From Vreelandella halophila (GTDB lineage: Bacteria; Pseudomonadota; Gammaproteobacteria; Pseudomonadales; Oleiphilaceae): a DNA stretch of 64,000 bases. The translations under genes and the position numbers were made by a program. This document shows positions 1-64,000 of this stretch, piece after piece. Each line of letters starts with the position of its first letter. The first letter of the stretch is position 1. The stretch covers positions 1-64,000 of the forward strand of contig NZ_WMEX01000008.1 in NCBI RefSeq assembly GCF_009856365.1, in the 5' to 3' direction. The notes beneath the pieces were generated by a model that ran no database searches, was not told the origin of the DNA, and worked only from the letters and a program-made list of their open reading frames with translations.

Positions 1-253
1 CGTTCCAGCGGATCAGCGAGCGGATGCGGCGCTCCATGAACATATCACCCGGCATGCGGGCCTCATCCGTGGGCTGGATGCTGTTGCGGAAGGGCGTGGT
101 GATGGCGTAGGGCATGGGCGTGCCCGCGCGGGTCGCCCTGTCCGAGAGTTTCGAAAGCAGGTACTCCGCCCTCTCAACCCCCTCGTACTCGATAACCGAT
201 TCCAGTGCCTCCAGCCATTCCCGGGTTTCGACCGGATCATCGTCCTGACTCAT
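1..253 (-). CDS. aceE: Pyruvate dehydrogenase E1 component (homodimeric type), N-terminal part
   Basis: The first 84 codons of a gene that runs off the left edge. The product begins MSQDDDPVETREWLEALESV and contains VERAEYLL and MERRIRSLIRWN, which match the N-terminus of the homodimeric AceE family (E. coli AceE has DPIETRDWLQAIESVI and LERRIRSAIRWN). AceE is the thiamine-diphosphate E1 subunit that decarboxylates pyruvate and passes the acetyl group to lipoyl-E2. A good ribosome site (AGGAG) lies about ten bases before the ATG. It follows pyk on the same strand after a 70-base gap without a visible terminator, so read-through from pyruvate kinase is possible. Only about a tenth of the protein is present, so no catalytic motif can be checked. 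Confidence 0.9.
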   Translation of the reverse strand, partial: MSQDDDPVETREWLEALESVIEYEGVERAEYLLSKLSDRATRAGTPMPYAITTPFRNSIQPTDEARMPGDMFMERRIRSLIRWN

Positions 254-323
254 GAGGCGTGCACTCCTGTGTTGTTGGCAGGGATTGGGTATTCAGGGAT
301 GCGGGTCGACGTGGACGCTGAGC

Positions 324-1772
324 TCACTGGATCTCAGCCCCCACACGGACAACCTTCATGGTATTGGTGCCACCCTGAGCATTAACGTAGTCTCCCTTGG
401 TCATCACAACCAGATCCCCTTCCTGAACCATTCCGCGACTCACCAGCTCAGAGACAGCAAGCGCATTGGTCTGATCATTGGGAATTTTCAGGCTGTCAAA
501 GGGGACTGTATGGACGCCCCGAAACAGGACAACACGGTGTTGGGTGGAGTGGTGACGCGAGAAAGCGAAAATCGGGAGGCTTGACTTGATCCGGGACATC
601 AGTAGTGGCGTCGCTCCGGATTCGGTCATACAGATGATTGCCGTCACACCACTGAGGTGATTGGCCGCGTACATCGCGGACAACGCAATAGCGTCATCGA
701 TGTGTTCCATACTCTCATGGATACGGTGTTGGGACTGATGCATTGACGGGTGCTTTTCGGCGCCCAGACAGATTCGCACCATCGCCCGCACGGCCTCCAC
801 AGGGTAGTCTCCTACAGCCGTCTCGGCCGAGAGCATAACGGCATCGGTGTAGTCCATTACCGCATTGGCCACATCGGATACCTCCGCACGGGTCGGCATT
901 GGCTCGGTGATCATGGATTCCATCATCTGGGTGGCAGTAATGACGCTGCGGTCCAGCACCCGGGCACGCTCGATGATGTGCTTCTGAACGCCAACGAGTT
1001 CAGCGTCGCCGATCTCCACCGCCAGGTCACCACGCGCCACCATGACCACATCAGCCGCTTCAATGACGGCATCCAGGGCGGCATTGTCGTGAACCAGCTC
1101 GGCGCGCTCGATCTTGGCAACCAGGCCCGCCCCGGAACCCGCATCCCTGAGCAGCCGGCGGGCCTTGTGCAGGTCTTGGGCGGTGCGGACAAACGACACC
1201 GCAACGTAGTCTGCACCGAGCCGGGCCGCGGTGATGATGTCTTCCCTGTCCTTGTCGGTGAGCGCCTCTGCAGACAGGCCGCCACCGCGTTTGTTCAGCC
1301 CCTTGTTATCCGAAAGGATGCCACCGATGAGTACCTTGGAAGTGATGCTCCGCTCACCAACGGATGTCACCTCCATCTCAATGCGCCCATCATCCAGAAC
1401 CAGCACGTCCCCGACTGAAACATCATCAATCAACTGCTCATAGTCGATACCCACGCATTCGGCAGTGCCGGCATCCTTATCCATTGCGGCATCCAGGACG
1501 AATTCCTGGCCAGCCACAAGGGTCACCTTATGTTCCATGAATCTCGAAACCCGCAGCTTGGGGCCCTGAAGGTCCGCAAGCAGCGCAACAAACCGACCCT
1601 GCTGACGCGCAATCTCACGAACGCTGTTTGCCCGGTCAATGTGCTCCTGCGAGCTGCCGTGGGAGAAATTGAGCCGCGTCGCATCAACGCCGGCTTCTAC
1701 AATCGCAGCAAGCGACTCCGGCGTGTCCGTGGACGGGCCGAGCGTGGCGACTATCTTGGTTCGTCTTAGCAT
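324..1772 (-). CDS. pyk: Pyruvate kinase
   Basis: 482 residues, the usual length of bacterial pyruvate kinase. It converts phosphoenolpyruvate and ADP to pyruvate and ATP. Family signatures are in order: [12 protein letters not shown] at residues 3-14, RLNFSHGS at 33-40, the catalytic AKIERAE segment near 220, [12 protein letters not shown] near 245 and the ATQMMESM / [15 protein letters not shown] block near 280-305. The C-terminal regulatory domain is present. The gene points away from the porin gene. The AT-rich spacer between them holds a good match to a GlpR operator, which suggests pyruvate kinase belongs to the glycerol regulon here. PykA versus PykF type was not resolved. Confidence 0.95.
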
Positions 1773-2183
1773 AGGGCTGCTCCCTTTGTTATTCGATGAA
1801 ATGCAAGACTGCGTTGGCTTACTTGATTGCCCGACCTGCAGTTACGCCCTGAGTTTCTTCAGACAACGGTATCCTTAAGCAAAATGTTCGTCAACGAAAA
1901 CCAAACAACAACTTCAAAACAATTTAAAATCAATTATTTATGGGCAAAAATGTTTTTATTCGCAATCCATACCGAAAATTAAGAAAATATTTTCCATTTT
2001 AAGGCTTTTAATTTGTTCGTTTCAGAGCTACGATTTTCTTACACGAACTGCTTAAAAGCCTATAATTCGAATGATTGGCCCAGCATTTCGTCTGAAACGC
2101 TGCTCCACTCCACCCCGCAGGATCAAACCAAAAGGGCAGAGGGCGTGGCCGGCATCAAGTACTAACAAAAACAGGAAACAATC
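1773..2183. promoter_or_regulatory. AT-rich divergent promoter region between pyk and the porin gene
   Basis: This 411-base spacer is far more AT-rich than its surroundings between about 1880 and 2065 and must hold the promoters of both divergent genes. It contains a GlpR-like operator (1884-1901), a perfect palindrome GAAAATATTTTC at 1983-1994, and a second TTCG/CGAA inverted repeat (GTTCGT at 2015-2020, ACGAAC at 2043-2048). A ribosome site AGGAAA lies just before the porin ATG. No credible coding sequence was found. I did not assign exact -35/-10 elements because many AT-rich hexamers fit. Confidence 0.6.
1884..1901. promoter_or_regulatory. Candidate GlpR operator between pyk and porin
   Basis: The sequence ATGTTCGTCAACGAAAAC has arms TTCGT and ACGAA around a two-base centre (1887-1898). 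It closely resembles the E. coli GlpR operator core (ATGTTCG-N2-ACGAACAT). A glpR gene lies 3.5 kb away, and similar inverted TTCG/CGAA repeats sit before glpD, glpK and tpiA. Assignment to GlpR is inference from motif and context. Confidence 0.55.
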
Positions 2184-3350
2184 ATGTTCGAAAACAACAA
2201 CACTTCCAGTAACGGCACGTTTCGCAAAACGTCTCTGGCCGCCGCACTGTCGCTGATCGCCGGCGGCATGGCGTCCCCGGCGATGGCCGACCTGTCTTAC
2301 GAAACCGACAGCGGCTGGACATTCGGCGCTGGCGGTTACATCCCGGTATTCCTCGTTGCTGAGGACGAAGACGGCGGAGACAAGAATATTGGCGTTGGGT
2401 CAGGCTTTAACCCAGCGAGCCTGAACCTTTCGTTCTCCGCACCAACGCAGAACGGCCTCGACGTTTCCGGTCACCTTCAGATCAACAATCATGTGGGTAT
2501 AGGCGGCAACAACACCAGTGGGTTTGGCAGCCGTGTTGCCAAAATTGACGTCGCAGGTGATTTCGGTACGGCCAGCATAGGTCAGGGCTTCGGCCTGGTC
2601 GGCACCCCGGCTATCGGTGACGCGGGCAGCGCCATGGGTGTGGGTATCATGCCGGACCAGGGTGTCGACTCTCTCGCCACGAACGGTCGTATCGGCGTCG
2701 GCTACAAGTATGCGGACTTCCGGCCTCGGGTTGCCTATTTCTCGCCACGTTCTGGCGGGGTTCAGTTCGCTGTCGCAGTAGTTGACCCGGATAGTGGGAC
2801 TGGCGCCTTCGCGGGCACGACAAACGAACAGGACAACGGTGCAAATAACCTCGAAGAGGGCACCAAGGAGACGCCCCGCATCGAGTATCGACTGGACTAT
2901 GCCGGCGATAACTTCGGTATCTGGACCAGCGGCGGCTTCCAGGATGTCGATGACACCGGTTTGAGCGGCAATGACAGCGAGACCATGTCGACCATCGACG
3001 TCGGGGGCTCGCTCAGCGCGGGTAACTTCAATGCCCGCGCCAACTACTCCGTCAGCGAGAATACGAGCCCGGTGATCTTCACTACCGCGCCGGGTGAAGA
3101 GTATGAGCAGTGGTACGCCGAGGGTACTTTTGATGCCGGCATCCACACCTTTGGTGTCAGTTATGGTGAGGGTGAAGAAGACAACGCCGCCGGCACCAAC
3201 GAGCTGACAATGCTGTTCTCCCGTCATCGCGTTACTGACCAGCTGACCCTGATGGTCGAGGTGCAGGATTACGTTGGCGAGGGTGGTGGTGCACTCATGC
3301 CGCAGCGTGAGTACCAGGCGCTGATCGTTGGCTCGCAGTTTAACTTTTAA
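2184..3350 (+). CDS. Outer-membrane porin, possibly for glycerol or glycerol phosphate
   Basis: 388 residues with an N-terminal signal peptide: a basic start, hydrophobic core LAAALSLIAGG and probable cleavage after ASPAMA. The rest has alternating short glycine/aspartate-rich stretches and ends in QFNF, a C-terminal phenylalanine typical of outer-membrane beta-barrels. General-porin folds of this size form trimers that admit small solutes. It lies between pyk and glpD inside the glycerol block and has a GlpR-like site upstream, so glycerol or a glycerol derivative is a plausible substrate. That is inference from position. No glpF-type inner-membrane facilitator is present in this block. A Rho-independent terminator follows the gene. 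Confidence 0.8.
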   Translation: MFENNNTSSNGTFRKTSLAAALSLIAGGMASPAMADLSYETDSGWTFGAGGYIPVFLVAEDEDGGDKNIGVGSGFNPASLNLSFSAPTQNGLDVSGHLQINNHVGIGGNNTSGFGSRVAKIDVAGDFGTASIGQGFGLVGTPAIGDAGSAMGVGIMPDQGVDSLATNGRIGVGYKYADFRPRVAYFSPRSGGVQFAVAVVDPDSGTGAFAGTTNEQDNGANNLEEGTKETPRIEYRLDYAGDNFGIWTSGGFQDVDDTGLSGNDSETMSTIDVGGSLSAGNFNARANYSVSENTSPVIFTTAPGEEYEQWYAEGTFDAGIHTFGVSYGEGEEDNAAGTNELTMLFSRHRVTDQLTLMVEVQDYVGEGGGALMPQREYQALIVGSQFNF

Positions 3351-3396
3351 ACGATCTGACTGATCCGCCCCTTCATCCAAGGGGCATCCTGTAAAG

Positions 3397-3422
3397 CCCG
3401 CGGCCAAGGTCGCGGGTTTTTT
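3397..3422 (+). terminator. Rho-independent terminator after the porin gene
   Basis: CCCGCG (3397-3402) pairs with CGCGGG (3411-3416) across an eight-base loop and is followed directly by six T residues. It lies 46 bases after the porin stop codon and before the convergent end of glpD. Confidence 0.85.
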
Positions 3423-3522
3423 GTGCGCGCGCCAAGCATGTCATGCCAGATTTTAGCCACCGCTATTCCGGTAAAGGGGATGATGGTTGGAAGACTGGGC
3501 GCACGTATTACCCGCAATGGGT

Positions 3523-5055
3523 TCAGGCGCTGCGATGAGGGGCTGCAACGCCCTTCATAGCGCCATTTTGGCGATCACTCAGGTACCATTCAAGGCCGAC
3601 AACATCCTGCTCTGAGGCAAAGAGCCCCTGCTTGGTGCGGCGCCAGAGGATATCCTCTGCGGTCATCGCCCACTCGTGCTCGACCAGGTAATCCACTTCA
3701 GCGGCATACAGATTCCCCCCGAAACAGCGTCCCAGATCGCCCATCTGTTCGCAGCCTTTCAGTATCGAGTAGGAAAGGGTGCCGTACGTTCGCACGAAAC
3801 GACGGACCAGCCCTTCATCCAGCCACGGGAAATCCGCCTTGAGCTCTCGCTCAAGCGCTTCATGCCCACTGAATTCCCCTCCAGGAAGGCTGGCAATCTT
3901 GGTCCAGGCCGTCCCTGCATGAGGGAAGAATTCGCAAAGCTTGTTGGTTGCGGCCTCCGCTAGCTTTCTGTAGGTCGTCAGCTTGCCACCGAAGACCGAA
4001 ATCAGCGGCGCCAGGCCTTCTTCCTGGCTGACTTCGAAACTGTAGTCCCGGGACGCCGATTTAGCATCGCCTCCCTCGTCGTCCATCAACGGCCGAACGC
4101 CTGAGTAGGACCAGATGACTTCTTCAGGCTTCAGTTGGCGCTTGAAATGGTCGTTAACGATCGCGAGCAGGTACTCAATTTCTTCGTTCGAGATCCTGGC
4201 CTTATTCGGATCACCCTCGTACTCAACGTCGGTTGTGCCGACCAGCGAAAATTCATCTTCGTAGGGGATGACGAATACAATGCGTTCATCTTCATTCTGG
4301 AGAATATAGGCTTCCTGATCCTTGTTAAGTCGGGGCACCACGATATGGCTGCCTTTAACCATCCGGATCGTTTTCGGCGCCCTCATACCCAGTGAATCCC
4401 CGAAAAGACTGCTCACCCAGGGCCCCGCGGCGTTGATGATCACCTTGCTTGAGATCACCCATTCGTCGTCACTGCACCTGTCACACAGCGTGACCTGCCA
4501 CTCGCGCTCGCCACGGTCCGCCTGGACGCATTTGGTGCGGGTCATGATCTTGGCGCCATGCTGCTCGGCTTTCTTGGCGGCCAGTACCACGAGGCGTGCG
4601 TCGTCGGCCCAACCATCAGAATATTCGAAGCCCTTCACAATGTCTGGCTTAAGGGGATCTGAGCTCCCGAACCTGATCGAACGCGACCCCGGCAGCATTT
4701 CGCGTTTGGCCAGATGATCGTAAAGGAACAACCCAGACCGGATCAGCCATGCCGGACGCAGATGGGAGCGGTGCGGAAGGTGAAAGCGCAATGGCCACAT
4801 GATGTGCGGCGCATTGCGAAGCAGTGACTCCCGCTCTCCCAGCGCCTCCCTGACAAGCCGGAATTCATAGTGCTCAAGATACCGAAGCCCACCATGGATC
4901 AGCTTGCTGCTGTTCGATGACGTCGCAGATGCCAGATCATTCATTTCACATAACAACACACGCAGGCCCCTGCCGGCTGCGTCCATGGCAATGCCAGCAC
5001 CATTGACGCCACCGCCGACGACAACAACGTCAAACTTCTCATGGTCTGTGATCAT
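3523..5055 (-). CDS. glpD: Aerobic glycerol-3-phosphate dehydrogenase
   Basis: 510 residues. It oxidises sn-glycerol 3-phosphate to dihydroxyacetone phosphate and passes electrons from FAD to membrane quinones. The N-terminus has the FAD dinucleotide-binding motif GGGVNGAG at residues 14-21, followed by the GlpD-typical segments SNSSKLIHGGLRYLEHYEFRL, split here as SNSSKLIHGG and LRYLEHYEFRL, and later FGGKLTTYRKLAE. Length matches the E. coli enzyme. The start is supported by an AGGAGA ribosome site. The 174-base spacer to glpR contains an inverted TTTCG/CGAAA repeat in the right place for repression by GlpR. The product feeds triose-phosphate isomerase encoded 3 kb away. Confidence 0.95.
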   Translation of the reverse strand: MITDHEKFDVVVVGGGVNGAGIAMDAAGRGLRVLLCEMNDLASATSSNSSKLIHGGLRYLEHYEFRLVREALGERESLLRNAPHIMWPLRFHLPHRSHLRPAWLIRSGLFLYDHLAKREMLPGSRSIRFGSSDPLKPDIVKGFEYSDGWADDARLVVLAAKKAEQHGAKIMTRTKCVQADRGEREWQVTLCDRCSDDEWVISSKVIINAAGPWVSSLFGDSLGMRAPKTIRMVKGSHIVVPRLNKDQEAYILQNEDERIVFVIPYEDEFSLVGTTDVEYEGDPNKARISNEEIEYLLAIVNDHFKRQLKPEEVIWSYSGVRPLMDDEGGDAKSASRDYSFEVSQEEGLAPLISVFGGKLTTYRKLAEAATNKLCEFFPHAGTAWTKIASLPGGEFSGHEALERELKADFPWLDEGLVRRFVRTYGTLSYSILKGCEQMGDLGRCFGGNLYAAEVDYLVEHEWAMTAEDILWRRTKQGLFASEQDVVGLEWYLSDRQNGAMKGVAAPHRSA

Positions 5056-5169
5056 TATCGCTTTCTCCTGACGCAGTTCAAAGGGATACTGAGGGTCATG
5101 ATCCCTTTCCGATTCTCGGGTACGGTATACGGCAGTATGCGAAAGCTTTTTTTATTCGTAAAGGAAAAA

Positions 5170-5185
5170 TTTCGAAAAAACGAAA
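5170..5185. promoter_or_regulatory. Candidate GlpR operator upstream of glpD
   Basis: TTTCG (5170-5174) and CGAAA (5181-5185) form an inverted repeat around six A residues, 115 bases before the glpD start. A further TTCGT lies at 5155-5159. The half-sites match the TTCG core recognised by DeoR/GlpR regulators, and the position between glpR and its likely target supports the call. Confidence 0.5.
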
Positions 5186-5229
5186 CCGTGAGCTACAACC
5201 CAACTTTCAGAATTCGACAGAACAGGATG

Positions 5230-5988
5230 TCACACCACGCGCAAGTCAACGTCGTTCTCGCTAAGAAGCTGTCGAAGCTCGGCAGGTGGCTCCTGATCCG
5301 TAAAGAGGTAGTCGGCCTGCGTTACGTTCCCGAGTCGGACCATCGCGTTCCGACCGAACTTTGAATGGTCCGCTGCCAGCAGCACCTGCGCCGAGTTCGC
5401 GATGATTGCCTGTGCCACGCGGACCTCACGGTAATCGAAATCAAGCAGCGAACCGTCACCGTCGATGCCGCTGATGCCAATGATCCCGAAATCCATCTTG
5501 AACTGGTTTATAAAGTCCCGCGTGGCCTCACCGACGATCCCGCCGTCGCGATTACGAACCTCGCCACCTGCGATGATGACATGGCAATCCTCTCTCGCTG
5601 AGAGAATCGAGGCGACATGCAGGTTGTTGGTGACGATCTGAAGGTTATTTTTTCTGAGAAGCGCCTTGGCGATGGTCTCAGTGGTGGTTCCGATGTTGAT
5701 GAAGATCGACGAATTATCAGGAATGAGCTCAACAAGCGCCTCCGCAATGCGCTCCTTGGCTTCCAGGTCCAGAATTTTACGCGTCTGATAGGACGTATTG
5801 ACGGTGCTTGAGTCGATACCCGCACCACCATGATGCCGTCTCAGGGTATTCTTTTTCGCGAGCTCATTAAGATCCCTGCGGATGGTTTGCGGTGTCACAT
5901 TGAACTGCTCCACAAGCTGCTCCGTGGTTACAAACCCATTCTTACGGATCAGCTCCATGATCAATTCCTGACGGCGACGTTGAGCCAT
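5230..5988 (-). CDS. glpR: Glycerol-3-phosphate regulon repressor (DeoR family)
   Basis: 252 residues, standard for DeoR-family repressors. The N-terminal winged helix-turn-helix covers residues about 5-57 with [20 protein letters not shown], followed by RRHHGGA, the usual DeoR hinge. The C-terminal sugar-phosphate sensor domain shows INIGTTTE at 97-104, NLHVA, GGEVR and the late [10 protein letters not shown] segment. In the family, glycerol 3-phosphate binding releases the operator. The gene sits between glpD and glpK, upstream of glpD and in the same direction. The ATG has an AGAGGTGG ribosome site. Inverted TTCG/CGAA sites before pyk/porin, glpD, glpK and tpiA are its probable operators. 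Confidence 0.93.
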
Positions 5989-6119
5989 TCAGACCACCTC
6001 TGTCATTGATGTTCGATTCTGTCGTAACGGAGTCTATGCTCGGCATTCAGATCACGCCAGTCTACCGGTGGTGGCGATCTTTTTCAGCCACCTGCGGCGC
6101 TCCAGGGTAATTAGAGTGT

Positions 6120-6135
6120 ACGTTTTCGAAAAAAT
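6120..6135. promoter_or_regulatory. Candidate GlpR operator upstream of glpK
   Basis: TTTTCGAAAA (6123-6132) is a perfect palindrome inside ACGTTTTCGAAAAAAT, 70-80 bases before the glpK ATG. A half-site ATGTTCGA is also seen near 6009-6016. The core matches the other candidate GlpR sites in this block. Confidence 0.45.
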
Positions 6136-6202
6136 GATTGGCATTTTTACTGAAAAACGCAAAAATGCGAACAAACAACAAAGCAAATGGAGCGCCTACA
6201 TC

Positions 6203-7675
6203 ATGAGCCAGTATCTACTCTCCATAGACCAGGGCACCACCAGCTCCCGGGCCATCCTGTTCAACCTCAAGGGCGAAATCGTCGCAACACGTCAGCAGGA
6301 ATTTCCCCAGCATTATCCGGCAAGCGGTTGGGTCGAGCACGATCCCGAGGCCATCTGGAAAACGGTGATAAGCACCCTTGACGACCTGATGACCGGCGAG
6401 AAGGTCCACCCCAATGACGTCGTTGCGGCCGGCATTACCAACCAGCGTGAAACCACCGTAGTCTGGGATCGCGAGACCGGCGAGTGCCTCTATAACGCAA
6501 TTGTCTGGCAGGATCGTAGGACGGCCTCCTACTGCGAATCATTGAAAGCCGACAACCTGGAACCCTGGGTGGCCAACAGGACCGGGCTTCTCCTCGACCC
6601 CTATTTCTCAGCATCCAAGATCTCCTGGATCCTCGATAACGTGAGCGACGCCCGCGAGCGGGCGGAGCGTGGCGAACTCGCTTTTGGCACGATTGATACC
6701 TTCCTGCTATGGCGCCTGACTGGCGGCCGGGAGCATCGCACGGATGCCTCCAATGCCAGCAGGACCATGCTGTTCAATATCCATACCCAGCAATGGGACC
6801 CGGAACTACTCAAGCTGTTCGAGATCCCCGAATCCCTGTTGCCCGAAGTCATGGATTCCGCGGATCATTTCGGGGTCATCACCGGCCTTGAATCGTTAAA
6901 CGGCACTCACATCATGGGCGTTGCAGGTGATCAACAGGCAGCAATGGTCGGGCAGACATGCTTCGAGTCAGGGATGGCCAAAAGTACCTATGGCACCGGA
7001 TGCTTCCTGATGCTCAACACCGGGGATGAGGCCCTGCAGTCCCAGAACCGCCTGCTCACCACAGTGGCGTATCGCATCAATGGTGAGCCAACCTACGCGC
7101 TTGAAGGCAGCATCTTCATTGCGGGCGCAACCATTCAGTGGCTGAGAGATGGTTTAAGACTGATCCGGGACGCCTGCGAAACGGAACCACTGGCCGAAGG
7201 CACACCGGTGGATCATGGCGTCTACCTGGTGCCAGCGTTTACCGGTCTTGGTGCACCTCACTGGGATCCGAACGCACGCGGCGCGATTCTGGGCCTGACT
7301 CGGGATACCGGCATCAAGGAAATTGTGACGGCCGGCCTGCAGTCGGTGTGCTATCAAACCAAAGACCTCCAGAAGACGATGGAAAAGGACGGCATCCGGC
7401 CCGTCACTCTGCGCGTTGATGGCGGCATGGTGGTCAACAACTGGGTGCTACAGTTCCTGGCAGATATTCTTGGTGCACGGGTCGATCGCCCCGACATGAT
7501 CGAAACCACGGCTCTTGGCGCCGCCTATCTCGCCGGACTGCAAGCGGGCGTGTACAGCTCGCTGGACGAACTCTCGAAACTGTGGCGTTGCGATCGCACC
7601 TTCGAACCGGTGATGACCAAAGACAAAAGAGACCGCCTTTATGGCGGTTGGCTCCGCGCCGTCCAAAAGCTCTGA
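6203..7675 (+). CDS. glpK: Glycerol kinase
   Basis: 490 residues from the ATG at 6203. An in-frame upstream ATG at 6068 is rejected because the FGGY-kinase domain starts immediately at [14 protein letters not shown] (residues 7-20). It phosphorylates glycerol to sn-glycerol 3-phosphate with ATP. Family motifs seen include [45 protein letters not shown] and [14 protein letters not shown]. It is transcribed divergently from glpR/glpD with a GlpR-like palindrome in the shared region, and leads toward tpiA and gapN. No glpF is next to it, unlike in E. coli and Pseudomonas. Confidence 0.96.
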
Positions 7676-7830
7676 CACGTTCCGGCAACCGCTTCCCGGG
7701 GAGCGGCGTTCTGTCGCTCCGCCGCTTCGATCCTCTCTCGCCACTTTTGCGCCAGCACGCGATACGTGCAGGGGGTGAGATTTCGTTTTCAAATCATAAA
7801 ATGTTCTAAGACGCTCCTTTTTTTTCTTTT

Positions 7831-7860
7831 ATTTTCGTTATAGACTACTAAAACGAAAAT
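7831..7860. promoter_or_regulatory. Candidate GlpR operator upstream of tpiA-gapN
   Basis: ATTTTCGTT (7831-7839) and AACGAAAAT (7852-7860) are a perfect 9-bp inverted repeat whose centres are 21 bases apart, about two helical turns. It lies in the 295-base glpK-tpiA spacer, within an AT-rich tract suitable for a promoter. A weaker TTTCGTTTTCAAA lies just upstream near 7784-7796. The half-sites match the cores before glpD and glpK. Confidence 0.55.
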
Positions 7861-7970
7861 TTAGGTGATATAGCGATTGATGTCACCTTGCCACCCGCTC
7901 GAATTACCCCAGCGTGCGAGCAGTGCCTTGCGCGTTGTGCACCTGAACGAGCAGAGCCAGGAGAACGACA

Positions 7971-8765
7971 ATGACAAAACCACTCCTTATCGGCAATTGG
8001 AAAATGAACGGCAGTCTGCAACTCAATCAGGAGTTGCTTCACCGGCTCATTCCAAAGCTGCAACAGCTTCAGAAACATATCGATATCGCCGTCTGTCCAC
8101 CATCCCCCTACCTGTTTCAGGTCTGCGATGCGCTCGCCTGCACAGGCATTGTTACGGGGGCCCAGACTGTGTCGGAGCATGCATCAGGCGCTCACACCGG
8201 CGAGGTCAGTGCCTCTATGCTCAGTGAACTGAAATGCCGGTATGCGCTGGTCGGCCATTCTGAACGTCGCCTTAAGTACGCAGAGTCCAGTACGGCGGTC
8301 GCCGCAAAGTTTGAAGCCGTGCAGAACGCCGGGATGATGCCGGTTCTCTGCGTTGGCGAAACCTTCGAGGAGCGCGAGGCTGGGCAGACCAGACAGGTCA
8401 TTGAGCAACAGCTGCAGGCCGTTATTGACCGGGTCGGTCTTGCCGGGTTCGAACAGGGGGTTGTTGCTTACGAGCCAGTCTGGGCCATTGGCACGGGTGA
8501 GGTCGCACAGGCCTTGCAGATCGAAAGCGTCCACCAGGCGATCCGGACTTTCCTGTCCTCCTGCGCACCCTCCAGAAAAGAGGATCCCAGTCAGCGACTG
8601 CGTATTGTTTACGGGGGCAGCGTCAACTCAAGCAACGCGGCAGAGATCTTCAACCTCGCCGAAGTTAACGGGGGCCTGATTGGGGGCGCCTCATTAAAGG
8701 CTGACGAATTCATTCAAATTTCTGAATCACTGGCAGAGACGGTAGATACCCTCGTCAGCGAATAA
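7971..8765 (+). CDS. tpiA: Triose-phosphate isomerase
   Basis: 264 residues. It interconverts dihydroxyacetone phosphate and glyceraldehyde 3-phosphate. All catalytic landmarks are visible: GNWKMN with Lys11, GHSERR with His96, YEPVWAIGTG with Glu168, and the phosphate-gripping YGGSVN near 214-219. The ATG follows a GGAGAACGAC stretch. It is the first gene of a tight pair with gapN (20-base gap) and has a GlpR-like operator 110 bases upstream. It therefore looks like a glycerol-dedicated isomerase. Whether the genome has a second tpiA elsewhere cannot be told from this window. Confidence 0.96.
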   Translation: MTKPLLIGNWKMNGSLQLNQELLHRLIPKLQQLQKHIDIAVCPPSPYLFQVCDALACTGIVTGAQTVSEHASGAHTGEVSASMLSELKCRYALVGHSERRLKYAESSTAVAAKFEAVQNAGMMPVLCVGETFEEREAGQTRQVIEQQLQAVIDRVGLAGFEQGVVAYEPVWAIGTGEVAQALQIESVHQAIRTFLSSCAPSRKEDPSQRLRIVYGGSVNSSNAAEIFNLAEVNGGLIGGASLKADEFIQISESLAETVDTLVSE

Positions 8766-8785
8766 AACAATCGAAGGAGTAATGT

Positions 8786-10420
8786 ATGTCCGCCAGCTAT
8801 AAACTCGATAACCACTTCTTCCCGGATGAAGCGAGTATTCCCGCTAAGTTCAAGAACGAACAGAGCGCTTCCATCACGCACACCCTGATCAACGGTAAGC
8901 TGGAAAAATGGGAGGGCGCTTACGCCGATGTACTAAGCCCGATATGCGTTGAGAAAGGGCAGCCGTCTCATCCGCAGCCTCTGTGCATGGGCAGGACCCC
9001 CCTGATGGATCACGAGGCGTCACTCAAGGCGTTGTCCGCCGCGAAGCAGGCTTACGCCCAGGGCAGCGGCGTCTGGCCGACTCTATCAGTCAGTGAACGG
9101 ATCGAGCATGTGGAACGCTTCCTTCACGAGATGCAGGTGCATCGGGACGAAGTGGTTGAACTTCTCATGTGGGAGATTGGAAAAACGGAAACGGATTCCT
9201 GCAAGGAGTTTGACCGAACCTGTGATTACATCAGCAATACCATTGATGAGCTTAAGGCCCTAGACCGCCGCTCCTCCAGGTTCGAACTGGTTGGTGGCGT
9301 CATAGCACAGACGCGCCGGCTGCCGGTCGGTGTTGCCCTGTGCATGGGCCCCTACAATTACCCGCTGAACGAAACTTTCACCACCTTGATCCCTGCCCTC
9401 ATTATGGGTAACACGGTGATATTCAAGCCGGCCAAGTACGGCGTACTTCTGGTTGGCCCATTGCTTGAGGCTTTCCAGAACTGTTTCCCGCCCGGCGTGA
9501 TCAACATTATTTTCGGGAATGGACGGGACACCATTCCGCCGCTGATGGAAAGTGGCGATATTGATATGTTCGCCTTCATCGGTACGCACCAGGGCGCGGC
9601 GGCACTGAAACAGATGCACCCGAAGCCCAACCGCCTGAAGGCCGCCCTGGGGCTTGACGCCAAGAACCCCGGCATTGTCCTGGCGGACGCGGACCTGGAT
9701 CTCGCGGCACAGGAATGCGTGGCCGGCGCGTTATCGTTCAACGGCCAGCGCTGCACCGCCCTCAAGCTCCTGCACGTTCATGAGTCCGTGGCCGAGGCGT
9801 TTGCCGGAAAAGTGGTGGACGAGGTCAATAAGCTCATGCCGGGCATGCCCTGGGAGCCAACAACCAAGCTGACACCACTCCCCGAGCCTGGTAAAACCGA
9901 CTACCTTACTGCACTCGTTGAGGACGCCCAGGCAAAAGGCGCGCGCGTGGTGAACGATGGCGGCGCACAGGTTTACGGTACCTATTTCCACCCTGCCGTT
10001 CTGTATCCTGCAACGTCAGATATGAGAGCCTGTTCAGAGGAACAGTTCGGCCCCGTCATTCCGATCAGTGTCTTTCGCAATGAAAACGAGGTGATCGAAC
10101 AGGTTCGCGAGTCCAACTTTGGTCAGCAGTTGAGCCTGTTTGGCCAGAATGCGGACACCATGGGTCCGTTGATCGATGTGCTGGCAAACCAGGTTGGCAG
10201 GATCAACATCAACGGCCAATGTCAGAGAGGGCCGGACACTCTGCCGTTCAACGGACGCAAGGATTCAGCCGAAGGCACCCTGTCTGTGTCGGACGCGCTC
10301 CGCGTTTTTTCCATCCGGACGACGGTCGCAACCAAGTCAACCGAAGGCAACCGCAATCTGGTCAACAGCATCGTGAGGGAACGTCGTTCTGGCGTGCTGA
10401 CGACGGATTACATTTTCTAG
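8786..10420 (+). CDS. gapN: NADP-dependent non-phosphorylating glyceraldehyde-3-phosphate dehydrogenase (GapN-type aldehyde dehydrogenase)
   Basis: 544 residues of the aldehyde dehydrogenase superfamily. MGPYNYPLNETFTTLIPALI and NTVIFKPAKYG form the cofactor-binding segment, and FNGQRCTALK carries the catalytic cysteine (Cys323). The C-terminal segment NINGQCQRGPDTLPFNGRKD is typical of the proteobacterial group annotated as NADP-dependent glyceraldehyde-3-phosphate dehydrogenase. The expected reaction makes 3-phosphoglycerate and NADPH without ATP. It sits 20 bases after tpiA, with an AAGGAG ribosome site, so its substrate is made by its neighbour. Oddity: the usual LELGGKNP motif reads LGLDAKNP (288-295), so the canonical general-base glutamate position is Gly289. 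Substrate assignment rests mainly on context and family resemblance. Confidence 0.8.
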   Translation: MSASYKLDNHFFPDEASIPAKFKNEQSASITHTLINGKLEKWEGAYADVLSPICVEKGQPSHPQPLCMGRTPLMDHEASLKALSAAKQAYAQGSGVWPTLSVSERIEHVERFLHEMQVHRDEVVELLMWEIGKTETDSCKEFDRTCDYISNTIDELKALDRRSSRFELVGGVIAQTRRLPVGVALCMGPYNYPLNETFTTLIPALIMGNTVIFKPAKYGVLLVGPLLEAFQNCFPPGVINIIFGNGRDTIPPLMESGDIDMFAFIGTHQGAAALKQMHPKPNRLKAALGLDAKNPGIVLADADLDLAAQECVAGALSFNGQRCTALKLLHVHESVAEAFAGKVVDEVNKLMPGMPWEPTTKLTPLPEPGKTDYLTALVEDAQAKGARVVNDGGAQVYGTYFHPAVLYPATSDMRACSEEQFGPVIPISVFRNENEVIEQVRESNFGQQLSLFGQNADTMGPLIDVLANQVGRININGQCQRGPDTLPFNGRKDSAEGTLSVSDALRVFSIRTTVATKSTEGNRNLVNSIVRERRSGVLTTDYIF

Positions 10421-10447
10421 CAGCCAGTCCTGAAGCGCTCATTGCGG

Positions 10448-10479
10448 GGGCCGGAGATTTCCCGGGAATTCTCCGGCCC
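10448..10479. terminator. Strong hairpin after gapN
   Basis: A 32-base near-perfect palindrome: GGGCCGGAGA (10448-10457) pairs with TCTCCGGCCC (10470-10479), and the core CCCGGG continues the pairing with one mismatch. It starts 28 bases after the gapN stop. It has no T tract, so it may be a Rho-assisted terminator or an mRNA-end stabiliser rather than an intrinsic terminator. Confidence 0.5.
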
Positions 10480-10530
10480 TGCTAACTGCCTTCTGCCAAT
10501 GGCCGCGCCAACGCCTGGGAGTCTAGTGGT

Positions 10531-10935
10531 TTGACAGTCTCCACTCCCGCCCTGCTTTTCCCCGCCATCTCGCTACTCCTGCTGGCGTACACCAATCGGT
10601 TCCTGGTACTGGCACAACTGATCCGCCAGCTCAAGCACATGAAAACGCAGGACGACTACCCGCTGATTGCCCGTCAGCTGGGCATGCTGCGCCAGCGCAT
10701 CCTTCTCACCAAGCGCATGCAGGCTACAGGGGTCCTGAGCTTCCTGATCTGCACACTATCCATGTTCGCACTGTTTCTGGGCTGGGAAACGGTCGGGACG
10801 GTCAGCTTCGGCAGCAGCCTGATTCTGCTGTCACTGTCGCTTCTTTTTTCGTTCTGGGAAATCGTGATTTCCAACAATGCTATCAACGTGGAACTGGAAG
10901 ATTTCGAGCGAAAACACAAATCGAGACTGATCTGA
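10531..10935 (+). CDS. DUF2721 family membrane protein
   Basis: 134 residues starting at a TTG codon. The N-terminus STPALLFPAISLLLLAYTNR is characteristic of the DUF2721 family and fixes the frame. Three hydrophobic segments are visible (about residues 7-29, 66-86 and 90-112), separated by a basic cytoplasmic stretch with RQLKHMKTQDDYPLIARQLGMLRQR. Function is unknown for the family. No strong ribosome site precedes the TTG and the frame is open upstream, so the exact start is uncertain. It lies between gapN and the convergent diguanylate cyclase gene, with only 17 bases between stop codons. Confidence 0.75.
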   Translation: MTVSTPALLFPAISLLLLAYTNRFLVLAQLIRQLKHMKTQDDYPLIARQLGMLRQRILLTKRMQATGVLSFLICTLSMFALFLGWETVGTVSFGSSLILLSLSLLFSFWEIVISNNAINVELEDFERKHKSRLI

Positions 10936-10952
10936 AAGACGGGGAGCACTGG

Positions 10953-11981
10953 CTAGGTTTCCAGCTCTACCCGGTTGCGTCCAAGTTCCTTGCCACGATA
11001 GAGCGCGCGATCCGCCCTGCTGATGGCCGAATTCCGGTCGTCGTCCCGGGAGAATGCGCTGACGCCAGCACTGGTGGTAACAGCGATTGGTTGCCCATTG
11101 GATCCCTGCCATTCACGCGCCATCAGCGCCTCCCGGACCCTCTCCGCAATCGCCCGGGCACTCTGTAACTCGCTGTCCGGAAGTACAACCAGGAATTCTT
11201 CCCCACCCCACCGGGCAATCAGGTCCTGGGTACGCAATTGATCCTTGATAATTGCGGCGACATCTTCCAGAACCCTATCACCGGTTTCGTGACCGTGCTC
11301 GTCATTAATCTCCTTAAAATAATCAATATCGAACAGGAGAAAAGACACCGGGTGACCTTGTCGTCGAAAGCGGGCCAACTCCCTCTCCAAAAGATGGGTC
11401 ATATGTCGACGGTTAAGGAGGCCTGTTAACGAATCCGTGGTCGCGATTCGACGCAGCTTCCTGCTCGCCTCGGTTACTATGTTGAGATAGAAGAAAGATA
11501 GGTAACTGAACATGGCGAACACGACGCTCAGGTTGAATAGATAAACCCCAAGAAGGGCGTCAGGCGCGATGGGTTGGAGTGGCTCTGTAGACCACATCCA
11601 AATGTACAGCGCAACGTGATAGCTCCACAGCCCAACCAACGCCACGACGGCTTCGCGCAACCTCATACTGACGAACACGGCCGGAATAAACATCAGCACG
11701 TAATAGTGAAAGCCGCTGTCCCACCCGATGAGAACGGTGCCGAGGCCTGCGTGGATTATGACTTCCAGCCAGATCAGCCAGATGGCCAGACCATTCTGCT
11801 TCCTGCCTATCGCCCGGTAAGCCACTGCGTACATGGCAACACTGACCACATTGACCCAGGCCAGGATAGGAGAGCCCAGGAGGTGGAAAATAAAAAAGAA
11901 CCCAACGTCAACCGATCCCGCAATCTGACAGCTTCGTTTGAGAACCTGCCAGAATTGCGGGCGCGCTTCCCTGACAGACAT
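10953..11981 (-). CDS. Membrane-anchored diguanylate cyclase
   Basis: 342 residues. The N-terminal half has about six hydrophobic helices between residues 25 and 168, with no extracytoplasmic ligand domain of recognisable type. A GGDEF domain fills residues 180-342: DSLTGLLNRR near 183, FDIDYFKEINDEHGHETGD near 217-235, and the active-site GGEEF at 259-263. RTQD at 250-253 stands five residues before GGEEF, the position of the product-inhibition I-site. An active, feedback-inhibited c-di-GMP synthase is therefore expected. The membrane part resembles MHYT/7TM-type sensors only loosely. The gene is single, with a long empty region upstream. Confidence 0.88.
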   Translation of the reverse strand: MSVREARPQFWQVLKRSCQIAGSVDVGFFFIFHLLGSPILAWVNVVSVAMYAVAYRAIGRKQNGLAIWLIWLEVIIHAGLGTVLIGWDSGFHYYVLMFIPAVFVSMRLREAVVALVGLWSYHVALYIWMWSTEPLQPIAPDALLGVYLFNLSVVFAMFSYLSFFYLNIVTEASRKLRRIATTDSLTGLLNRRHMTHLLERELARFRRQGHPVSFLLFDIDYFKEINDEHGHETGDRVLEDVAAIIKDQLRTQDLIARWGGEEFLVVLPDSELQSARAIAERVREALMAREWQGSNGQPIAVTTSAGVSAFSRDDDRNSAISRADRALYRGKELGRNRVELET

Positions 11982-12638
11982 AGGCCTGACCTTCTCTGCA
12001 AAGTGGTCGTTGAGTAATTGATGATCAGGTTAGTTCGCAATCGAAAACGATTCCAGCCAATTCCGTAAACAAATGAAAACCTTTGAAAACAAAGAATGCG
12101 TTTGCAGGGAAACGCGTTAAAGCGAAGATGGGGACTGCGGGAATCTGGTGGACCAAAGCTGTTCGGTTTACACCATTCCAGACTGTGGATCCCTCGACTC
12201 CAGGGGGGGCATTTTTACCCGGAATCGGTGTTAAACGACGGGTAGCAGACAATCCGATTTCGAGCGGATTCTTTGCCTTGATACGGGGCCTAATCGGCGC
12301 GCCGAAGGACCTATCCATAGTGACTGTCATAACTCCGAAAATTCACTGACACCGATGGTGATAGTCACATTGAACCCATCAGCGTCCTCATCCCCATGTA
12401 GGCAGGACTCACTTCCATATCGAAGCCCTTCCACCATAGAGACGATACAGATCATGACTGGACACACTTTGAAAAATACGGCAATTGACATTTTTAAAGC
12501 AGCCCATGGTAGCGTCACACCGTCTGATCGGGTTTCCCCGACCAGTGCATTGCTGAAAAAAACGGGCCTCCACGGAACATAGCAAGGCTACCCGTCCAGT
12601 CACAGGGACAATTAGAATAATAAATAGAAGTGGACGTT
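11982..12638. other. Gene-free spacer before the fatty acid desaturase gene
   Basis: About 650 bases without a credible gene. The longest open frame (12083-12349, 88 codons) has no ribosome site and no recognisable domain. An imperfect hairpin CTGATCGGG/CCCGACCAG lies at 12523-12544. The segment is more AT-rich than its neighbours and presumably contains the divergent promoters of the diguanylate cyclase and desaturase genes, but no motif was clear enough to mark. Confidence 0.5.
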
Positions 12639-13784
12639 ATGACCGATTCCGGGCTATCCGCTGACCAGAAAAAAGAGATCACCGCCCGCTTTGCCAAAAA
12701 GAATAACGCCATTGCATGCCGCCAGATTGCCACGACACTGATCCCCTTCGCACTGGTCTGGTACCTGGCGATTGAAAGCGCCTCGCTGGACAATGCTCTG
12801 GCCGCATGGGGCCTGACAGCCGTCTGCATCGCGGTACTGTGCCTCTTCCTCCTGAGGGTGTTCGTGCTGATGCACGACTGCGGGCACAACGCCCTGTTCG
12901 CCAAGAACTCCTATAATCGCGCAGCCGGCTTTTTCCTGGGTGTGCTTTGCGGTATGCCGCAGTACGTCTGGTCGAAGAACCACGCGTTCCACCATGCCAC
13001 CAACGGCAACTGGGACCGCTACCGGGGACCGCTGGCGACGCTTTCCATTGAGGAGTTCAACGAACTGACCCCGGCACAGCAGATCCGCTACCGGGTGCTG
13101 CGTCACATCACCATGGCGCCGGTCGGCGGTTTCCTCTACCTGATCTTTAATCCCCGCTTCACCTGGATCAAGGGCAGCCTGGCGCTACTGGTGTTTGTCG
13201 CCAGGCATAAGTTGCGTGCGCCTTCCCGGTCGCTGCGCTCGATTGCGGATGACTTTCAGCCGCGTTACTGGAAAACGTGGAAAGACTACCAGCACATGAC
13301 GGCCAACAACCTGGTGTTGCTGACGATCTGGGTGCTCATGAGTCTGGCCATCGGCCCGATCCTGTTCTTCACGATCTACCTGATCAGCCTCTCCCTGGCC
13401 GGTGCGGGAGGCATCATTCTGTTCACCGTGCAGCATAACTTCGAGGATTCATGGGCAGCTGACGAGGAACACTGGGATTACAACCGGGCGGCGATAGAGG
13501 GCACCAGCTTTCTGGTACTGCCCGCGTGGCTGAACTGGTTTACGGCGGATATTGCCTATCACCACGTCCATCACCTGTCCGCCTCGATTCCCAACTACCA
13601 GCTGGCTGAATGTCACCAGGCCTACGCGCACCTGTTTGAGGACGTCACCCGGATTTCACTGCGCGACGTGCCGAAGGCACTGCGAAACAATCTCTGGGAC
13701 CGGCATCACCAGCGCATCACCTCGGTCGAGCAAGTCACACAGGGGGTGGATGGAAATATGGCCGTGTCGGAGCCATATACCTGA
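12639..13784 (+). CDS. Membrane fatty acid desaturase
   Basis: 381 residues from the ATG at 12639; an in-frame GTG at 12630 is the alternative start. Three histidine clusters of the di-iron desaturase/hydroxylase family are present: HDCGH at 79-83, HAFHH at 115-119 and HHVHH near 310. Hydrophobic segments lie around residues 33-75, 93-108 and 220-265. Such enzymes introduce double bonds into acyl chains in the cytoplasmic membrane using oxygen, often to adjust fluidity in the cold or at high salt. The regiospecificity cannot be read from sequence. The gene is convergent with the BCCT transporter and stands alone. Confidence 0.88.
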   Translation: MTDSGLSADQKKEITARFAKKNNAIACRQIATTLIPFALVWYLAIESASLDNALAAWGLTAVCIAVLCLFLLRVFVLMHDCGHNALFAKNSYNRAAGFFLGVLCGMPQYVWSKNHAFHHATNGNWDRYRGPLATLSIEEFNELTPAQQIRYRVLRHITMAPVGGFLYLIFNPRFTWIKGSLALLVFVARHKLRAPSRSLRSIADDFQPRYWKTWKDYQHMTANNLVLLTIWVLMSLAIGPILFFTIYLISLSLAGAGGIILFTVQHNFEDSWAADEEHWDYNRAAIEGTSFLVLPAWLNWFTADIAYHHVHHLSASIPNYQLAECHQAYAHLFEDVTRISLRDVPKALRNNLWDRHHQRITSVEQVTQGVDGNMAVSEPYT

Positions 13785-13841
13785 CGAAGTGCATAACCCA
13801 CCCAGTATAATCACTGTGCGCTCCCCGATTGAGGATCAGCC

Positions 13842-15434
13842 CTATTCCGGTACGGGCTGCTTTTTGGCCCAGGGCAGTATTCTGAACGCCTCCTGGCTGG
13901 CGCCCTGGGTCATGTGACGCTCGGACCGCAGCGCCTTGTAAAGGCTCAGGCAAATCGCCAACAGGAGGAAGGACATGAAGAAACCAAGGGATATGGAAGC
14001 GTCCTGGATCGCCGTCAATCCCCCAACGATCAGAAGTATGGCCGCAACCGTGCCCTCGGACACGGCCCAGAAAACACGCTGCGCACGCGGCGGATTCGGG
14101 TGGCCTCCGGAAGTGACCATGTCATCGACCAGCGACCCTGAATCCGAAGAGGTGATGAAGAAAATCACGATCACCAGGGTGGCCCACATCATGGTCACAC
14201 CCGCCAGTGGCAGCGCTTCCAGCAGTGCGTGCAGCGACAGCGACACATCATTCTGAACGATCGCGCTCAGCCCCCCGTTGCCGAAAAGCTCGATGTGCAG
14301 TGCTGAACCACCAAAAACTGACAACCAGACGAACGTGACCAGCGTCGGGACCAGCATCACCGAAAGAACAAACTCACGCAGGGTGCGCCCCCGGGAAATA
14401 CGGGCCACAAAAACCCCTACAAACGGTGACCAGGAAATCCACCAGCCCCAGTAGAACATGGTCCAGGTTGCCTGCCAGTCGGTGTTGCTGGTGTACTCCA
14501 CCCAGAGACTCATTTCAGGCAACTGCTGGATGTAGATGCCCAGCGTTCCCACCAATGTCTCCAGGATATAGATCGTCTGCCCGGCAAGGAAAACGAACAC
14601 CATAAGGCCGAACGCCAGTGCCAGGTTGATGAGGCTCAGTCGCCGTATCCCAGCCTTGATACCGGACACGACAGAGATAGTGGCCACCAGTGTGATCAGG
14701 GCGATGATCCCTACCTGCACGTCGGTCTGGAGCGGAATGTCCATGTACTGGGCAAGGCCACTGTTGATCTGCATCGCGCCCAGCCCCAGGGATGTGGAAA
14801 CCCCCAGCAGGGTCCCCACCGTGCAGAGAATGTCCACACCGTGGCCGATCGGCCCCCAGATATGACGACCGATCAGCGGATGCAGAATGGATCTGGGTGC
14901 GAGCGGAAGATCATGGCGGAAATGGAAATAGGCAATGGAGGCGCCGAACAGGATGTAGATGGCCCAGGGATGCAGCCCCCAGTGAAAGAAGGTGTATCGC
15001 ATGGCCTCCTTCGCTGCCTCAGGTGAGCCGCCCTCGGCAAACAGCGGATCGGCATGGTGATAGAGGGGCTCGGCCACCCCCCAGAACACCAGACCTGTTC
15101 CCATGCCGGCACTGAACAGCATGGCAAACCAGGCGTGATAGCGGAACTCAGGCCGTGAATCCGGCGGTCCCAACCGCAGTCGGCCGTAGGGACTGACCAT
15201 CAGCCAGAACGCGAACCCCACAAACACGGTGACAATCAGCGCGTAATACCACCCAAAAGTCCGGGAAATCGTCTGTTGCGCGCTTGAGAACGCGTCACTC
15301 GCCGTAGCGGTAAAAAGGCCACCGAAAATACAGAAACCAATGACGCAGAGCGCCGAGCCAATGAAGACCGGCGGTGACATCTTCTGGGTAAAACGATCCC
15401 ACGCCTGCGTCAGGCCTGTCCTGAGTGCGCCCAT
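13842..15434 (-). CDS. BCCT family osmolyte (betaine/choline/carnitine) transporter
   Basis: 530 residues with about twelve transmembrane helices. The BCCT signature region is clear: GMGTGLVFWGVAEPLYHH near residues 108-125, and YWGWWISWSPFVGVFVARIS near 325-345, which carries the conserved tryptophans of the substrate site. Late in the protein TSSDSGSLVDDM is the family's conserved TM10-region motif. BCCT carriers import glycine betaine, choline or similar compounds coupled to sodium or protons for osmoprotection or catabolism. The C-terminal tail is short, so a BetT-like long osmosensory tail is absent. No bet or other betaine genes are adjacent. Two hairpins lie in the spacer upstream. Confidence 0.9.
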   Translation of the reverse strand: MGALRTGLTQAWDRFTQKMSPPVFIGSALCVIGFCIFGGLFTATASDAFSSAQQTISRTFGWYYALIVTVFVGFAFWLMVSPYGRLRLGPPDSRPEFRYHAWFAMLFSAGMGTGLVFWGVAEPLYHHADPLFAEGGSPEAAKEAMRYTFFHWGLHPWAIYILFGASIAYFHFRHDLPLAPRSILHPLIGRHIWGPIGHGVDILCTVGTLLGVSTSLGLGAMQINSGLAQYMDIPLQTDVQVGIIALITLVATISVVSGIKAGIRRLSLINLALAFGLMVFVFLAGQTIYILETLVGTLGIYIQQLPEMSLWVEYTSNTDWQATWTMFYWGWWISWSPFVGVFVARISRGRTLREFVLSVMLVPTLVTFVWLSVFGGSALHIELFGNGGLSAIVQNDVSLSLHALLEALPLAGVTMMWATLVIVIFFITSSDSGSLVDDMVTSGGHPNPPRAQRVFWAVSEGTVAAILLIVGGLTAIQDASISLGFFMSFLLLAICLSLYKALRSERHMTQGASQEAFRILPWAKKQPVPE

Positions 15435-15462
15435 ACTCTGAACCCCATCCGGTATCCCGATA

Positions 15463-15488
15463 AGGGTAACGAATGCCCTCGTTACCCT
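15463..15488. repeat. Perfect 10-bp inverted repeat upstream of the BCCT gene
   Basis: AGGGTAACGA (15463-15472) and TCGTTACCCT (15479-15488) are perfect complements with a six-base loop, about 30 bases before the BCCT start. A second hairpin GCGCGA/TCGCGC (15489-15494, 15503-15508) is next to it. No T tract follows on either strand. It could be an operator for the transporter gene, or the 3' end structure of the aroG transcript, which ends 44 bases away. Confidence 0.45.
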
Positions 15489-15531
15489 GCGCGATCATCA
15501 TGTCGCGCGTATGATAGAGATTCAGAGCCCT

Positions 15532-16590
15532 TCAGGCCATCTGCATCAACAGATGCGCCGTCTCATCCCATCCCAGACAGGGGTCCGTAATGGACTGGCC
15601 GTAGGTCAGCTCGCCTTCATCCTTCTGCTTGCCATCCACCAGGAAGCTCTCGAGCATGATACCGACAATCCGGTGATTGCCCGCCTGGCGCTGGTGCAGC
15701 AGTTCGCGGGCAATCCCGGTCTGGCGCTGGTGCTCCTTGCAGGCATTGTCATGGCTGCAATCCACCATCAAAGAGGGGTTGAGCCCACTCTCCCGCAACT
15801 CTTCCTGGGCGGTCGCGATACTGGTCTGGTCGTAATTGGTAACGCCACGACCACCGCGCAGTACCAGATGCGTATCCGGGTTGCCCGGTGTCTGCATCAT
15901 GGCCGGCCGGCCGTGAAGGTCCGTGCCCAACCGGTAATGGGAAGAAGCCGCAGACCGCATGGCATTGAGCGCCATCCCATGACTGCCATCGGTACCGTTC
16001 TTGAAGCCCACCGGCATGGGCAGCTGGCTTGCCATCTCGCGATGGAGCTGTGACTCCGTGGTCCGCGCCCCGACAGCCGTCCAGCTCACCAGATCCGACA
16101 GATAATCCGCGGCCATTGGATGGAGGGCTTCGGTCGCCAGCGGCAGCCCCAGCTGCGCCAGATTCAGAAGCAGGCGCCGGCTTCGGACCAGTCCCTGGGC
16201 CAGATCCCCTTCTCCCGTGCGCTCAGGGTCGTACAGCAGCCCTTTCCAGCCCACGGTGGTGCGGGGCTTCTCGAGGTATGCCCGCATGACGATGAGACAG
16301 CGATCCTGAAGGGTCGCGGCGAGTTCCGCGAGTCGTTCGCCATACTCAAGTGCCGCTACTTCGTCATGCACGGAGCAGGGCCCCACGACCACCAGCAGGC
16401 GCTCGTCTTCGCCCCTGAGAATGGCGCGGACCGCCTCCCGGTGCTGTTCCACCTGCTTCTGCAGTTCGTCCGGACAAGGTAATTGCTGCTTGAGTTCCGC
16501 TGGTGTTGGCAGGCTCTGGAGCGCTGCGGAATCATGCACGGGCTGTGGTTGTTCACTGGTCGTCTGTGAGTCCGTCATTGCTGTAGCCAT
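15532..16590 (-). CDS. aroG: 3-deoxy-7-phosphoheptulonate (DAHP) synthase, class I
   Basis: 352 residues, the length of AroF/G/H enzymes. It condenses phosphoenolpyruvate with erythrose 4-phosphate, the first step of the shikimate pathway. Signatures seen include VVVGPCSVHD near 65-75, RAYLEKPRTTVGWKGL near 98-113, KNGTDGSHGMALNAM, VLRGGRGVTNYD and MVDCSHDNACKEH near 266-278. Which aromatic amino acid inhibits it allosterically cannot be told, so AroG is used only as the class name. It is preceded by a leader peptide rich in aromatic codons and an intrinsic terminator ending 15 bases before the start, with the ribosome site GGGAG just after the T tract. This points to transcription attenuation. 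Confidence 0.92.
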   Translation of the reverse strand: MATAMTDSQTTSEQPQPVHDSAALQSLPTPAELKQQLPCPDELQKQVEQHREAVRAILRGEDERLLVVVGPCSVHDEVAALEYGERLAELAATLQDRCLIVMRAYLEKPRTTVGWKGLLYDPERTGEGDLAQGLVRSRRLLLNLAQLGLPLATEALHPMAADYLSDLVSWTAVGARTTESQLHREMASQLPMPVGFKNGTDGSHGMALNAMRSAASSHYRLGTDLHGRPAMMQTPGNPDTHLVLRGGRGVTNYDQTSIATAQEELRESGLNPSLMVDCSHDNACKEHQRQTGIARELLHQRQAGNHRIVGIMLESFLVDGKQKDEGELTYGQSITDPCLGWDETAHLLMQMA

Positions 16591-16604
16591 AATTGATCTC
16601 CCAT

Positions 16605-16636
16605 AAAAAAACCCCGACGGCGGCTGCCAGTCGGGG
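16605..16636 (-). terminator. Attenuator terminator in the aroG leader
   Basis: On the minus strand CCCCGAC (16630-16636) pairs with GTCGGGG (16612-16618), the stem can extend by flanking A/T pairs, and seven T residues (16605-16611) follow. It sits between the leader peptide and aroG. The loop side TGGCAGCC (16622-16629) is perfectly complementary to GGCTGCCA (16648-16655), giving a competing antiterminator. CTGCC in that second element can instead pair with GGCAG (16663-16667). These are the three mutually exclusive helices expected of an amino-acid attenuator. Confidence 0.85.
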
Positions 16637-16692
16637 TTTTCTTCCGGTGGCAGCCTGGCTTTCTGCCGGGCCGCCTCCTGGGGTGTGAGGTG

Positions 16693-16761
16693 TCAGACGT
16701 GGCCCGGCGTATGGCTATAGAAATAGCCAAAACCAAACCACTGGAAATACACAGCAGCCAT
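16693..16761 (-). CDS. Aromatic leader peptide controlling aroG by attenuation
   Basis: A 22-codon open frame whose middle reads YFQWFGFGYFY: three Tyr, four Phe and one Trp in eleven codons, followed by SHTPGHV and a stop. In-frame ATGs at 16797 (34 residues) and 16830 (45 residues) are alternative starts; none has a strong ribosome site. It ends 57 bases before the attenuator stem. A sigma-70-type promoter lies upstream at 16835-16862. By analogy with pheA and trp leaders, shortage of charged tRNAs for these residues would stall ribosomes here and favour the antiterminator. The residue mix suggests the enzyme answers to all three aromatic amino acids. Confidence 0.8.
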   Translation of the reverse strand: MAAVYFQWFGFGYFYSHTPGHV

Positions 16762-16834
16762 CGAGCCAGCCGGAACACCGGCAGACTTCAGGGTCATGGA
16801 CGTGGATGCTGCGGTTAATGTCTTCATAACCGGG

Positions 16835-16862
16835 ATCATAACGCACCCAGCCAGCGTTGCAA
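16835..16862 (-). promoter_or_regulatory. Sigma-70-type promoter for the aroG leader
   Basis: On the minus strand TTGCAA (16857-16862) and TATGAT (16835-16840) are separated by 16 bases, close to the -35/-10 consensus. Transcription would begin near 16828, so the leader frames starting at 16797 or 16761 are transcribed, and the ATG near 16830 falls at or just before the start point. It overlaps the 5' region of the divergent siderophore-interacting protein gene. Confidence 0.6.
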
Positions 16863-16939
16863 CACCAGGCCTTTTCGAAAAGCCGGGAAGATGGGAATAT
16901 CTCAGCTCAGACCCAAATGCCCGACTGTCAGAGAGGCCA

Positions 16940-17680
16940 ATGCCAGCCGAATACGATCTTGAAGTACTCAGCAACAACCGCCTCACCCCGAACATGCGCC
17001 GCATCGTGCTGCAGGGGCCGGAACTGGCGGGGTTCCCGGCAGACCAGGAGGGCGGCTACGTTAAGCTGCTTTTTGACCCGGCAGAGGAAGGCGGCAAACC
17101 AACCCTGCGCTCCTACACCATCCGCGCCTTCGATGCGGCACAGCAGGAACTGATGCTGGAGTTCGTGGACCACGGCGACGGCGGCCCCGCCTCCGCCTGG
17201 GCGAGCCGAGCGCGCCCCGGCGACCCCATCACCATCCGTGGCCCGGGTGAGCCGAAACTGGCCGCCCCTGACGCCGACTGGTTCCTATTGGCCGGCGACA
17301 TGAGCGCCCTACCGGGGCTGGCCGTCAACCTTGAACGCCTCCCGAAGAATGCGCAGGGCTACGCTCTCATCGAGGTGCTTTCCGAGGCCGACAGACAGGC
17401 CATCGACCACCCCGAGGGTGTCGAGCTGAGGTGGCTCGTGAATCCGGACACTGAGCGCCCTAACGCCCTGCTGAACGAACGGGTACGTGCCCTGCCCTGG
17501 CTGCCCGGCACCCCCTATCCCTGGTTCGCGGGCGAATTCAGCACCATGCGCAGCATGCGCCGCTACTTCCGGGACGAAAGCGGCATCGACAAGCACGCCA
17601 TGTACTGCAGCTGCTACTGGAAGATGGGTGATACTGACGAAGGGATGAAGCGGGCCAAGAAGCTTGACCCGGAAGCCTGA
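16940..17680 (+). CDS. Siderophore-interacting protein (SIP/ViuB family flavin ferric-siderophore reductase)
   Basis: 246 residues from the ATG at 16940, preceded by GAGAGG. The longer frame from 16796 overlaps the aroG promoter and leader and adds no domain. N-terminal FAD-binding barrel: RLTPNMRRIVLQG near 14-26, then the flavin motif LRSYTIRAFD near 60-69 and GGPASAWASRARPGDPI, typical of SIP proteins. The C-terminal NAD(P)H domain has LLAGDMSALPGL and ends with YCSCYWKMGDTDEGMKRAK, also typical. It reduces Fe(III)-siderophores in the cytoplasm using flavin and NAD(P)H. No siderophore genes are adjacent, but a TonB receptor and PepSY protein lie 24 kb away. Confidence 0.85.
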   Translation: MPAEYDLEVLSNNRLTPNMRRIVLQGPELAGFPADQEGGYVKLLFDPAEEGGKPTLRSYTIRAFDAAQQELMLEFVDHGDGGPASAWASRARPGDPITIRGPGEPKLAAPDADWFLLAGDMSALPGLAVNLERLPKNAQGYALIEVLSEADRQAIDHPEGVELRWLVNPDTERPNALLNERVRALPWLPGTPYPWFAGEFSTMRSMRRYFRDESGIDKHAMYCSCYWKMGDTDEGMKRAKKLDPEA

Positions 17681-18601
17681 TTAATCGGCCTGCTCTCCAT
17701 CTTCTCCGCCCTCGGGCTCTGGCAGCGCCGCCGCCGGGGGTCCGGAAAAGACACTCAACGCCGTCACCGTAGCCAGGATCAGAGCCATCCCCACAATCTG
17801 CAGCGCAACCAGCGTTTCCTCCAGGACAACCACGCCGAACAGTGAGGCCGTGACCGGCTCAACCATGGCTACAATGGAGGCGACGGCGGGGGCCGTGTGA
17901 TTCAGGCCGATGATGTAGAAGATGAACGACAGCCCCGCGCCCAGAATTCCCAGCGTGACGAACAGGGGCCAGTCCGGCGTGCTCAGGGCAATGGCGATTT
18001 CGCTGGAATCCCCGAAGGCGCCAAGGATGATCACCAGGGCCGTGAAGGCGATGGTGAGAATGGCCTGCGGGGTGCCATGGGGCGCGGCGTATTTGAAGCC
18101 GAATATGAAGATGGCATAGGAGAGCCCTGCCAGCAGCCCCGCGCCAACGCCAAGCGCCGTAACACCGCCCGCGTTGACGTCATAGATGCGGGTGAGCAGC
18201 ACAATCCCCACCATCACCATCACGATGGCCGCCCATTTGAGCGGCGTTGGGCTTTCCAGCTTAAGCGCGAAAGACAGAAGGTAGACAAACACCGGCGCGC
18301 AGTACATCAGCGTCGCGGCCACCGCGACACTGCCCTCTGAGATGCTCAGGAAGTAGAACGAAAAGTTGCCGGCCACGCCCAGCCCGGCAATGGCTGACCA
18401 GAACCACAGCTTGCGATTGGCCAGTCCGCTGTTGCCAGGGCGGATCGCCAGCCAGCCCAGGACGAATACAAGACCAATCGCCCCCCGGTAGAACGAGACC
18501 ACGAACGCATCCCAGCCGTCCGCCATAAGGATACCGCCGATACCGCCGGACAGCCCCCAGCACAGGGAAGCGAGCATCACGAGAGCCGTTGCGCCTGCCA
18601 T
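17681..18601 (-). CDS. EamA/DMT-superfamily permease
   Basis: 306 residues with about ten hydrophobic helices arranged as two EamA repeats (roughly residues 1-140 and 150-285). ASLCWGLSGGIGGILMADG near the start and HTAPAVASIVAMVEPVTASLFGVVVLEE near 235-262 are the conserved parts of each repeat; the longer stretch contains the proline-glutamate (EP) motif of the family. The C-terminal tail is acidic (PEPEGGEDGEQAD). Drug/metabolite exporters of this group move amino acids, nucleosides or other small metabolites; the substrate is not evident. It ends immediately next to the SIP gene (convergent, no gap) and is divergent from the arginine deiminase operon. Confidence 0.82.
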   Translation of the reverse strand: MAGATALVMLASLCWGLSGGIGGILMADGWDAFVVSFYRGAIGLVFVLGWLAIRPGNSGLANRKLWFWSAIAGLGVAGNFSFYFLSISEGSVAVAATLMYCAPVFVYLLSFALKLESPTPLKWAAIVMVMVGIVLLTRIYDVNAGGVTALGVGAGLLAGLSYAIFIFGFKYAAPHGTPQAILTIAFTALVIILGAFGDSSEIAIALSTPDWPLFVTLGILGAGLSFIFYIIGLNHTAPAVASIVAMVEPVTASLFGVVVLEETLVALQIVGMALILATVTALSVFSGPPAAALPEPEGGEDGEQAD

Positions 18602-18672
18602 TGGAACTCCTGACTACAGGGAAGTGGACGTAAAAGAAGCGGATTATGGGGTGATGTCGATCTTGTGTCGAG

Positions 18673-18686
18673 TTGACAATCATCAC
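18673..18686. promoter_or_regulatory. Candidate ANR/FNR box upstream of the arc operon
   Basis: TTGACAATCATCAC resembles the FNR consensus TTGAT-N4-ATCAA with one mismatch in each half. A possible -10 element CATACT (18709-18714) puts the start point near 18721, and the box centre is then about 41.5 bases upstream, the classical activating position. Arginine deiminase operons in Pseudomonas are activated by ANR under oxygen limitation, which fits. The -10 assignment is by eye. Confidence 0.5.
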
Positions 18687-18762
18687 TTTACCGTGGCCCC
18701 AGGAAGTTCATACTCGGGATGAGGATCTACATCAGCAAGCCGCAAAGGACAGGAGGCGCCAG

Positions 18763-20208
18763 ATGACTGATGAACTGCCCCCCTCATCGAACCCTGAAGA
18801 TGACCTCTCAACGCGATTCCCGACCGCCTATACCATTCTGTTTCTCCTCATCATCCTGATTGCCGCACTCACCTGGATCATTCCCGCGGGCCAGTATGAG
18901 CGCGCCATGAATGAAGAGATCGGGCGTGAAGTAGCAGTACCAGGCACTTACGAAACCGTTGAACCCAATCCCCAGGGTTTTGTCGATGTGATGCTCGCGC
19001 CCACGGCGGGCTTCTACGACCCCGACAGCTATGCAGCCAACGCCATCGACGTAGCCCTGTTCGTGCTCTTTCTCGGCGGTTTCCTGGGTGTAATGAACGC
19101 CACCGGTGCAATCGACACGGGCATCCGAAGCGCCATGCACCATCTGGAAGGCCATGAGATCTGGATGATACCCATACTCATGACGCTGTTCGCGCTGGGG
19201 GGAACCACCTACGGCATGGCCGAGGAAACCCTGGCGTTCTACGCCATCCTGATCCCGGTAATGATCTCGGCAGGCTATGACGCCGTCACCGGAGTCGCGG
19301 TGATTCTCATCGGCGCCGGCATCGGCGTGCTGGGATCGACCATCAATCCCTTTGCCACGGTCATCGCCTCCAACGCCGCCAATATTCCCTTTACTGACGG
19401 CATCGTACTGCGGTTCGTGCTGCTGGTCGGTGGCCTCATCATCTGTGCCGCGTACGTCATGCGGTATGCCCGGCGGGTTAAGGCCGACCCATCCCGCTCT
19501 GTGGTTGCCAGGCAGAAAGACGCCCACCGCAAGCTTTTCCTCCAGGGCCATGATGAGCTGGAGGATTTTGAACTCACACGCACCCAGCAGATTGCCCTGG
19601 CCATTTTCGCGCTTACGTTCATTGTGATGATCTGGGGGGTTTCCACCCAGGACTGGTGGATGGCCAGGATGGGCTCGCTTTTCTTTGGCTCCGCCATCGT
19701 CATCGGCATCGTCGCCCGGCTGGGCGAGAAAAAGCTCACCAGCAGTTTTGTTGACGGCGCACGGGACCTGCTGGGTGTCGCCCTGGTGGTTGGGCTGGCC
19801 CGCGGTATCGTGGTGATCATGGAGCAGGGCATGATCGCGGACACCATCCTGCACAGTGCGGAGACAACGCTGGGTGGGCTGCCGCAACTGGCCTTCATCA
19901 ACCTGATGTTCTGGATCGAGGTGGGCATGAGCTTCTTTGTACCGTCCTCGTCCGGCCTGGCTGTGCTTTCCATGCCCATCCTCGCACCGCTGGCGGACTT
20001 TGCCGGCGTGGGACGGGATCTGGTGGTGACGGCTTACCAGTCCGCCAACGGCCTGGTAAACCTGATCAACCCAACGTTTGCGGTGGTGGTTGGCGGCCTG
20101 GCCATAGGCCGCGTCTCCTACGACCGCTGGTTGGCATTCATATGGCCGCTGCTGCTGATACTGACGGTGTTCATCACCGCCGTGATCAGTATCGGCGCGC
20201 TTGTGTAA
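18763..20208 (+). CDS. YfcC-family basic amino acid antiporter (arginine/ornithine exchange)
   Basis: 481 residues from the ATG at 18763, which has a perfect AGGAGG ribosome site eight bases upstream; the longer frame from 18673 is rejected. A hydrophilic 25-residue head precedes about twelve transmembrane helices. [35 protein letters not shown] and [19 protein letters not shown] are typical of the YfcC/C4-dicarboxylate anaerobic carrier-like family, not of the APC-type ArcD. It is the first gene of the arginine deiminase operon, 23 bases before arcA, so arginine uptake coupled to ornithine export is the obvious role. The transport reaction is inferred from position. Confidence 0.85.
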
Positions 20209-20231
20209 TCCAAGGCAAGGGAGCATGCGAG

Positions 20232-21461
20232 ATGGCGGAAAACACTCTCGGGGTTCACTCTGAAACCGGCACGCTGAGGCAGGTGATTGTCTGCCGCCCC
20301 GGGCTGGCGCACCGGCGGCTGACCCCTTCCAACTGCGATGCATTGCTGTTTGACGACGTCTTCTGGGTCAAGCAGGCCCAGAAAGACCACGATGTCTTTA
20401 CCGGGGTCATGCGCGACCGCGGCGTGGAGGTGCTGGACGTCAATGAACTGCTGGCCGAAACCCTCGAAATCCCCGAGGCACGGGCCTGGATCCTGGACCA
20501 CCGGATCACCTGGAACCATATCGGGGTGGGCATGGTGTCCGACCTGCGCGCGTGGATGGACGAACTCCCCGGCCGGCCCCTGGCGGAATTCCTGATTGGC
20601 GGACTGGAAGTCGGCGACCTTCCTTTCGACCCTTCCGGGCTCTTTGGTAACCACCTTGGGCGCCACGGATTCGTGCTGCCACCGCTGCCCAACTTCCTGT
20701 TCACCCGGGATAACAGCGCCTGGATCTATAACGGGGTCACCCTGAACCCCATGTACTGGGCAGCGCGCAAACCGGAAACCCTGTTGATGAGCGCGATCTA
20801 CCAGTATCACCCGGCATTCGCGGGCAAGGTCAATGTGCACTGGGGGGATCCGCTCAAGGACCATGCCCTGGCGAGCCTGGAAGGCGGTGACGTCATGCCG
20901 GTCGGCAATGGCGTTGTCCTGGTGGGCATGGGGGAACGGTCCTCACCGCAGGCCATCGGCCAACTCTCCAAAGCCCTGTTCGACAGCGGAGCAGCGGAAC
21001 GCGTGATTGCCTGCCAGATTCCCAGGAGCCGCTCCGCCATGCACCTGGATACGGTGTTCACCTTCTGTGGCGGCAACGTGGTGACCAGCTTCAAGGAAGT
21101 CGCTGATGAAATGGTCTGTTATGAGCTGCGCCCCGGCAGTAACGGCAAACACCTGTCGTTTCACCAGGACTCCAGGCCCCTGTTTGATGTGGTCGCGGAC
21201 GCAATGGGTTACCGCTCCCTGGAGGTGATCCCCACCGGCGGTGACAGCCCGGCCGAACGCGAGCGGGAACAGTGGAACGACGGCAATAACGTGCTGGCGC
21301 TGAGCCCGGGCGTGGTCATTGGCTACGACCGCAACGACGACACCAATGCCGCGCTCCAGGTCGCCGGCATCGAGGTCCTCGCCATCCCCGGGGCGGAGCT
21401 GGGGCGAGGCAGGGGCGGCGGGCGCTGCATGAGCTGCCCGACCCTACGCGACCCCGTCTGA
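20232..21461 (+). CDS. arcA: Arginine deiminase
   Basis: 409 residues from the ATG at 20232. It hydrolyses arginine to citrulline and ammonia, the first step of the ADI pathway. Guanidino-group-modifying enzyme landmarks are present: [18 protein letters not shown] near 162-179, [11 protein letters not shown] near 217-227, [15 protein letters not shown] near 273-287, and the catalytic cysteine in GGGRCMSCP (Cys399) near the C-terminus. Length matches Pseudomonas ArcA. It lies between the antiporter and arcB with short gaps, on one transcript. Confidence 0.96.
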
Positions 21462-21479
21462 CCGAGAAGGAACAGAATC

Positions 21480-22481
21480 ATGGCTTTCAATCTCAAGAAC
21501 CAGCATTTCCTGACCCTGCGGGACTTCAGCCCCCGGGAGATCAGTTTTCTGCTCAAACTGTCCGCCGATCTCAAAACCGCCAAATACGCCGGCACCGAGG
21601 TGCCCCGGTTACAGGGCAAGGACATTGCCCTGATCTTTGAGAAAAACTCCACCCGGACCCGTGTCGGCTTTGAGGTCGCGGCCTTTGATCAAGGCGCCCG
21701 CGTCACCTACCTGGGGCCGACGGGTACCCACATCGGCCACAAGGAGTCCGTAAAGGACACCGCCCGGGTTCTGGGCCGGGTTTATGACGCCATCGAATAC
21801 CGGGGCTTCGGGCAGGAGGTTGTTGAGCAACTGGCCCAGTATGCCGGAGTGCCCGTCTACAATGGCCTGACCAATGAATTCCACCCAACCCAGATCCTGG
21901 CGGATTTCCTGACCATGCAGGAGAATGTGGAGAAGCCGTTGCGGGAGGTGGCGTTCGTATTCATCGGGGATGCCGCCAACAACATGGGCGACAGCCTGCT
22001 GATCGGCGCTGCCAAAATGGGCATGGATGTCCGGCTCTGTGCCCCCCAGGCCTGCTGGCCCGGGGAGGCCGTCCAGTCCGAGGCCCGGAGTATTGCCGGT
22101 GATACCGGTGCCAGGATCATGATCACCGAGGATGTTGACGCCGCCGTGGCGGGCGTGGACTTCGTCTACACGGACGTGTGGGTCTCCATGGGGGAGCCGA
22201 AGGAGAAATGGGCGGAGCGGATCAAGCTTCTGATGCCCTACCAGGTGAACGCCGCCCTGATGGAGAAAACCGGCAACCCCCGGGCAAGGTTCATGCACTG
22301 CCTGCCCGCTTTCCACAATACCGAAACCACTGTTGGGAAGGACATACAGAGCGAGTTCGGCATTGATGCCATGGAGGTGACTGAAGCGGTTTTTGAGAGC
22401 TCCGCCTCCATCGTGTTCGACCAGGCGGAAAACCGGATGCACACCATCAAGGCGGTGCTCGTCGCCACTCTTGGAACCTGA
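21480..22481 (+). CDS. arcB: Ornithine carbamoyltransferase, catabolic
   Basis: 333 residues. In the ADI pathway it splits citrulline with phosphate into ornithine and carbamoyl phosphate. The carbamoyl-phosphate-binding motif STRTR is at 57-61, [12 protein letters not shown] near 140-151, and the ornithine loop [12 protein letters not shown] near 270-281. The 330-residue length and the [13 protein letters not shown] extension are typical of catabolic ArcB enzymes rather than the shorter anabolic ArgF. It lies 18 bases after arcA with an AGAAGGA ribosome site. Confidence 0.95.
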
Positions 22482-22497
22482 ATAAGGGGAGCCTGAC

Positions 22498-23442
22498 ATG
22501 CTTGTGGTAGCAGCCCTCGGAGGCAACGCCCTGCTGCGGCGCGGCGAACCCCTGACAGCCCAGGCCCAGCGGGCCAACGTTAAGGTTGCCGCTGAATCAC
22601 TCGCCGGCATCGTCCGCGCCGGCCACCAGCTGGTCATCACCCACGGCAACGGTCCGCAGGTAGGACTTCTGGCACTTCAGGGCGCCGCCTACAGACCGGA
22701 TGAGGCTTACCCCCTGGATGTACTCGGCGCCGAAACGGAAGGCATGATCGGCTACATCATCGAACAGGAGCTGGAGAATGCCCTGGGCCACGACCGGGCC
22801 GTGGCCACGCTGCTGACCCAGGTACTGGTGGACAGGAACGACCCGGCCTTCCAGAACCCCACGAAATTCGTGGGACCCGTGTACGACAGGAAAGAAGCAG
22901 AGACCCGCGCCGAGGCGGCTGGCTGGCAGATCGCCCAGGACGGCGACAAGTGGCGGCGGGTCGTCCCCTCCCCCAGCCCCCTCGAAATCCCGGACACCCG
23001 GGTGCTCGAGCTGTTGCTGAAACAAGGCGTGGTGGTCATCTGCGCTGGGGGTGGCGGCATTCCCATCCTGCGCCGGGATGACGGCAGCATGATTGGCGTT
23101 GAAGCCGTGATCGACAAGGATGCCGCCAGCGCCCTGCTGGCCCGCCAGCTGGGGGCCGATGCCCTGCTTCTGCTCACCGATGTGGACGCCATCTACCGGG
23201 ATTTCGGCAAGGATACCGCCGCCCCCATCCACGAACTGACCCTGGACGAAGCCCGCCAGCTGGACCTGCCCGCCGGCTCCATGGGCCCCAAGCTCGCTGC
23301 AGCCTGCGATTTTGCTGGAAGCGGCGGCCTCAGTGGTATCGGCCGGCTGGAAGACGCAGAGGCGATGCTGGATCGCCAGGCGGGCACCCGCATCAGCATC
23401 CACTCCCTGAACCAGGAGGTAGCGGACTCCCACCCATGCTGA
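22498..23442 (+). CDS. arcC: Carbamate kinase
   Basis: 314 residues. It transfers phosphate from carbamoyl phosphate to ADP, giving ATP, ammonia and carbon dioxide, and is the energy-yielding step of the ADI pathway. Amino-acid-kinase signatures: VVAALGGNALLRRGEPL at the start, ITHGNGPQVGLLALQ near 44-58, VVICAGGGGIPI near 177-188, EAVIDKDAASALLARQLGAD near 202-220, and GSMGPKLAAACDFA near 260-273. It lies 16 bases after arcB. Its 3' end overlaps mtfA by seven bases. Confidence 0.95.
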   Translation: MLVVAALGGNALLRRGEPLTAQAQRANVKVAAESLAGIVRAGHQLVITHGNGPQVGLLALQGAAYRPDEAYPLDVLGAETEGMIGYIIEQELENALGHDRAVATLLTQVLVDRNDPAFQNPTKFVGPVYDRKEAETRAEAAGWQIAQDGDKWRRVVPSPSPLEIPDTRVLELLLKQGVVVICAGGGGIPILRRDDGSMIGVEAVIDKDAASALLARQLGADALLLLTDVDAIYRDFGKDTAAPIHELTLDEARQLDLPAGSMGPKLAAACDFAGSGGLSGIGRLEDAEAMLDRQAGTRISIHSLNQEVADSHPC

Positions 23443-24290
23443 TCTACCTGCTCTGCGCCCTGGCGCTGATTGGCGCACTCATCTTCTACCTGTTCTTCTA
23501 TCGCAGCTGGTGGCGCAACAGGCAGCTCCAGCACCCCTTCCCGGAACACTGGCGGAAAACACTGAAAACCCGGGTACCGCTATACCGCCGGCTGCCCGCC
23601 CAGCTCAAACGCCAGCTCGAACAGCACGTACAGCTGTTCCTGGCGGAAAAACCCTTCTATGGCTGCGACGGATTTGAGGTGGACGACACTGTACGCCTCA
23701 CCATTGCCGGGCACGCCTGCCTGCTGATCATTGCCCGGAACTTCTCGGATTTTGACGGGATCAACAGCATCCTGGTCTACCCCGACCGTTACCGCGTCAG
23801 GGACATGGAAAGCGACGGCATGGTGGTCAGCGAAAGCAACGAGATTCGTGCCGGGGAAGCCTCCAGCCTGGGCCAGGTGGTCCTGGCGTGGACCGATTGC
23901 GAGGAAGGCGCAATCCACCCACACGGCGCGCACAACGTGATCCTGCACGAGTTCGCCCACCAGCTGGATTATCTGGACGGCACCGCCGACGGCGCGCCAC
24001 CCCTGAGCGGCGAACAGGCGCGGCACTGGCAGGAGACCATGACCCGCGCCTACGAACACCTGCGCGACTCCCTCCACCATCACCGGAAACCCTGGCTCGA
24101 CCCTTATGGGGCAACCGAACCGGCGGAATTCTTTGCCGTGCTGACGGAAACCTTCTTTCAGAGGCCCAGCCATCTCAAAGAGCAGCAACCGGAGGTCTAT
24201 AAGACACTGGGCGGGTACTTCCGGTTCGACCCACTCAATCTGACTGAACACCCAGACGGTTCAGGTAATCGTGAAGCTCCGCCTCGGTGA
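23436..24290 (+). CDS. mtfA: MtfA-like zinc metallopeptidase
   Basis: 284 residues of the M90/MtfA family. A single hydrophobic helix (about residues 2-23) may anchor it to the membrane. The zinc site is HEFAHQLD near residues 171-178 (HExxH), with the downstream glutamate probably in EPAEFFAVLTETFF near 228-241. E. coli MtfA is an aminopeptidase that binds the glucose repressor Mlc, but the N-terminal anchor here resembles other proteobacterial versions. The ATG overlaps the end of arcC by seven bases, implying translational coupling to the arginine deiminase operon, an unusual partner. Its last 56 bases overlap a small gene on the other strand. Confidence 0.85.
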   Translation: MLIYLLCALALIGALIFYLFFYRSWWRNRQLQHPFPEHWRKTLKTRVPLYRRLPAQLKRQLEQHVQLFLAEKPFYGCDGFEVDDTVRLTIAGHACLLIIARNFSDFDGINSILVYPDRYRVRDMESDGMVVSESNEIRAGEASSLGQVVLAWTDCEEGAIHPHGAHNVILHEFAHQLDYLDGTADGAPPLSGEQARHWQETMTRAYEHLRDSLHHHRKPWLDPYGATEPAEFFAVLTETFFQRPSHLKEQQPEVYKTLGGYFRFDPLNLTEHPDGSGNREAPPR

Positions 24291-24492
24291 GATTGACGTA
24301 TTCCACCACCCGGCCATAGAGCATTGCGGTCGGCACGTTGCGCCCGTTCACCTCATGCTGGGTCTCCTGCAGCACATACAGGATGATCCGTTCCGTGTAC
24401 GTCAGGCCGTCACGCACATCAGGGATGGATTCCAAGTCCTTGAGTCTATTGTTTTTCCAGGAGATCCGTCCATTCGTGCCCGATCTCCTCAT
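24235..24492 (-). CDS. Small conserved-looking protein of unknown function
   Basis: 85 residues from the ATG at 24492 (a TTG at 24507 is the alternative). It has a basic head (MRRSGTNGRISWKNNRLK) and then an acidic, helical-looking body with ERIILYVLQETQHEV, VPTAMLYGRVVEYVN and TEAELHDYLNRLGV, the last resembling a small winged-helix or four-helix pattern. I do not recognise a named family. Support for it being real is the coherent amphipathic composition and its extension past mtfA. The 5' end overlaps the tail of a GNAT pseudogene read in another frame, and the 3' end overlaps mtfA on the opposite strand. Confidence 0.55.
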   Translation of the reverse strand: MRRSGTNGRISWKNNRLKDLESIPDVRDGLTYTERIILYVLQETQHEVNGRNVPTAMLYGRVVEYVNLTEAELHDYLNRLGVQSD

Positions 24493-24682
24493 AACTCTGC
24501 CCCCCAATCGCGATCGTGTGTGTTCTTACCTGAACCCCACCCATCATCTCATAGAACCTGCAGGCCGCATTCTGAGGCAATACCCAGAGGCACATTGACC
24601 CATAGCCGTCTTCCCGCAATGCACTAACGCCCGCCTGGAAGAGTGCCCTCCCTGCTCCCTTCCGCTGATCCCAGGTATCCCA
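24446..24682 (-). pseudogene. C-terminal remnant of a GNAT N-acetyltransferase
   Basis: Reading the minus strand from 24682 gives 78 codons with WDQRKGAGRALFQAGVSAL, then DGYGSMCLWVLPQNAACRFY, then EMMGGVQ and IGGQSYEEIGHEWTDLLEKQ, and a stop. The QRKGAGRAL loop is the acetyl-CoA pyrophosphate-binding motif of GNAT enzymes, and LWVLPQNAACRFYEMMGG is the usual last strand and helix. The frame is closed upstream by a TGA at 24683-24685, and no N-terminal half of the domain is visible before it. It is therefore a decayed fragment, unless a frameshift hides the rest. Confidence 0.6.
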
Positions 24683-24886
24683 TCAAACGACAAGATCCCA
24701 TGACATGGGCAGAGCCAATCGCCGTTCTTTTTACAACTCAGTGCGCCAGCGAACAGACGGAGCAAATGGCAACGCCCATTCTGGCTCCAGATGAGGCAAA
24801 GGATACGCCTGAACAGGACGTTGCATCGAGCGCCGCATGGAAGACGGCGCATCCCGATTTCGGATCGGTGGAAAGGAGACGCAACC

Positions 24887-24961
24887 ATGAACAATATTGC
24901 CTATCTCGTCGGTGCCGTCGTCATTGTTCTGGCGATTCTTTCCTTTCCTGGTTTGCGTTAG
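24887..24961 (+). CDS. 24-residue single-helix membrane protein
   Basis: A tiny gene with the excellent ribosome site AAGGAG eight bases before the ATG. The product starts MNNIAYLVGAVVIVLAILSF and ends PGLR: a single transmembrane helix with a short basic C-terminus. Small proteins of this pattern (N-terminal Asn-rich start, VGAVVIVLAILSF helix, GLR end) recur in proteobacterial annotations as hypothetical proteins; that recollection is not checked here. The stop codon overlaps the end of the convergent DUF2157 gene. Confidence 0.65.
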   Translation: MNNIAYLVGAVVIVLAILSFPGLR

Positions 24962-26028
24962 GACAACGCCCCCGGCGGGTTACCCGCACCCCTTGCTTGC
25001 AGCGCCCGCGTCAGAAGACCCGGGCGTACCCGCTGCAGTCGCCCCTCGATAGCGTCTTCGTTGCGTTGCCACACGACGCCGGCTCCAATAGCCGCCAATC
25101 CTATGAGTGTGAGCGTAAACGGAAACAGCAGCGAGTCCTCGAATACGTTGTGGGCGAGATGCCCCAGGTAACTCGCGACACCCAGACCGCCAAACACGAC
25201 GAATGCACGGCGCGCCAGTATGGCGCCGGCCAGGATCAAGCCAAGGTTGATCGCACAATACCCGAGCTTGGCCAGTTCACTGTCGCTGGAGGTCGCCGAA
25301 AGCGCGCCCCAGAATCCGATCAGCCCGAACAGATAGATCCAGAAGGCCTGATCACGTGGGCCACACTGGCGCAGATCAATCCACAGCGCCAACATGATCG
25401 TTGCCAGCCCGAACAACAGAGTGAACTGGCGGCGAAGTTCCCAGTCCGCTTCGCCTCCGGTCACAACCGCGGCCAGGTCCATCCCGATATACCAGAGCGT
25501 TACCGCGATCGGCAGCGTCAGGAACGGCAAACGGAACCGGTAGAACACAATGGTCCCCACCACCAGGGTTCCCAGCTCCATGAACCACCAGTGCCAGTCG
25601 ACCCAGCGGTGGTAATCGGTGTAGACATCGTGGCCGGACGGCCACCAGCCCAACGCCTTCTGGAGGCTGAAGATCGCAACCGGGGTGCACACAGTAACCA
25701 ACGCCCCGAGGACACCCGCCGGGATCGCCAGCCGGCGTTGTTCAAGCAGCCAGGCGGCCACATGCCAGCACCCGATCGCGTACCCAATCGCCAGCGCCGC
25801 GCCCATCCAGGGCCCGAGTTGATTCCAGGCAGCATTGAGAAACAGAGAGGCGGCGCCAATCGCCAACAGGCCACCGAAATAGTACAGCAGGTGTGCAGCC
25901 CGGAACTGGGGCCTCTCACCAGCCGCCGCCTGCCCCTCGGCCAGGAAACCCCAGAGTCTCTCGGCCTGCCCCGGCCCCAGAATCCCTTCCCGCTCGGCAC
26001 TCGCCAGTACCTCCTGATCGACCTTCAT
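24958..26028 (-). CDS. DUF2157 multi-pass membrane protein
   Basis: 356 residues. A soluble N-terminal segment (residues 1-45; DQEVLASAEREGILGPGQAERLWGFL) has the helix-turn pattern seen at the start of DUF2157 proteins and is followed by about nine hydrophobic helices from FRAAHLLYYFGGLLAIGAAS to the C-terminus. Aromatic-rich loops such as YTDYHRWVDWHWWFMELG occur in the middle. The function of this family is unknown. It is in the same direction as, and 41 bases after, the SHOCT-domain gene, suggesting a two-gene unit. Confidence 0.75.
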   Translation of the reverse strand: MKVDQEVLASAEREGILGPGQAERLWGFLAEGQAAAGERPQFRAAHLLYYFGGLLAIGAASLFLNAAWNQLGPWMGAALAIGYAIGCWHVAAWLLEQRRLAIPAGVLGALVTVCTPVAIFSLQKALGWWPSGHDVYTDYHRWVDWHWWFMELGTLVVGTIVFYRFRLPFLTLPIAVTLWYIGMDLAAVVTGGEADWELRRQFTLLFGLATIMLALWIDLRQCGPRDQAFWIYLFGLIGFWGALSATSSDSELAKLGYCAINLGLILAGAILARRAFVVFGGLGVASYLGHLAHNVFEDSLLFPFTLTLIGLAAIGAGVVWQRNEDAIEGRLQRVRPGLLTRALQARGAGNPPGALS

Positions 26029-26069
26029 TCCTCACTCCCTGCGTTCACTCCCCGACAAACCAGCCCATG

Positions 26070-26333
26070 CTAGTCCTCAAGGTCTTTCCTCATCTGCTCG
26101 AAGTCTTCCCGGCTGATCTCTCCTCGAGCGTATCGTTTCTTGAGAATCTCGATCGCCGATTCGGACTCCCGGGAACGCGGGGACCGTCTCTCATCATTCT
26201 CCCATCCCGGGGATCGAGGCCCCCCTCTGCCGAAGAGCAGGTAGATCATGATCAAAGCGATGATGAGCATGGCGATCGGCATGATCATGGGAAACATGCC
26301 CCATCCACCCCACCAGAAATGTTCAGGCCCCAT
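26070..26333 (-). CDS. SHOCT-domain membrane protein
   Basis: 87 residues. Glycine/tryptophan-rich head (MGPEHFWWGGWGMF), one transmembrane helix (about 14-34), a charged arginine/serine linker, and a C-terminal SHOCT motif: SAIEILKKRYARGEISREDFEQMRKDLED, given here as SAIEILKKRYARG and EISREDFEQMRKDLED. SHOCT domains are short helical hairpins at the end of many membrane proteins; their role is unclear. It lies just upstream of the DUF2157 gene on the same strand. Confidence 0.85.
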   Translation of the reverse strand: MGPEHFWWGGWGMFPMIMPIAMLIIALIMIYLLFGRGGPRSPGWENDERRSPRSRESESAIEILKKRYARGEISREDFEQMRKDLED

Positions 26334-26546
26334 CAGTGTTCTCCTTGTGCATCCTCGCCATTATGGCACTCCCAGCGTAGCAGGTGCGCTAGGGCGCGTT
26401 TTCGTCAGTATTTTTTACATGTAGGACTGACAGCAACATAGGGAGCCTAGATACCCGACTGTTTTCCTGAAAAAAACCCTATATCGGATCATTAATTGCA
26501 ATTTTTCCAATGAAGTCATCGAAAACAACACGGACGGAGAAGAACC

Positions 26547-27215
26547 ATGTTTTTTTCTATAAAACCAACAGTAAAGGCCTTTCTGACAATAGCGACTCTG
26601 TCAGCATTACCTGGCATAGCGATGTCTACCCTTCTTTTTGAGAGTGACAGCAGTGAACCTGGAGACACACTTACTTATGGTGCAGAGAGTGGAATAATCT
26701 CGTTTTTTGAATTGAATACAAGAACCGAAATGAAGAGTTTCGCTTTTGAGTTTGATCTTGACAACGATGCCTCGGTCAATTTCTTTGTCTATGATATTAA
26801 CCAAGGCCCGAATTCAAACAGTGGAACCCTACTGTACCAAGGGGCGAAATCCTTCTCAGACGACGGAATGAGCTTTAAACAATCAGAAACACTGTCTCTA
26901 TTCCTTGAGACAGATACCACATATGGGTTGGGCTTTACTTCAGGAGAAAGATTTACTTTTCCTTACATTTTTGGTCCCAATGGAAAAGAAGAGAATGGCA
27001 TCCAATCATTGGTCTTAAATCAGAATTTATCCGGGTTTGCATCGCCTGATTTTGGGTCAAGCGGAAGTGTTGAATTAAGGACACAAATATTCGGCAATCA
27101 GGACGAGCCAGACGACGTTCCTCCCAGTGCTTCCGTTCCTGAACCAGGCACAATGGCGCTGCTAAGTCTTGGTCTACTTGGAATGGGAGTCCTTCGCCGT
27201 AAGAAATCCCACTGA
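26547..27215 (+). CDS. PEP-CTERM sorted extracellular protein
   Basis: 222 residues. An N-terminal signal peptide (basic start, hydrophobic TIATLSALPGIAMS) is followed by a beta-rich secreted body with ELNTRTEMKSFAFEFDLDND and FFVYDINQG. The C-terminus is a textbook PEP-CTERM sorting signal: VPEPGTMALLSLGLLGMGV followed by LRRKKSH. In this system an exosortase recognises the tripartite tail and removes it during export, usually for exopolysaccharide-associated proteins. No exosortase gene is in the window. The gene and its upstream region are visibly more AT-rich than everything around them, with codon choice to match, suggesting recent acquisition. Confidence 0.85.
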   Translation: MFFSIKPTVKAFLTIATLSALPGIAMSTLLFESDSSEPGDTLTYGAESGIISFFELNTRTEMKSFAFEFDLDNDASVNFFVYDINQGPNSNSGTLLYQGAKSFSDDGMSFKQSETLSLFLETDTTYGLGFTSGERFTFPYIFGPNGKEENGIQSLVLNQNLSGFASPDFGSSGSVELRTQIFGNQDEPDDVPPSASVPEPGTMALLSLGLLGMGVLRRKKSH

Positions 27216-27249
27216 CATATTCTGAAGGAGGGAAATTCGAAAGGAAGCA

Positions 27250-27272
27250 GCGCCGCAGCCAGGCTGCGGCGC
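27250..27272. terminator. Hairpin between the PEP-CTERM gene and the quinone oxidoreductase gene
   Basis: GCGCCGCAGC (27250-27259) pairs perfectly with GCTGCGGCGC (27263-27272) around a three-base loop. It lies between two convergent genes. On the minus strand it is followed by a pyrimidine-rich TGCTTCCTTTC, so it more likely ends the oxidoreductase transcript. Confidence 0.55.
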
Positions 27273-27290
27273 GGAAGGCGGATTTCTGGA

Positions 27291-28298
27291 TCAGTATTCC
27301 AGACAGATCTTCCCGAAGTGCTTACCCGCTTCCTCATGCCGGAACGCGTCCGCGATCTCCTCCAGCTTGAAGCTGCTGTCGATCACGGGCTTGATACCGG
27401 TGGTTTCGAGGGCGCGGACCATGTCCATCTGGTGGCGGCGGCTGCCCACGAGCAGGCCCTGGAGGCGTGCCTGCTTGGCCATGAGCTTGGCGGTGGGGAC
27501 TTCGCCCCCGCTGCCGGTGAGTACGCCGATCAGTGAGATGAGCCCGCCCACGCGGATGGCCTCGATGGACTGCGCCACGGTGCCGGGGCCGCCCACTTCA
27601 ATCACCTGGTCCACGCCGTGGCCGTTGGTGAGCTTCTTGACCGTTTTGCCCCACTTGGGGTCTTCCTTGTAGTTGATGGTGTGCTGGGCACCCATCTTGC
27701 TGAGGCGTTCCAGCTTCTCGTTGGAGGACGAGGTGGCGATGACGTTGGCACCCATCGCACGGGCAAACTGCAGCGCGAAGATCGAGACGCCACCGGTGCC
27801 GAGCACGAGGATGGTGTCGCCAGCCTTGATGTGGTTGTCCACGGTCAGCGCGCGCCAGGCGGTGAGGCCGGCGGTGGTCAGCGTGGCGGCTTCGGCGTGG
27901 CTGTAGCCTTCCGGAGCGCGGGTGAAGGCGGTCGCGGCCCGCACCACCTGTTCGCGGGCGTAGCCGTCGAAGCCGTCGCCGGGCACATTGGTGAAGTTGC
28001 CTTCCTGGGGTTCGCCATCGAGCCAGGGCGGGAAGAAGGTGGAGACGACGTTGTCGCCCACAGCGAATTCCTCAACGCCCTCGCCCACGGCTTCCACCAC
28101 GCCGGCGCCGTCGGACATGGGGATGCGGCCATCTTCGGTCGGGATGCCGCCATTGGCAACCAGGTAGTCGTGGAAGTTGAGGGAGTTGGCGTGCACCCGC
28201 ACGCGGATTTCGCCGGGGCCGGGCTGACCGGGTTCGGCCTGGTCGGCGACCTTGAGGTTATCGAGCCCACCAGGGCTGGTGACGGTGACCTGTTTCAT
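27291..28298 (-). CDS. Zinc-independent quinone oxidoreductase / MDR-family NAD(P)-dependent alcohol dehydrogenase
   Basis: 335 residues from the ATG at 28298 (GGAGTG upstream); the longer frame to 28517 adds a non-conserved segment. Medium-chain dehydrogenase/reductase fold: N-terminal GroES-like domain with RVRVHANSLNFHDYLVANGG near 33-52 and DGAGVVEAVGEGV, and a nucleotide-binding domain with ILVLGTGGVSIFALQFARAMG near 163-183. NFHDY replaces the catalytic zinc-binding cysteine position of true alcohol dehydrogenases, so this belongs to the zinc-free group that reduces quinones or enals with NADPH. It is divergent from degV, and paired inverted repeats lie between them. Confidence 0.82.
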   Translation of the reverse strand: MKQVTVTSPGGLDNLKVADQAEPGQPGPGEIRVRVHANSLNFHDYLVANGGIPTEDGRIPMSDGAGVVEAVGEGVEEFAVGDNVVSTFFPPWLDGEPQEGNFTNVPGDGFDGYAREQVVRAATAFTRAPEGYSHAEAATLTTAGLTAWRALTVDNHIKAGDTILVLGTGGVSIFALQFARAMGANVIATSSSNEKLERLSKMGAQHTINYKEDPKWGKTVKKLTNGHGVDQVIEVGGPGTVAQSIEAIRVGGLISLIGVLTGSGGEVPTAKLMAKQARLQGLLVGSRRHQMDMVRALETTGIKPVIDSSFKLEEIADAFRHEEAGKHFGKICLEY

Positions 28299-28435
28299 GA
28301 GGTGCACTCCTGTTCCGTTGCGGGTTTTGGGATGACGAGGTTCATCATTGGGCGTCACTGCATTGGCGTCAAGACACGCCGGAAATTCCACACCATGATT
28401 GGCCGCACAGGCCATTGCGTTCCCGATTTCGGTTA

Positions 28436-28465
28436 GCTTTTCAAAGTTCCTTGAAAAGCGGAACT
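28436..28465. repeat. Overlapping inverted repeats between the oxidoreductase and degV genes
   Basis: GCTTTTCAA (28436-28444) pairs perfectly with TTGAAAAGC (28451-28459). The loop AGTTCC (28445-28450) pairs perfectly with GGAACT (28460-28465). The two hairpins cannot form together. The element is in the 257-base divergent spacer and may be an operator or a small RNA switch. Confidence 0.5.
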
Positions 28466-28555
28466 GCACCACGGAAACTTGCCAGTCGGTTATGTTACAT
28501 CGGACATTGGATGACAAAAGTCCGCGTAATGCAGTGCGGCTTGAGGAGGCTGACC

Positions 28556-29506
28556 ATGAAGACAGGGCTTATCGTCGACTCCGCGTGCGACATACCCCAT
28601 GAGTTCAGCAGGGAGCACGGGCTCTTCGTTCTACCGGTAACGGCACACATTGATGACCAGACCTACACCGACACCCACGACCCCAAACTGACCCAGGAGT
28701 TCTACGAGCAGGGGCTCCTACAGAAGGGCCACCATGCCGAAACCGAAGCGTTCTCGGCGGAGCAGATCCATCAACTGTTCATGGAACAGATCGTGGACCA
28801 CTACGACCTGGCGATCTGCGAGACGGTCACCCGCTCCCGAAGCAAAATCTACGAGAACGCCAGTGTCGCCATGAATACCGTGCTGGCCGAATACCGCCGC
28901 AAGCGTGACGCTGCCGGTGAAACGGGCAACTTCTCGATGCGGGTGGTCGACAGCAAGCAGATCTTTGCTGGCCAGGGCCTGCTGGCCGCCCACACCATCC
29001 GTCTCATGCAGCAGAACCTGGACAAGAACGCGCTGCGCCACGAGATCGACACCTTCACGGACAAGATCTACAGCGTGGTGATCCCCAGGGATCTCCACTA
29101 CATCCGCGAACGTGCCCGCCGCAGGGGTGATAACAGCGTCTCCGGGCTGGTGGCCTTCCTGGGCAAGGCCCTGAACATCACGCCTGTGATCTTTGGCAAG
29201 GGCGCCGAGGGCAAACCGGCCACCAAGACGCGCGGTTTTGAGCCGGCGGTCGAGCAGGTGATGAATTACGCCGTGGCCCGTGTGGAGGCAGGGCTGCTCA
29301 CCCCCTATGTATCACTCTCCTGCGGCATGAGCTGGGAAGAGATTGAGGCCCTGCCCGGGCTGCAACGGTTGCGTGATACCTGCAGAGCCCATGGCGTGGA
29401 ATTGCTGCTTTCCCAGATGGGCATTACCAGCACCATCTACATTGGGCCGGGCAGCCTGTGCCTGGCGCTGGCGGCGGAACCGCACGCGTTCAGCGACTTC
29501 CAGTAA
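28556..29506 (+). CDS. DegV family protein (fatty-acid-binding fold)
   Basis: 316 residues from the ATG at 28556, which has a GAGGAGG ribosome site. The start KTGLIVDSACDIPHEFSRE is the DegV N-terminal motif (DSxxDIP), followed by LPVTAHIDDQTYTD. The second lobe carries AFLGKALNITPVI near 196-208, the conserved LxxKPIL-like segment of the family, and MGITSTIYIGPGSLCLAL near the end. Gram-positive DegV/FakB proteins bind fatty acids for a FakA kinase. In gammaproteobacteria the role is unproven and no fakA is adjacent. It lies 68 bases before ndh. Confidence 0.82.
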   Translation: MKTGLIVDSACDIPHEFSREHGLFVLPVTAHIDDQTYTDTHDPKLTQEFYEQGLLQKGHHAETEAFSAEQIHQLFMEQIVDHYDLAICETVTRSRSKIYENASVAMNTVLAEYRRKRDAAGETGNFSMRVVDSKQIFAGQGLLAAHTIRLMQQNLDKNALRHEIDTFTDKIYSVVIPRDLHYIRERARRRGDNSVSGLVAFLGKALNITPVIFGKGAEGKPATKTRGFEPAVEQVMNYAVARVEAGLLTPYVSLSCGMSWEEIEALPGLQRLRDTCRAHGVELLLSQMGITSTIYIGPGSLCLALAAEPHAFSDFQ

Positions 29507-29573
29507 TGGGGCCTGCGGATGCCCGCCTCCGCTGTGTTACGATTCGCACACTAATTAACACAGCGGAGCCGTC

Positions 29574-30872
29574 ATGACAGCGGAGATCGTCATTGTTGGC
29601 GGCGGTGCCGGGGGGCTGGAACTGGCCACCAAACTGGGCCGCCGCATGGGGCGCCGGGGTGAGGCGCGCATCACTCTGGTCGACCGTAGCCCTACCCACA
29701 TCTGGAAGCCACTTCTGCACGAGGTAGCCTCCGGGGCCATGGATTCCTCGGTGGATCAGATCAGCTACCGGGGCGTGGCGCGCCACCGGGGTTTCCATTT
29801 TGTGCTGGGTGAATTCGCGGGGCTGGACCGCGACGCGCAGACCATCACGCTCAATGCCATTCTCGATGAAAAGGGCCAGACGATACTGCCCGAACGTCAG
29901 ATTCCCTATGACTACCTGGTACTGGCCATCGGCAGCATCACCAATGACTTCGGCATTCCCGGAGTGCGCCGCCACTGCCAGTTCCTGGACTCTCCAGAGC
30001 AGGCACAGCATTTCCACCAGAACTTCCTGAACACTCTGATGCGGGTGAACAGCCAGCGCCGCACGGACCCCGATGCCTGCGCCCGCATTCCCATTGTGGG
30101 CGGCGGCGCCACTGGGGTAGAGCTTGCGGCCGAGCTGGTGCATGCCTCGGAAACGGTACACGAATACGGTTTCTCCCAGGCCGACCGCAGCATGCTTCAC
30201 ATCACCCTGCTGGAAGCCGGGCCACGTCTTCTGCCCGCCCTGCCCGAGCGGATCTCTAGGGACACGCTGCGGGAGCTCCGCGAGCTCGGGGTGGACGTAC
30301 GGCTGGAGGCCCGGATCACTGAAGCCCGGGACGATGCCCTGGTGGATCAGGATGGCCGCGAGATCCCCGGTGACATCATGGTCTGGGCCGCCGGCGTACA
30401 GGGCCCAACGCTGATGGAACACCTTGACGGCCTGAGCCTGCAGCCCAACCGCATGCTCAAGGTCGCCGCCACACTGCAGTCCGTGGATGACCCGAACATT
30501 TTTGCGTTGGGCGACTGCGCGGCCTGCCCCCAGGAGCAGGGCTTCGTACCGCCACGCGCCCAAAGCGCGCACCAGATGGCGGACCACCTGGCCGGCAATC
30601 TGCGCCGGGCCATGCAGGGGCGTGAACTCAAGGCGTTCCAGTACCAGGACTACGGGTCACTGGTGAACCTGAGCCAGTACTCCGCGGTCGGCACCCTGAT
30701 GGGCGGCACCTCCAAGGGCAGCCTGCGGGTGGAAGGCCGGCTGGCACGGCTGGTCTACATCTCGCTGTACCGGATGCACCAGATCGCGGTCTTCGGCTGG
30801 TTCCGGGGGCTGCTGATGGCCCTGACGGACCGCCTGCACCGGGCCTTCAAGCCCAAGATGAAGCTGCACTGA
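29574..30872 (+). CDS. ndh: Type II NADH:quinone dehydrogenase
   Basis: 432 residues. It transfers electrons from NADH to quinone without pumping protons. Two dinucleotide-binding motifs are present: IVIVGGGAGGLELATKLG (residues 5-22, FAD) and IPIVGGGATGVELAAELV (near 172-189, NADH). WKPLLHEVASG near 44-54, VWAAGVQGP and FALGDCAACPQ near 303-313 match bacterial NDH-2. The C-terminal amphipathic and basic segment LYRMHQIAVFGWFRGLLMAL is the membrane-attachment region. It provides an electron entry route alongside GlpD. Confidence 0.93.
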   Translation: MTAEIVIVGGGAGGLELATKLGRRMGRRGEARITLVDRSPTHIWKPLLHEVASGAMDSSVDQISYRGVARHRGFHFVLGEFAGLDRDAQTITLNAILDEKGQTILPERQIPYDYLVLAIGSITNDFGIPGVRRHCQFLDSPEQAQHFHQNFLNTLMRVNSQRRTDPDACARIPIVGGGATGVELAAELVHASETVHEYGFSQADRSMLHITLLEAGPRLLPALPERISRDTLRELRELGVDVRLEARITEARDDALVDQDGREIPGDIMVWAAGVQGPTLMEHLDGLSLQPNRMLKVAATLQSVDDPNIFALGDCAACPQEQGFVPPRAQSAHQMADHLAGNLRRAMQGRELKAFQYQDYGSLVNLSQYSAVGTLMGGTSKGSLRVEGRLARLVYISLYRMHQIAVFGWFRGLLMALTDRLHRAFKPKMKLH

Positions 30873-30876
30873 GACG

Positions 30877-31983
30877 TCAGTCGTCCGGCACCAGACGGTT
30901 GTTCTCGCGCCGCACCCGGCGCGGGATCGTCATGTTCATGGCCTCCCGGCCGCCAACTTCATCCAGCAATTCATCCACGGGCCCGCGCTGGTCCTCCGCC
31001 AGCCCCTGATAGAAATCCAGGGGCCGCTGCAGCTTCCATTGGGGGAAGCTCATCAGGGCCCGGGTCTCATCCACCCCACTGAGGTGGTACTGGTGTACGC
31101 CGAGCTTGCGGGGCACTTTCTTCCCGGGGTGCTCATCAATCCACTTCGCCACGGCGTCCACGGTCTCGCGCAGCACCGGAAACTGGCTCCCGAACTGATG
31201 CTTCAGCAGCGGATACAGGGTCTCGGGTATCTGGTCATCCGTCAGCCAGTCGCCCACGCGGGGTTTGCGGGTGTTCATGCGCTCGATCCATTCAACCAGG
31301 TGCGGGGCACGGCGCTTCATGATGCGCCCGGGCGCCGGATCCCGGTAAAGGTGCGCGTAGAGTGGGGCCATCAGGCCAAAGTCCCCGATGCTGGCACGTT
31401 CGCCCAACAGGTAGGGGTGCTGGGCGAAGTGGGCGTCAAGCTGGTCCAGAACCGAGTAGTACCAGTTTTCGATGGCGGAGCTGGTCTTTTCCGTAATGCC
31501 CAGCATGGGCAGCATACCCGAGAAGCGTTTCGCCAGTCGGCTGCCGGCCAGCCGCCGCAGCGGCCCGGGCAGCCAGGGCGAGACGATCTTGCCGAATTCC
31601 CCGTGTATGAACCGCCGGTTCTCCTCCGGGAAACTCCAGCGGAAGTGCATGGCCGGGATCAACAGCCATTCGTCCGCGTACAGTTCCACCAGCAGCGACA
31701 CCAGCCGCTGCTTCGGTGTGCTCGGGTAGATGCCGCGTTCGGGAAACCGCGCCTCCAGGGTGTCGATGATCTCAACGGTGTCCTGGATGAAGTCGTGTTC
31801 GGGGGTTTCCAGAACCGGGATCATCGACACGCCTGTCTTCGGGATCAGCACCCGGCGGTACACGGAGAGAGTGGCAAGACGCTCTTCGAACGGGATCCCC
31901 TTGTATCGCAGGTAAGACCGGGTCTTGCCGCTGTAGAGGGAAAACCCCGTTCCATAGTGGGTAAAGGCGTAGGTTGTGGTCAT
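30877..31983 (-). CDS. Glutathione S-transferase family protein with a long C-terminal extension
   Basis: 368 residues. Residues 1-85 form a thioredoxin-like GST N-domain: YGTGFSLYSGKTRSYLRYKG, then VSMIPVLETPEHDFIQDTVEIIDTLE with the cis-Pro and Asp-Thr/Ser glutathione-site pattern. The all-helical C-domain follows with YLLGERASIGDFGLMAPLYAH near 190-210. About 110 residues beyond the normal GST end carry a second conserved-looking region (GKKVPRKLGVHQYHLSGVDE). The usual catalytic Ser/Cys near residue 10 is not obvious. Substrate unknown. It is convergent with ndh, with four bases between stop codons, and just downstream of the GNAT gene. Confidence 0.75.
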   Translation of the reverse strand: MTTTYAFTHYGTGFSLYSGKTRSYLRYKGIPFEERLATLSVYRRVLIPKTGVSMIPVLETPEHDFIQDTVEIIDTLEARFPERGIYPSTPKQRLVSLLVELYADEWLLIPAMHFRWSFPEENRRFIHGEFGKIVSPWLPGPLRRLAGSRLAKRFSGMLPMLGITEKTSSAIENWYYSVLDQLDAHFAQHPYLLGERASIGDFGLMAPLYAHLYRDPAPGRIMKRRAPHLVEWIERMNTRKPRVGDWLTDDQIPETLYPLLKHQFGSQFPVLRETVDAVAKWIDEHPGKKVPRKLGVHQYHLSGVDETRALMSFPQWKLQRPLDFYQGLAEDQRGPVDELLDEVGGREAMNMTIPRRVRRENNRLVPDD

Positions 31984-32006
31984 CGGAACTCCCTTTCTCG
32001 GGCTGT

Positions 32007-32498
32007 TCAGCTCAGCCAGCGGTACATGACGTGTGCATCCACAAACCCATACTCGGGATGTTCGAATGCGCCCGGCAGGGTGCCTGTGACCTCGAAGCCG
32101 TTGCGCTCCCAGACCTTGATGGCCCCCAGGTTGGTGGACACCACCAGATTATACTGCATCGCCCGGTAGCCCATCCGCTTCGCCTCTTCCATGGAGTGCT
32201 GGCACATCAGGTCCGCCAGACCGCGCCCGCGAGCATTTTCAGCCACCAGGTAGCCACAGTTGCAGACATGACTGCCCGGCCCCGGCGCGTTGGTCTTGAG
32301 GAAATAGGTGCCCACATAGGTCTCGTCGTCATCCAGCACGACGTAGGTGCAATCCGGTTTTTCCACCCAGAAGGTGAAGGCGTCGTCCTCGTTGATGTCG
32401 GTGGGGACGGCGTAAGTCTCTCCGGCACGGAAGACCGGCTCCAGCATGGGCCAGATTCCGGGCCAGTCGTCCGGCAGGAAGTGGCGGATCTCAGGCAT
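32007..32498 (-). CDS. GNAT family N-acetyltransferase
   Basis: 163 residues covering one GNAT domain: IRHFLPDDWPGIWPMLEPVF at the start (beta1-alpha1), VGTYFLKTNAPG, the acetyl-CoA loop ENARGRGLADLMCQHSMEEA near 87-106 with the RGRGLA pattern, and NLGAIKVWERNGFEVTGTLP near the end. The substrate is unknown; proteins of this subgroup are often called amino-acid or toxin-type acetyltransferases without proof. It sits nine bases after edd in the same direction and may ride on the zwf-edd transcript. Confidence 0.85.
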   Translation of the reverse strand: MPEIRHFLPDDWPGIWPMLEPVFRAGETYAVPTDINEDDAFTFWVEKPDCTYVVLDDDETYVGTYFLKTNAPGPGSHVCNCGYLVAENARGRGLADLMCQHSMEEAKRMGYRAMQYNLVVSTNLGAIKVWERNGFEVTGTLPGAFEHPEYGFVDAHVMYRWLS

Positions 32499-32507
32499 GG
32501 AGGCTCC

Positions 32508-34316
32508 TCAATCGTCCCAGCGGAAGATGGTGGCGCCGGCCTCGGCGTGGGTGACCTGGTCCCGGAAGCCGGCAAAGAGTTCACGGCCAAGCCCTTCATT
32601 ACCCCGGCCCCAGTGCACCGGCTGGCCATGGTCGCGCCCTGCCTCCCAGTGTAGCTTACCGGCAGCGGCATCAATACGGACACGGTCGCCATCACGGATG
32701 CGGCCGATGGCACCGCCACGGGCAGCTTCCGGATACACGTGGATCGCGCTGGGCACTTTGCCCGAGGCGCCGGACAGACGTCCGTCCGTGAGCAGTGCCA
32801 CCCTCAGGCCATCATTCTGCAGATTGGCGAGCACCGGCATCAGCTTGTGCAGCTCCGGCATGCCGTTGGCGGCGGGCCCCTGCCCCGGAAGCACGGCCAC
32901 GACGTCATGGGTGAGCTCCCCGGCCTCGTAGGCATCCATCAGTGCCTGCTGATCCGCGAAGACGCGGGCGGGCGCCTCGATGCACCAACGATTGTCCGGC
33001 ACCGAGGATGTCTTGATGATGGCCCGGCCCATGTTGCCCTCCAGCCGGTGAAAGCCACTGTCCGCCAGGAAGGGGTCATCCGCCGAACGCAGACATTGGG
33101 GATCGCCGGTGGCCTCGCGGGGCGCGCCCTGGACCAGGCGCCCCGCCCCATCGAGGCCGAGCGGGCGGGTGTAGTCGTGGATGGAGTCGCCAAACATCAC
33201 GCTCACATCCTCGTGCATCAGCCCTGCGCCCAGCAGCTCCCGCACCAGGAAGGGCACACCACCGGCACGGTCAAAGTCGTTGATGTCCGACTCACCGTTG
33301 GGATAAAGGCGGCACAGCAGAGGCACCACCCGCGAGAGCTCGTGGAAGTCCTCCCAGTCGATACGGATGCCGGCCGCGCGCCCGATGGCCACCAGGTGGA
33401 TGCTGTGGTTGGTGGAACCGCCGGTGGCCAGCAGCGCCACCATGGCGTTGACCAGCGTCTTCTCCGAGACCACCTGCGACAGGGGACGATAGTCGTTCCC
33501 CAGGTCGGTGACCTCGGTGATCCGACGGCTCGCGGCCTGGGTGAAGGCCTCGCGCAGGTCCGTACCCGGGTTTATAAAAGAGGACCCTGGCAACTGCAGG
33601 CCCATGACCTCCATCAGCACCTGGTTGGAGTTGGCGGTACCGTAAAAGGTGCAGGTGCCCGGCGAATGATAGGAGCGCGACTCCGCTTCCAGCAGTTCAT
33701 CGCGGCTGATTTCACCGCGCGCGTGCTGTTCCCGGATGCGGGATTTCTCAGCGTTGGACATGCCCGAGGGCATCGGCCCCGCCGGTACAAAGAGCGTGGG
33801 CAGGTGGCCAAACCGCAGGGCGCCGGTCAGCAGCCCGGGCACGATCTTGTCGCAGATGCCGAGGCAGAGCACGCCGTCGAACACGTTATGGCTGAGCCCG
33901 ATGGCGGTGGCCTGGGCGATCAGGTCCCGGGAGAACAGCGACAGCTCCATCCCCGGCTGCCCCTGGGTAATACCGTCGCACATGGCGGGCACGCCAGCGG
34001 CGAACTGGGCCACATGCCCGGCCCGCGCCACCGTACGCCGGATCTGGTCCGGAAAGTCTCCATAGGGCTGATGCGCGGAGAGCATCTCGTTGTAGGCGGA
34101 GATGATGCCGACGTTGGCACTGCGTTGCGTCTGGCGCAGGATCAACTTGTCGGAATCGGGCTTGGACGCCATCACATGCGCCAGGTTGGTACAGCTCATG
34201 GTCTCGCGCTGCGGCCCGTCCCGGCGGGCACCGGCCATCAGCGCCAGGTAGCGGTCCCGGTCGGTGGCGCTGCGTTCGCGTATGCGCCGTGTAACTGCCT
34301 CAACCGTCGGGTGCAT
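32508..34316 (-). CDS. edd: 6-phosphogluconate dehydratase
   Basis: 602 residues from the ATG at 34314-34316 (GGGAGACAG ribosome site); the longer frame to 34481 lies within zwf and is rejected. It dehydrates 6-phosphogluconate to KDPG in the Entner-Doudoroff pathway. IlvD/Edd family landmarks: ANVGIISAYNEMLSAHQPY, MCDGITQGQPGMELSLFSRD near 147-166, GTCTFYGTANSNQVLMEVMG near 220-239 with an Fe-S cysteine, and LLATGGSTNHSIHL. Its start overlaps the end of zwf by 17 bases. KDPG aldolase (eda) and 6-phosphogluconolactonase (pgl) are not in the window, although they usually accompany these genes. Confidence 0.94.
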   Translation of the reverse strand: MHPTVEAVTRRIRERSATDRDRYLALMAGARRDGPQRETMSCTNLAHVMASKPDSDKLILRQTQRSANVGIISAYNEMLSAHQPYGDFPDQIRRTVARAGHVAQFAAGVPAMCDGITQGQPGMELSLFSRDLIAQATAIGLSHNVFDGVLCLGICDKIVPGLLTGALRFGHLPTLFVPAGPMPSGMSNAEKSRIREQHARGEISRDELLEAESRSYHSPGTCTFYGTANSNQVLMEVMGLQLPGSSFINPGTDLREAFTQAASRRITEVTDLGNDYRPLSQVVSEKTLVNAMVALLATGGSTNHSIHLVAIGRAAGIRIDWEDFHELSRVVPLLCRLYPNGESDINDFDRAGGVPFLVRELLGAGLMHEDVSVMFGDSIHDYTRPLGLDGAGRLVQGAPREATGDPQCLRSADDPFLADSGFHRLEGNMGRAIIKTSSVPDNRWCIEAPARVFADQQALMDAYEAGELTHDVVAVLPGQGPAANGMPELHKLMPVLANLQNDGLRVALLTDGRLSGASGKVPSAIHVYPEAARGGAIGRIRDGDRVRIDAAAGKLHWEAGRDHGQPVHWGRGNEGLGRELFAGFRDQVTHAEAGATIFRWDD

Positions 34317-35739
34317 CGTCTGTCTCCCTTTCATCCCAGAGTCGTCCGTCACTGGCCAGCAGCATGGTCGCTGCTGAGGGCCCCCAGGTTCCCGCCCTGT
34401 AAGGCTCCGGACGGGCGCCTGAATCACGCCAGTTCTGAAGGATCGGGTCCACCCATTCCCAGGCCGCCATGAGTTCATCATGGCGAACGAACAGCGTCTG
34501 GTTATCCTGGATCACGTCACTGAGCAGCCGCTCGTAGGCGTCCGGTGCCCGCTCCCGTCTCAGGGTCTGCGGGTTGAGGCTGAGCTCGGACATGCGGATG
34601 TCCATGGCCGCCCCGGGGCGTTTCTCGCTGAATGAAAGCTGGATGCCCTCGTCCGGCTGCAGGCGGAAGACCAGGCGGTTGGCCATGCTCGCGCGCTGCT
34701 GCGGAAAAATCGAATGCGGCACGGGCCGGAAGTGGACCACAATCTCGCAGGTGCGTTCCGGCAGGCGCTTGCCTGTGCGCAGGTAGAACGGCACCCCGGC
34801 CCAGCGCCAGTTATCAATGGCAACACGCATGGCCACAAAGGTCTCCGTGGCGCTCTCACGGACATCGGCATCCTCCGTGTAGCCGGCCTCACCGCCAGCT
34901 CCGGAGACATACTGCCCTCGCACCACCTCTTCGGCGATGGAGGCGGCTTCCATGGGCCTGAGGGCTCGCAGCACCTTCACTTTCTCATCGCGCACCGCAT
35001 CCGCATCAAGGGTGTTCGGGGGTTCCATGGCCGTCATGCACAGCAGCTGCAGCAGATGGTTCTGGACCATGTCCCGCAGGGCCCCAACCTCATCATAGAA
35101 GGCACCGCGGCCGGCCACGCTGCCGGATTCGGCAATGGTAATCTGGATGTGATCGATGTAACGGTGATTCCACTGACTCTCGAAGATGGAATTGGCAAAA
35201 CGCAGAACCAGCAGGTTCTGGACGGTTTCCTTGCCCAGGTAATGGTCGATGCGGAAGATCTGGCGCTCGCTGAAGCATTCCCGCACACTGCTCTCGATTG
35301 CTTCCGCCGAGGCGTAATCCAGCCCTATGGGCTTCTCCAGCACAATCCTGGACCGCCCGGAGACCAGGCCCGCCTCATCCAGCGCCTGGGTGATACCAGC
35401 GTACAGGTCAGCGCGGGTGGCGAGGTAGAAGATGCAGTGCTGCCCGTCCAGACTCCCACGCAGACGCCCCAGCGCGCCCGGATCCGTGGCATCCGCGGAC
35501 ACATAGTCCACATGGGCCAGGAACTCATCGGCGACATGGCCTTCCAGCGCATCGACGAGTTCCGCGCGCCATTCATCGCGGGTACGGGCACTGCGGCTCA
35601 CGCCCACAAGCTGCCAGTGCTCCGGCAGGGCCCCGTCACACCAGAGCGCATACAGGGACGGCACCAGCCGCCGCCGGGCCAGGTCGCCTGCGGCGCCGAA
35701 AAGGACCAGGGTGAAGGGCGTGGCATCGTTTGGGTTCAT
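34300..35739 (-). CDS. zwf: Glucose-6-phosphate 1-dehydrogenase
   Basis: 479 residues. It oxidises glucose 6-phosphate to 6-phosphogluconolactone with NADP+ (or NAD+). The nucleotide motif FGAAGDLARRRLVPSLY occupies residues 14-30, EKPIGLD near 134-140, and the active-site signature RIDHYLGKETVQNLL lies near 162-176, including the catalytic histidine. VPFYLRTGKRLPER near 318-331 is also diagnostic. It is transcribed with edd (17-base overlap) and divergently from galU. No clear HexR-type operator was seen in the 143-base divergent spacer. Confidence 0.95.
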   Translation of the reverse strand: MNPNDATPFTLVLFGAAGDLARRRLVPSLYALWCDGALPEHWQLVGVSRSARTRDEWRAELVDALEGHVADEFLAHVDYVSADATDPGALGRLRGSLDGQHCIFYLATRADLYAGITQALDEAGLVSGRSRIVLEKPIGLDYASAEAIESSVRECFSERQIFRIDHYLGKETVQNLLVLRFANSIFESQWNHRYIDHIQITIAESGSVAGRGAFYDEVGALRDMVQNHLLQLLCMTAMEPPNTLDADAVRDEKVKVLRALRPMEAASIAEEVVRGQYVSGAGGEAGYTEDADVRESATETFVAMRVAIDNWRWAGVPFYLRTGKRLPERTCEIVVHFRPVPHSIFPQQRASMANRLVFRLQPDEGIQLSFSEKRPGAAMDIRMSELSLNPQTLRRERAPDAYERLLSDVIQDNQTLFVRHDELMAAWEWVDPILQNWRDSGARPEPYRAGTWGPSAATMLLASDGRLWDERETDDAPDG

Positions 35740-35882
35740 GATTACAGCATGAGCAATCCCTGCGGGCAGCGCAAATCAAAGAACCGCAATGAGCACCCTC
35801 TTTTTTGTGCAACGGATTGTTTACACTGGTGGCTTCTGGAATCATCCGTGCATCAGCGAAAACACAACAGGGAACGCAAGCC

Positions 35883-36728
35883 ATGATCAGCAAATGCCTT
35901 TTCCCGGTCGCCGGTTACGGCACCCGCTTTCTCCCGGCCACCAAGGCCATGCCCAAGGAGATCCTGCCCATCGTCAACAAACCGCTGGTGCAGTACGCGG
36001 TGGAAGAGGCCTCGGAGGCGGGCATTCAGGATATCGGCTTCGTCACAGGCCGTGGCAAGCGTGCCATCGAAGACCATTTCGACATCAGCTATGAGCTGGA
36101 ACATCAGATCGCGGGTACCGGCAAGGAAGATAACCTCAAGGGCATCCGCAACCTGATCGAGAACCACCGCTTCGCCTTTACTCGGCAGAACGAGATGAAG
36201 GGCCTGGGCCACGCCATCCTCACCGGCCGCAACCTGATCGGTGACAATCCATTCGGGGTCATCCTGGCGGATGACTTCTGTGTTGCCGGGGACAATGACG
36301 ACGGTGTCATGGCCCAGATGGTCAAGCTCTACAACCAGTTCCGGTGCAGCATCGTGGCCATCGAGGAAGTGCCCGAGGACGAAACCCACAAGTACGGGGT
36401 CATCGAGGGCGAAACCATGAAGGACGGTCTGTACCGGATCACCGACATGGTGGAAAAGCCACCAAAAGATCAGGCCCCCTCAAACCTGGCCATCATCGGG
36501 CGCTACATCCTGACGCCGGATATTTTCGACATCCTGGAGCGGACCAAGCCTGGCAAGGGCGGCGAAATCCAGATCACAGACGCCCTGCTGGAACAGGCAA
36601 AGAACGGCTGTGTTCTTGCCTACCAATTCCGGGGCCGGCGTTTTGACTGTGGCAGCATTGACGGTTTTGTCGAGGCGACCAACCACGTGTACGAAAACGT
36701 CTATCGCCGCGGCGAACGCAACCTCTGA
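35883..36728 (+). CDS. galU: UTP-glucose-1-phosphate uridylyltransferase
   Basis: 281 residues from the ATG at 35883. It makes UDP-glucose for lipopolysaccharide, exopolysaccharide and osmoprotectant synthesis. The nucleotidyltransferase signature CLFPVAGYGTRFLPATKAMPKE is at 5-26 (in parts CLFPVAGYGTRFLPAT, KAMPKEILPIVNKPLVQYAV), followed by NEMKGLGHAIL, FGVILADDFC, HKYGVIEGE and the catalytic VEKPPKDQAPSNLAIIGRY segment. It heads a five-gene cluster with a glycerate kinase, MMPL exporter and two small proteins (gap of 20 bases to the next gene). Confidence 0.95.
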   Translation: MISKCLFPVAGYGTRFLPATKAMPKEILPIVNKPLVQYAVEEASEAGIQDIGFVTGRGKRAIEDHFDISYELEHQIAGTGKEDNLKGIRNLIENHRFAFTRQNEMKGLGHAILTGRNLIGDNPFGVILADDFCVAGDNDDGVMAQMVKLYNQFRCSIVAIEEVPEDETHKYGVIEGETMKDGLYRITDMVEKPPKDQAPSNLAIIGRYILTPDIFDILERTKPGKGGEIQITDALLEQAKNGCVLAYQFRGRRFDCGSIDGFVEATNHVYENVYRRGERNL

Positions 36729-36748
36729 GCGGAAACACAGGCTGGCGC

Positions 36749-37762
36749 ATGGCGGAACACACGGCAGGCAGAGAACACAGACCAGGGACGGTCATCTTTC
36801 CGGAGGCCAGCTGGCCCGACGATACCCCTCTCCCGACCCGGAGCATCACCGAGGCTCGCCAGCATGCGGTGCTGGCGCTGCAGCGGTTCCTCGCCGCTGA
36901 ACAGCTCCCCCAGGGGTGGATGAGTGTTTTCCCGCGCCTGGTCATCCCCATGGCCGCGTGGCTGCTCACCGACCGGCGCCGGCTTGGCCGCCCACTGGTC
37001 ATGGCCATTGGTGGCAGCCAGGGCAGCGGCAAGACCACCCTGGCACGGGCACTGAGGCTGGTTCTACACCACTGCTTTGCCGTCTCCTCCTGCGTGCTCA
37101 GCCTGGACGACTTCTACCTGAGCCGGCATTCCCGCCGCGAACTTGCGGACACCGTGCACCCACTGCTGGCGACCCGTGGGGTTCCCGGCACCCACGACAT
37201 CGAGGGGCTGCTGGAATGTGTGGAGAGGCTGCACGGTGCCAGCCATGATACCCGCACGCCCCTGCCACTCTTCGACAAAAGCGCGGATGACCGGCTGCCC
37301 GAGTCCCAGTGGCACAGCTTCCAGGGGCGCCCCGGCATTATCCTGCTGGAGGGCTGGTGCCTGGGCGCCCAGGCCGTCGACGAGCGTGAGCTCGACACAC
37401 CGGTCAACAGCCTGGAGGCTGAACAGGATCCGAGCGGGCTCTGGCGGCATTATGTGAATGAACAGCTGGCCGGTCGCTATCAGGATCTGTTCCAGCGCTT
37501 CGACCGCTCACTCTTCCTGCAGGCCCCATCCTGGGACGCCGTGCAGCGCTGGCGGCTGCTCCAGGAGGCAAAGCTGATCCGCAATCGCAGCGACAGCTAC
37601 CGCGCCCACCTGGACGAAGGCGATGCCTTCGCTACCTTCATGGCGCATTACGAGCGTACCACCCGACGGCTGCTTGAATCGCCACCCGCGTCCGATATCC
37701 ATCTGGCCCTGGATGAGCAGCAACGCTTTAAGGCCCTCACGTTCAACCCATCAAAGAGGTAG
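36749..37762 (+). CDS. D-glycerate 3-kinase (plant-type GLYK family)
   Basis: 337 residues. The P-loop GGSQGSGKTTLARAL is near 88-102, with LSLDDFYLSRHSRRELADTV near 119-138, TRGVPGTHDIEGL near 145-157, and the lid/substrate motif ILLEGWCLGAQAVDE near 196-210, all characteristic of the plant and cyanobacterial GLYK / yeast Tda10 family. The expected reaction is D-glycerate plus ATP to 3-phosphoglycerate, a photorespiration-type salvage step. A pantothenate-kinase-like side activity is an alternative. It shares the galU transcript and is followed at four bases by the MMPL gene. Confidence 0.82.
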   Translation: MAEHTAGREHRPGTVIFPEASWPDDTPLPTRSITEARQHAVLALQRFLAAEQLPQGWMSVFPRLVIPMAAWLLTDRRRLGRPLVMAIGGSQGSGKTTLARALRLVLHHCFAVSSCVLSLDDFYLSRHSRRELADTVHPLLATRGVPGTHDIEGLLECVERLHGASHDTRTPLPLFDKSADDRLPESQWHSFQGRPGIILLEGWCLGAQAVDERELDTPVNSLEAEQDPSGLWRHYVNEQLAGRYQDLFQRFDRSLFLQAPSWDAVQRWRLLQEAKLIRNRSDSYRAHLDEGDAFATFMAHYERTTRRLLESPPASDIHLALDEQQRFKALTFNPSKR

Positions 37763-37766
37763 TACC

Positions 37767-40256
37767 TTGGGTAACCGACTTTTCCATCTTTACGATCGAA
37801 CCGTTCTGTCCCATCCAGTGCTTACCCTGCTCCTGGTGCTCATCGCCGCCGTGATAGCCGGATTGCGCCTGGACCAGTTCCGGCTCGATGCGTCACCGGA
37901 CACCCTGGTCATGGAGGGCGATGAGTCCTTCGAGTATTACCAGCAGACCTATCAGCGGTTTGAGACCACGGATGACTTCCTGGTAGTCAGCTACCAGCCG
38001 GAAGGCGAGCTGTTCAGCGACGACGCGCTCAACCGGCTGGAGCAACTGCGCGACGATCTTATGGCCGTTGAGGGCATTGATGAGAGCAACAGCATCCTCA
38101 ACGTGCCGCTGCTGCACAGCCCGGACATGACGCTCATGACCGTGAACAAGCACATGAAGACCCTGGACGGGGATGATGTGCCGCTGGATACCGCCCGCAA
38201 GGCATTGATGGAGAACCCGCTCTACCAGAACATGCTGGTCAGCGAGGACGGTACCACCACCGCCATCCAGTTGCTGCTGCCCACGGACGAACGCTATTAC
38301 GAGCTGCGCGACCGGCGCGACGCCCTCCAGCAGAAGGAAGGCGACCAGGGGCTCTCTGAAGCCGAGGAAAGCGAGCTTTCACAGGTGCTGGCCGACTATC
38401 GCCAGCGCAAGGAAGCCCTGAACGCCCAGCAGGACCGGATCATCCGGGACGTGCGCGACGTCCTTGCCAATTACGGGGATCAGGCCCGCATCCACTTGGG
38501 CGGCGTGCCCATGATCGTGGCCGACATGATGGCTTTCGTTGAGAGCGATCTGGTGACCTTCGGTCTCGGCGTCCTGGCTTTCATCATCCTGATGCTGGGC
38601 ATCATCTTCCGCCAGCCGCGCTGGGTGCTGCTGCCGCTGCTGTGCTGCGCTCTTACCGTATGGCTCACCCTGGGCTACCTGGGCTGGACGCACTGGCCGG
38701 TGACCGTTATCTCTTCGAATTTTGTGTCGCTGCTGCTGATCATCACCATGTCGCTGACGATCCACCTGATCGTGCGCCATCGTGAGTACCAGCAGGTGCA
38801 GCCTGACGCCAACCGCTACCAGCTGGTAGCCGAAACCGTCAGCGCCATGGGCCGGCCCTGCTTCTACATGGTGATCACCACCGTCGTTGCGTTCGGTTCC
38901 CTGATTTTCAGTTCAATCCGGCCGGTGATCGACTTCGGGCTTATGATGACCGTGGGCATCCTGATCGGCTATGCCGTGGTCTTTCTGGTCCTGCCGGCGG
39001 TGCTCATGCTGCTGCCGCGCGCTGCCCAGCCCGGAGGTGCGCTGCACCGCACACCGGTCACGGAGTACCTGGCCCGGGTTACCGATAACTACCGAGGCAC
39101 AATTCTGGCCTTCAGTGCCGCATTGGCAGTGGTCTGTGCCGTGGGTGTGTCCTGGCTGTCGGTGGAGAACCGTTTCATCGACTACTTCAAGTCGGATACC
39201 GAGATCCACCAGGGAATGGTCGTGATCGACCAGAAACTCGGCGGCACCACGCCACTGGATGTGATCATCAGTCTTGAGCAGAATGACGGCACGCCCACCG
39301 AGGACTGCGATCCCTTCGTGGACCCTGAGTGTGAGCCCCGGGAGCAGATTGACAGTTTCTTCAGCACCGATGGCGCTGAGCTGGTCAAGACCATTCATGA
39401 TTTCCTGGACGAGCAGCCCCAGACGGGCAAGGTGATCTCCCTGGCCACCACCATCCGGCTGGCGGAGCGCGTCAATCAGGGCAAGCTGAACCCGCTGCAG
39501 CTGGGGCTGATGGGCCGCGCCTTCCCCGAGGACCTGCAGGGACTGCTGCTGGATCCCTACGTCAACGAGGAAACCGGCGAGGCCCGCTTCAGCATCCGCC
39601 TGATCGAATCCTCGCCGGAGCTGAACCGGGATGCCCTGTTCGAGCGCATCCGTTCACACCTGACCGGCGAGATCGGCCTCGAGGACGAACAGGTCAATCT
39701 CACCGGCATGGCGGTCCTTTACAATAATATGCTGCAGAGCCTGTTCAGCTCCCAGATCAAGACACTGGGCGCCGTGTTCCTGGCCATCATGGCCATGTTC
39801 CTGGTCCTGTTCCGGTCACTGCGCGTGGCGGTGGTGGCGATTGTGCCCAACCTTCTGGCCGCGGGCACGGTCCTGGGCATCATGGGGCTGATGGGCATTC
39901 CGCTGGACATGATGACCATTACGGTCGCCGCAATAACGGTGGGCATTGCCGTGGACGACACCATTCACTACATCTACCGCTTCCGCGAGGAGATCCGTCG
40001 TGATGGCGACTACCAGGCCGCCATGCACCGCAGTCACCAGACCATCGGCCGCGCCATGCTCTACACCTCGCTGACCATCATTGTCGGCTTCTCGATCCTG
40101 GCCCTGTCGAACTTCATCCCGACCATCTACTTCGGGGTCTTCACAGGCCTTGCCATGGCGATCGCCCTGCTCGGCGCACTGACGCTGCTGCCAAGGCTGC
40201 TGCTGATGGTGAAACCCTTCGGGCCGGATCAGGGAGCAGCAACGGAGAACGGATGA
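37767..40256 (+). CDS. MMPL/RND-superfamily exporter (HAE3-like)
   Basis: 829 residues starting at TTG 37767, which has AGAGG upstream; the longer frame from 37623 overlaps the kinase gene. A duplicated RND topology is visible: TM1 at about 15-35, a large periplasmic loop, five helices from VTFGLGVLAFIILMLGIIF to about 430, a second TM7 (GTILAFSAALAVVCAVGVSW), a second loop and five helices to the end. VAAITVGIAVDDTIHYIYRFREE near 725-747 carries the conserved acidic relay of the family. HAE3/hopanoid-type RND proteins export lipids or act in envelope maintenance without a fusion protein. Substrate unknown. The second loop has a CDPFVDPEC cysteine pair. Confidence 0.85.
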   Translation: MGNRLFHLYDRTVLSHPVLTLLLVLIAAVIAGLRLDQFRLDASPDTLVMEGDESFEYYQQTYQRFETTDDFLVVSYQPEGELFSDDALNRLEQLRDDLMAVEGIDESNSILNVPLLHSPDMTLMTVNKHMKTLDGDDVPLDTARKALMENPLYQNMLVSEDGTTTAIQLLLPTDERYYELRDRRDALQQKEGDQGLSEAEESELSQVLADYRQRKEALNAQQDRIIRDVRDVLANYGDQARIHLGGVPMIVADMMAFVESDLVTFGLGVLAFIILMLGIIFRQPRWVLLPLLCCALTVWLTLGYLGWTHWPVTVISSNFVSLLLIITMSLTIHLIVRHREYQQVQPDANRYQLVAETVSAMGRPCFYMVITTVVAFGSLIFSSIRPVIDFGLMMTVGILIGYAVVFLVLPAVLMLLPRAAQPGGALHRTPVTEYLARVTDNYRGTILAFSAALAVVCAVGVSWLSVENRFIDYFKSDTEIHQGMVVIDQKLGGTTPLDVIISLEQNDGTPTEDCDPFVDPECEPREQIDSFFSTDGAELVKTIHDFLDEQPQTGKVISLATTIRLAERVNQGKLNPLQLGLMGRAFPEDLQGLLLDPYVNEETGEARFSIRLIESSPELNRDALFERIRSHLTGEIGLEDEQVNLTGMAVLYNNMLQSLFSSQIKTLGAVFLAIMAMFLVLFRSLRVAVVAIVPNLLAAGTVLGIMGLMGIPLDMMTITVAAITVGIAVDDTIHYIYRFREEIRRDGDYQAAMHRSHQTIGRAMLYTSLTIIVGFSILALSNFIPTIYFGVFTGLAMAIALLGALTLLPRLLLMVKPFGPDQGAATENG

Positions 40257-40582
40257 TGACCCTTCTGACGACCCTGGTGCTACTGATCATGGTGGGCCTG
40301 AGTGGCTGGACGCTGTACTGTCTCCGACAGCAGCGCCGCCGCGTGGAACATGCACTGGCACGGGTGGCGGACCCGGAGCTGCCACCGCCGGAGATGCTGA
40401 TGACCGTACGCGTGCTCAACCCGATTGAGGTGGCCCGCAGGGAGTCGGCCGGCGCTCGCCTGGTGGGTGACTACATGCCCGAGACCGTCCGCCGCATCGT
40501 GTTCCGCCAGCTCACTTCGGAGCTTGATGAAGCCCTCTCGGAACGTGGCATCGAGTCCGAAATCAGCGTTGAATACAGGTGA
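40253..40582 (+). CDS. Small membrane-anchored protein following the MMPL exporter
   Basis: 109 residues. The ATG overlaps the TGA of the exporter gene (ATGATGA), so translation is probably coupled. One transmembrane helix (about 3-22) precedes a cytoplasmic body with CLRQQRRRVEHALARVADPE, PEMLMTVRVLNPIEVARRES and a C-terminal helix ETVRRIVFRQLTSELDEAL. No family recognised. The tight linkage suggests an accessory subunit of the exporter. Confidence 0.7.
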   Translation: MMTLLTTLVLLIMVGLSGWTLYCLRQQRRRVEHALARVADPELPPPEMLMTVRVLNPIEVARRESAGARLVGDYMPETVRRIVFRQLTSELDEALSERGIESEISVEYR

Positions 40583-40821
40583 TCGCCATGATGATGCTTC
40601 TCAACCTGCTGCTTGGCGCCACCGCGCTGACCCTGTCAGGTCTGGCCGTGCGCGAACTCCATCACCAGGAACAGCTGATCCAGCGCCTGGAACAGTACGC
40701 CGCCCACGAGCGACGCCCCAAACAGGGTCGCGTCATTCACAGCAATTACGAAGAGCCGATCACGCCGGCCTTTGAGACACTGCCAAGGCGGATCATCGAC
40801 CAGCTGACCCGGCGGCGCTGA
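40579..40821 (+). CDS. Small membrane-anchored protein, last gene of the galU-MMPL cluster
   Basis: 80 residues from a GTG that overlaps the previous stop codon (GTGA); an ATG at 40588 is the alternative start. N-terminal helix MMMLLNLLLGATALTLSGLA, then a coiled-coil-like HHQEQLIQRLEQYAAHER and a basic tail. It resembles the preceding gene in layout (short helix plus cytoplasmic tail) though not in sequence. Function unknown. Confidence 0.6.
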   Translation: MIAMMMLLNLLLGATALTLSGLAVRELHHQEQLIQRLEQYAAHERRPKQGRVIHSNYEEPITPAFETLPRRIIDQLTRRR

Positions 40822-40868
40822 CCCTCCCGACATAGTGCTACTGCCACTCTGCCGCACACATTTATCCG

Positions 40869-40889
40869 TTGCGAATATCTATTATTTCG
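40869..40889. promoter_or_regulatory. Weak Fur-box-like sequence upstream of the TonB receptor gene
   Basis: TTGCGAATATCTATTATTTCG has AAT/ATT symmetry and shares about half its positions with the 19-base Fur consensus. It lies 45-65 bases before the receptor start. The match is weak; the call rests mostly on expectation for an iron-transport operon. Confidence 0.3.
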
Positions 40890-40932
40890 TTTACCGTTCC
40901 GCCCCATTACCAATTCGTTATGGGGTGACCAC

Positions 40933-43104
40933 ATGAATGTCCGCCAGGGACCAAGCCTGCTTTCGATCAGCATTGCCCTACTAAGCACCGTTCCGGGCAC
41001 CGTTATTGCCCAGGAGGGAACGGCCAGCCAGAGAACCTTTTCCGCGCCAACACTGGAAGTCCAGGCCAGCGCCGATGCCTCGGAAGAGGGGCTGAGCCCC
41101 GCCTTTGCGGGAGGACAGGTGGCCGAGGGAGGCCGCGTTGGGCTGCTCGGCAATCAGGACGTAATGGAAACGCCCTACAACTTCACCAACTACACCGAAC
41201 TCCTGATCGAGGACCAACAGGCGGCCAGTGTCGGAGACGTGCTGCTTAATGATCCGGCCGTACGTGTCGCCCGGGGTTTCGGGAACTTCCAGCAGGTCTA
41301 CCTGGTGCGCGGTCTGCCCGTTTTCTCGGACGACATGACCTACAACGGCCTTTACGGCCTCCTGCCCCGGCAGTACCTGGCGTCCGAGTTCATCCAGCGG
41401 GTGCAGGTTTTCCGTGGTGCCAACACCTTCCTCAAGGGGGCAGCGCCGGGCGGCAGTGGCCTCGGTGGCGCCGTGAATGTGGTGCCCAAACGTGCCCCGA
41501 ATCATCCCCTCACCCAGGTGACAACGGGTGTCCAGAGCGGCGGGCAGGCCTACGCGGCGGCGGATGTGGCGCGACGCTCCGAGGACGGGCGCTACGGGGT
41601 ACGGGTCAATGCGGCCCGCCGTGATGGGGATACGGCCGTGGACGGCGAATCCCGCGAACTCTCCATGACCCACATTGGGCTCGATTACCAGGGCGAAGAC
41701 CTCCGGCTGTCTGCAGACCTGGGGTACCAGGATCACCTGATGGACGCGAGCCAGCCGAACATCACGATCAAAAGTGGACTGGCTATCCCGGATGCGCCGG
41801 ACGCTTCCGAGAGCGTTGGCCAGCCCTGGACCTACTCGGAATCCGAGGATGTGTTCGGGACGGTTCGTGGCGAGTACGACTTCAGTGAGGCAATCACTGG
41901 CTGGCTCGCTTTCGGTATGCGGCAGGGGGAAGAGGAATCCACCTTCGCCAACCCGACGGTGGTCGACAGCAATGGTGACTACACGGCCAACCGCTTCGAC
42001 AACAGCCGTGAGGACACCGTCGAAACCGGGGAGGTCGGTGTGCGCACCGAGTTCACCACCGGCTCGATTGCCCATGAAATGACGCTTTCAGGTTCGACCT
42101 ATGAGCTTGAATCAAAGAACGCCTTTGTGTTCGGACCCACGATCCTCGGCAACATCTACAACCCGATGGACGCACCGGAGCCACCCTCAGCCGGCTTCAG
42201 CGGGGGTGACCTTGATAACCCAGGACTGACCCAGAAAACCCGGCTTTCCAGCGTGGCGCTGGCGGATCAGCTGTCATTGATGGACGACCGGCTGAACATC
42301 ACTCTGGGCGCACGCCACCAGCGGATTGAGTCCAAAACCTACGACTACAACACCGGAGACCGGACAACCAATTACGAAGAAAGCGCGATAACGCCTTCCC
42401 TCGGGGTCGTCTATCAGCTGACGCCGTCAATCGCCACCTACGCCAACTACATCGAAGGCCTTCAGGAGGGCGATACAGCGCCGGCAACCGCGAACAACCA
42501 GCCGGTCGTCAATGCGGGCGAAACCCTTGAACCGTTCACAACGGAACAGAGCGAAGTCGGGCTCAAGTTCGAACAGGGGACCCTGGGCGGCAACGCCTCG
42601 TTCTACTACAGCCGCAAGCCCAGCGCCAAGGTGGACAGTAACAACGTTTTCCGTGTCTCGGACTACCGGCGTAATCGGGGCGTTGAGCTGAACGCCTACG
42701 GCAAGGCCACCAACCATCTGACCGTGCTCGGCGGCGTCAGCTATCTGGATACCGACGTGGATGGCAACGATGCGATTGGCGCACCGGACACCCAGGCCAA
42801 CCTCAACCTGAAGTACGACGTCCCCGCCCTGCCCGACCTGGCGCTCGATAGCCGCCTTATCTACACCAGCTCACAGTATGCGGATTCCAACAACCAGCAG
42901 AAGGTGCCCTCCTGGACCCGGCTCGATATTGGTGCCCGCTACCTTGTCCCCATGGGGGATGACCGTTTGCTGACAGTGCGGGCCCGGGTCGAGAACGTGG
43001 CGGATCATGATTACTGGGCCTCCGCAGGCGGGTATCCGGGCCAGGGTTACCTGACTGTAGGTGCTCCGCGTACCTTCATGCTGTCAGCCACCGTCGACTT
43101 CTAG
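40933..43104 (+). CDS. TonB-dependent siderophore receptor
   Basis: 723 residues. Signal peptide about 1-26, ending TVIAQ. The mature N-terminus has a short possible TonB-box region and then the plug domain: ETPYNFTNYTELLIEDQQA, SVGDVLLNDPAVRVARGFGNFQQVYLVRGLPV and VEVFRG-like VQVFRGANTFLKGAAPGGSGLGGAVNVVPKRA (in parts: VQVFRGANTFLKG, APGGSGLGGAVNVVPKRA), as in FhuA/FpvA-type receptors. The 22-strand barrel ends in TFMLSATVDF with a terminal phenylalanine. There is no N-terminal signalling (STN) domain. It is followed 15 bases later by a PepSY protein, suggesting reductive release of iron after import. The siderophore is unknown. Confidence 0.9.
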   Translation: MNVRQGPSLLSISIALLSTVPGTVIAQEGTASQRTFSAPTLEVQASADASEEGLSPAFAGGQVAEGGRVGLLGNQDVMETPYNFTNYTELLIEDQQAASVGDVLLNDPAVRVARGFGNFQQVYLVRGLPVFSDDMTYNGLYGLLPRQYLASEFIQRVQVFRGANTFLKGAAPGGSGLGGAVNVVPKRAPNHPLTQVTTGVQSGGQAYAAADVARRSEDGRYGVRVNAARRDGDTAVDGESRELSMTHIGLDYQGEDLRLSADLGYQDHLMDASQPNITIKSGLAIPDAPDASESVGQPWTYSESEDVFGTVRGEYDFSEAITGWLAFGMRQGEEESTFANPTVVDSNGDYTANRFDNSREDTVETGEVGVRTEFTTGSIAHEMTLSGSTYELESKNAFVFGPTILGNIYNPMDAPEPPSAGFSGGDLDNPGLTQKTRLSSVALADQLSLMDDRLNITLGARHQRIESKTYDYNTGDRTTNYEESAITPSLGVVYQLTPSIATYANYIEGLQEGDTAPATANNQPVVNAGETLEPFTTEQSEVGLKFEQGTLGGNASFYYSRKPSAKVDSNNVFRVSDYRRNRGVELNAYGKATNHLTVLGGVSYLDTDVDGNDAIGAPDTQANLNLKYDVPALPDLALDSRLIYTSSQYADSNNQQKVPSWTRLDIGARYLVPMGDDRLLTVRARVENVADHDYWASAGGYPGQGYLTVGAPRTFMLSATVDF

Positions 43105-43119
43105 GAGACCCGGTTCCCA

Positions 43120-44268
43120 ATGCAGCAACGAACCATCCGTGTCTGGTCAGGCATCCATAAATGGACCAGCCTGATCTGCACCGCCTTCATCCTGATGCTC
43201 TGCATCACCGGGCTGCCGTTGATCTTTCACGACGAGATCGACGAGGCGCTGGATACCCAGCAGTGGCAACCGGCGAACCCCAATGGCGAGTTGCTGCCAC
43301 TTGACCGGATCCTGTCGATCGCGCTGGAGAGCCAACCGGGCGGCACCCCGCTGTTCATGAGCTTCGACAAGGAGCGGCCAGTGGTCAACGTCACTACTGG
43401 CCCCAGCCCCGATGCAGCCGCCGGGGATATGCACTTCGCCTCCTATGACCGGACCAGCGGCGAGACCGTCCCGGCTCACGAAAACGGCGTCATGGATTTC
43501 ATCCTGCAACTGCATACCGACATGTTCCTGGGACTGCCCGGCATGCTCTTCCTGGGTGCGATGGGCGTCCTGCTGTTCCTGGCCATCGTTTCAGGGGTAG
43601 TGCTCTATGCGCCGTTCATGCGGAAACTGGATTTCGGCACCGTCCGAAAGAGCAAAACGCGCCGCATCAAATGGCTGGACTACCATAATCTGCTGGGGGT
43701 GATCACTATCGCCTGGCTGGCCGTCGTGACCCTGACCGGGGTGGTCAATACCCTGTCAACGCCGATACTGGATACCTGGCGGGAGCAGTCGCTTGCGGAC
43801 CTGGCGCAGGGCTACGACGACCAGAGCGTGCCGGACCCGGGGGAGATGGCCTCTCTGGACTCAGCAGTAAACGAGGCCGTTAAGGCCGCGCCGGATAAAA
43901 CGCTGCAGTTCGTGGCCTTCCCGGGCGGCATGTGGTCCACGGACTTCCATTACGCGGTCTTTCTGCACGGCAACACCTCCCTGACCCAGCACCTGATCAC
44001 GCCGGCGCTGATCAATGCCCGCACAGGTGAGTTCACCGCCATGCGGGAAATGCCCTGGTACGTGAAGACCCTGGCCCTGTCCGGCCCCCTGCATTTCGGT
44101 GATTACGGTGGGCTGCCGCTGAAGATCCTGTGGGCGGTACTCGATGTACTCACCATCGTGGTGCTCGGCAGCGGGCTCTATCTCTGGGCCTCCCGCCGGC
44201 GCCCCGTTACCAGCGAGATCCGCGACTCCCGGGAAGCGAATTCTCCCTCTCTTACGGCAACCTCATGA
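43120..44268 (+). CDS. PepSY-associated transmembrane protein (FoxB/PiuB-like siderophore reductase)
   Basis: 382 residues with four hydrophobic helices: near 17-38 (WTSLICTAFILMLCITGLPL), 135-165, 190-215 and 335-360. HKWTSL near the start and WLDYHNLLGVITIAWLAVVT near 187-206 contain histidines of the kind that bind haem in PepSY-TM proteins. PepSY domains occupy the periplasmic loops. Relatives encoded beside TonB receptors reduce ferric siderophores at the inner membrane. It lies between the receptor and a 65-residue membrane protein whose start overlaps its stop. Confidence 0.85.
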   Translation: MQQRTIRVWSGIHKWTSLICTAFILMLCITGLPLIFHDEIDEALDTQQWQPANPNGELLPLDRILSIALESQPGGTPLFMSFDKERPVVNVTTGPSPDAAAGDMHFASYDRTSGETVPAHENGVMDFILQLHTDMFLGLPGMLFLGAMGVLLFLAIVSGVVLYAPFMRKLDFGTVRKSKTRRIKWLDYHNLLGVITIAWLAVVTLTGVVNTLSTPILDTWREQSLADLAQGYDDQSVPDPGEMASLDSAVNEAVKAAPDKTLQFVAFPGGMWSTDFHYAVFLHGNTSLTQHLITPALINARTGEFTAMREMPWYVKTLALSGPLHFGDYGGLPLKILWAVLDVLTIVVLGSGLYLWASRRRPVTSEIRDSREANSPSLTATS

Positions 44269-44462
44269 GCCATAAGAACACGACCCGCAATCACCGATCA
44301 CTCTGGAGGATCTTTGCAGCTCCCATCTGGATCGCGCTGGCGAGCCTCATCGGGCTGGCATCAGCGCTGATGGGTGAAGGCATCTGGAACCTTCTCTCCT
44401 GGGTCGGATTGGGTGTACCGGCGCTCGTAACCGCCTACACCCTGCACTACAGAGCCCGTTGA
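44265..44462 (+). CDS. 65-residue membrane protein of the TonB/PepSY operon
   Basis: The ATG overlaps the stop of the PepSY gene (ATGA), a coupling signature, and fixes the start; the longer frame beginning at 44130 is a shadow of the PepSY gene. The basic head SHKNTTRNHRSLWRIF precedes two helices (about 18-37 and 44-60) joined by MGEGIWN. Small two-helix partners of this kind often end PepSY operons. Function unknown. Confidence 0.7.
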   Translation: MSHKNTTRNHRSLWRIFAAPIWIALASLIGLASALMGEGIWNLLSWVGLGVPALVTAYTLHYRAR

Positions 44463-44483
44463 CTCCCTTGGCCGCCAGTCCGC

Positions 44484-45368
44484 TCAGGTGTCCTTTCGGG
44501 CGACAATGGAGCCGATTATTACCAGCAAAGCGGCCGCCGGCAGTTCCCAGCTGGGGGCTGCAACCCCCGCCACCACCAAAAAGAATGCCGCCAGAACCGG
44601 GACGCCGTAGGCCAGACTGCCCACCAGTCCTGTGGGTCCGTTGCGGATGGCGACATCCCAGGCAACCATGGCAACGCCGTAGGGTCCCAACCCCAGGGCC
44701 GCGCCCGCGGCAATGCCGCTGTAGGGAAGGGAAACAACTTCAGGCTCAAGCACAACCCCCATCGCGGCAGCCACGATGGCCGCGATCAGAAAGATCGTAG
44801 GCATGAACGGAGTTAGCGTCACGGGTGTTTTCTGGCACAGCCAGGAGTAAAGCGCCCAACAGCAACCGGCGATCAATGCGAACGCATACCCGGCCATATT
44901 GCCGGAAAGCCCGCCACTCAGGGCATCCGGCGCCAGAAGCAGTGCGGCGCCGCCAAAGGCAATGGCTGCTCCTCCCAGCACCGGCCCTGACAGCCGGCCA
45001 TGGGTGAACCACTGGCTGATCAGAACGAACATCACCGGCCAGGTGTAGGTGATCAATGCCCCTTCCGCCGTCGGCGCCATTCCCAGCCCGACCAGATAGG
45101 AACCAACAGCACCCAGCACCAGAAGCGGGATGACCCCATAGATGATCGCTTCAAAGCCGGGCGGGATTTCCGCTTTGGAATTTTTCCCCAGGCTGAGAGG
45201 AAGTGCAGCCAGCGACCCCGCGAGCAGCGCAATCGTGGTCAGCCGCAGGGGTGGAATGGTCGTCGCCAGATCAATCAACAGCGGCGCTGACGCCCAGAGC
45301 ACAACAGCGAACAGACCCGCAAGCGGGCCGACGGGCAACGGCATTCTCTGAGTGCTCAATACCTGCAT
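44484..45368 (-). CDS. EamA/DMT-superfamily exporter (YddG-like)
   Basis: 294 residues, ten predicted helices in two EamA repeats. GLFAVVLWASAPLLIDLATT at 18-37 and PTAEGALITYTWPVMFVLISQW near 102-123 mark the first repeat, and LGPYGVAMVAWDVAIRNGP near 225-243 the second. The YTWP and AWDVAIRNG motifs resemble YddG-type aromatic amino acid exporters. It is divergent from a LysR regulator, and an inverted repeat in the shared spacer fits autoregulated control. The substrate is inferred from motif resemblance only. Confidence 0.8.
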   Translation of the reverse strand: MQVLSTQRMPLPVGPLAGLFAVVLWASAPLLIDLATTIPPLRLTTIALLAGSLAALPLSLGKNSKAEIPPGFEAIIYGVIPLLVLGAVGSYLVGLGMAPTAEGALITYTWPVMFVLISQWFTHGRLSGPVLGGAAIAFGGAALLLAPDALSGGLSGNMAGYAFALIAGCCWALYSWLCQKTPVTLTPFMPTIFLIAAIVAAAMGVVLEPEVVSLPYSGIAAGAALGLGPYGVAMVAWDVAIRNGPTGLVGSLAYGVPVLAAFFLVVAGVAAPSWELPAAALLVIIGSIVARKDT

Positions 45369-45431
45369 GAACTACCTCCTTGACCTCTCACAACCTTTCA
45401 GTGACAGGAGCAGTCTATGGCCAGCATAATG

Positions 45432-45477
45432 ATCACAAAAACAATTTTATTTGAATTGATCCATCAAGGTTTGTGAT
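45432..45477. promoter_or_regulatory. Inverted repeats in the EamA-LysR divergent spacer
   Basis: ATCACAAA (45432-45439) and TTTGTGAT (45470-45477) are perfect 8-bp inverted copies 30 bases apart, the second ending two bases before the LysR ATG. CAATT/AATTG (45442-45446, 45454-45458) form a second repeat between them. The layout suits a LysR-type regulator spanning both promoters and limiting its own synthesis. Confidence 0.5.
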
Positions 45478-45479
45478 AT

Positions 45480-46346
45480 ATGAGAGCACCCGTACTGGAC
45501 CTCAACCTCCTGCAGACATTCCTGGCCGTGGCCGACACCGGAACGGTGACGGCCGCTGCCGAACGGCTCAGCTATACCCAGTCAACGGTGAGTATGCAGC
45601 TCCACCGGCTTGAGTCCATGCTCGACGTAACACTGCATGAGAAAGAGGGGCGGGGGATCCGTTTCACGCCCGAGGGAGAAAGGCTTCTTGGCCATGCAAG
45701 GCGGCTTCTGACCCTCAACAACGAGGCGCTGAACGATATGAAGGCGCGCACGGTCACCGGGAGTCTCACCCTGGGTATTCCCGAGGACTACGCATTTCTG
45801 CTCACGCCCGCACTGGCCTATTTCCATCAGATGTACCCCGCCATGCAGCTGAAGGTGATCTGTGGCGCCAGTACCGATCTGGCCAGACAGGTACAGGCCT
45901 CGGAGCTGGACCTCGCGGTGGTCACCCGCCAAACCCACTCACCGGGCGGCGAAGTAATCCGCCGGGATCCCCTGGTCTGGGCTGTGGGTGCCAACCAGCA
46001 ACCGTCGCTGGTGGACCCCCTGCCCCTGGCCCTGTACAGCCCCGGCGCAGACGTTTTCCGGGAGGTGGCCGAATACGCTCTGGGCTCTGCAGGTCGGCAC
46101 TGGCGCCTTGCCTACTCAAGCCAATCCATGACGGGGTTGATGCCCGTCGTCGTGGCAGGGCTTGCCGTGGTACTCATTACCCGTGACATGCTCAATCCAC
46201 AACTCAGGGCCCTGGACGAGAAAAGCGGCCTCCCCGCGCTTCCCTCCGTGGAGATCACCCTGCATCGCGCCCCGGGCCGGCCATCGGAGCCCGCAAGGCA
46301 GCTGGCGGAGCTGATACGCGAACACGTGGGTTCCGACAAGCAGTAG
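45480..46346 (+). CDS. LysR-family transcriptional regulator
   Basis: 288 residues. The N-terminal winged helix-turn-helix (residues 8-65) reads LNLLQTFLAVADTGTVTAAAERLSYTQSTVSMQLHRLE, in parts LNLLQTFLAVADTGTVTAAA and ERLSYTQSTVSMQLHRLE, and is followed by the linker RRLLTLNNEALNDM and a periplasmic-binding-like effector domain starting TGSLTLGIPEDYAFLL. It is divergent from the EamA exporter, so it probably controls that gene in response to the exported compound or a relative. The AAGG ribosome site lies inside the inverted repeat region. Confidence 0.88.
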   Translation: MRAPVLDLNLLQTFLAVADTGTVTAAAERLSYTQSTVSMQLHRLESMLDVTLHEKEGRGIRFTPEGERLLGHARRLLTLNNEALNDMKARTVTGSLTLGIPEDYAFLLTPALAYFHQMYPAMQLKVICGASTDLARQVQASELDLAVVTRQTHSPGGEVIRRDPLVWAVGANQQPSLVDPLPLALYSPGADVFREVAEYALGSAGRHWRLAYSSQSMTGLMPVVVAGLAVVLITRDMLNPQLRALDEKSGLPALPSVEITLHRAPGRPSEPARQLAELIREHVGSDKQ

Positions 46347-46368
46347 CGACTCCCCAGGCTCCGATCTG

Positions 46369-48108
46369 TCAGCTCACCTGGCAGAGTTCAGGAGTGGTGT
46401 CGCACCATTCAGCGGGCTTCGAGGCCTTTTTGGCTTCCGCGGCCCTATGGACAACCTCTTCTGTATCCATCACTGACTCTGGAGACACACGGATAACACC
46501 CGCCGCCAGCGTCGCCAGGGGCCAATTACAGACACGTCCTCCTCTGTCCTCTGCCCTGACGAAGCCTCTGAACCTGTCTTCATCCCGGTACACAGAACGG
46601 CTCTCAGCATTGAAGGTGTCCATCACGGCCGTACTGCTGCAGACCGTATGATCGATATCGTCACAGAAGACGATGAAATCGTCCCCGCCGAGATGGCCAA
46701 CCATATCGCCTTCCTTCCCGAAATACTGCTGTAGAAGCCTCCCGAGCAGGACGATCAGGCGGTCGCCTGTTCTGAAGCCCAGATGGTCATTGAGGGGTTT
46801 GAAGGCGTTGATATCAAAGTAGATCATCAGAAACGGGGCACCCTCTGCGAGGCGGGACTCGATCTCCTCGTGGATCGGGACATTGCCAGGCAGCAGGGTC
46901 AGCGGATTGGCGTAACGGGCTTTCTCGATACGCTGTTCCGTCATGCGCCTGAGCAATGCCCGGGTTGCTCCCATGCCCTCGTAGAACCCGTCACGCGTTA
47001 CCAGGAAATGCTGGCGCAGGTAGTCATCCTCATCCTCGGTCAGACGCCGGCTCAGCTCCTCCAGTGGCTGGTCGTGCTCAAAGAGCAGCGCATCGGATTT
47101 CATCATCTGCTTAACGGGTTTCTTCTCGTTCAGCGACCGACCAAACGTTGACCCGAACGCCTCAAGAATCTGCCATTTGTGGATCAATCCAAGCGCCCGG
47201 CCATCATCGTCCAACACCGGCAGGGCGAAGACACCCGCCTGGGCCTGCAGCATCGTCCAGGCCTCCTCCAGCGTATTGTCACCATGCAGCGTGGGCGGAT
47301 GGTGGACCAGACTCGCTGCGCTCACAGTGCCGTTTTCCGGCATCCTGCTGACTGCCTTGAGTGGCTCCAGATTCGCATTGGCAACGCTGCGCGGGCGACC
47401 GAAAAGAAACCCCTGGATATAGCGCACTCCCAGGTCTCGCAGCAGTTCCAGTTCGCCATTGCGCTCAACGCCCTCTGCGACAACACGGCAATTGAGCCTT
47501 GAGGAGAGCTGCATCACCGAGCGAACGAATTCTCGCTTGACCAGATCCTCATGGATATCACGCACGAAATGCCTATCGATCTTCACGTAATCAGGCTCAA
47601 CCTCGGACCAGAGTTTGAGCCCGGAATAGCCGGCGCCCAGATCATCAATCGCCACCTGGAAACCGGACTGCTTCAGCCAGGTCAGGGAGCGTTTGAGTTC
47701 TTCCATGTCGAGCGCGGGATAACGCTCCGACAGCTCAACCACCACCTGTCCAGGCGCAATGGCACCGTCTTCCAGCAACGCCTCCAGTAAGCGATGCTCG
47801 TAGGCACCGGGCAGAAGGTTGTCGGGGCTGACATTGACGAACAGCTTCTGGGTTCTGCGTGTGGAGGTCCAGCTGGCGCGGGTGGTGCGCAGGCAGAGGT
47901 TTTCCAGCTCCAGTGTCCGGCCACAGCGCTCCGCCGTTTCAAACAGAACCGACGCGGGATGCAGGGGGCTGTCCGAGGGCCCTCGACTCAGGGCCTCATA
48001 GCCTTCCACCAGAGCCTCCCTGGCATCCACGATCGGCTGGAACAGTGTCTGGATGCCACCCTGTCCCAGCAGATTCTCCAGTTCCTGTTCAAGCTGCTCA
48101 AAGCCCAT
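46369..48108 (-). CDS. EAL-CBS-GGDEF cyclic-di-GMP protein
   Basis: 579 residues. N-terminal EAL domain (about 15-250): YEALSR with Glu-Ala-Leu, FVNVSPD, VVELSER, AIDDLGAGYSGL, DYVKIDRHF, VAEGVE and YIQGFLFGRP carry the metal and catalytic residues, so phosphodiesterase activity is plausible. The middle (about 265-390) has two CBS-like segments (LEEAWTMLQAQAGVFALPVLDDDGRALGLI, split as LEEAWTMLQAQAG and VFALPVLDDDGRALGLI). The C-terminal GGDEF domain has IYFDINAFKPLNDHLGFRTGD and the variant active site GGDDF. Whether GGDDF makes c-di-GMP is uncertain. It starts four bases after the upstream chemoreceptor gene's stop, so the two form an operon. Confidence 0.9.
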   Translation of the reverse strand: MGFEQLEQELENLLGQGGIQTLFQPIVDAREALVEGYEALSRGPSDSPLHPASVLFETAERCGRTLELENLCLRTTRASWTSTRRTQKLFVNVSPDNLLPGAYEHRLLEALLEDGAIAPGQVVVELSERYPALDMEELKRSLTWLKQSGFQVAIDDLGAGYSGLKLWSEVEPDYVKIDRHFVRDIHEDLVKREFVRSVMQLSSRLNCRVVAEGVERNGELELLRDLGVRYIQGFLFGRPRSVANANLEPLKAVSRMPENGTVSAASLVHHPPTLHGDNTLEEAWTMLQAQAGVFALPVLDDDGRALGLIHKWQILEAFGSTFGRSLNEKKPVKQMMKSDALLFEHDQPLEELSRRLTEDEDDYLRQHFLVTRDGFYEGMGATRALLRRMTEQRIEKARYANPLTLLPGNVPIHEEIESRLAEGAPFLMIYFDINAFKPLNDHLGFRTGDRLIVLLGRLLQQYFGKEGDMVGHLGGDDFIVFCDDIDHTVCSSTAVMDTFNAESRSVYRDEDRFRGFVRAEDRGGRVCNWPLATLAAGVIRVSPESVMDTEEVVHRAAEAKKASKPAEWCDTTPELCQVS

Positions 48109-48111
48109 AAC

Positions 48112-49755
48112 CTACTCCATAACGGCCTGGGTGGATTCATGCGGGTTCCCGGAAACACGGAAGGTTGCAATCAGGCTGCGCATACGCCCGGATTCCTGTC
48201 TCAGCGCCTCGCTGATCTCAAGCGCTCTGGAAACACTCCGCCCGAGGGCATCCGAACTGTCATCAAGCATGCCAATGCGGTTCTCAACCTGTTCAATCTC
48301 ATGGCGCTGGAGCGCCACGGACTCACTGATACCGGCACTCCAGCGCTCAAGCTCCGTGAAGCGGTCCCCCAGCTGCTCCAGGTGGGCCTTCAGCGACTGC
48401 AGATTGTCTTGATTGTGGGTGCCGGCACTGCGCATTTCCTCGAGAAGCCCATCAACATCCGAGAACGCGCCCACCAGCTCCCCAATCCACTGCTGGATCT
48501 CGGTGGTTGATTCCGAAGTGCGCTGGGACAGGGTCCGGACTTCATCGGCAACAACGGCGAACCCGCGCCCGTGCTCTCCGGCCCTGGCCGCCTCAATGGC
48601 CGCATTCAGGGCCAGGAGATTGGTCTGCTCCGCGATGTCCGCTATGACACCACTGACCTTCTCAATGCGGGCAATGGAGTCCCGGAAAACCTGGACCGAA
48701 TCCGCCACCCGTGTGATCACCTCCACGGTGTGCTCAGCCCCCTTTTCACTGCTCTTCAGAGCGCTCTGAACCTCGCTGTTGGCGACCACTGCTTCACGCA
48801 CCGTAGCCTCGGACCTGGATGTGGCATCCTCAATCTCGGAGGCCTGTGTGGTCATCGCCTCCATGGAGTGATTCACGTCCCGGATCTGCTCGCTGGTCTG
48901 GCCTGCAGCCGCCTGGACATCACCGGCCTGGGCTTCCAGCGTGGCTGAGCGCTGATCCACACGCGCGGACACATCCCGGATCCCGCCAATGAAGTCCTCG
49001 AACCTGGTGATCAGTGACGTCAACGCCCGGGTGACGCCAGCGACCTCATCCCTTCCCCGGACCGCGGGGCGTCGTGTCAGATCCGATTCCTGCTCCATCA
49101 TCTCCAGATCCGCCGCCAGCTGCCGGAGTCGACGGATCACGCTGTGCCTGAGCCAGAACGTCATGCCAACGATCACGGCGAGAAATGCCACTGACCCAAT
49201 GATGACCCGCCTCTTCTGGACTTCGAGGAAGCCGAGAAGCTCGATGCTCCCCTCATCAATGGAATTCCGGCTTGCTTCCTGGCGTGCTGAAATCGCCTTC
49301 AGGATTGGATCCATGGCCGAAAACAGCCTGAAGTCGATGACCTTGCCGGTCTCGTAGTAGCTCCTGTCTTCAATGGCCGGACGCATGGCCTCGATCAGTT
49401 CGAGGACACGCGCGTAATGCTCGGCGTTATCCCCTGCCCAGCCGGACAGTTCAGGGTGCTGCTTAATGGCCTGCCAGTGCTCCGGGATCCTCTCCTTAAG
49501 GCGCTGGAACGTCTGCCCGATCTCATCCCAGAGCAGCATCTGCCCCTTAATCCGGAAGGAGAGATCCTGCAGATCCCGCATGTCTCTCTGGAAATCCTCC
49601 AGGAGCCAGGCTTCCTTCAGATTGTTCCGTACCAGCTGCTCAGAGGCGGTCTCCGCCCGGTTTATGATGACCCAGGAAAGCGTCGCCAGGGCCGAAAGGG
49701 CAAAGAGTGACAGAAACGCAAACAGGAGGATCCGACCTCGCACGGTTCCCAGCAT
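48112..49755 (-). CDS. Methyl-accepting chemotaxis protein
   Basis: 547 residues. TM1 (about 8-30) and TM2 (about 187-208) enclose a helical periplasmic domain of about 155 residues, resembling a four-helix bundle, with no known ligand motif. A HAMP region follows ([15 protein letters not shown]), then the signalling domain whose hairpin tip reads [39 protein letters not shown], in parts [20 protein letters not shown] and [19 protein letters not shown]. There is no C-terminal NWETF-like CheR pentapeptide. Coupling with an EAL-GGDEF protein suggests it feeds a c-di-GMP output rather than, or as well as, flagellar chemotaxis. Confidence 0.92.
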
Positions 49756-49940
49756 GGGGACTCCTTAACGACTGCTGATCGGGCGAAGAGATTAGGGATG
49801 CTGTGTGACGGTTCTGTTGCAGATTGACGGGGGCGAACATGTTTTTACATTTCACGCGACAATCAGGATCTCTACTCAAACACGGGCCCGCATCTTCATG
49901 GGCGGACAGAGCTGTGTTCCAATGACGTGACGGCACCGTT

Positions 49941-50267
49941 ATGACAAGTGAACAGGACCCCGATATGCACGAAACCGCTTCCATCAGCATCGATAACGGC
50001 GATGCGGTCATTGATGCAGCCACGCTTGCGGAGTGGTTGAACATTGACCTGGAGACACTGACTCGCGCTATTGAGTCCGGCGCTGTGCGAACGCTTGTGG
50101 AGAAAGGTGAAGGAGAGGACGCTGGCCGGATGCGGCTGACTGCGCGTTACGGTGAGCAACAGGCCTGCATGATCCTGGAGGTGGATGGCCGCCTGACGCC
50201 GACCACACCCCCTCCGGACTCCCGGCGCCCGGTGAAACCCTCTCTGATGCAGCTGCTGGACGACTGA
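49941..50267 (+). CDS. Small acidic protein, DUF6522-like
   Basis: 108 residues. The layout is an N-terminal ISIDNGDAVIDAATLAEWLNI, then DLETLTRAIESGAVRTLVEKGEGEDAGRMRLTARYG, in parts DLETLTRAIESGAVRTL and GEGEDAGRMRLTARYG, and a proline-rich tail. The pattern of a short helical reader domain followed by GEGEDAGRxRLTxxxG resembles proteins annotated DUF6522, function unknown. An ATG at 49965 is an alternative start. It stands alone between the chemoreceptor gene and an alcohol dehydrogenase gene. Confidence 0.65.
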   Translation: MTSEQDPDMHETASISIDNGDAVIDAATLAEWLNIDLETLTRAIESGAVRTLVEKGEGEDAGRMRLTARYGEQQACMILEVDGRLTPTTPPPDSRRPVKPSLMQLLDD

Positions 50268-50335
50268 GCGGTGATTGACCGGGCACCGCGTATTCTTTAG
50301 ATCTGGGTACAACCCATCCTGAATGAGGCAACATC

Positions 50336-51358
50336 ATGGGTCAGCACAATCAGCTCCCGCAGACAATGAACGCCATGGTGCTGGAGCATCAGGGCCAGGC
50401 ACTGCAGCACCGTCAACTGCCCGTTCCAGAGATCAGCCAACCGGATCAGGTCCTTCTCAGAGTTGAGGCCTGTGGTGTCTGCCGGACGGATCTGCACATC
50501 CTTGATGGCGAACTCACGGAGCCTTCACTGCCACTGATCCCCGGGCACCAGATTGTGGGGAAGGTGGTTGCTGCCGGTAATGACGTTACCGATCTCCAGG
50601 TCGGAGACCGCGTGGGTGTTCCCTGGCTCGGCCACACCGACGGCACCTGCCGTTACTGCTGCCGGGGCCAGGAAAACCTCTGCGAGCAGGCCCGATTCAC
50701 AGGCTATACCCTGGATGGCGGCTACGCGGAATACGCTCTTGCCTACGCGCCCTACTGCTATCCCCTGCCGCCGGAAGCCGAAGCCCTGGATATCGCTCCC
50801 CTGCTCTGTGCCGGGTTGATCGGCTTCCGTACATGGCGCCTGGCCGGCGGCGAGAGCATCCAGCGGCTCGGTATCTATGGCTTCGGCGCCGCCGCCCATA
50901 TTCTGTGCCAGATCGCCTGCTGGTACGGCCAGTCCGTGTACGCGTTCACCCGCCCCGGCGATGAACAGGCGCAGAAGCTGGCCCGGGATCTGGGTGCCGT
51001 CTGGGCGGGCTCAAGCACCGAGGATCCACCGGACGTTCTGGATGCCGCGCTCGTCTTTGCCCCGGTGGGTGAACTGATGGTCAGTGCCCTGAAGCACGTG
51101 GATCGTGGGGCCAGCGTGGTCAGCGGCGGCATTCACATGAGTGATATTCCCTCATTTCCCTATGGCCTGCTGTGGGAAGAACGCAGCCTGAAATCAACCG
51201 CCAACCTCACCCGTGAGGATGGTCGCGCCTTCCTCGAGGTCGCACCCAGAGTCCCCGTGCGCACCGAAGTGCACGCCTACCCGCTCGGCGAGGCCAACCA
51301 AGCCCTTGAGGATCTGAGGGAAGGACGGTTCGCCGGTGCGGCGGTGCTGACCCCATAG
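50336..51358 (+). CDS. Zinc-dependent alcohol dehydrogenase family protein
   Basis: 340 residues of the MDR superfamily with both zinc sites. Catalytic zinc ligands: Cys in VEACGVCRTDLH near 43-54 and His in IPGHQIVGKV near 68-77. Structural zinc cysteines: CRYCCRGQENLCEQARFTG, a compressed four-cysteine lobe near 105-123. The nucleotide domain is RLGIYGFGAAAHILCQIAC near 179-197. Its sequence resembles the AdhA-like group that oxidises or reduces short alcohols and aldehydes. Physiological substrate unknown. It has its own ribosome site and no obvious operon partner. Confidence 0.87.
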   Translation: MGQHNQLPQTMNAMVLEHQGQALQHRQLPVPEISQPDQVLLRVEACGVCRTDLHILDGELTEPSLPLIPGHQIVGKVVAAGNDVTDLQVGDRVGVPWLGHTDGTCRYCCRGQENLCEQARFTGYTLDGGYAEYALAYAPYCYPLPPEAEALDIAPLLCAGLIGFRTWRLAGGESIQRLGIYGFGAAAHILCQIACWYGQSVYAFTRPGDEQAQKLARDLGAVWAGSSTEDPPDVLDAALVFAPVGELMVSALKHVDRGASVVSGGIHMSDIPSFPYGLLWEERSLKSTANLTREDGRAFLEVAPRVPVRTEVHAYPLGEANQALEDLREGRFAGAAVLTP

Positions 51359-51571
51359 GGGCTCAGCGATCACGTCTATACGATCAGGTGTTCTGACACA
51401 AGTTCAACCCGAGCTCACCAATGGGATGCCTATTCCGCCATCTGGTGACTGCACCGTCTTGTCTCACACCTCACCACATCGGGGCACCACCTGATTCTTA
51501 AACAATGCGTTTCGACCTGCTCGTTGAATCTACCCCCTTGTTATACAGATTTTTCGTAAACTCAACAGGAG

Positions 51572-51587
51572 TGGCATAGCGTTTGCT
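51572..51587 (+). promoter_or_regulatory. Sigma-54-type promoter for allophanate hydrolase
   Basis: TGGCAT-N5-TTGCT has the invariant GG (51573-51574) and GC (51585-51586) in the right spacing for sigma-54 -24/-12 recognition. The predicted start point, about 12 bases after the GC, is near 51598, inside the 22-base palindrome. No clear NtrC-like enhancer was found upstream of this copy. Confidence 0.6.
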
Positions 51588-51590
51588 CAA

Positions 51591-51612
51591 GCCAACTTGT
51601 ATACAAGTTGGC
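51591..51612. promoter_or_regulatory. Perfect 22-bp palindrome, probable GntR operator
   Basis: GCCAACTTGTA and its exact reverse complement TACAAGTTGGC abut with no spacer. The core TTGTATACAA is of the type bound by FadR/VanR-group GntR regulators, and a FadR-group GntR gene lies 1.9 kb downstream. It covers the predicted sigma-54 start point and ends 16 bases before the allophanate hydrolase ATG, an ideal repressor position. Confidence 0.75.
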
Positions 51613-51628
51613 AACCAAGAGACTCGTC

Positions 51629-53425
51629 ATGGCTTCAACAACCGGATGGACCATCAGGGACTGGCAGGAGGCATACCGTAACGGCCAGTCGCCCCAGGCG
51701 CTTCTGGAAGCGCTTCTGGAGGCCGAGGACCCACGCGACCCCGCCTGGATCAGCCTGGCGAGCCGGGAACAGCTGGCCGCCCAAATCGCGACCCTTTCCC
51801 CGGAGCAACCACTCTACGGGGTGCCGTTTGCGATCAAGGACAACATTGACGCGTTCGGTTTCGAGACCACCGCAGCCTGCACGGAATACGGCTATCGGCC
51901 CGAGTGCGATGCGGAAGCGGTCAAGGCATTGAAAGAAGCGGGCGCCGTACTCATCGGCAAGACCAACCTCGACCAGTTCGCCACTGGGCTTGTCGGCACA
52001 CGCTCTCCCTGGGGCGCCGTCCCCAATACCTTCGATGATGCCGTCATGGCGGGAGGGTCGAGTTCCGGGTCCGCCGCAATCGTGGCCCGCGGCACCGTCC
52101 CCTTCTCCCTGGGTACGGACACTGCCGGCTCCGGACGTGTACCGGCAGGACTGAATAACATCGTGGGCCTCAAGCCAACCCGGGGGGCCATCAGCACCCG
52201 CGGCGTGGTACCGGCGTGCCGGAGTCTGGACTGTGTCTCGGTTTTCGCCCTGACCACGGCTGATGCCGGCGTAATCCAGAGCTGCATGGAAGCGGGCGAG
52301 AACACTGACTCCTTTGGCTGCTCCCGCCTGGAATACGGATCCAACCCCGACCGTGCGCTGAGGGCGCCGGGGCCGGTCCGACGCCTGGCCATTCCCCGGG
52401 ATCCGGAATGGTATGGCGACGACCAGCAGCGCGAAGCATGGGAACAGGCGCTGAGCCAGTGGCGCTCCCTGGGCGTTGAGGTGGTGGAGCGGGACTTCAC
52501 AACGCTCTACGCCATGGCCGAACTCCTTTATGAAGGCCCCTGGATCGCGGAGCGTCACGCCGCAATCAGCACCTTCATGGAGGCGAACGCCGCGGCCATG
52601 AACCCGGTGGTCCGGGACATCATCCGCCGGGCGGAGGGGTTCACGGCTACCGATGCGTTCAACGGCCTCTACCGGCAGCACGAGCTGCGCCATGCCCTGG
52701 ACCAAGAGCTGGCGGAAATCGACGCCCTGCTGGTGCCGACCGCGCCCATCACCCCTTCCATCAGTGCGGTGGAGGCCGACCCTGTGCACCTGAACGCCCG
52801 CCTTGGCCGCTACACCAACTTCGTCAACCTGGCTGACCTTTGCGCGCTGGCGTTACCGGCCGGGTTCCGCGGAGACGGCCTGCCTTTCGGCATCACCCTG
52901 ATCAGTGGCGCCTGGCGTGACCGGGATCTTCAGGAACTGGGCGCGCAATGGCTCAACCACGCCCCGACACCACTCGGCGCCACCGGACGGGAACGGCCAC
53001 CGGAGACGCCAGCAGAACCCGATGTTGGCACGGTCCAGGTAACCGTGGTGGGCGCCCATCTCAGCGGTATGCCACTCAATGACCAACTGACCGGGCGCGG
53101 TGCACGGCTGCTGCAAAGCACAACAACCGCCCCCTGTTACCGGCTGTATGCCCTGGCCGGCACCACCCCGCCCAAACCCGGACTGCGACGGGATACCACC
53201 GGTAAGGCCCTGGAAGTCGAGGTATGGACGATGCCCACAGAGCACTTCGGTTCCTTTGTGGAACTGATTCCCCACCCCCTGGGCATCGGCACCGTTGAAC
53301 TGGCGGACGGCACCTGGACCAAGGGCTTCATCTGTGAGGAAGCAGGGCTCGAAGGGGCCACGGACATCACGCATCTTGGGGGCTGGCGCGCCTATATCCA
53401 GTCTCTCCGGAAACAACAGGGATAG
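51629..53425 (+). CDS. atzF: Allophanate hydrolase
   Basis: 598 residues from the ATG at 51629; an in-frame TTG at 51608 lies within the palindrome and is rejected. It hydrolyses allophanate to ammonia and carbon dioxide. The N-terminal amidase-signature domain (about 1-450) has the Ser-cisSer-Lys triad: YGVPFAIKDNIDAFG (Lys), MAGGSSSGSAAIVARG and GTDTAGSGRVPAGLNN. The C-terminal domain (about 470-598), with GAHLSGMPLNDQLTGRG and GSFVELIPHPLGIGTVEL, is specific to allophanate hydrolases and sets it apart from ordinary amidases. It supplies the last step of the guanidine/urea carboxylase route encoded 5 kb downstream. It has its own sigma-54-like promoter and operator. Confidence 0.94.
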   Translation: MASTTGWTIRDWQEAYRNGQSPQALLEALLEAEDPRDPAWISLASREQLAAQIATLSPEQPLYGVPFAIKDNIDAFGFETTAACTEYGYRPECDAEAVKALKEAGAVLIGKTNLDQFATGLVGTRSPWGAVPNTFDDAVMAGGSSSGSAAIVARGTVPFSLGTDTAGSGRVPAGLNNIVGLKPTRGAISTRGVVPACRSLDCVSVFALTTADAGVIQSCMEAGENTDSFGCSRLEYGSNPDRALRAPGPVRRLAIPRDPEWYGDDQQREAWEQALSQWRSLGVEVVERDFTTLYAMAELLYEGPWIAERHAAISTFMEANAAAMNPVVRDIIRRAEGFTATDAFNGLYRQHELRHALDQELAEIDALLVPTAPITPSISAVEADPVHLNARLGRYTNFVNLADLCALALPAGFRGDGLPFGITLISGAWRDRDLQELGAQWLNHAPTPLGATGRERPPETPAEPDVGTVQVTVVGAHLSGMPLNDQLTGRGARLLQSTTTAPCYRLYALAGTTPPKPGLRRDTTGKALEVEVWTMPTEHFGSFVELIPHPLGIGTVELADGTWTKGFICEEAGLEGATDITHLGGWRAYIQSLRKQQG

Positions 53426-53441
53426 AGAAAGGGGTAACGCC

Positions 53442-53522
53442 ATGTTTTCGAAGGTTCTTGTAGCCAACCGGGGCGAGACTTCGGTGCGGATCATAGGCTC
53501 CCACCCGTACCGCTGGTGTTAA
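53442..53522 (+). pseudogene. Truncated biotin carboxylase N-terminus (relic of a urea/guanidine carboxylase gene)
   Basis: A 26-codon frame with a good ribosome site reads MFSKVLVANRGETSVRII and then unrelated GSHPYRWC before a stop. The first 18 residues are the universal start of biotin carboxylases, parallel to MFNKVLIANRGAIARRIT at the start of the intact carboxylase at 58842, but different enough not to be a recent copy. It begins 16 bases after allophanate hydrolase, exactly where a carboxylase gene would sit in an ancestral pair. The break falls right at the GntR gene start (overlap of its GTG alternative). Confidence 0.75.
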
Positions 53523-53527
53523 CCCCA

Positions 53528-54241
53528 ATGGCGGAACCCAGCGCCCCCACACAGCGCAAAAGCATGGCCGACCGGATCTATCAGGCGCTCAAGGAGGATA
53601 TCTTTGAGTTCCGCCTGATCCCGGGCGACAAGTTCAGTGAATCCGACATCGCGCAGCGGCTTTCGGCCAGCCGCACGCCGGTGCGCGAGGCGCTGTACCG
53701 GCTGGAACGCGAAGGCTATGTGGACGTTCTCTTCCGCAGTGGCTGGCAGATACGGCAGCTGGATTTCAAGCAGATCGAGGAGCTCTACGACCTGCGCATC
53801 ACCCTTGAGCGGGCCGCGATGCACAAGATCTGCCGCCTGGATAAGCCGCCACCCGCCCTGCGGCTGCTCAATGACATCTGGAACCCGGATGCCCCCTCCG
53901 AGAGAGCTTTCGGCAGCACCGTGCGTGCCCTCGATGAGAGCTTCCACTGTGAGCTGGTGGCGGCGCCCGGCAACGACGAAATGACCCAGGTGCACCAACG
54001 GATAACGGACCGGCTGCGCATCGTGCGCCGGCTTGATTTCACCCGGCCCGACCGGATCGATGCCACTTACCGGGAACACGCCGAGATCCTGCAGGCACTG
54101 ATCGCCAACAATCCCGGTGAGGCCGCGGAGAAAATGACCGCCCATATCCGTACCAGCCAGGAGGCCGTCAAGGGCATCTCACTGGAACGCATCCGGGAGG
54201 TCTCGCGACAGCCTCGGCGACAGGACCCAGCCCACCGTTAG
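53528..54241 (+). CDS. GntR-family regulator (FadR/FCD type) of the guanidine locus
   Basis: 237 residues from the ATG at 53528 (an in-frame GTG at 53516 is possible). The N-terminal winged helix-turn-helix spans residues about 15-75: RIYQALKEDIFEFRLIPGD, then SESDIAQRLSASRTPVREALYRLEREGYV. The C-terminal FCD effector domain is all-helical and begins ELYDLRITLERAAMHKI; DESFHCELV and REHAEILQAL carry the aspartate/histidine positions that bind metal in this family. It lies between allophanate hydrolase and the carboxylase operon. A perfect palindrome over the allophanate hydrolase promoter is its probable operator. The inducer is unknown; guanidine, carboxyguanidine and allophanate are candidates. 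Confidence 0.88.
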   Translation: MAEPSAPTQRKSMADRIYQALKEDIFEFRLIPGDKFSESDIAQRLSASRTPVREALYRLEREGYVDVLFRSGWQIRQLDFKQIEELYDLRITLERAAMHKICRLDKPPPALRLLNDIWNPDAPSERAFGSTVRALDESFHCELVAAPGNDEMTQVHQRITDRLRIVRRLDFTRPDRIDATYREHAEILQALIANNPGEAAEKMTAHIRTSQEAVKGISLERIREVSRQPRRQDPAHR

Positions 54242-54258
54242 GCGCACCGCTCCCTACC

Positions 54259-54275
54259 TGCCCCCAACCGGGGCA
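54259..54275. promoter_or_regulatory. NtrC-like site, distal
   Basis: TGCCCCC-AAC-CGGGGCA has the 7-3-7 layout of the NtrC site (TGCACCA-N3-TGGTGCA), with perfect symmetry of TGCCCC/GGGGCA. Its centre lies about 30 bases, near three helical turns, upstream of the second site and about 130 bases before the predicted start point. Confidence 0.5.
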
Positions 54276-54288
54276 CAGCACTCTCACC

Positions 54289-54305
54289 TGCACCAACCTG
54301 GCGCA
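54289..54305. promoter_or_regulatory. NtrC-like site, proximal
   Basis: TGCACCA-ACC-TGGCGCA differs from the enterobacterial NtrC consensus arms (TGCACCA/TGGTGCA) at a single position. It is centred about 100 bases before the predicted sigma-54 start point, the usual enhancer distance. Confidence 0.65.
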
Positions 54306-54370
54306 CCCGAGTCCAGACCACGGCAGCATCAGATCCCCCAGGCTACTGTCATGAAAGGCTTTTCCATAGG

Positions 54371-54386
54371 TGGCACTGTGGTTGCA
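54371..54386 (+). promoter_or_regulatory. Sigma-54 promoter of the guanidine operon
   Basis: TGGCAC-TGTGG-TTGCA matches the sigma-54 -24/-12 consensus (TGGCAC-N5-TTGCA) at every defined base. Transcription would start near 54397, giving a leader of about 205 bases that contains the riboswitch. Two NtrC-like sites lie upstream. Confidence 0.82.
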
Positions 54387-54459
54387 CTCTAACAGACAGG
54401 AATCAGATGACTGAGTGGCGCTGTGCTGCCCGGTCCGTTCCAAGACAATCTGAAATGGA

Positions 54460-54550
54460 CAGCTAGGGTTCCGGCCACACCGACGTGGCGTCTGGTCCGA
54501 GAGCGGTCGACCTTCTGAAGGTTACACGGCGGGACAAAAGCCCGGGAGGA
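54460..54550 (+). ncRNA. Guanidine-I (ykkC) riboswitch
   Basis: The conserved blocks of the ykkC class are present in order: CTAGGGTTCCGG (54463-54474), GGTCCGAGAG (54494-54503), and the 3' block ACACGGCGGGAC, AAAAGC, CCGGGAG (54524-54548). These are the conserved nucleotides of the guanidine-sensing subtype; downstream genes for guanidine uptake, carboxylation and deimination agree. In the expression platform, GGGAGGA (54544-54550) is complementary to TCCTCCC (54574-54580), whose CCTCC can also pair with the ribosome site AGGAGG (54592-54597). This suggests control of translation start, although which fold ligand favours was not determined. Confidence 0.93.
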
Positions 54551-54603
54551 TACAGGCTGAACAGCCATCTGATTCCTCCCAGTTAACCGTCAGGAGGCTC
54601 GAC

Positions 54604-55659
54604 ATGCGATCCAAGCTGCTTACCGCACTCCCCTTTATTGCCGCCGCCGGCATGCTGCCCGGCACTGCCCTCGCGAAAGACGAATTCAGTGTCTGCTGGT
54701 CCATCTATGTGGGCTGGATGCCCTGGGACTACGGCGATGCCGAAGGCATTGTCGACAAGTGGGCGGACAAGTACGACATTGAAATCGACGTGGTCCAGAT
54801 CAACGACTACATCGAGTCCATCAACCAGTACACCTCCGGCCGCTTTGACGGCTGCACCATGACCAACATGGACGCGCTCACCATCCCCGCCTCCGGCGGC
54901 GTTGATTCCACTGCGCTTGTAGTGGGTGACTTCTCCGACGGCAATGACGGCATCGTCATGAAAAACGAGGATGACCTGGCCGAGATCGAGGGCAAGCGCG
55001 TCAACCTGGTGGAACTCTCTGTCTCCCACTATCTGCTGGCACGGGGCCTGGAGTCCGTAGGACTGTCCGAGCGTGATATCGAGGTCGTCAACACCGCCGA
55101 CGCGGACATTGTCTCCGCCTTCGCCACGCCCGACGTCAGTTCCGTGGTTACCTGGAACCCGCAGCTCAGCTCAGTGCTGGAACAGCCCAATGCCAACCTC
55201 GTCTTCGACTCTTCCCAGATCCCGGGCGAGATCATGGACCTGATGGTGGTCAACACGGAAACCCTGGAAGCGAACCCCAAATTCGGCAAGGCCCTGACCG
55301 GCGCCTGGTACGAGATCATGGCTCGCATGCAGGGCGATGACGAAACGGCCATTGAGGCCCGTACCCATATGGCGAATGCCGCGGGCACCGATCTTGAGGG
55401 CTACGAGGCCCAGCTGGAGGCGACCAACATGTTCCATGACCCCGCCGAAGCGGTGGATTTCACACGCAGTGACCAGCTGCTGGAAACCATGCAGAACGTG
55501 GCCGAGTTCTCCTTCCGCCACGGCCTGCTCGGCCAGGGTGCGCCCAGCGCGGAAGCCGTGGGCATCGAGACACCGTCCGGGACCTACGGCAACGAGGGCA
55601 ACGTGAACCTGCGCTTTACGGACAAGTACATGCAGCAGGCCGCGGACGGGGAACTCTGA
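54604..55659 (+). CDS. ABC transporter substrate-binding protein, guanidine (annotated urea) uptake
   Basis: 351 residues. Signal peptide about 1-24 (LLTALPFIAAAGMLPGTALA). The mature protein is of the NMT1/SsuA-like class: FSVCWSIYVGWMPWDYG near 28-44, GCTMTNMDALTIPASGGVDSTAL near 80-102 and NLVELSVSHYLLARGLESVG near 137-156. Proteins of this exact type are found beside urea-carboxylase-type genes and are usually labelled urea-binding. With a guanidine riboswitch directly upstream, guanidine is the more likely ligand. The ATG has an AGGAGG site that may be masked by the riboswitch. A strong hairpin follows the gene. Confidence 0.88.
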   Translation: MRSKLLTALPFIAAAGMLPGTALAKDEFSVCWSIYVGWMPWDYGDAEGIVDKWADKYDIEIDVVQINDYIESINQYTSGRFDGCTMTNMDALTIPASGGVDSTALVVGDFSDGNDGIVMKNEDDLAEIEGKRVNLVELSVSHYLLARGLESVGLSERDIEVVNTADADIVSAFATPDVSSVVTWNPQLSSVLEQPNANLVFDSSQIPGEIMDLMVVNTETLEANPKFGKALTGAWYEIMARMQGDDETAIEARTHMANAAGTDLEGYEAQLEATNMFHDPAEAVDFTRSDQLLETMQNVAEFSFRHGLLGQGAPSAEAVGIETPSGTYGNEGNVNLRFTDKYMQQAADGEL

Positions 55660-55680
55660 GCCCATTCCGCCCACACGCAA

Positions 55681-55700
55681 GCCGGCTCCACGGAGCCGGC
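55681..55700 (+). terminator. Intercistronic hairpin after the binding-protein gene
   Basis: GCCGGCTC pairs perfectly with GAGCCGGC around CACG. It has no T tract and lies between the binding-protein and permease genes. Such hairpins commonly stabilise the upstream mRNA or attenuate read-through so that the binding protein is made in excess over the membrane parts. Confidence 0.6.
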
Positions 55701-55727
55701 CCGTATTCACGCTGACGGGCTGATCCC

Positions 55728-56546
55728 ATGAAGAAACTGATCAACCGGAAACCCAATCGCTACGCCCGATGGTTCCTGGGGTTCCTGCCGTTTGCGCTAC
55801 TTCTGGCCATCTACATCGGAGCCTCCTCGGCGCGCCTGGCGGAAAACCCGGATGACCCCCTGCTGCCCTCACTGACCCAGATGGCTGAGGCGGTCGAACG
55901 CATGGCGTTTGAACCCAGCAAGCGCTCCGGCGACTACCTGCTGCTCCAGGACACCCTGGCAAGCCTTCAGAGGCTTGGTATCGGCATCGGTGTTTCCGCC
56001 GCTCTGGCCCTGATATTCGGTATCGCCAACGGCGCCATTCCCTATGTGCGAGCCACGCTCTCGCCTTTGGTCGTGGGCATCTCCCTGGTGCCGCCAATGG
56101 CCATCCTGCCGATCCTGTTCATCGTGTTCGGGCTGCAGGAACTGGCCAAGGTCATGCTGATCATCATCGGCGTGACGCCCTTCATGATCCGCGACATGCA
56201 GCAGCGGACCCTGGAGATCCCCGAGGAGCAGATCATCAAGATGCAGACCCTGGGGGCCAACACCTGGCAGACCATCACGCGGCTGATGCTGCCCCAGATC
56301 ATGCCCCGGCTGCTGGCCACCACGCGCCTCGCGCTTGGCACCGCCTGGCTGTTCCTGATCGCCGCCGAGGCCATCGCCGCTACCGAGGGGCTGGGCTATC
56401 GCATCTTCCTGGTGCGGCGCTACCTCTCCATGGACGTGATCCTGCCCTATGTCCTCTGGATCACGCTGCTGGCTCTGGTGATCGACTTCCTGCTCAACCG
56501 CTGGTCCAGGTGGCGCTATCCCTGGTTCCACGCAACCGGTCAATAA
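55728..56546 (+). CDS. ABC transporter permease, guanidine (annotated urea) uptake
   Basis: 272 residues with six hydrophobic helices (first at about 16-33). It belongs to the SsuC/TauC-type permease family. The EAA cytoplasmic loop that contacts the ATPase reads IIKMQTLGANTWQTITRLMLPQI near 167-189. The N-terminus is longer than in TauC, with a periplasmic stretch of about 45 residues after TM1. It sits between binding-protein and ATPase genes and 12 bases before the latter. Confidence 0.9.
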   Translation: MKKLINRKPNRYARWFLGFLPFALLLAIYIGASSARLAENPDDPLLPSLTQMAEAVERMAFEPSKRSGDYLLLQDTLASLQRLGIGIGVSAALALIFGIANGAIPYVRATLSPLVVGISLVPPMAILPILFIVFGLQELAKVMLIIIGVTPFMIRDMQQRTLEIPEEQIIKMQTLGANTWQTITRLMLPQIMPRLLATTRLALGTAWLFLIAAEAIAATEGLGYRIFLVRRYLSMDVILPYVLWITLLALVIDFLLNRWSRWRYPWFHATGQ

Positions 56547-56557
56547 GGGGCGCAACC

Positions 56558-57373
56558 ATGGCCATGATCGAGATCCGCAACCTGTGGAAGGAATTCGGCG
56601 ACGACGTGGTGCTGGAACGGCTCAACGCCAGCATCGAGGCGCGCGAGTTCGTCACCGTGGTGGGCGCCTCCGGCTGCGGCAAGACCACCTTCCTGAAAAT
56701 GCTGCTGGGCACTGAAACACCCACGCGTGGTGAGCTGTTGCTGGATGGTAAGCCGATACCGGAGGAACCCGACGCCACACGCGGCATCGTCTTCCAGCGC
56801 TACTCCGTCATGCCCCATCTGGACGCCACCGGCAACGTCATGCTCGCCGGCGAGCTGGAGGCCAGCCGCTGGCTCGGCCGTGTCTTCGGTGCCAACCGGC
56901 GCCGGCTCCGCGATGACGCCGTGGCCATGCTGAAAGAGGTGGGCCTGGAACACGCCCTCGACAAGTACCCCCACGAACTCTCCGGCGGCATGCAGCAGCG
57001 CCTGGCGCTCGCCCAGGCCCTGATCAAGAAGCCCCGGATCCTGCTGCTGGACGAACCCTTCGGGGCGCTGGACCCGGGTATCCGGCGGGACATGCACGAA
57101 CTGGTCAGTCGCCTGTGGCGTGAGCAGAAGCTTACGGTCTTCATGATCACGCATGACATCGAGGAAGGCTTCGCCCTCGGCACCCGTCTCTGGGTCTTCG
57201 ACAAGGAGCGCCTGGACCCCCAGGCCCCCGAAGCCTACGGCGCGCGCATCACCTACGACCTCGCGGTGGGCCGCGACGACACCGGCGTTCTGGAAGACAT
57301 CAACGCCGACGTGAATGCGACCTCCCGGACCATTGATAACCATAACCCGCAACCGACAGGAGACCACTCATGA
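56558..57373 (+). CDS. ABC transporter ATP-binding protein, guanidine (annotated urea) uptake
   Basis: 271 residues from the ATG at 56558 (AAGGGG ribosome site); the longer frame from 56510 overlaps the permease gene. Walker [17 protein letters not shown] near 34-49, signature [17 protein letters not shown] near 140-156, Walker [15 protein letters not shown] near 162-175, and the switch histidine in [13 protein letters not shown] near 198-210. It energises the permease. The C-terminal 35 residues are an acidic, Asn/Asp-rich tail. Its stop overlaps the start of the next gene by four bases. Confidence 0.92.
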
Positions 57374-58116
57374 GTCGACGCCTTTACGACTACACCCTGC
57401 CCGGAGGCCATCACTGGTCTTTCCGCATGCGCCGCAACACCGGCCTGCGCCTGACGGACCTGGAAGGCGGCGGCAACCTCGCCCTGCTCGTATTCAACCC
57501 GGAAATGCTCATGGAGCGCTACAACGCGCCCGACACCATGAAGGCCCAGGAAACCTTCCGGCTGACCCAGGGCCACTGCCTCTATTCCGACATGGGGCGC
57601 TGTATCGCCTCCATCGTTGAGGACGACTTCGGCGGCCACGACTCCGCCTGCGGCACCCTGACGCGCGGCGCCTGCTACGAGCGCTTTGGCCGCTGGTCCT
57701 TCCAGGAGTACATGAATGAATGGTGTCTGAGTGGCGAGGAAAGCTTCCTCACGGAACTGGCCAAGTACGGCCTGGGTGAGCGCGACCTGCACGCCAACCT
57801 CAACCTGTTCAGCCGGGTGGAAACCGACGAGGCCGGCAATATGCGCTACGTGGACAGCCACAACCGCCCCGGCGCCAGCGTAACCCTGCGCTTCGACATG
57901 GATGCCCTGGTCATCGCCGCGACCAGCCCACACCCGCTGAACCCGGCCACCGGGTACCCGAAGAAGCCCATCCAGGTGGAATTCCTGAAGACGGACCCGG
58001 TCACGCCCGACGACGAATGCGTCAACGCCCACGACACCAGCCGCCGGGCCATGGAAAACACCCGACTCTACTACCTGGACGACCCTGTCCGCCTGACCGA
58101 CGCAGGAGGTGCCTGA
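57370..58116 (+). CDS. cgdA: Carboxyguanidine deiminase subunit (DUF1989, urea carboxylase-associated protein)
   Basis: 248 residues. It begins at an ATG overlapping the ATPase stop (ATGA). DUF1989 features: [29 protein letters not shown] near 15-43 (in parts [29 protein letters not shown]), [14 protein letters not shown] near 73-86, [11 protein letters not shown] near 91-101 and NLNLFSRV near 143-150. Two DUF1989 proteins next to such carboxylases have been shown to form the deiminase that converts carboxyguanidine to allophanate and ammonia. Cys and His positions in HDSACG and MGRC are probable metal ligands. Which of the pair is called A or B is by gene order here. Confidence 0.82.
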
Positions 58117-58757
58117 TGCTGACCGAAAGCTTCCGCCAGACCCATGATGCCCGTTACAGCCAGAAAATCGGTGCCGGCGACTACTTCATGCGCACCGTAA
58201 AGGCGGGCTCAACCGTCCGTATTACCGACGTGGACGGCAACGAAGCCGCCGACACGCTGTTCTACAGCGCCCTGGACCCGGCCGAGCGCTACAGCGCCAA
58301 CGACACCGTGCGTGAACAGGGCAACGTCTACCTGGGCACCGGCAGCGTGCTGCGCTCCAACCGCAACAACCCGATGCTTGAGATCATCGCCGACACCTGC
58401 GGCCGCCACGACACCCTGGGCGGTGCCTGCTCCTCGGAGAGCAACACCGTGCGCTATGCCCACGACCGCCGCTGCATGCACTCGTGCCGCGACAACTGGA
58501 TGAACGCCATCCAGGAGAACGAGCACTTCGGGGTCACCAAGCGCGACATCGCGCACAACATCAATTTCTTCATGAACGTGCCCATTACGCCGGAAGGCGG
58601 CCTGAGTTTTGCCGACGGCATCTCTGGGCCGGGCAAGTACGTGGAGATGAAGGCGCTGATGGATGTGATCGTCCTGATCTCCAACTGCCCGCAGCTGAAC
58701 AACCCCTGCAGTGGCTTTGATCCAACGCCACTGGAGATTGCGGTCTGGGACAACTGA
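58116..58757 (+). CDS. cgdB: Carboxyguanidine deiminase subunit (DUF1989, urea carboxylase-associated protein)
   Basis: 213 residues from the ATG at 58116, which shares one base with the previous stop and has a perfect AGGAGG site. DUF1989 layout like its neighbour: [27 protein letters not shown] near 26-52 (in parts [25 protein letters not shown]), [21 protein letters not shown] near 91-111, [10 protein letters not shown] near 117-126 and INFFMNVPI near 149-157. The Cys/His-rich stretch probably binds metal. It pairs with the 248-residue protein to deiminate carboxyguanidine. The next gene starts 84 bases later. Confidence 0.82.
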
Positions 58758-58841
58758 AGAACCGTTGAACGCCACCCGGGGACGACCTCGAAGGGGCCGG
58801 AACAACCAGGCGGGACGACCCGCAAAAGCGAGAACAGGATC

Positions 58842-61800
58842 ATGTTCAACAAGGTACTGATCGCCAACCGCGGCGCCATCGCCCGCCGCATCACCCGCAC
58901 ACTGCGCGAGCTGGGCGTTACCAGTGTCGCCGTCTACGCCGAAGCCGACGCGGACTCCCTGCATGTCCGCGAGGCCGACGAAGCCTGGCCCCTGGGTGAC
59001 GGCTCCGCCACGGAAACCTACCTCAACCAGGACAAGCTCTTCCGCATCATCGAAGACGCAAGCATCGACGCCGTCCACCCCGGCTACGGCTTCCTCAGCG
59101 AGAACCCCGACTTCGTCGAACGCTGCGAAGCCGCGGGTGTCGCCTTTATCGGCCCACGCCCGCACCAGATGACCGAATTCGGCCTCAAGCACACCGCCCG
59201 CGAAATCGCCGAAAAGGCCGAGGTGCCCCTGCTCCCCGGCACCGGCCTGCTGGAGGACAAAGCCAGCGCCCTCAAAGCTGCCGACGACATCGGCTACCCC
59301 GTCATGCTCAAGAGCTCCGCCGGGGGTGGCGGCATTGGCATGCAGATCTGCCACGACAGCGAGACGCTGGATAAGGCCTGGGACAGCGTGCGTCGTCTGA
59401 GCGCCAATAACTTCGCCAACGACAGCGTCTTCCTGGAGAAGTACATCGAGCACGCCCGGCACATCGAGGTGCAGGTGTTCGGTGACGGCAGCGGAAAGGC
59501 CGTGGCCCTGGGCGAACGGGACTGTTCCGCCCAGCGTCGCCACCAGAAGGTCCTCGAAGAGGCGCCCGCCCCCAACCTGCCGGACGCCGTCCGCGCCACC
59601 CTGAATGAGACCGCACCGCGCCTGATCTCGGCGGTAAACTACCGCAATGCGGGCACGGTCGAGTTCATTCTGGACCAGGCCACCAACCGCTTCTACTTCC
59701 TGGAGATGAACACCCGGCTCCAGGTGGAGCACGGGGCGACCGAGCAGGTCTACGGCGTGGATCTTGTCGAGTGGATGGTCAGGCTGGCCGCTGGCGAGTT
59801 GGGTGACATCGAGCAGCTTGCCGCCAAGCTTAAACCAACCGGCCATGCCATCCAGGCCCGCCTCTACGCGGAAGATCCGAATAAGGACTTCCAGCCCTGC
59901 GCCGGGCTTCTGACCCATGTTGAATTCCCGGACGCGGATGGCAGCCGGCGCCGCATTGACCACTGGATCGAGGCCGGTCTGGAGGTGTCGCCCCTCTATG
60001 ACCCGATGCTGGCCAAGGTCATCGTGCACGAAGCCGACAGGGACCAGGCCCTCACCGCCCTGAGGGACACTCTGGATCAGACCATTGTCGAGGGCATCGA
60101 GACCAATCGGGAATACGTCGCGGCAATCCTTGGCGACGCCGTGTTTGCCGATGGCCGAATGACCACGCGCTACCTGAACGGCTTCAGCTATCAGCCCGCC
60201 ACCATCGATGTACTGGCCAGCGGCACCATGACCACGGTCCAGGACTACCCGGGACGCATCGGTTACTGGCCGGTGGGTATCCCGCCCTCCGGACCCATGG
60301 ACAACCTTAGCTTCCGCCTGGCCAACCGTCTGCTGGGCAATGACGAAGGCGCCGCCGGGCTGGAACTGACGCTGAACGGCCCCACCCTGCGCTTCAACAG
60401 CGCCACCACTATCGCACTGACCGGCGCGGACCTGAACGCCACCCTGGACGGCGAAACCCTGCCACTGAACCGCACCGTCCCGGTCACGGCGGGCCAGACC
60501 CTCAAGCTGGGCAAGGTGACCGGCAACGGCGCCCGCGCCTACCTGGCGATCGCCGGGGGCATCCAGTGCCAGCCCCACCTGGGCTCGCGCAGCACCTTTA
60601 CGCTCGGCCAGTTCGGCGGCCATGGCGGGCGGGCGCTGCGCACCGGCGATGTGCTGCATCTGGATGCAGACGCTTCCGCGCCCGAGGCGATGAACCTGCC
60701 GGGGGCCATGACGCCCGGGCTCACCACCCACTGGACCCTGCGCTGCACCTATGGGCCCCACGGCGCGCCGGAGTTCTTCACCGAAGCGGACATGGAGACC
60801 TTCTTCAGCGCGGACTGGCAGATCCACTACAACTCCAACCGTACGGGCATCCGCCTGGTTGGCCCCAAGCCCGAGTGGGCGCGGCGGGATGGCGGCGAGG
60901 CGGGCATGCATCCCTCCAACATCCACGACAACGCCTACGCCATCGGCACGGTCGACTTTACCGGCGACATGCCGGTGATACTGGGCCCGGACGGCCCCTC
61001 GCTGGGCGGCTTCGTGTGCCCGGCGACGGTCATCCAGACCGACCTCTGGAAACTGGGCCAGCTCAAGGCCGGTGACACTGTGCGATTCGAGCCTGTCAGC
61101 CTGGACGATGCCGACCGTCTCACCGAGGCCCGCAACCGGAGCATCGCGGCGCTCGAGGACCAGGCACCGGCAGTCACACCGCAGCGCCCGGCCAGCCCCA
61201 TCCTCCAGTCACTGAGCGCCGACGAAGCCGGCGTGGCCGTCACCTATCGCCCCTGCGGCGACCGCTACCTGCTGGTGGAATACGGGCCCATCGAGCTGGA
61301 CCTTCGCCTGCGCTTCCGCGCCCACGCCCTGATGCTCTGGCTCAAGGAGCAAGACCTGGCGGGTGTGCTGGAACTCACACCCGGCATCCGTTCGCTGCAG
61401 ATCCACTTTGATCCGCTGGTCATGGATCGTCAGCGGCTTCTGCGGATCCTGAAGGAGGCGGAGGACCACCTCCAGCGCCAGAAGGAACAGAAGGTCGCCT
61501 CGCGCATCGTCTGGCTGCCCCTGTCCTGGGACGACGAGGCCTGCCACGAGGCCATCCGCAAGTACATGCAATCGGTGCGCAGCGACGCGCCCTGGTGCCC
61601 CAGCAACCTTGAATTCATCCGGCGCATCAACGGCCTCGACAGCATCGATGACGTCAAGCAGATCCTGTTCTCGGCGAGCTACGTGGTCATGGGCCTGGGC
61701 GACGTCTACCTGGGCGCCCCCGTCGCCACGCCCTATGACCCACGTCAGCGCCTGGTCACCACCAAGTACAACCCGGCACGGACCTGGACGGCGGAAAACT

Positions 61801-62441
61801 CCGTGGGCATCGGCGGCTCCTACCTGTGCGTCTACGGCATGGAAGGCCCCGGCGGCTACCAGTTCGTGGGCCGCACCCTGCAGGTCTGGAACCGTTACCG
61901 GCGCACGCGCCACTTCACCGAGCCGCACCTGCTGCGCTTCTTCGACCAGATCCGTTTCTACGAGGTCAGCTCGGAGGAACTGCAGCAGATCCGGCGGGAT
62001 CACCCCAAGGGCGACTTTCCGCTGCAGACCGAGGAAACCACCTTCGATCTGGACGAGTACCAGCAGTTCCTGGAGGCCAACGCCGAAAGCATCCGGACCT
62101 TCACCGAAGCCCGCAACCAGGCCTTCGAGGAGGAGCTCGAACGCTGGGTCGCCAGCGGCGCCATCAACTACGAATCCCAGCAGGACCTGGGCGAGCACGA
62201 GGCGGATGAGCTGCCTGAGGGCACCCCGGTGGAATCACCGACCGCCGGCAACATCTGGCAGCTGCTGATCAGTGAGGGAGACGCCGTGGAAGAAGGTCAG
62301 GTGGTGGCGATCCTCGAGTCCATGAAAATGGAGATCGAGGTAACGGCGCCCGAGGCCGGCAAGATCACCCACATTACCCGCCAGGAGGGACAGCAGATTG
62401 ATGCTGGGCAGGCGGTCATGGTGGTTGGCACCGGGTTCTGA
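58842..62441 (+). CDS. Guanidine carboxylase (biotin-dependent, urea carboxylase family)
   Basis: 1199 residues. Biotin carboxylase domain about 1-450: ANRGAIARRITRTLRELGV, GFLSENPDF, the ATP glycine loop SSAGGGGIGMQI near 165-176, EVQVFGDGSG and EMNTRLQVEHGATEQVYG. KipA/AHS2-like carboxyltransferase domain about 460-760 (GYWPVGIPPSGPMDNLSFRL; MHPSNIHDNAYAIGTVDFTG), KipI/AHS1-like domain about 780-1000, and a biotinyl domain at the end with ESMKMEIEV (biotin on Lys1162). It carboxylates guanidine with ATP and bicarbonate to carboxyguanidine. Urea is the alternative, but the riboswitch and DUF1989 partners favour guanidine. It is the last gene of the operon and lacks the fused allophanate hydrolase of fungal urea amidolyase. 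Confidence 0.88.
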   Translation: MFNKVLIANRGAIARRITRTLRELGVTSVAVYAEADADSLHVREADEAWPLGDGSATETYLNQDKLFRIIEDASIDAVHPGYGFLSENPDFVERCEAAGVAFIGPRPHQMTEFGLKHTAREIAEKAEVPLLPGTGLLEDKASALKAADDIGYPVMLKSSAGGGGIGMQICHDSETLDKAWDSVRRLSANNFANDSVFLEKYIEHARHIEVQVFGDGSGKAVALGERDCSAQRRHQKVLEEAPAPNLPDAVRATLNETAPRLISAVNYRNAGTVEFILDQATNRFYFLEMNTRLQVEHGATEQVYGVDLVEWMVRLAAGELGDIEQLAAKLKPTGHAIQARLYAEDPNKDFQPCAGLLTHVEFPDADGSRRRIDHWIEAGLEVSPLYDPMLAKVIVHEADRDQALTALRDTLDQTIVEGIETNREYVAAILGDAVFADGRMTTRYLNGFSYQPATIDVLASGTMTTVQDYPGRIGYWPVGIPPSGPMDNLSFRLANRLLGNDEGAAGLELTLNGPTLRFNSATTIALTGADLNATLDGETLPLNRTVPVTAGQTLKLGKVTGNGARAYLAIAGGIQCQPHLGSRSTFTLGQFGGHGGRALRTGDVLHLDADASAPEAMNLPGAMTPGLTTHWTLRCTYGPHGAPEFFTEADMETFFSADWQIHYNSNRTGIRLVGPKPEWARRDGGEAGMHPSNIHDNAYAIGTVDFTGDMPVILGPDGPSLGGFVCPATVIQTDLWKLGQLKAGDTVRFEPVSLDDADRLTEARNRSIAALEDQAPAVTPQRPASPILQSLSADEAGVAVTYRPCGDRYLLVEYGPIELDLRLRFRAHALMLWLKEQDLAGVLELTPGIRSLQIHFDPLVMDRQRLLRILKEAEDHLQRQKEQKVASRIVWLPLSWDDEACHEAIRKYMQSVRSDAPWCPSNLEFIRRINGLDSIDDVKQILFSASYVVMGLGDVYLGAPVATPYDPRQRLVTTKYNPARTWTAENSVGIGGSYLCVYGMEGPGGYQFVGRTLQVWNRYRRTRHFTEPHLLRFFDQIRFYEVSSEELQQIRRDHPKGDFPLQTEETTFDLDEYQQFLEANAESIRTFTEARNQAFEEELERWVASGAINYESQQDLGEHEADELPEGTPVESPTAGNIWQLLISEGDAVEEGQVVAILESMKMEIEVTAPEAGKITHITRQEGQQIDAGQAVMVVGTGF

Positions 62442-62851
62442 CCCGCCATCAAGAGCCAGCTGCAGAGCCTTTTTGGCACTGGGGGCTGGCATTTGCCCTG
62501 GCAGCCCCACCCGCAGGGGTCATGTTCACTTGTTCCTCGATTAAATATGCACTGGCACCCATCAACCGTGCACCTTTTTGGAACACGGCCCCATGACCGC
62601 TTTACGCGATTTCACTCAATCCCCGAGATCCATGGATTGTTGCAGCAGACATACAGACTCCAAGTGTTTATCACCCAAATAACAGCCCCGAAAAAAGATC
62701 AACAGGCACAGCCAAAAAAATGAATAATAAGGAAAACCCCTCAACCCCCAGCAACACAGGTAACAAACAGAAACATTGCCCCGCCCTGCCTGGTACTTCT
62801 GTTGCTTATTCATTGAATCGTCGTTGACTGGAGAATCCAAGGCGAAACCCG
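62442..62851. other. Gene-free spacer between guanidine carboxylase and EAL-protein genes
   Basis: 410 bases without a convincing gene. A hairpin GGGGCTG/CAGCCCC (62482-62488, 62502-62508) about 40 bases after the carboxylase stop may end that transcript; it lacks a T tract. From about 62640 the sequence becomes A-rich. A 35-codon frame at 62720-62827 has no ribosome site and no recognisable product. The promoter of the following EAL gene must be here, but no element stood out. Confidence 0.5.
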
Positions 62852-64000
62852 ATGAATGATCTCACTGGTTGTATGTACGAACAGGGCAGCTGCCTGCCCA
62901 CATGGTTTGGGGATTTCGAGCTTTCCTGTGAATTCCAGCCGATCGTCAGCCCAACGCACCGTCGGACCGTTGGCTTCGAGGCACTGGCCAGGGCCCGCCG
63001 CTGCAACGATCCGGTCTCACCCGCAGTCCTGTTCTCGGAAGCCGAATCAGAGGGCGATGAGCCCTGTCTCGATATCGTTCTCTGGCAACAGGCGCTCCGC
63101 ACCTATGCGGAAACCAGGCCTAATGCATGGCTGTTCCTGAACCTGAGCGCGGCAAGCGTGGTGGATTCGCGCACCGCACCGGATATCCTGGCGCAACTCG
63201 TACACCAGTCCGGCCTCTCCTGCGACCGGATTGTGCTCGAGATCGTGGAAGACGCCGTCAGTGACCAGGAAGCGCTGGCACGGTTCGTGGCCGGGTGCCG
63301 GAACCACGGATTCCGGATCGCGATTGATGACTTCGGCGCCGGTGATGCCCACTTCGAACGGATCTGGCGCATCCGCCCGGACATCGTGAAAATGGATAGG
63401 ACGATGGTGGTCCACGCCGCCGAGAACGCCCGCGCTTCCAGACTCTTCCTGAGCCTGATCAGGATGATCCGCGAGAACGGCAGCCTGGTCCTTGTGGAGG
63501 GACTGGAAACCCGCGAACAGGCAGCCCTTGCCTGGGAATCCGAGGCGGATTTCTACCAGGGATTCTGGTACAGCCATCCCCGTACTGAACTGAGAACGGC
63601 CTCGGCGGAAGCGGAACCGCGGCTTTTCCTGGCCCAGCAACACTTTACGGCCCTGAATGACCAGCAGGAATCGGAGCAGATCCAGTGCCTGCGGAACCTG
63701 CGTCACGAGGTGCTTGAGACCTGTCACCAGATCGCTGGTGGCACTGCCCTCGCAGAAGCCGCAACGCATCTGCTCACGAGCCCTGGCGCCAAACGGTGCT
63801 ACCTGCTGGACACCCGGGGCGTGCAACAGGGCGAGACCGCCTTCGCCGCCGGCTATGCAAGCAGGGGCGCCGCATTCAACCCTCTCCTGAGCGCCGAGGG
63901 CGCCAGCTGGTCTCACCGGGAATACTTCCGCAGTGCGACGAACAGGCCCGGCGAGATCCATCTGTCACGCCCTTATGTGGCACTCCCGGATTCGGCGAGG
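62852..64000 (+). CDS. EAL-domain c-di-GMP phosphodiesterase-like protein (partial)
   Basis: 383 codons from the ATG at 62852 to the right edge, still open. The EAL domain covers about residues 20-255: FQPIVSPTHRRTVGFEALARA, FLNLSAASV, IVLEIVEDAVSD, RIAIDDFGAGDAHF, DIVKMDRTMV, VLVEGLET and YQGFWYSHP, so the metal-binding and catalytic positions look intact. After a linker with a possible coiled coil (NDQQESEQIQCLRNLRHEVL), a second domain starts at about 300 with CYLLDTRGVQQGETAFAAGY and SWSHREYFRSATNRPGEIHL, then SRPYVALP. This resembles a Cache/PDC-type sensor, here without flanking membrane helices. The sensory domain is C-terminal, an unusual order. Confidence 0.85.
   Translation, partial: MNDLTGCMYEQGSCLPTWFGDFELSCEFQPIVSPTHRRTVGFEALARARRCNDPVSPAVLFSEAESEGDEPCLDIVLWQQALRTYAETRPNAWLFLNLSAASVVDSRTAPDILAQLVHQSGLSCDRIVLEIVEDAVSDQEALARFVAGCRNHGFRIAIDDFGAGDAHFERIWRIRPDIVKMDRTMVVHAAENARASRLFLSLIRMIRENGSLVLVEGLETREQAALAWESEADFYQGFWYSHPRTELRTASAEAEPRLFLAQQHFTALNDQQESEQIQCLRNLRHEVLETCHQIAGGTALAEAATHLLTSPGAKRCYLLDTRGVQQGETAFAAGYASRGAAFNPLLSAEGASWSHREYFRSATNRPGEIHLSRPYVALPDSAR

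Follow-up and report, generated by a model that had tools for sequence, protein, structure and literature searches.

Guanidine assimilation operons under riboswitch control have been described for several bacteria. The operon of Vreelandella boliviensis, as presented in the available text of PMC12508155, has a guanidine-I (Gd-I) riboswitch before the operon and a guanidine-II (Gd-II) riboswitch between cgdB and gca, and it encodes an ABC importer, the deiminase subunits CgdA and CgdB, the carboxylase Gca and the allophanate hydrolase AtzF, with atzF closing the operon and mgdH/mgdL lying between gca and atzF. Loci of Raoultella, Klebsiella and Erwinia, in the part of the review PMC12186494 that covers them, carry importer and deiminase genes under Gd-I, and carboxylase and atzF genes both under Gd-II. 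The pairing of atzF with the urea carboxylase gene uca is also in print, for Ectopseudomonas guguanensis G3, where the accessible account (PMC13296017) places the atzF-uca pair and a guanidine-I carboxylase operon at separate positions in the genome.

Here we consider a locus in a 64,000-nucleotide stretch of the Vreelandella halophila genome (contig NZ_WMEX01000008.1, positions 1 to 64,000), hereafter the window. It very likely provides for guanidine import and full breakdown to ammonia and carbon dioxide, and is in this respect a known kind of system. An operon carrying both Gd-I and Gd-II is already published; the new part is the unit upstream of it, which contains atzF. Our explanation of the whole, which we hold with considerable confidence, is a guanidine assimilation locus whose AtzF comes from an adjoining urea amidolyase operon, from which uca was deleted in this organism. 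The features, in order, are as follows.

51591-51612, no strand assigned: perfect 22-bp palindrome, equal to its own reverse complement and 16 bases upstream of the atzF ATG; a putative GntR operator
51629-53425, + strand: atzF, allophanate hydrolase of the urea-operon type (NF006043, 801 bits, cut-off 487)
53442-53522, + strand: relic of uca, its 5' end homologous to about 53494, followed by unrelated bases and a stop
53528-54241, + strand: GntR/FCD transcription regulator (Pfam GntR and FCD)
54452-54550, + strand: Guanidine-I aptamer (Rfam RF00442, 89.4 bits, cut-off 63, E 1e-14, full model 1-107)
54604-55659, + strand: substrate-binding protein of the ABC importer (TIGR03427, 551 bits, cut-off 334)
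55728-56546, + strand: ABC permease (Pfam PF00528, 68.7 bits)
56558-57373, + strand: ABC ATPase (Pfam PF00005, 108.6 bits)
57370-58116, + strand: cgdA, carboxyguanidine deiminase subunit, DUF1989 (TIGR03425, 283 bits, cut-off 206; PF09347)
58116-58757, + strand: cgdB, carboxyguanidine deiminase subunit, DUF1989 (TIGR03424, 316 bits, cut-off 285; PF09347)
58774-58823, + strand: Guanidine-II aptamer, between cgdB and gca (Rfam RF01068, 41.3 bits, cut-off 32, full model 1-48)
58842-62441, + strand: gca, guanidine carboxylase, family name urea carboxylase (TIGR02712, 1821 bits, cut-off 1304)

The initial annotation had proposed genes for import, carboxylation, deimination and allophanate hydrolysis together with a guanidine-I riboswitch, and searches with Rfam, NCBIfam and Pfam profiles recovered all of these at their positions, the aptamer scoring above the cut-off of its covariance model. 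The permease, ATPase and GntR/FCD regulator were identified by general Pfam domain only. AtzF combines the amidase (PF01425) and AH_C (PF21986) domains and scores 782 bits against TIGR02713 (cut-off 511), and the family profiles identify CgdAB as paired DUF1989 subunits, one of each curated type. Guanidine would be taken up by the ABC importer and carboxylated by Gca at the expense of ATP and with biotin; CgdAB would then deiminate the carboxylated guanidine to allophanate, which AtzF would hydrolyse to ammonia and carbon dioxide.

The assignment of the carboxylase draws on two residues. In the published criterion, as far as given in the available text of PMC11410670, guanidine carboxylases carry Asp at Kluyveromyces lactis positions 1330 and 1584. 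On alignment to 3va7, D705 of the window protein falls at N1330 and D954 at D1584, so that a member of TIGR02712 carries both published Asp residues and is, by its signature, very likely a guanidine carboxylase. The Asp/Asn column separates 4/4 gca from 10/10 uca sequences and holds Asp in 79 of 80 named gca loci; the rule is not absolute, for in L113, a gca locus with a riboswitch, the residue is Asn. Asp705 and Asp954 also bear out the earlier proposal that genes with "urea" in their names here act on guanidine.

Both aptamers are predicted guanidine riboswitches on their covariance-model scores. Gd-I gave a single match in the genome (136/136 first-look candidates scored), and Gd-II, which has two hairpins with ACGR loops, likewise gave one among the 150 of 647 candidates scored; within that coverage, no other guanidine-I or guanidine-II match was found in the window or the genome. 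The Gd-II aptamer had been overlooked in the initial annotation. The Gd-I and Gd-II pair was considered as a unique feature and dropped because the arrangement is already in print. A Gd-II-like double hairpin precedes gca in 52 of the 78 named loci with cgdB; among 1600 random stretches of 110 bases, 5 had one. In one test set, Rfam confirmed Gd-II before gca in all six pattern-positive loci (6/6); L113 is pattern-positive, yet falls below the Rfam Gd-II cut-off. Rfam detected no Gd-II in the pattern-negative loci L085, L093, L118 and L126, and in L130, also pattern-negative before gca, it placed one farther upstream (8443-8487). Guanidine would thus activate its own assimilation by way of both elements, Gd-I for the importer and deiminase genes and Gd-II for the carboxylase gene.

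Modelling offers the suggestion that Gd-I may be a translational switch. In the unconstrained fold the Shine-Dalgarno sequence of the binding-protein gene is hidden in a helix of 13 pairs formed with the aptamer strand GUCGACCUUCUGA; forcing the aptamer exposes it only in part. The interval 54200-54620 showed no site resembling a terminator. All four close sequences share the helix unchanged, and it therefore yields no covariation. In a shuffle control the Shine-Dalgarno pairing was favourable in many loci, not all, and pairing with a locus's own sequence was slightly longer than with those of other loci (mean 9.4 versus 8.2, 57 loci). Forcing P1 and P2 left the Gd-II fold unchanged, so that we draw no mechanism from it. 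Upstream of atzF and of Gd-I, a simple scan gave no site resembling a promoter.

The atzF gene lies upstream of Gd-I and thus outside both riboswitch-controlled units, and would instead be part of an adjoining atzF-uca-gntR operon shared by the guanidine route. In a tree, the window AtzF clusters with those of urea operons, while 36 gca-linked atzF genes form one side of a branch with support 100/99. Of the named loci, 38 have atzF downstream of gca, and these 36 are all but L099 and L100, which were lost to the length or E-value filter; the L099 piece is 60% identical to the window AtzF and hence urea-like. The tree omits L058, L059 and L122 (copies of L044, L045 and L043), and the position of L123, on a very long branch, is unsure. 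The last enzyme of the pathway looks to have been inherited from a neighbouring urea-degrading operon.

Two sister genomes (G001 and G003) preserve what appears to be the fuller arrangement. Their order is atzF, urea-type carboxylase (Asn), gntR, Gd-I, importer, cgdAB, Gd-II and guanidine-type carboxylase (Asp), with an intact uca between atzF and gntR and gntR directly after uca, as it is after the relic in the window. The window no longer holds a complete urea amidolyase operon, uca being reduced to the relic, which at 48 of its first 53 bases matches the complete uca genes standing in its place in L043 and L044 and gives a tblastn alignment of 85% across residues 1-20 (E 2e-8). The relic was absent from the initial annotation. 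Where the deleted part of uca stood there are now other bases, for which uca, the sister locus and the window offered no convincing source on comparison. Since uca is deleted, the atzF operon would now serve guanidine only. No second full carboxylase of the gca/uca kind was found in the window genome, gca being its one full copy, and a search for urease alpha gave none in the window assembly, G001 and G003, and one in Halospina. With the window assembly 96.9% complete and divided among 19 contigs, a urease or uca may have been missed.

GntR probably acts as a repressor at the palindrome and controls atzF. The palindrome was not listed in the initial annotation. Its 12-bp core occurs once in the window genome, as does a reversed control pattern. 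The exact core CTTGTATACAAG was found at 6 sites in 8 genomes (own 1, G001 2, G003 2, G016 1), all upstream of atzF, and at none in Halospina, G051, G068 and G015, although in the last three gntR adjoins atzF. In 11 of 16 loci the form TTGTATACAA occurs no more than 500 bases upstream of atzF, and three have a half-site only; L050 has neither, though gntR is present. We infer that the GntR inducer is a compound made by both the urea and guanidine routes, most simply allophanate. The earlier division of the locus into two units under different local control is correct and incomplete: the control elements number three (the putative GntR operator, Gd-I and Gd-II), and the upstream unit looks less like half of a guanidine operon than like a remnant of a urea amidolyase operon.

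A survey of 117 related genomes places these observations in a wider setting. The atzF genes were divided into urea-type (29) and other (19) at a score gap of 614/548 bits, and the lowest-scoring urea-type genomes (G077, G109 and G114) fall on the urea side of the tree. Among 43 gca genomes, 24 have urea-type atzF and no other type. Where the gca locus lacks atzF, the gene is found elsewhere in 18 of 19 genomes, and in 14 a uca-type carboxylase follows it directly. Among genomes with urea-type atzF, gca is present in 13/13 that lack uca and in 11/16 that have it, a weak contrast (Fisher p 0.048) between non-independent genomes; the only uca genome outside the urea-type set is G002 (same genus, 68% complete), which gave no full atzF hit. 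Because atzF is of the urea type and without a riboswitch, and in view of the uca relic and the survey counts, the guanidine route of this organism seems to run on a once shared, later inherited allophanate hydrolase. Tentatively, one might extend this to the present group of marine and halophilic Gammaproteobacteria, in which the guanidine route often lacks its own last enzyme and uses the urea amidolyase operon, repeated loss of uca having left a one-enzyme guanidine accessory, with GntR as an allophanate sensor such that the final step is induced by a pathway intermediate and not by guanidine.

That the carboxylase acts on urea and the locus serves to degrade it, as the names of TIGR02712 and TIGR03427 say and as the apparent urea-operon derivation of atzF and gntR might suggest, is extremely unlikely given the two guanidine aptamers, the Asp signature and CgdAB, and given that a separate Asn-type carboxylase fills the urea place in the two sisters. 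That the stretch at 53442 functions as a small leader, or is a piece of some other biotin carboxylase, we also find highly improbable. Its ATG, the purine-rich stretch upstream and a stop after 26 codons make translation possible; however, its position and bases match intact uca in two sisters, the conserved start motif is altered from EIAVR to ETSVR, and L052 shows a different internal uca deletion at the equivalent place.

Two further readings concern the substrate and the purpose of the locus. According to PMC12508155, the Gd-II preceding gca in V. boliviensis recognises both guanidine and methylguanidine, and a substituted guanidine, methylguanidine or other, could be the main substrate with guanidine as intermediate; this we judge unlikely, as no + strand ORF of at least 100 aa follows gca before the one at 62852, so that there is no mgdH/mgdL-like gene directly after gca. 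A locus chiefly for detoxifying guanidine is similarly improbable: exporters, too, are under guanidine riboswitches (the relevant part of review PMC12186494), but here the binding-protein gene of an importer comes first after Gd-I and the route ends in ammonia.

The guanidine assimilation locus described here helps to explain the confusion of urea and guanidine genes in annotation. In the two sisters, a single allophanate hydrolase shares one cluster with two carboxylases that the literature distinguishes by one residue, and the window strain resembles a natural single mutant in which the guanidine enzyme is kept and the urea enzyme deleted, with no urease alpha found. Our reading predicts that it grows on guanidine and not on urea, and comparing it with Halovibrio salipaludis on both compounds would make the two functions separable in living cells without engineering. 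The locus is, moreover, a place to ask what the GntR proteins of bacterial urea amidolyase operons sense.

Compared with described systems, the window shares with V. boliviensis the placing of both riboswitches and the set of importer, cgdA/B, gca and atzF, but differs in having atzF upstream, outside both riboswitches, of urea type and accompanied by a uca relic and gntR; with mgdH/mgdL not next to gca, it is not a methylguanidine-extended operon. It resembles the Raoultella, Klebsiella and Erwinia loci in its importer and deiminase under Gd-I and carboxylase under Gd-II, unlike them in the control of atzF. With the atzF-uca-gntR urea amidolyase operon of G001, G003 and other relatives it shares atzF, gntR and the palindrome before atzF, whereas uca is cut to a scar and the unit stands directly before a guanidine operon.

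The guanidine locus of the window begins with a palindrome and a gene for allophanate hydrolase (atzF), followed by the relic of a carboxylase gene and a gene for a GntR regulator (gntR). A Guanidine-I aptamer comes next, then three genes for an ABC importer, the DUF1989 genes cgdA and cgdB (for carboxyguanidine deiminase subunits), a Guanidine-II aptamer and the guanidine carboxylase gene gca, which encodes a biotin carboxylase of 1199 residues.

51591-62441, + strand, whole locus from palindrome through gca, genes and aptamers all on this strand

The Guanidine-I riboswitch claimed in the initial annotation was recognised by the covariance model (RF00442, 89.4 bits against an Rfam cut-off of 63), while a Guanidine-II aptamer had been overlooked (RF01068, 41.3 bits, cut-off 32). 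Neither class gave a second match in the 3.34 Mb genome, for Guanidine-II among 150 scored of 647 first-look candidates. With both aptamers over cut-off, and D705 and D954 in the carboxylase, the proposal of a guanidine locus holds. Elsewhere in the window, genes for arginine deiminase, ornithine carbamoyltransferase and an amino-acid kinase are consecutive (20142-23442), apparently an arginine deiminase pathway cluster.

According to the accessible part of PMC11410670, a guanidine carboxylase must carry Asp at Kluyveromyces lactis position 1584, and Asp at 1330 separates the guanidine from the urea type. D954 and D705, respectively, lie opposite these residues in an alignment with 3va7 (numbering offset 593, derived from the pair of K. 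lactis chains that this comparison included). Among the first 14 carboxylases, column 705 is Asp in all four adjoining cgdAB and Asn in all ten adjoining atzF without cgdAB between; since 123 columns separate the two groups, it is a clade label as well as the published specificity residue. The column is Asp in 79 of 80 named gca loci. The remaining one, L113 (10001-13588), has a gca-like carboxylase with Asn in a locus with Guanidine-I, cgdAB and atzF, and is possibly an exception to the published rule.

The nearest loci are those of Halovibrio salipaludis YL5-2 (G003; L043, L122), "Vreelandella utahensis" DSM 3051 (G001; L044, L058) and Halospina denitrificans DSM 15505 (G004; L045, L059), all assigned to the genus of the window and with carboxylases 93-94% identical to its own. 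The first two, hereafter the sisters, share the order atzF, second carboxylase, gntR, Guanidine-I, importer, cgdA, cgdB, Guanidine-II, gca; the second carboxylase is full length, 51% identical to gca and has Asn in the signature column. The window shows the same order minus this urea carboxylase gene (uca). In Halospina neither uca nor gntR was found in the 19 kb covered, the genome has one full carboxylase of this kind, and Guanidine-II scores 28.8 bits, under cut-off. Adjoining this sub-cut-off match, about 330 extra bases with long inverted repeats lie between cgdB and gca (L045:7699-8116) and look, by eye, like an inserted small mobile repeat.

Directly 3' of the window atzF, from 53442, 48 of 53 bases are identical to the start of the sisters' uca, and two of the five changes alter its conserved start motif from EIAVR to ETSVR. 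The roughly 30 bases from this relic to gntR (53495-53527) match uca and the sister locus poorly. Because the 5' relic sits in the sister uca position with its motif changed, a deletion of about 3.6 kb most likely eliminated the urea carboxylase gene. The window's genome retains one full carboxylase of this kind; urease alpha gave no match there or in either sister, and Halospina has one.

In a tree of 52 AtzF proteins, a 100/99 branch separates 36 gca-linked members from the window protein, which groups with those of urea operons, so that by descent the window atzF is a urea-operon gene. Among the 80 named gca loci, atzF lies 3' of gca in 38 (in L126 before it as well) and upstream only in three, the three kin of the window. 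The available stretch, sometimes a short contig, holds no atzF in 39; of 19 such genomes searched, 18 carry it at another place, directly before a uca-type carboxylase start in 14 (the stretch covering about the first 1.4 kb of the carboxylase), directly before gntR in three and beside neither in one. Both carboxylase kinds occur in one stretch in two of the 80 loci (L058, L122), the window being a third by its relic.

Around atzF in 15 relative loci, uca is full and alongside in ten, cut in one and absent from four. In L052 (13026-13277; G015, another genus of the family), uca residues 1-47 are fused in frame to 1176-1208 between atzF and gntR, an internal deletion unlike that of the window, and gca lies at a separate place in the genome. 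In L056, L057, L139, L141 and L143 gntR follows atzF directly, with no uca trace between them by tblastn; the L143 stretch after atzF starts MLKKVLI, by eye like a carboxylase start. Urea-type atzF occurs in 29 of 117 related genomes, of which 16 have uca (11 with gca too) and 13 have none at the limit used, all 13 with gca (E 1e-250, six candidates scored per genome; the strict limit and contig ends may hide genes). This contrast of 13/13 with 11/16 is nominally weak (Fisher p 0.048), the genomes being related to one another. Of 43 gca genomes, 24 have urea-type atzF and 19 the other type, none having both or neither.

The sequence GCCAACTTGTATACAAGTTGGC before the window atzF (51591-51612) is a perfect palindrome. 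In a search of eight genomes, its core CTTGTATACAAG occurred once in the window's own, twice in each sister and once in G016, in 6/6 cases upstream of atzF, and was absent from Halospina, where no gntR was found, and from G051, G068 and G015, which carry gntR by atzF yet lack the core; the reversed control pattern occurred once each in the own genome and G068. Across the window and 15 relatives, 11 of the 16 loci carry TTGTATACAA no more than 500 bases ahead of atzF; L046, L051 and L054 have only a half-site there, and L045 and L050 have neither form. The palindrome is likely a local GntR operator. As the first steps would respond to guanidine and the last, AtzF, would not, the simplest inducer serving both urea and guanidine routes would be their common intermediate, allophanate. 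The borrowed atzF, uca scar and putative operator together predict growth on guanidine and none on urea.

The pathway and the riboswitch layout are already known, Guanidine-I preceding the operon and Guanidine-II preceding gca in V. boliviensis and enterobacteria (PMC12508155 and the review PMC12186494, accessible parts). Rfam matches place Guanidine-II before gca, near 9930-9980, in five Alcanivorax or Alloalcanivorax loci (L062, L063, L065, L067, L068), whereas PMC9788540, in its accessible part, reports this class for A. dieselolei and A. xenomutans alone, where it precedes a SugE-like gene. Marinobacter locus L085 has two Guanidine-I aptamers, one before cgdAB-gca and the other by ABC genes (8464-8573 and 19661-19774), and no Guanidine-II before gca; several further Marinobacter loci resemble it by pattern. 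PMC13296017 describes one genome that has atzF-uca by a GntR gene and, separately, a guanidine-I carboxylase operon; its accessible part makes no remark on a shared allophanate hydrolase. Nor did the open-licence literature yield a report of such sharing or of uca loss, which says little about print at large. As far as we have seen, the borrowed allophanate hydrolase, the uca scar and the local putative operator have not been described before; in the V. boliviensis and enterobacterial systems, as presented in the accessible parts of the same two sources, atzF lies within the riboswitch-controlled gene set.
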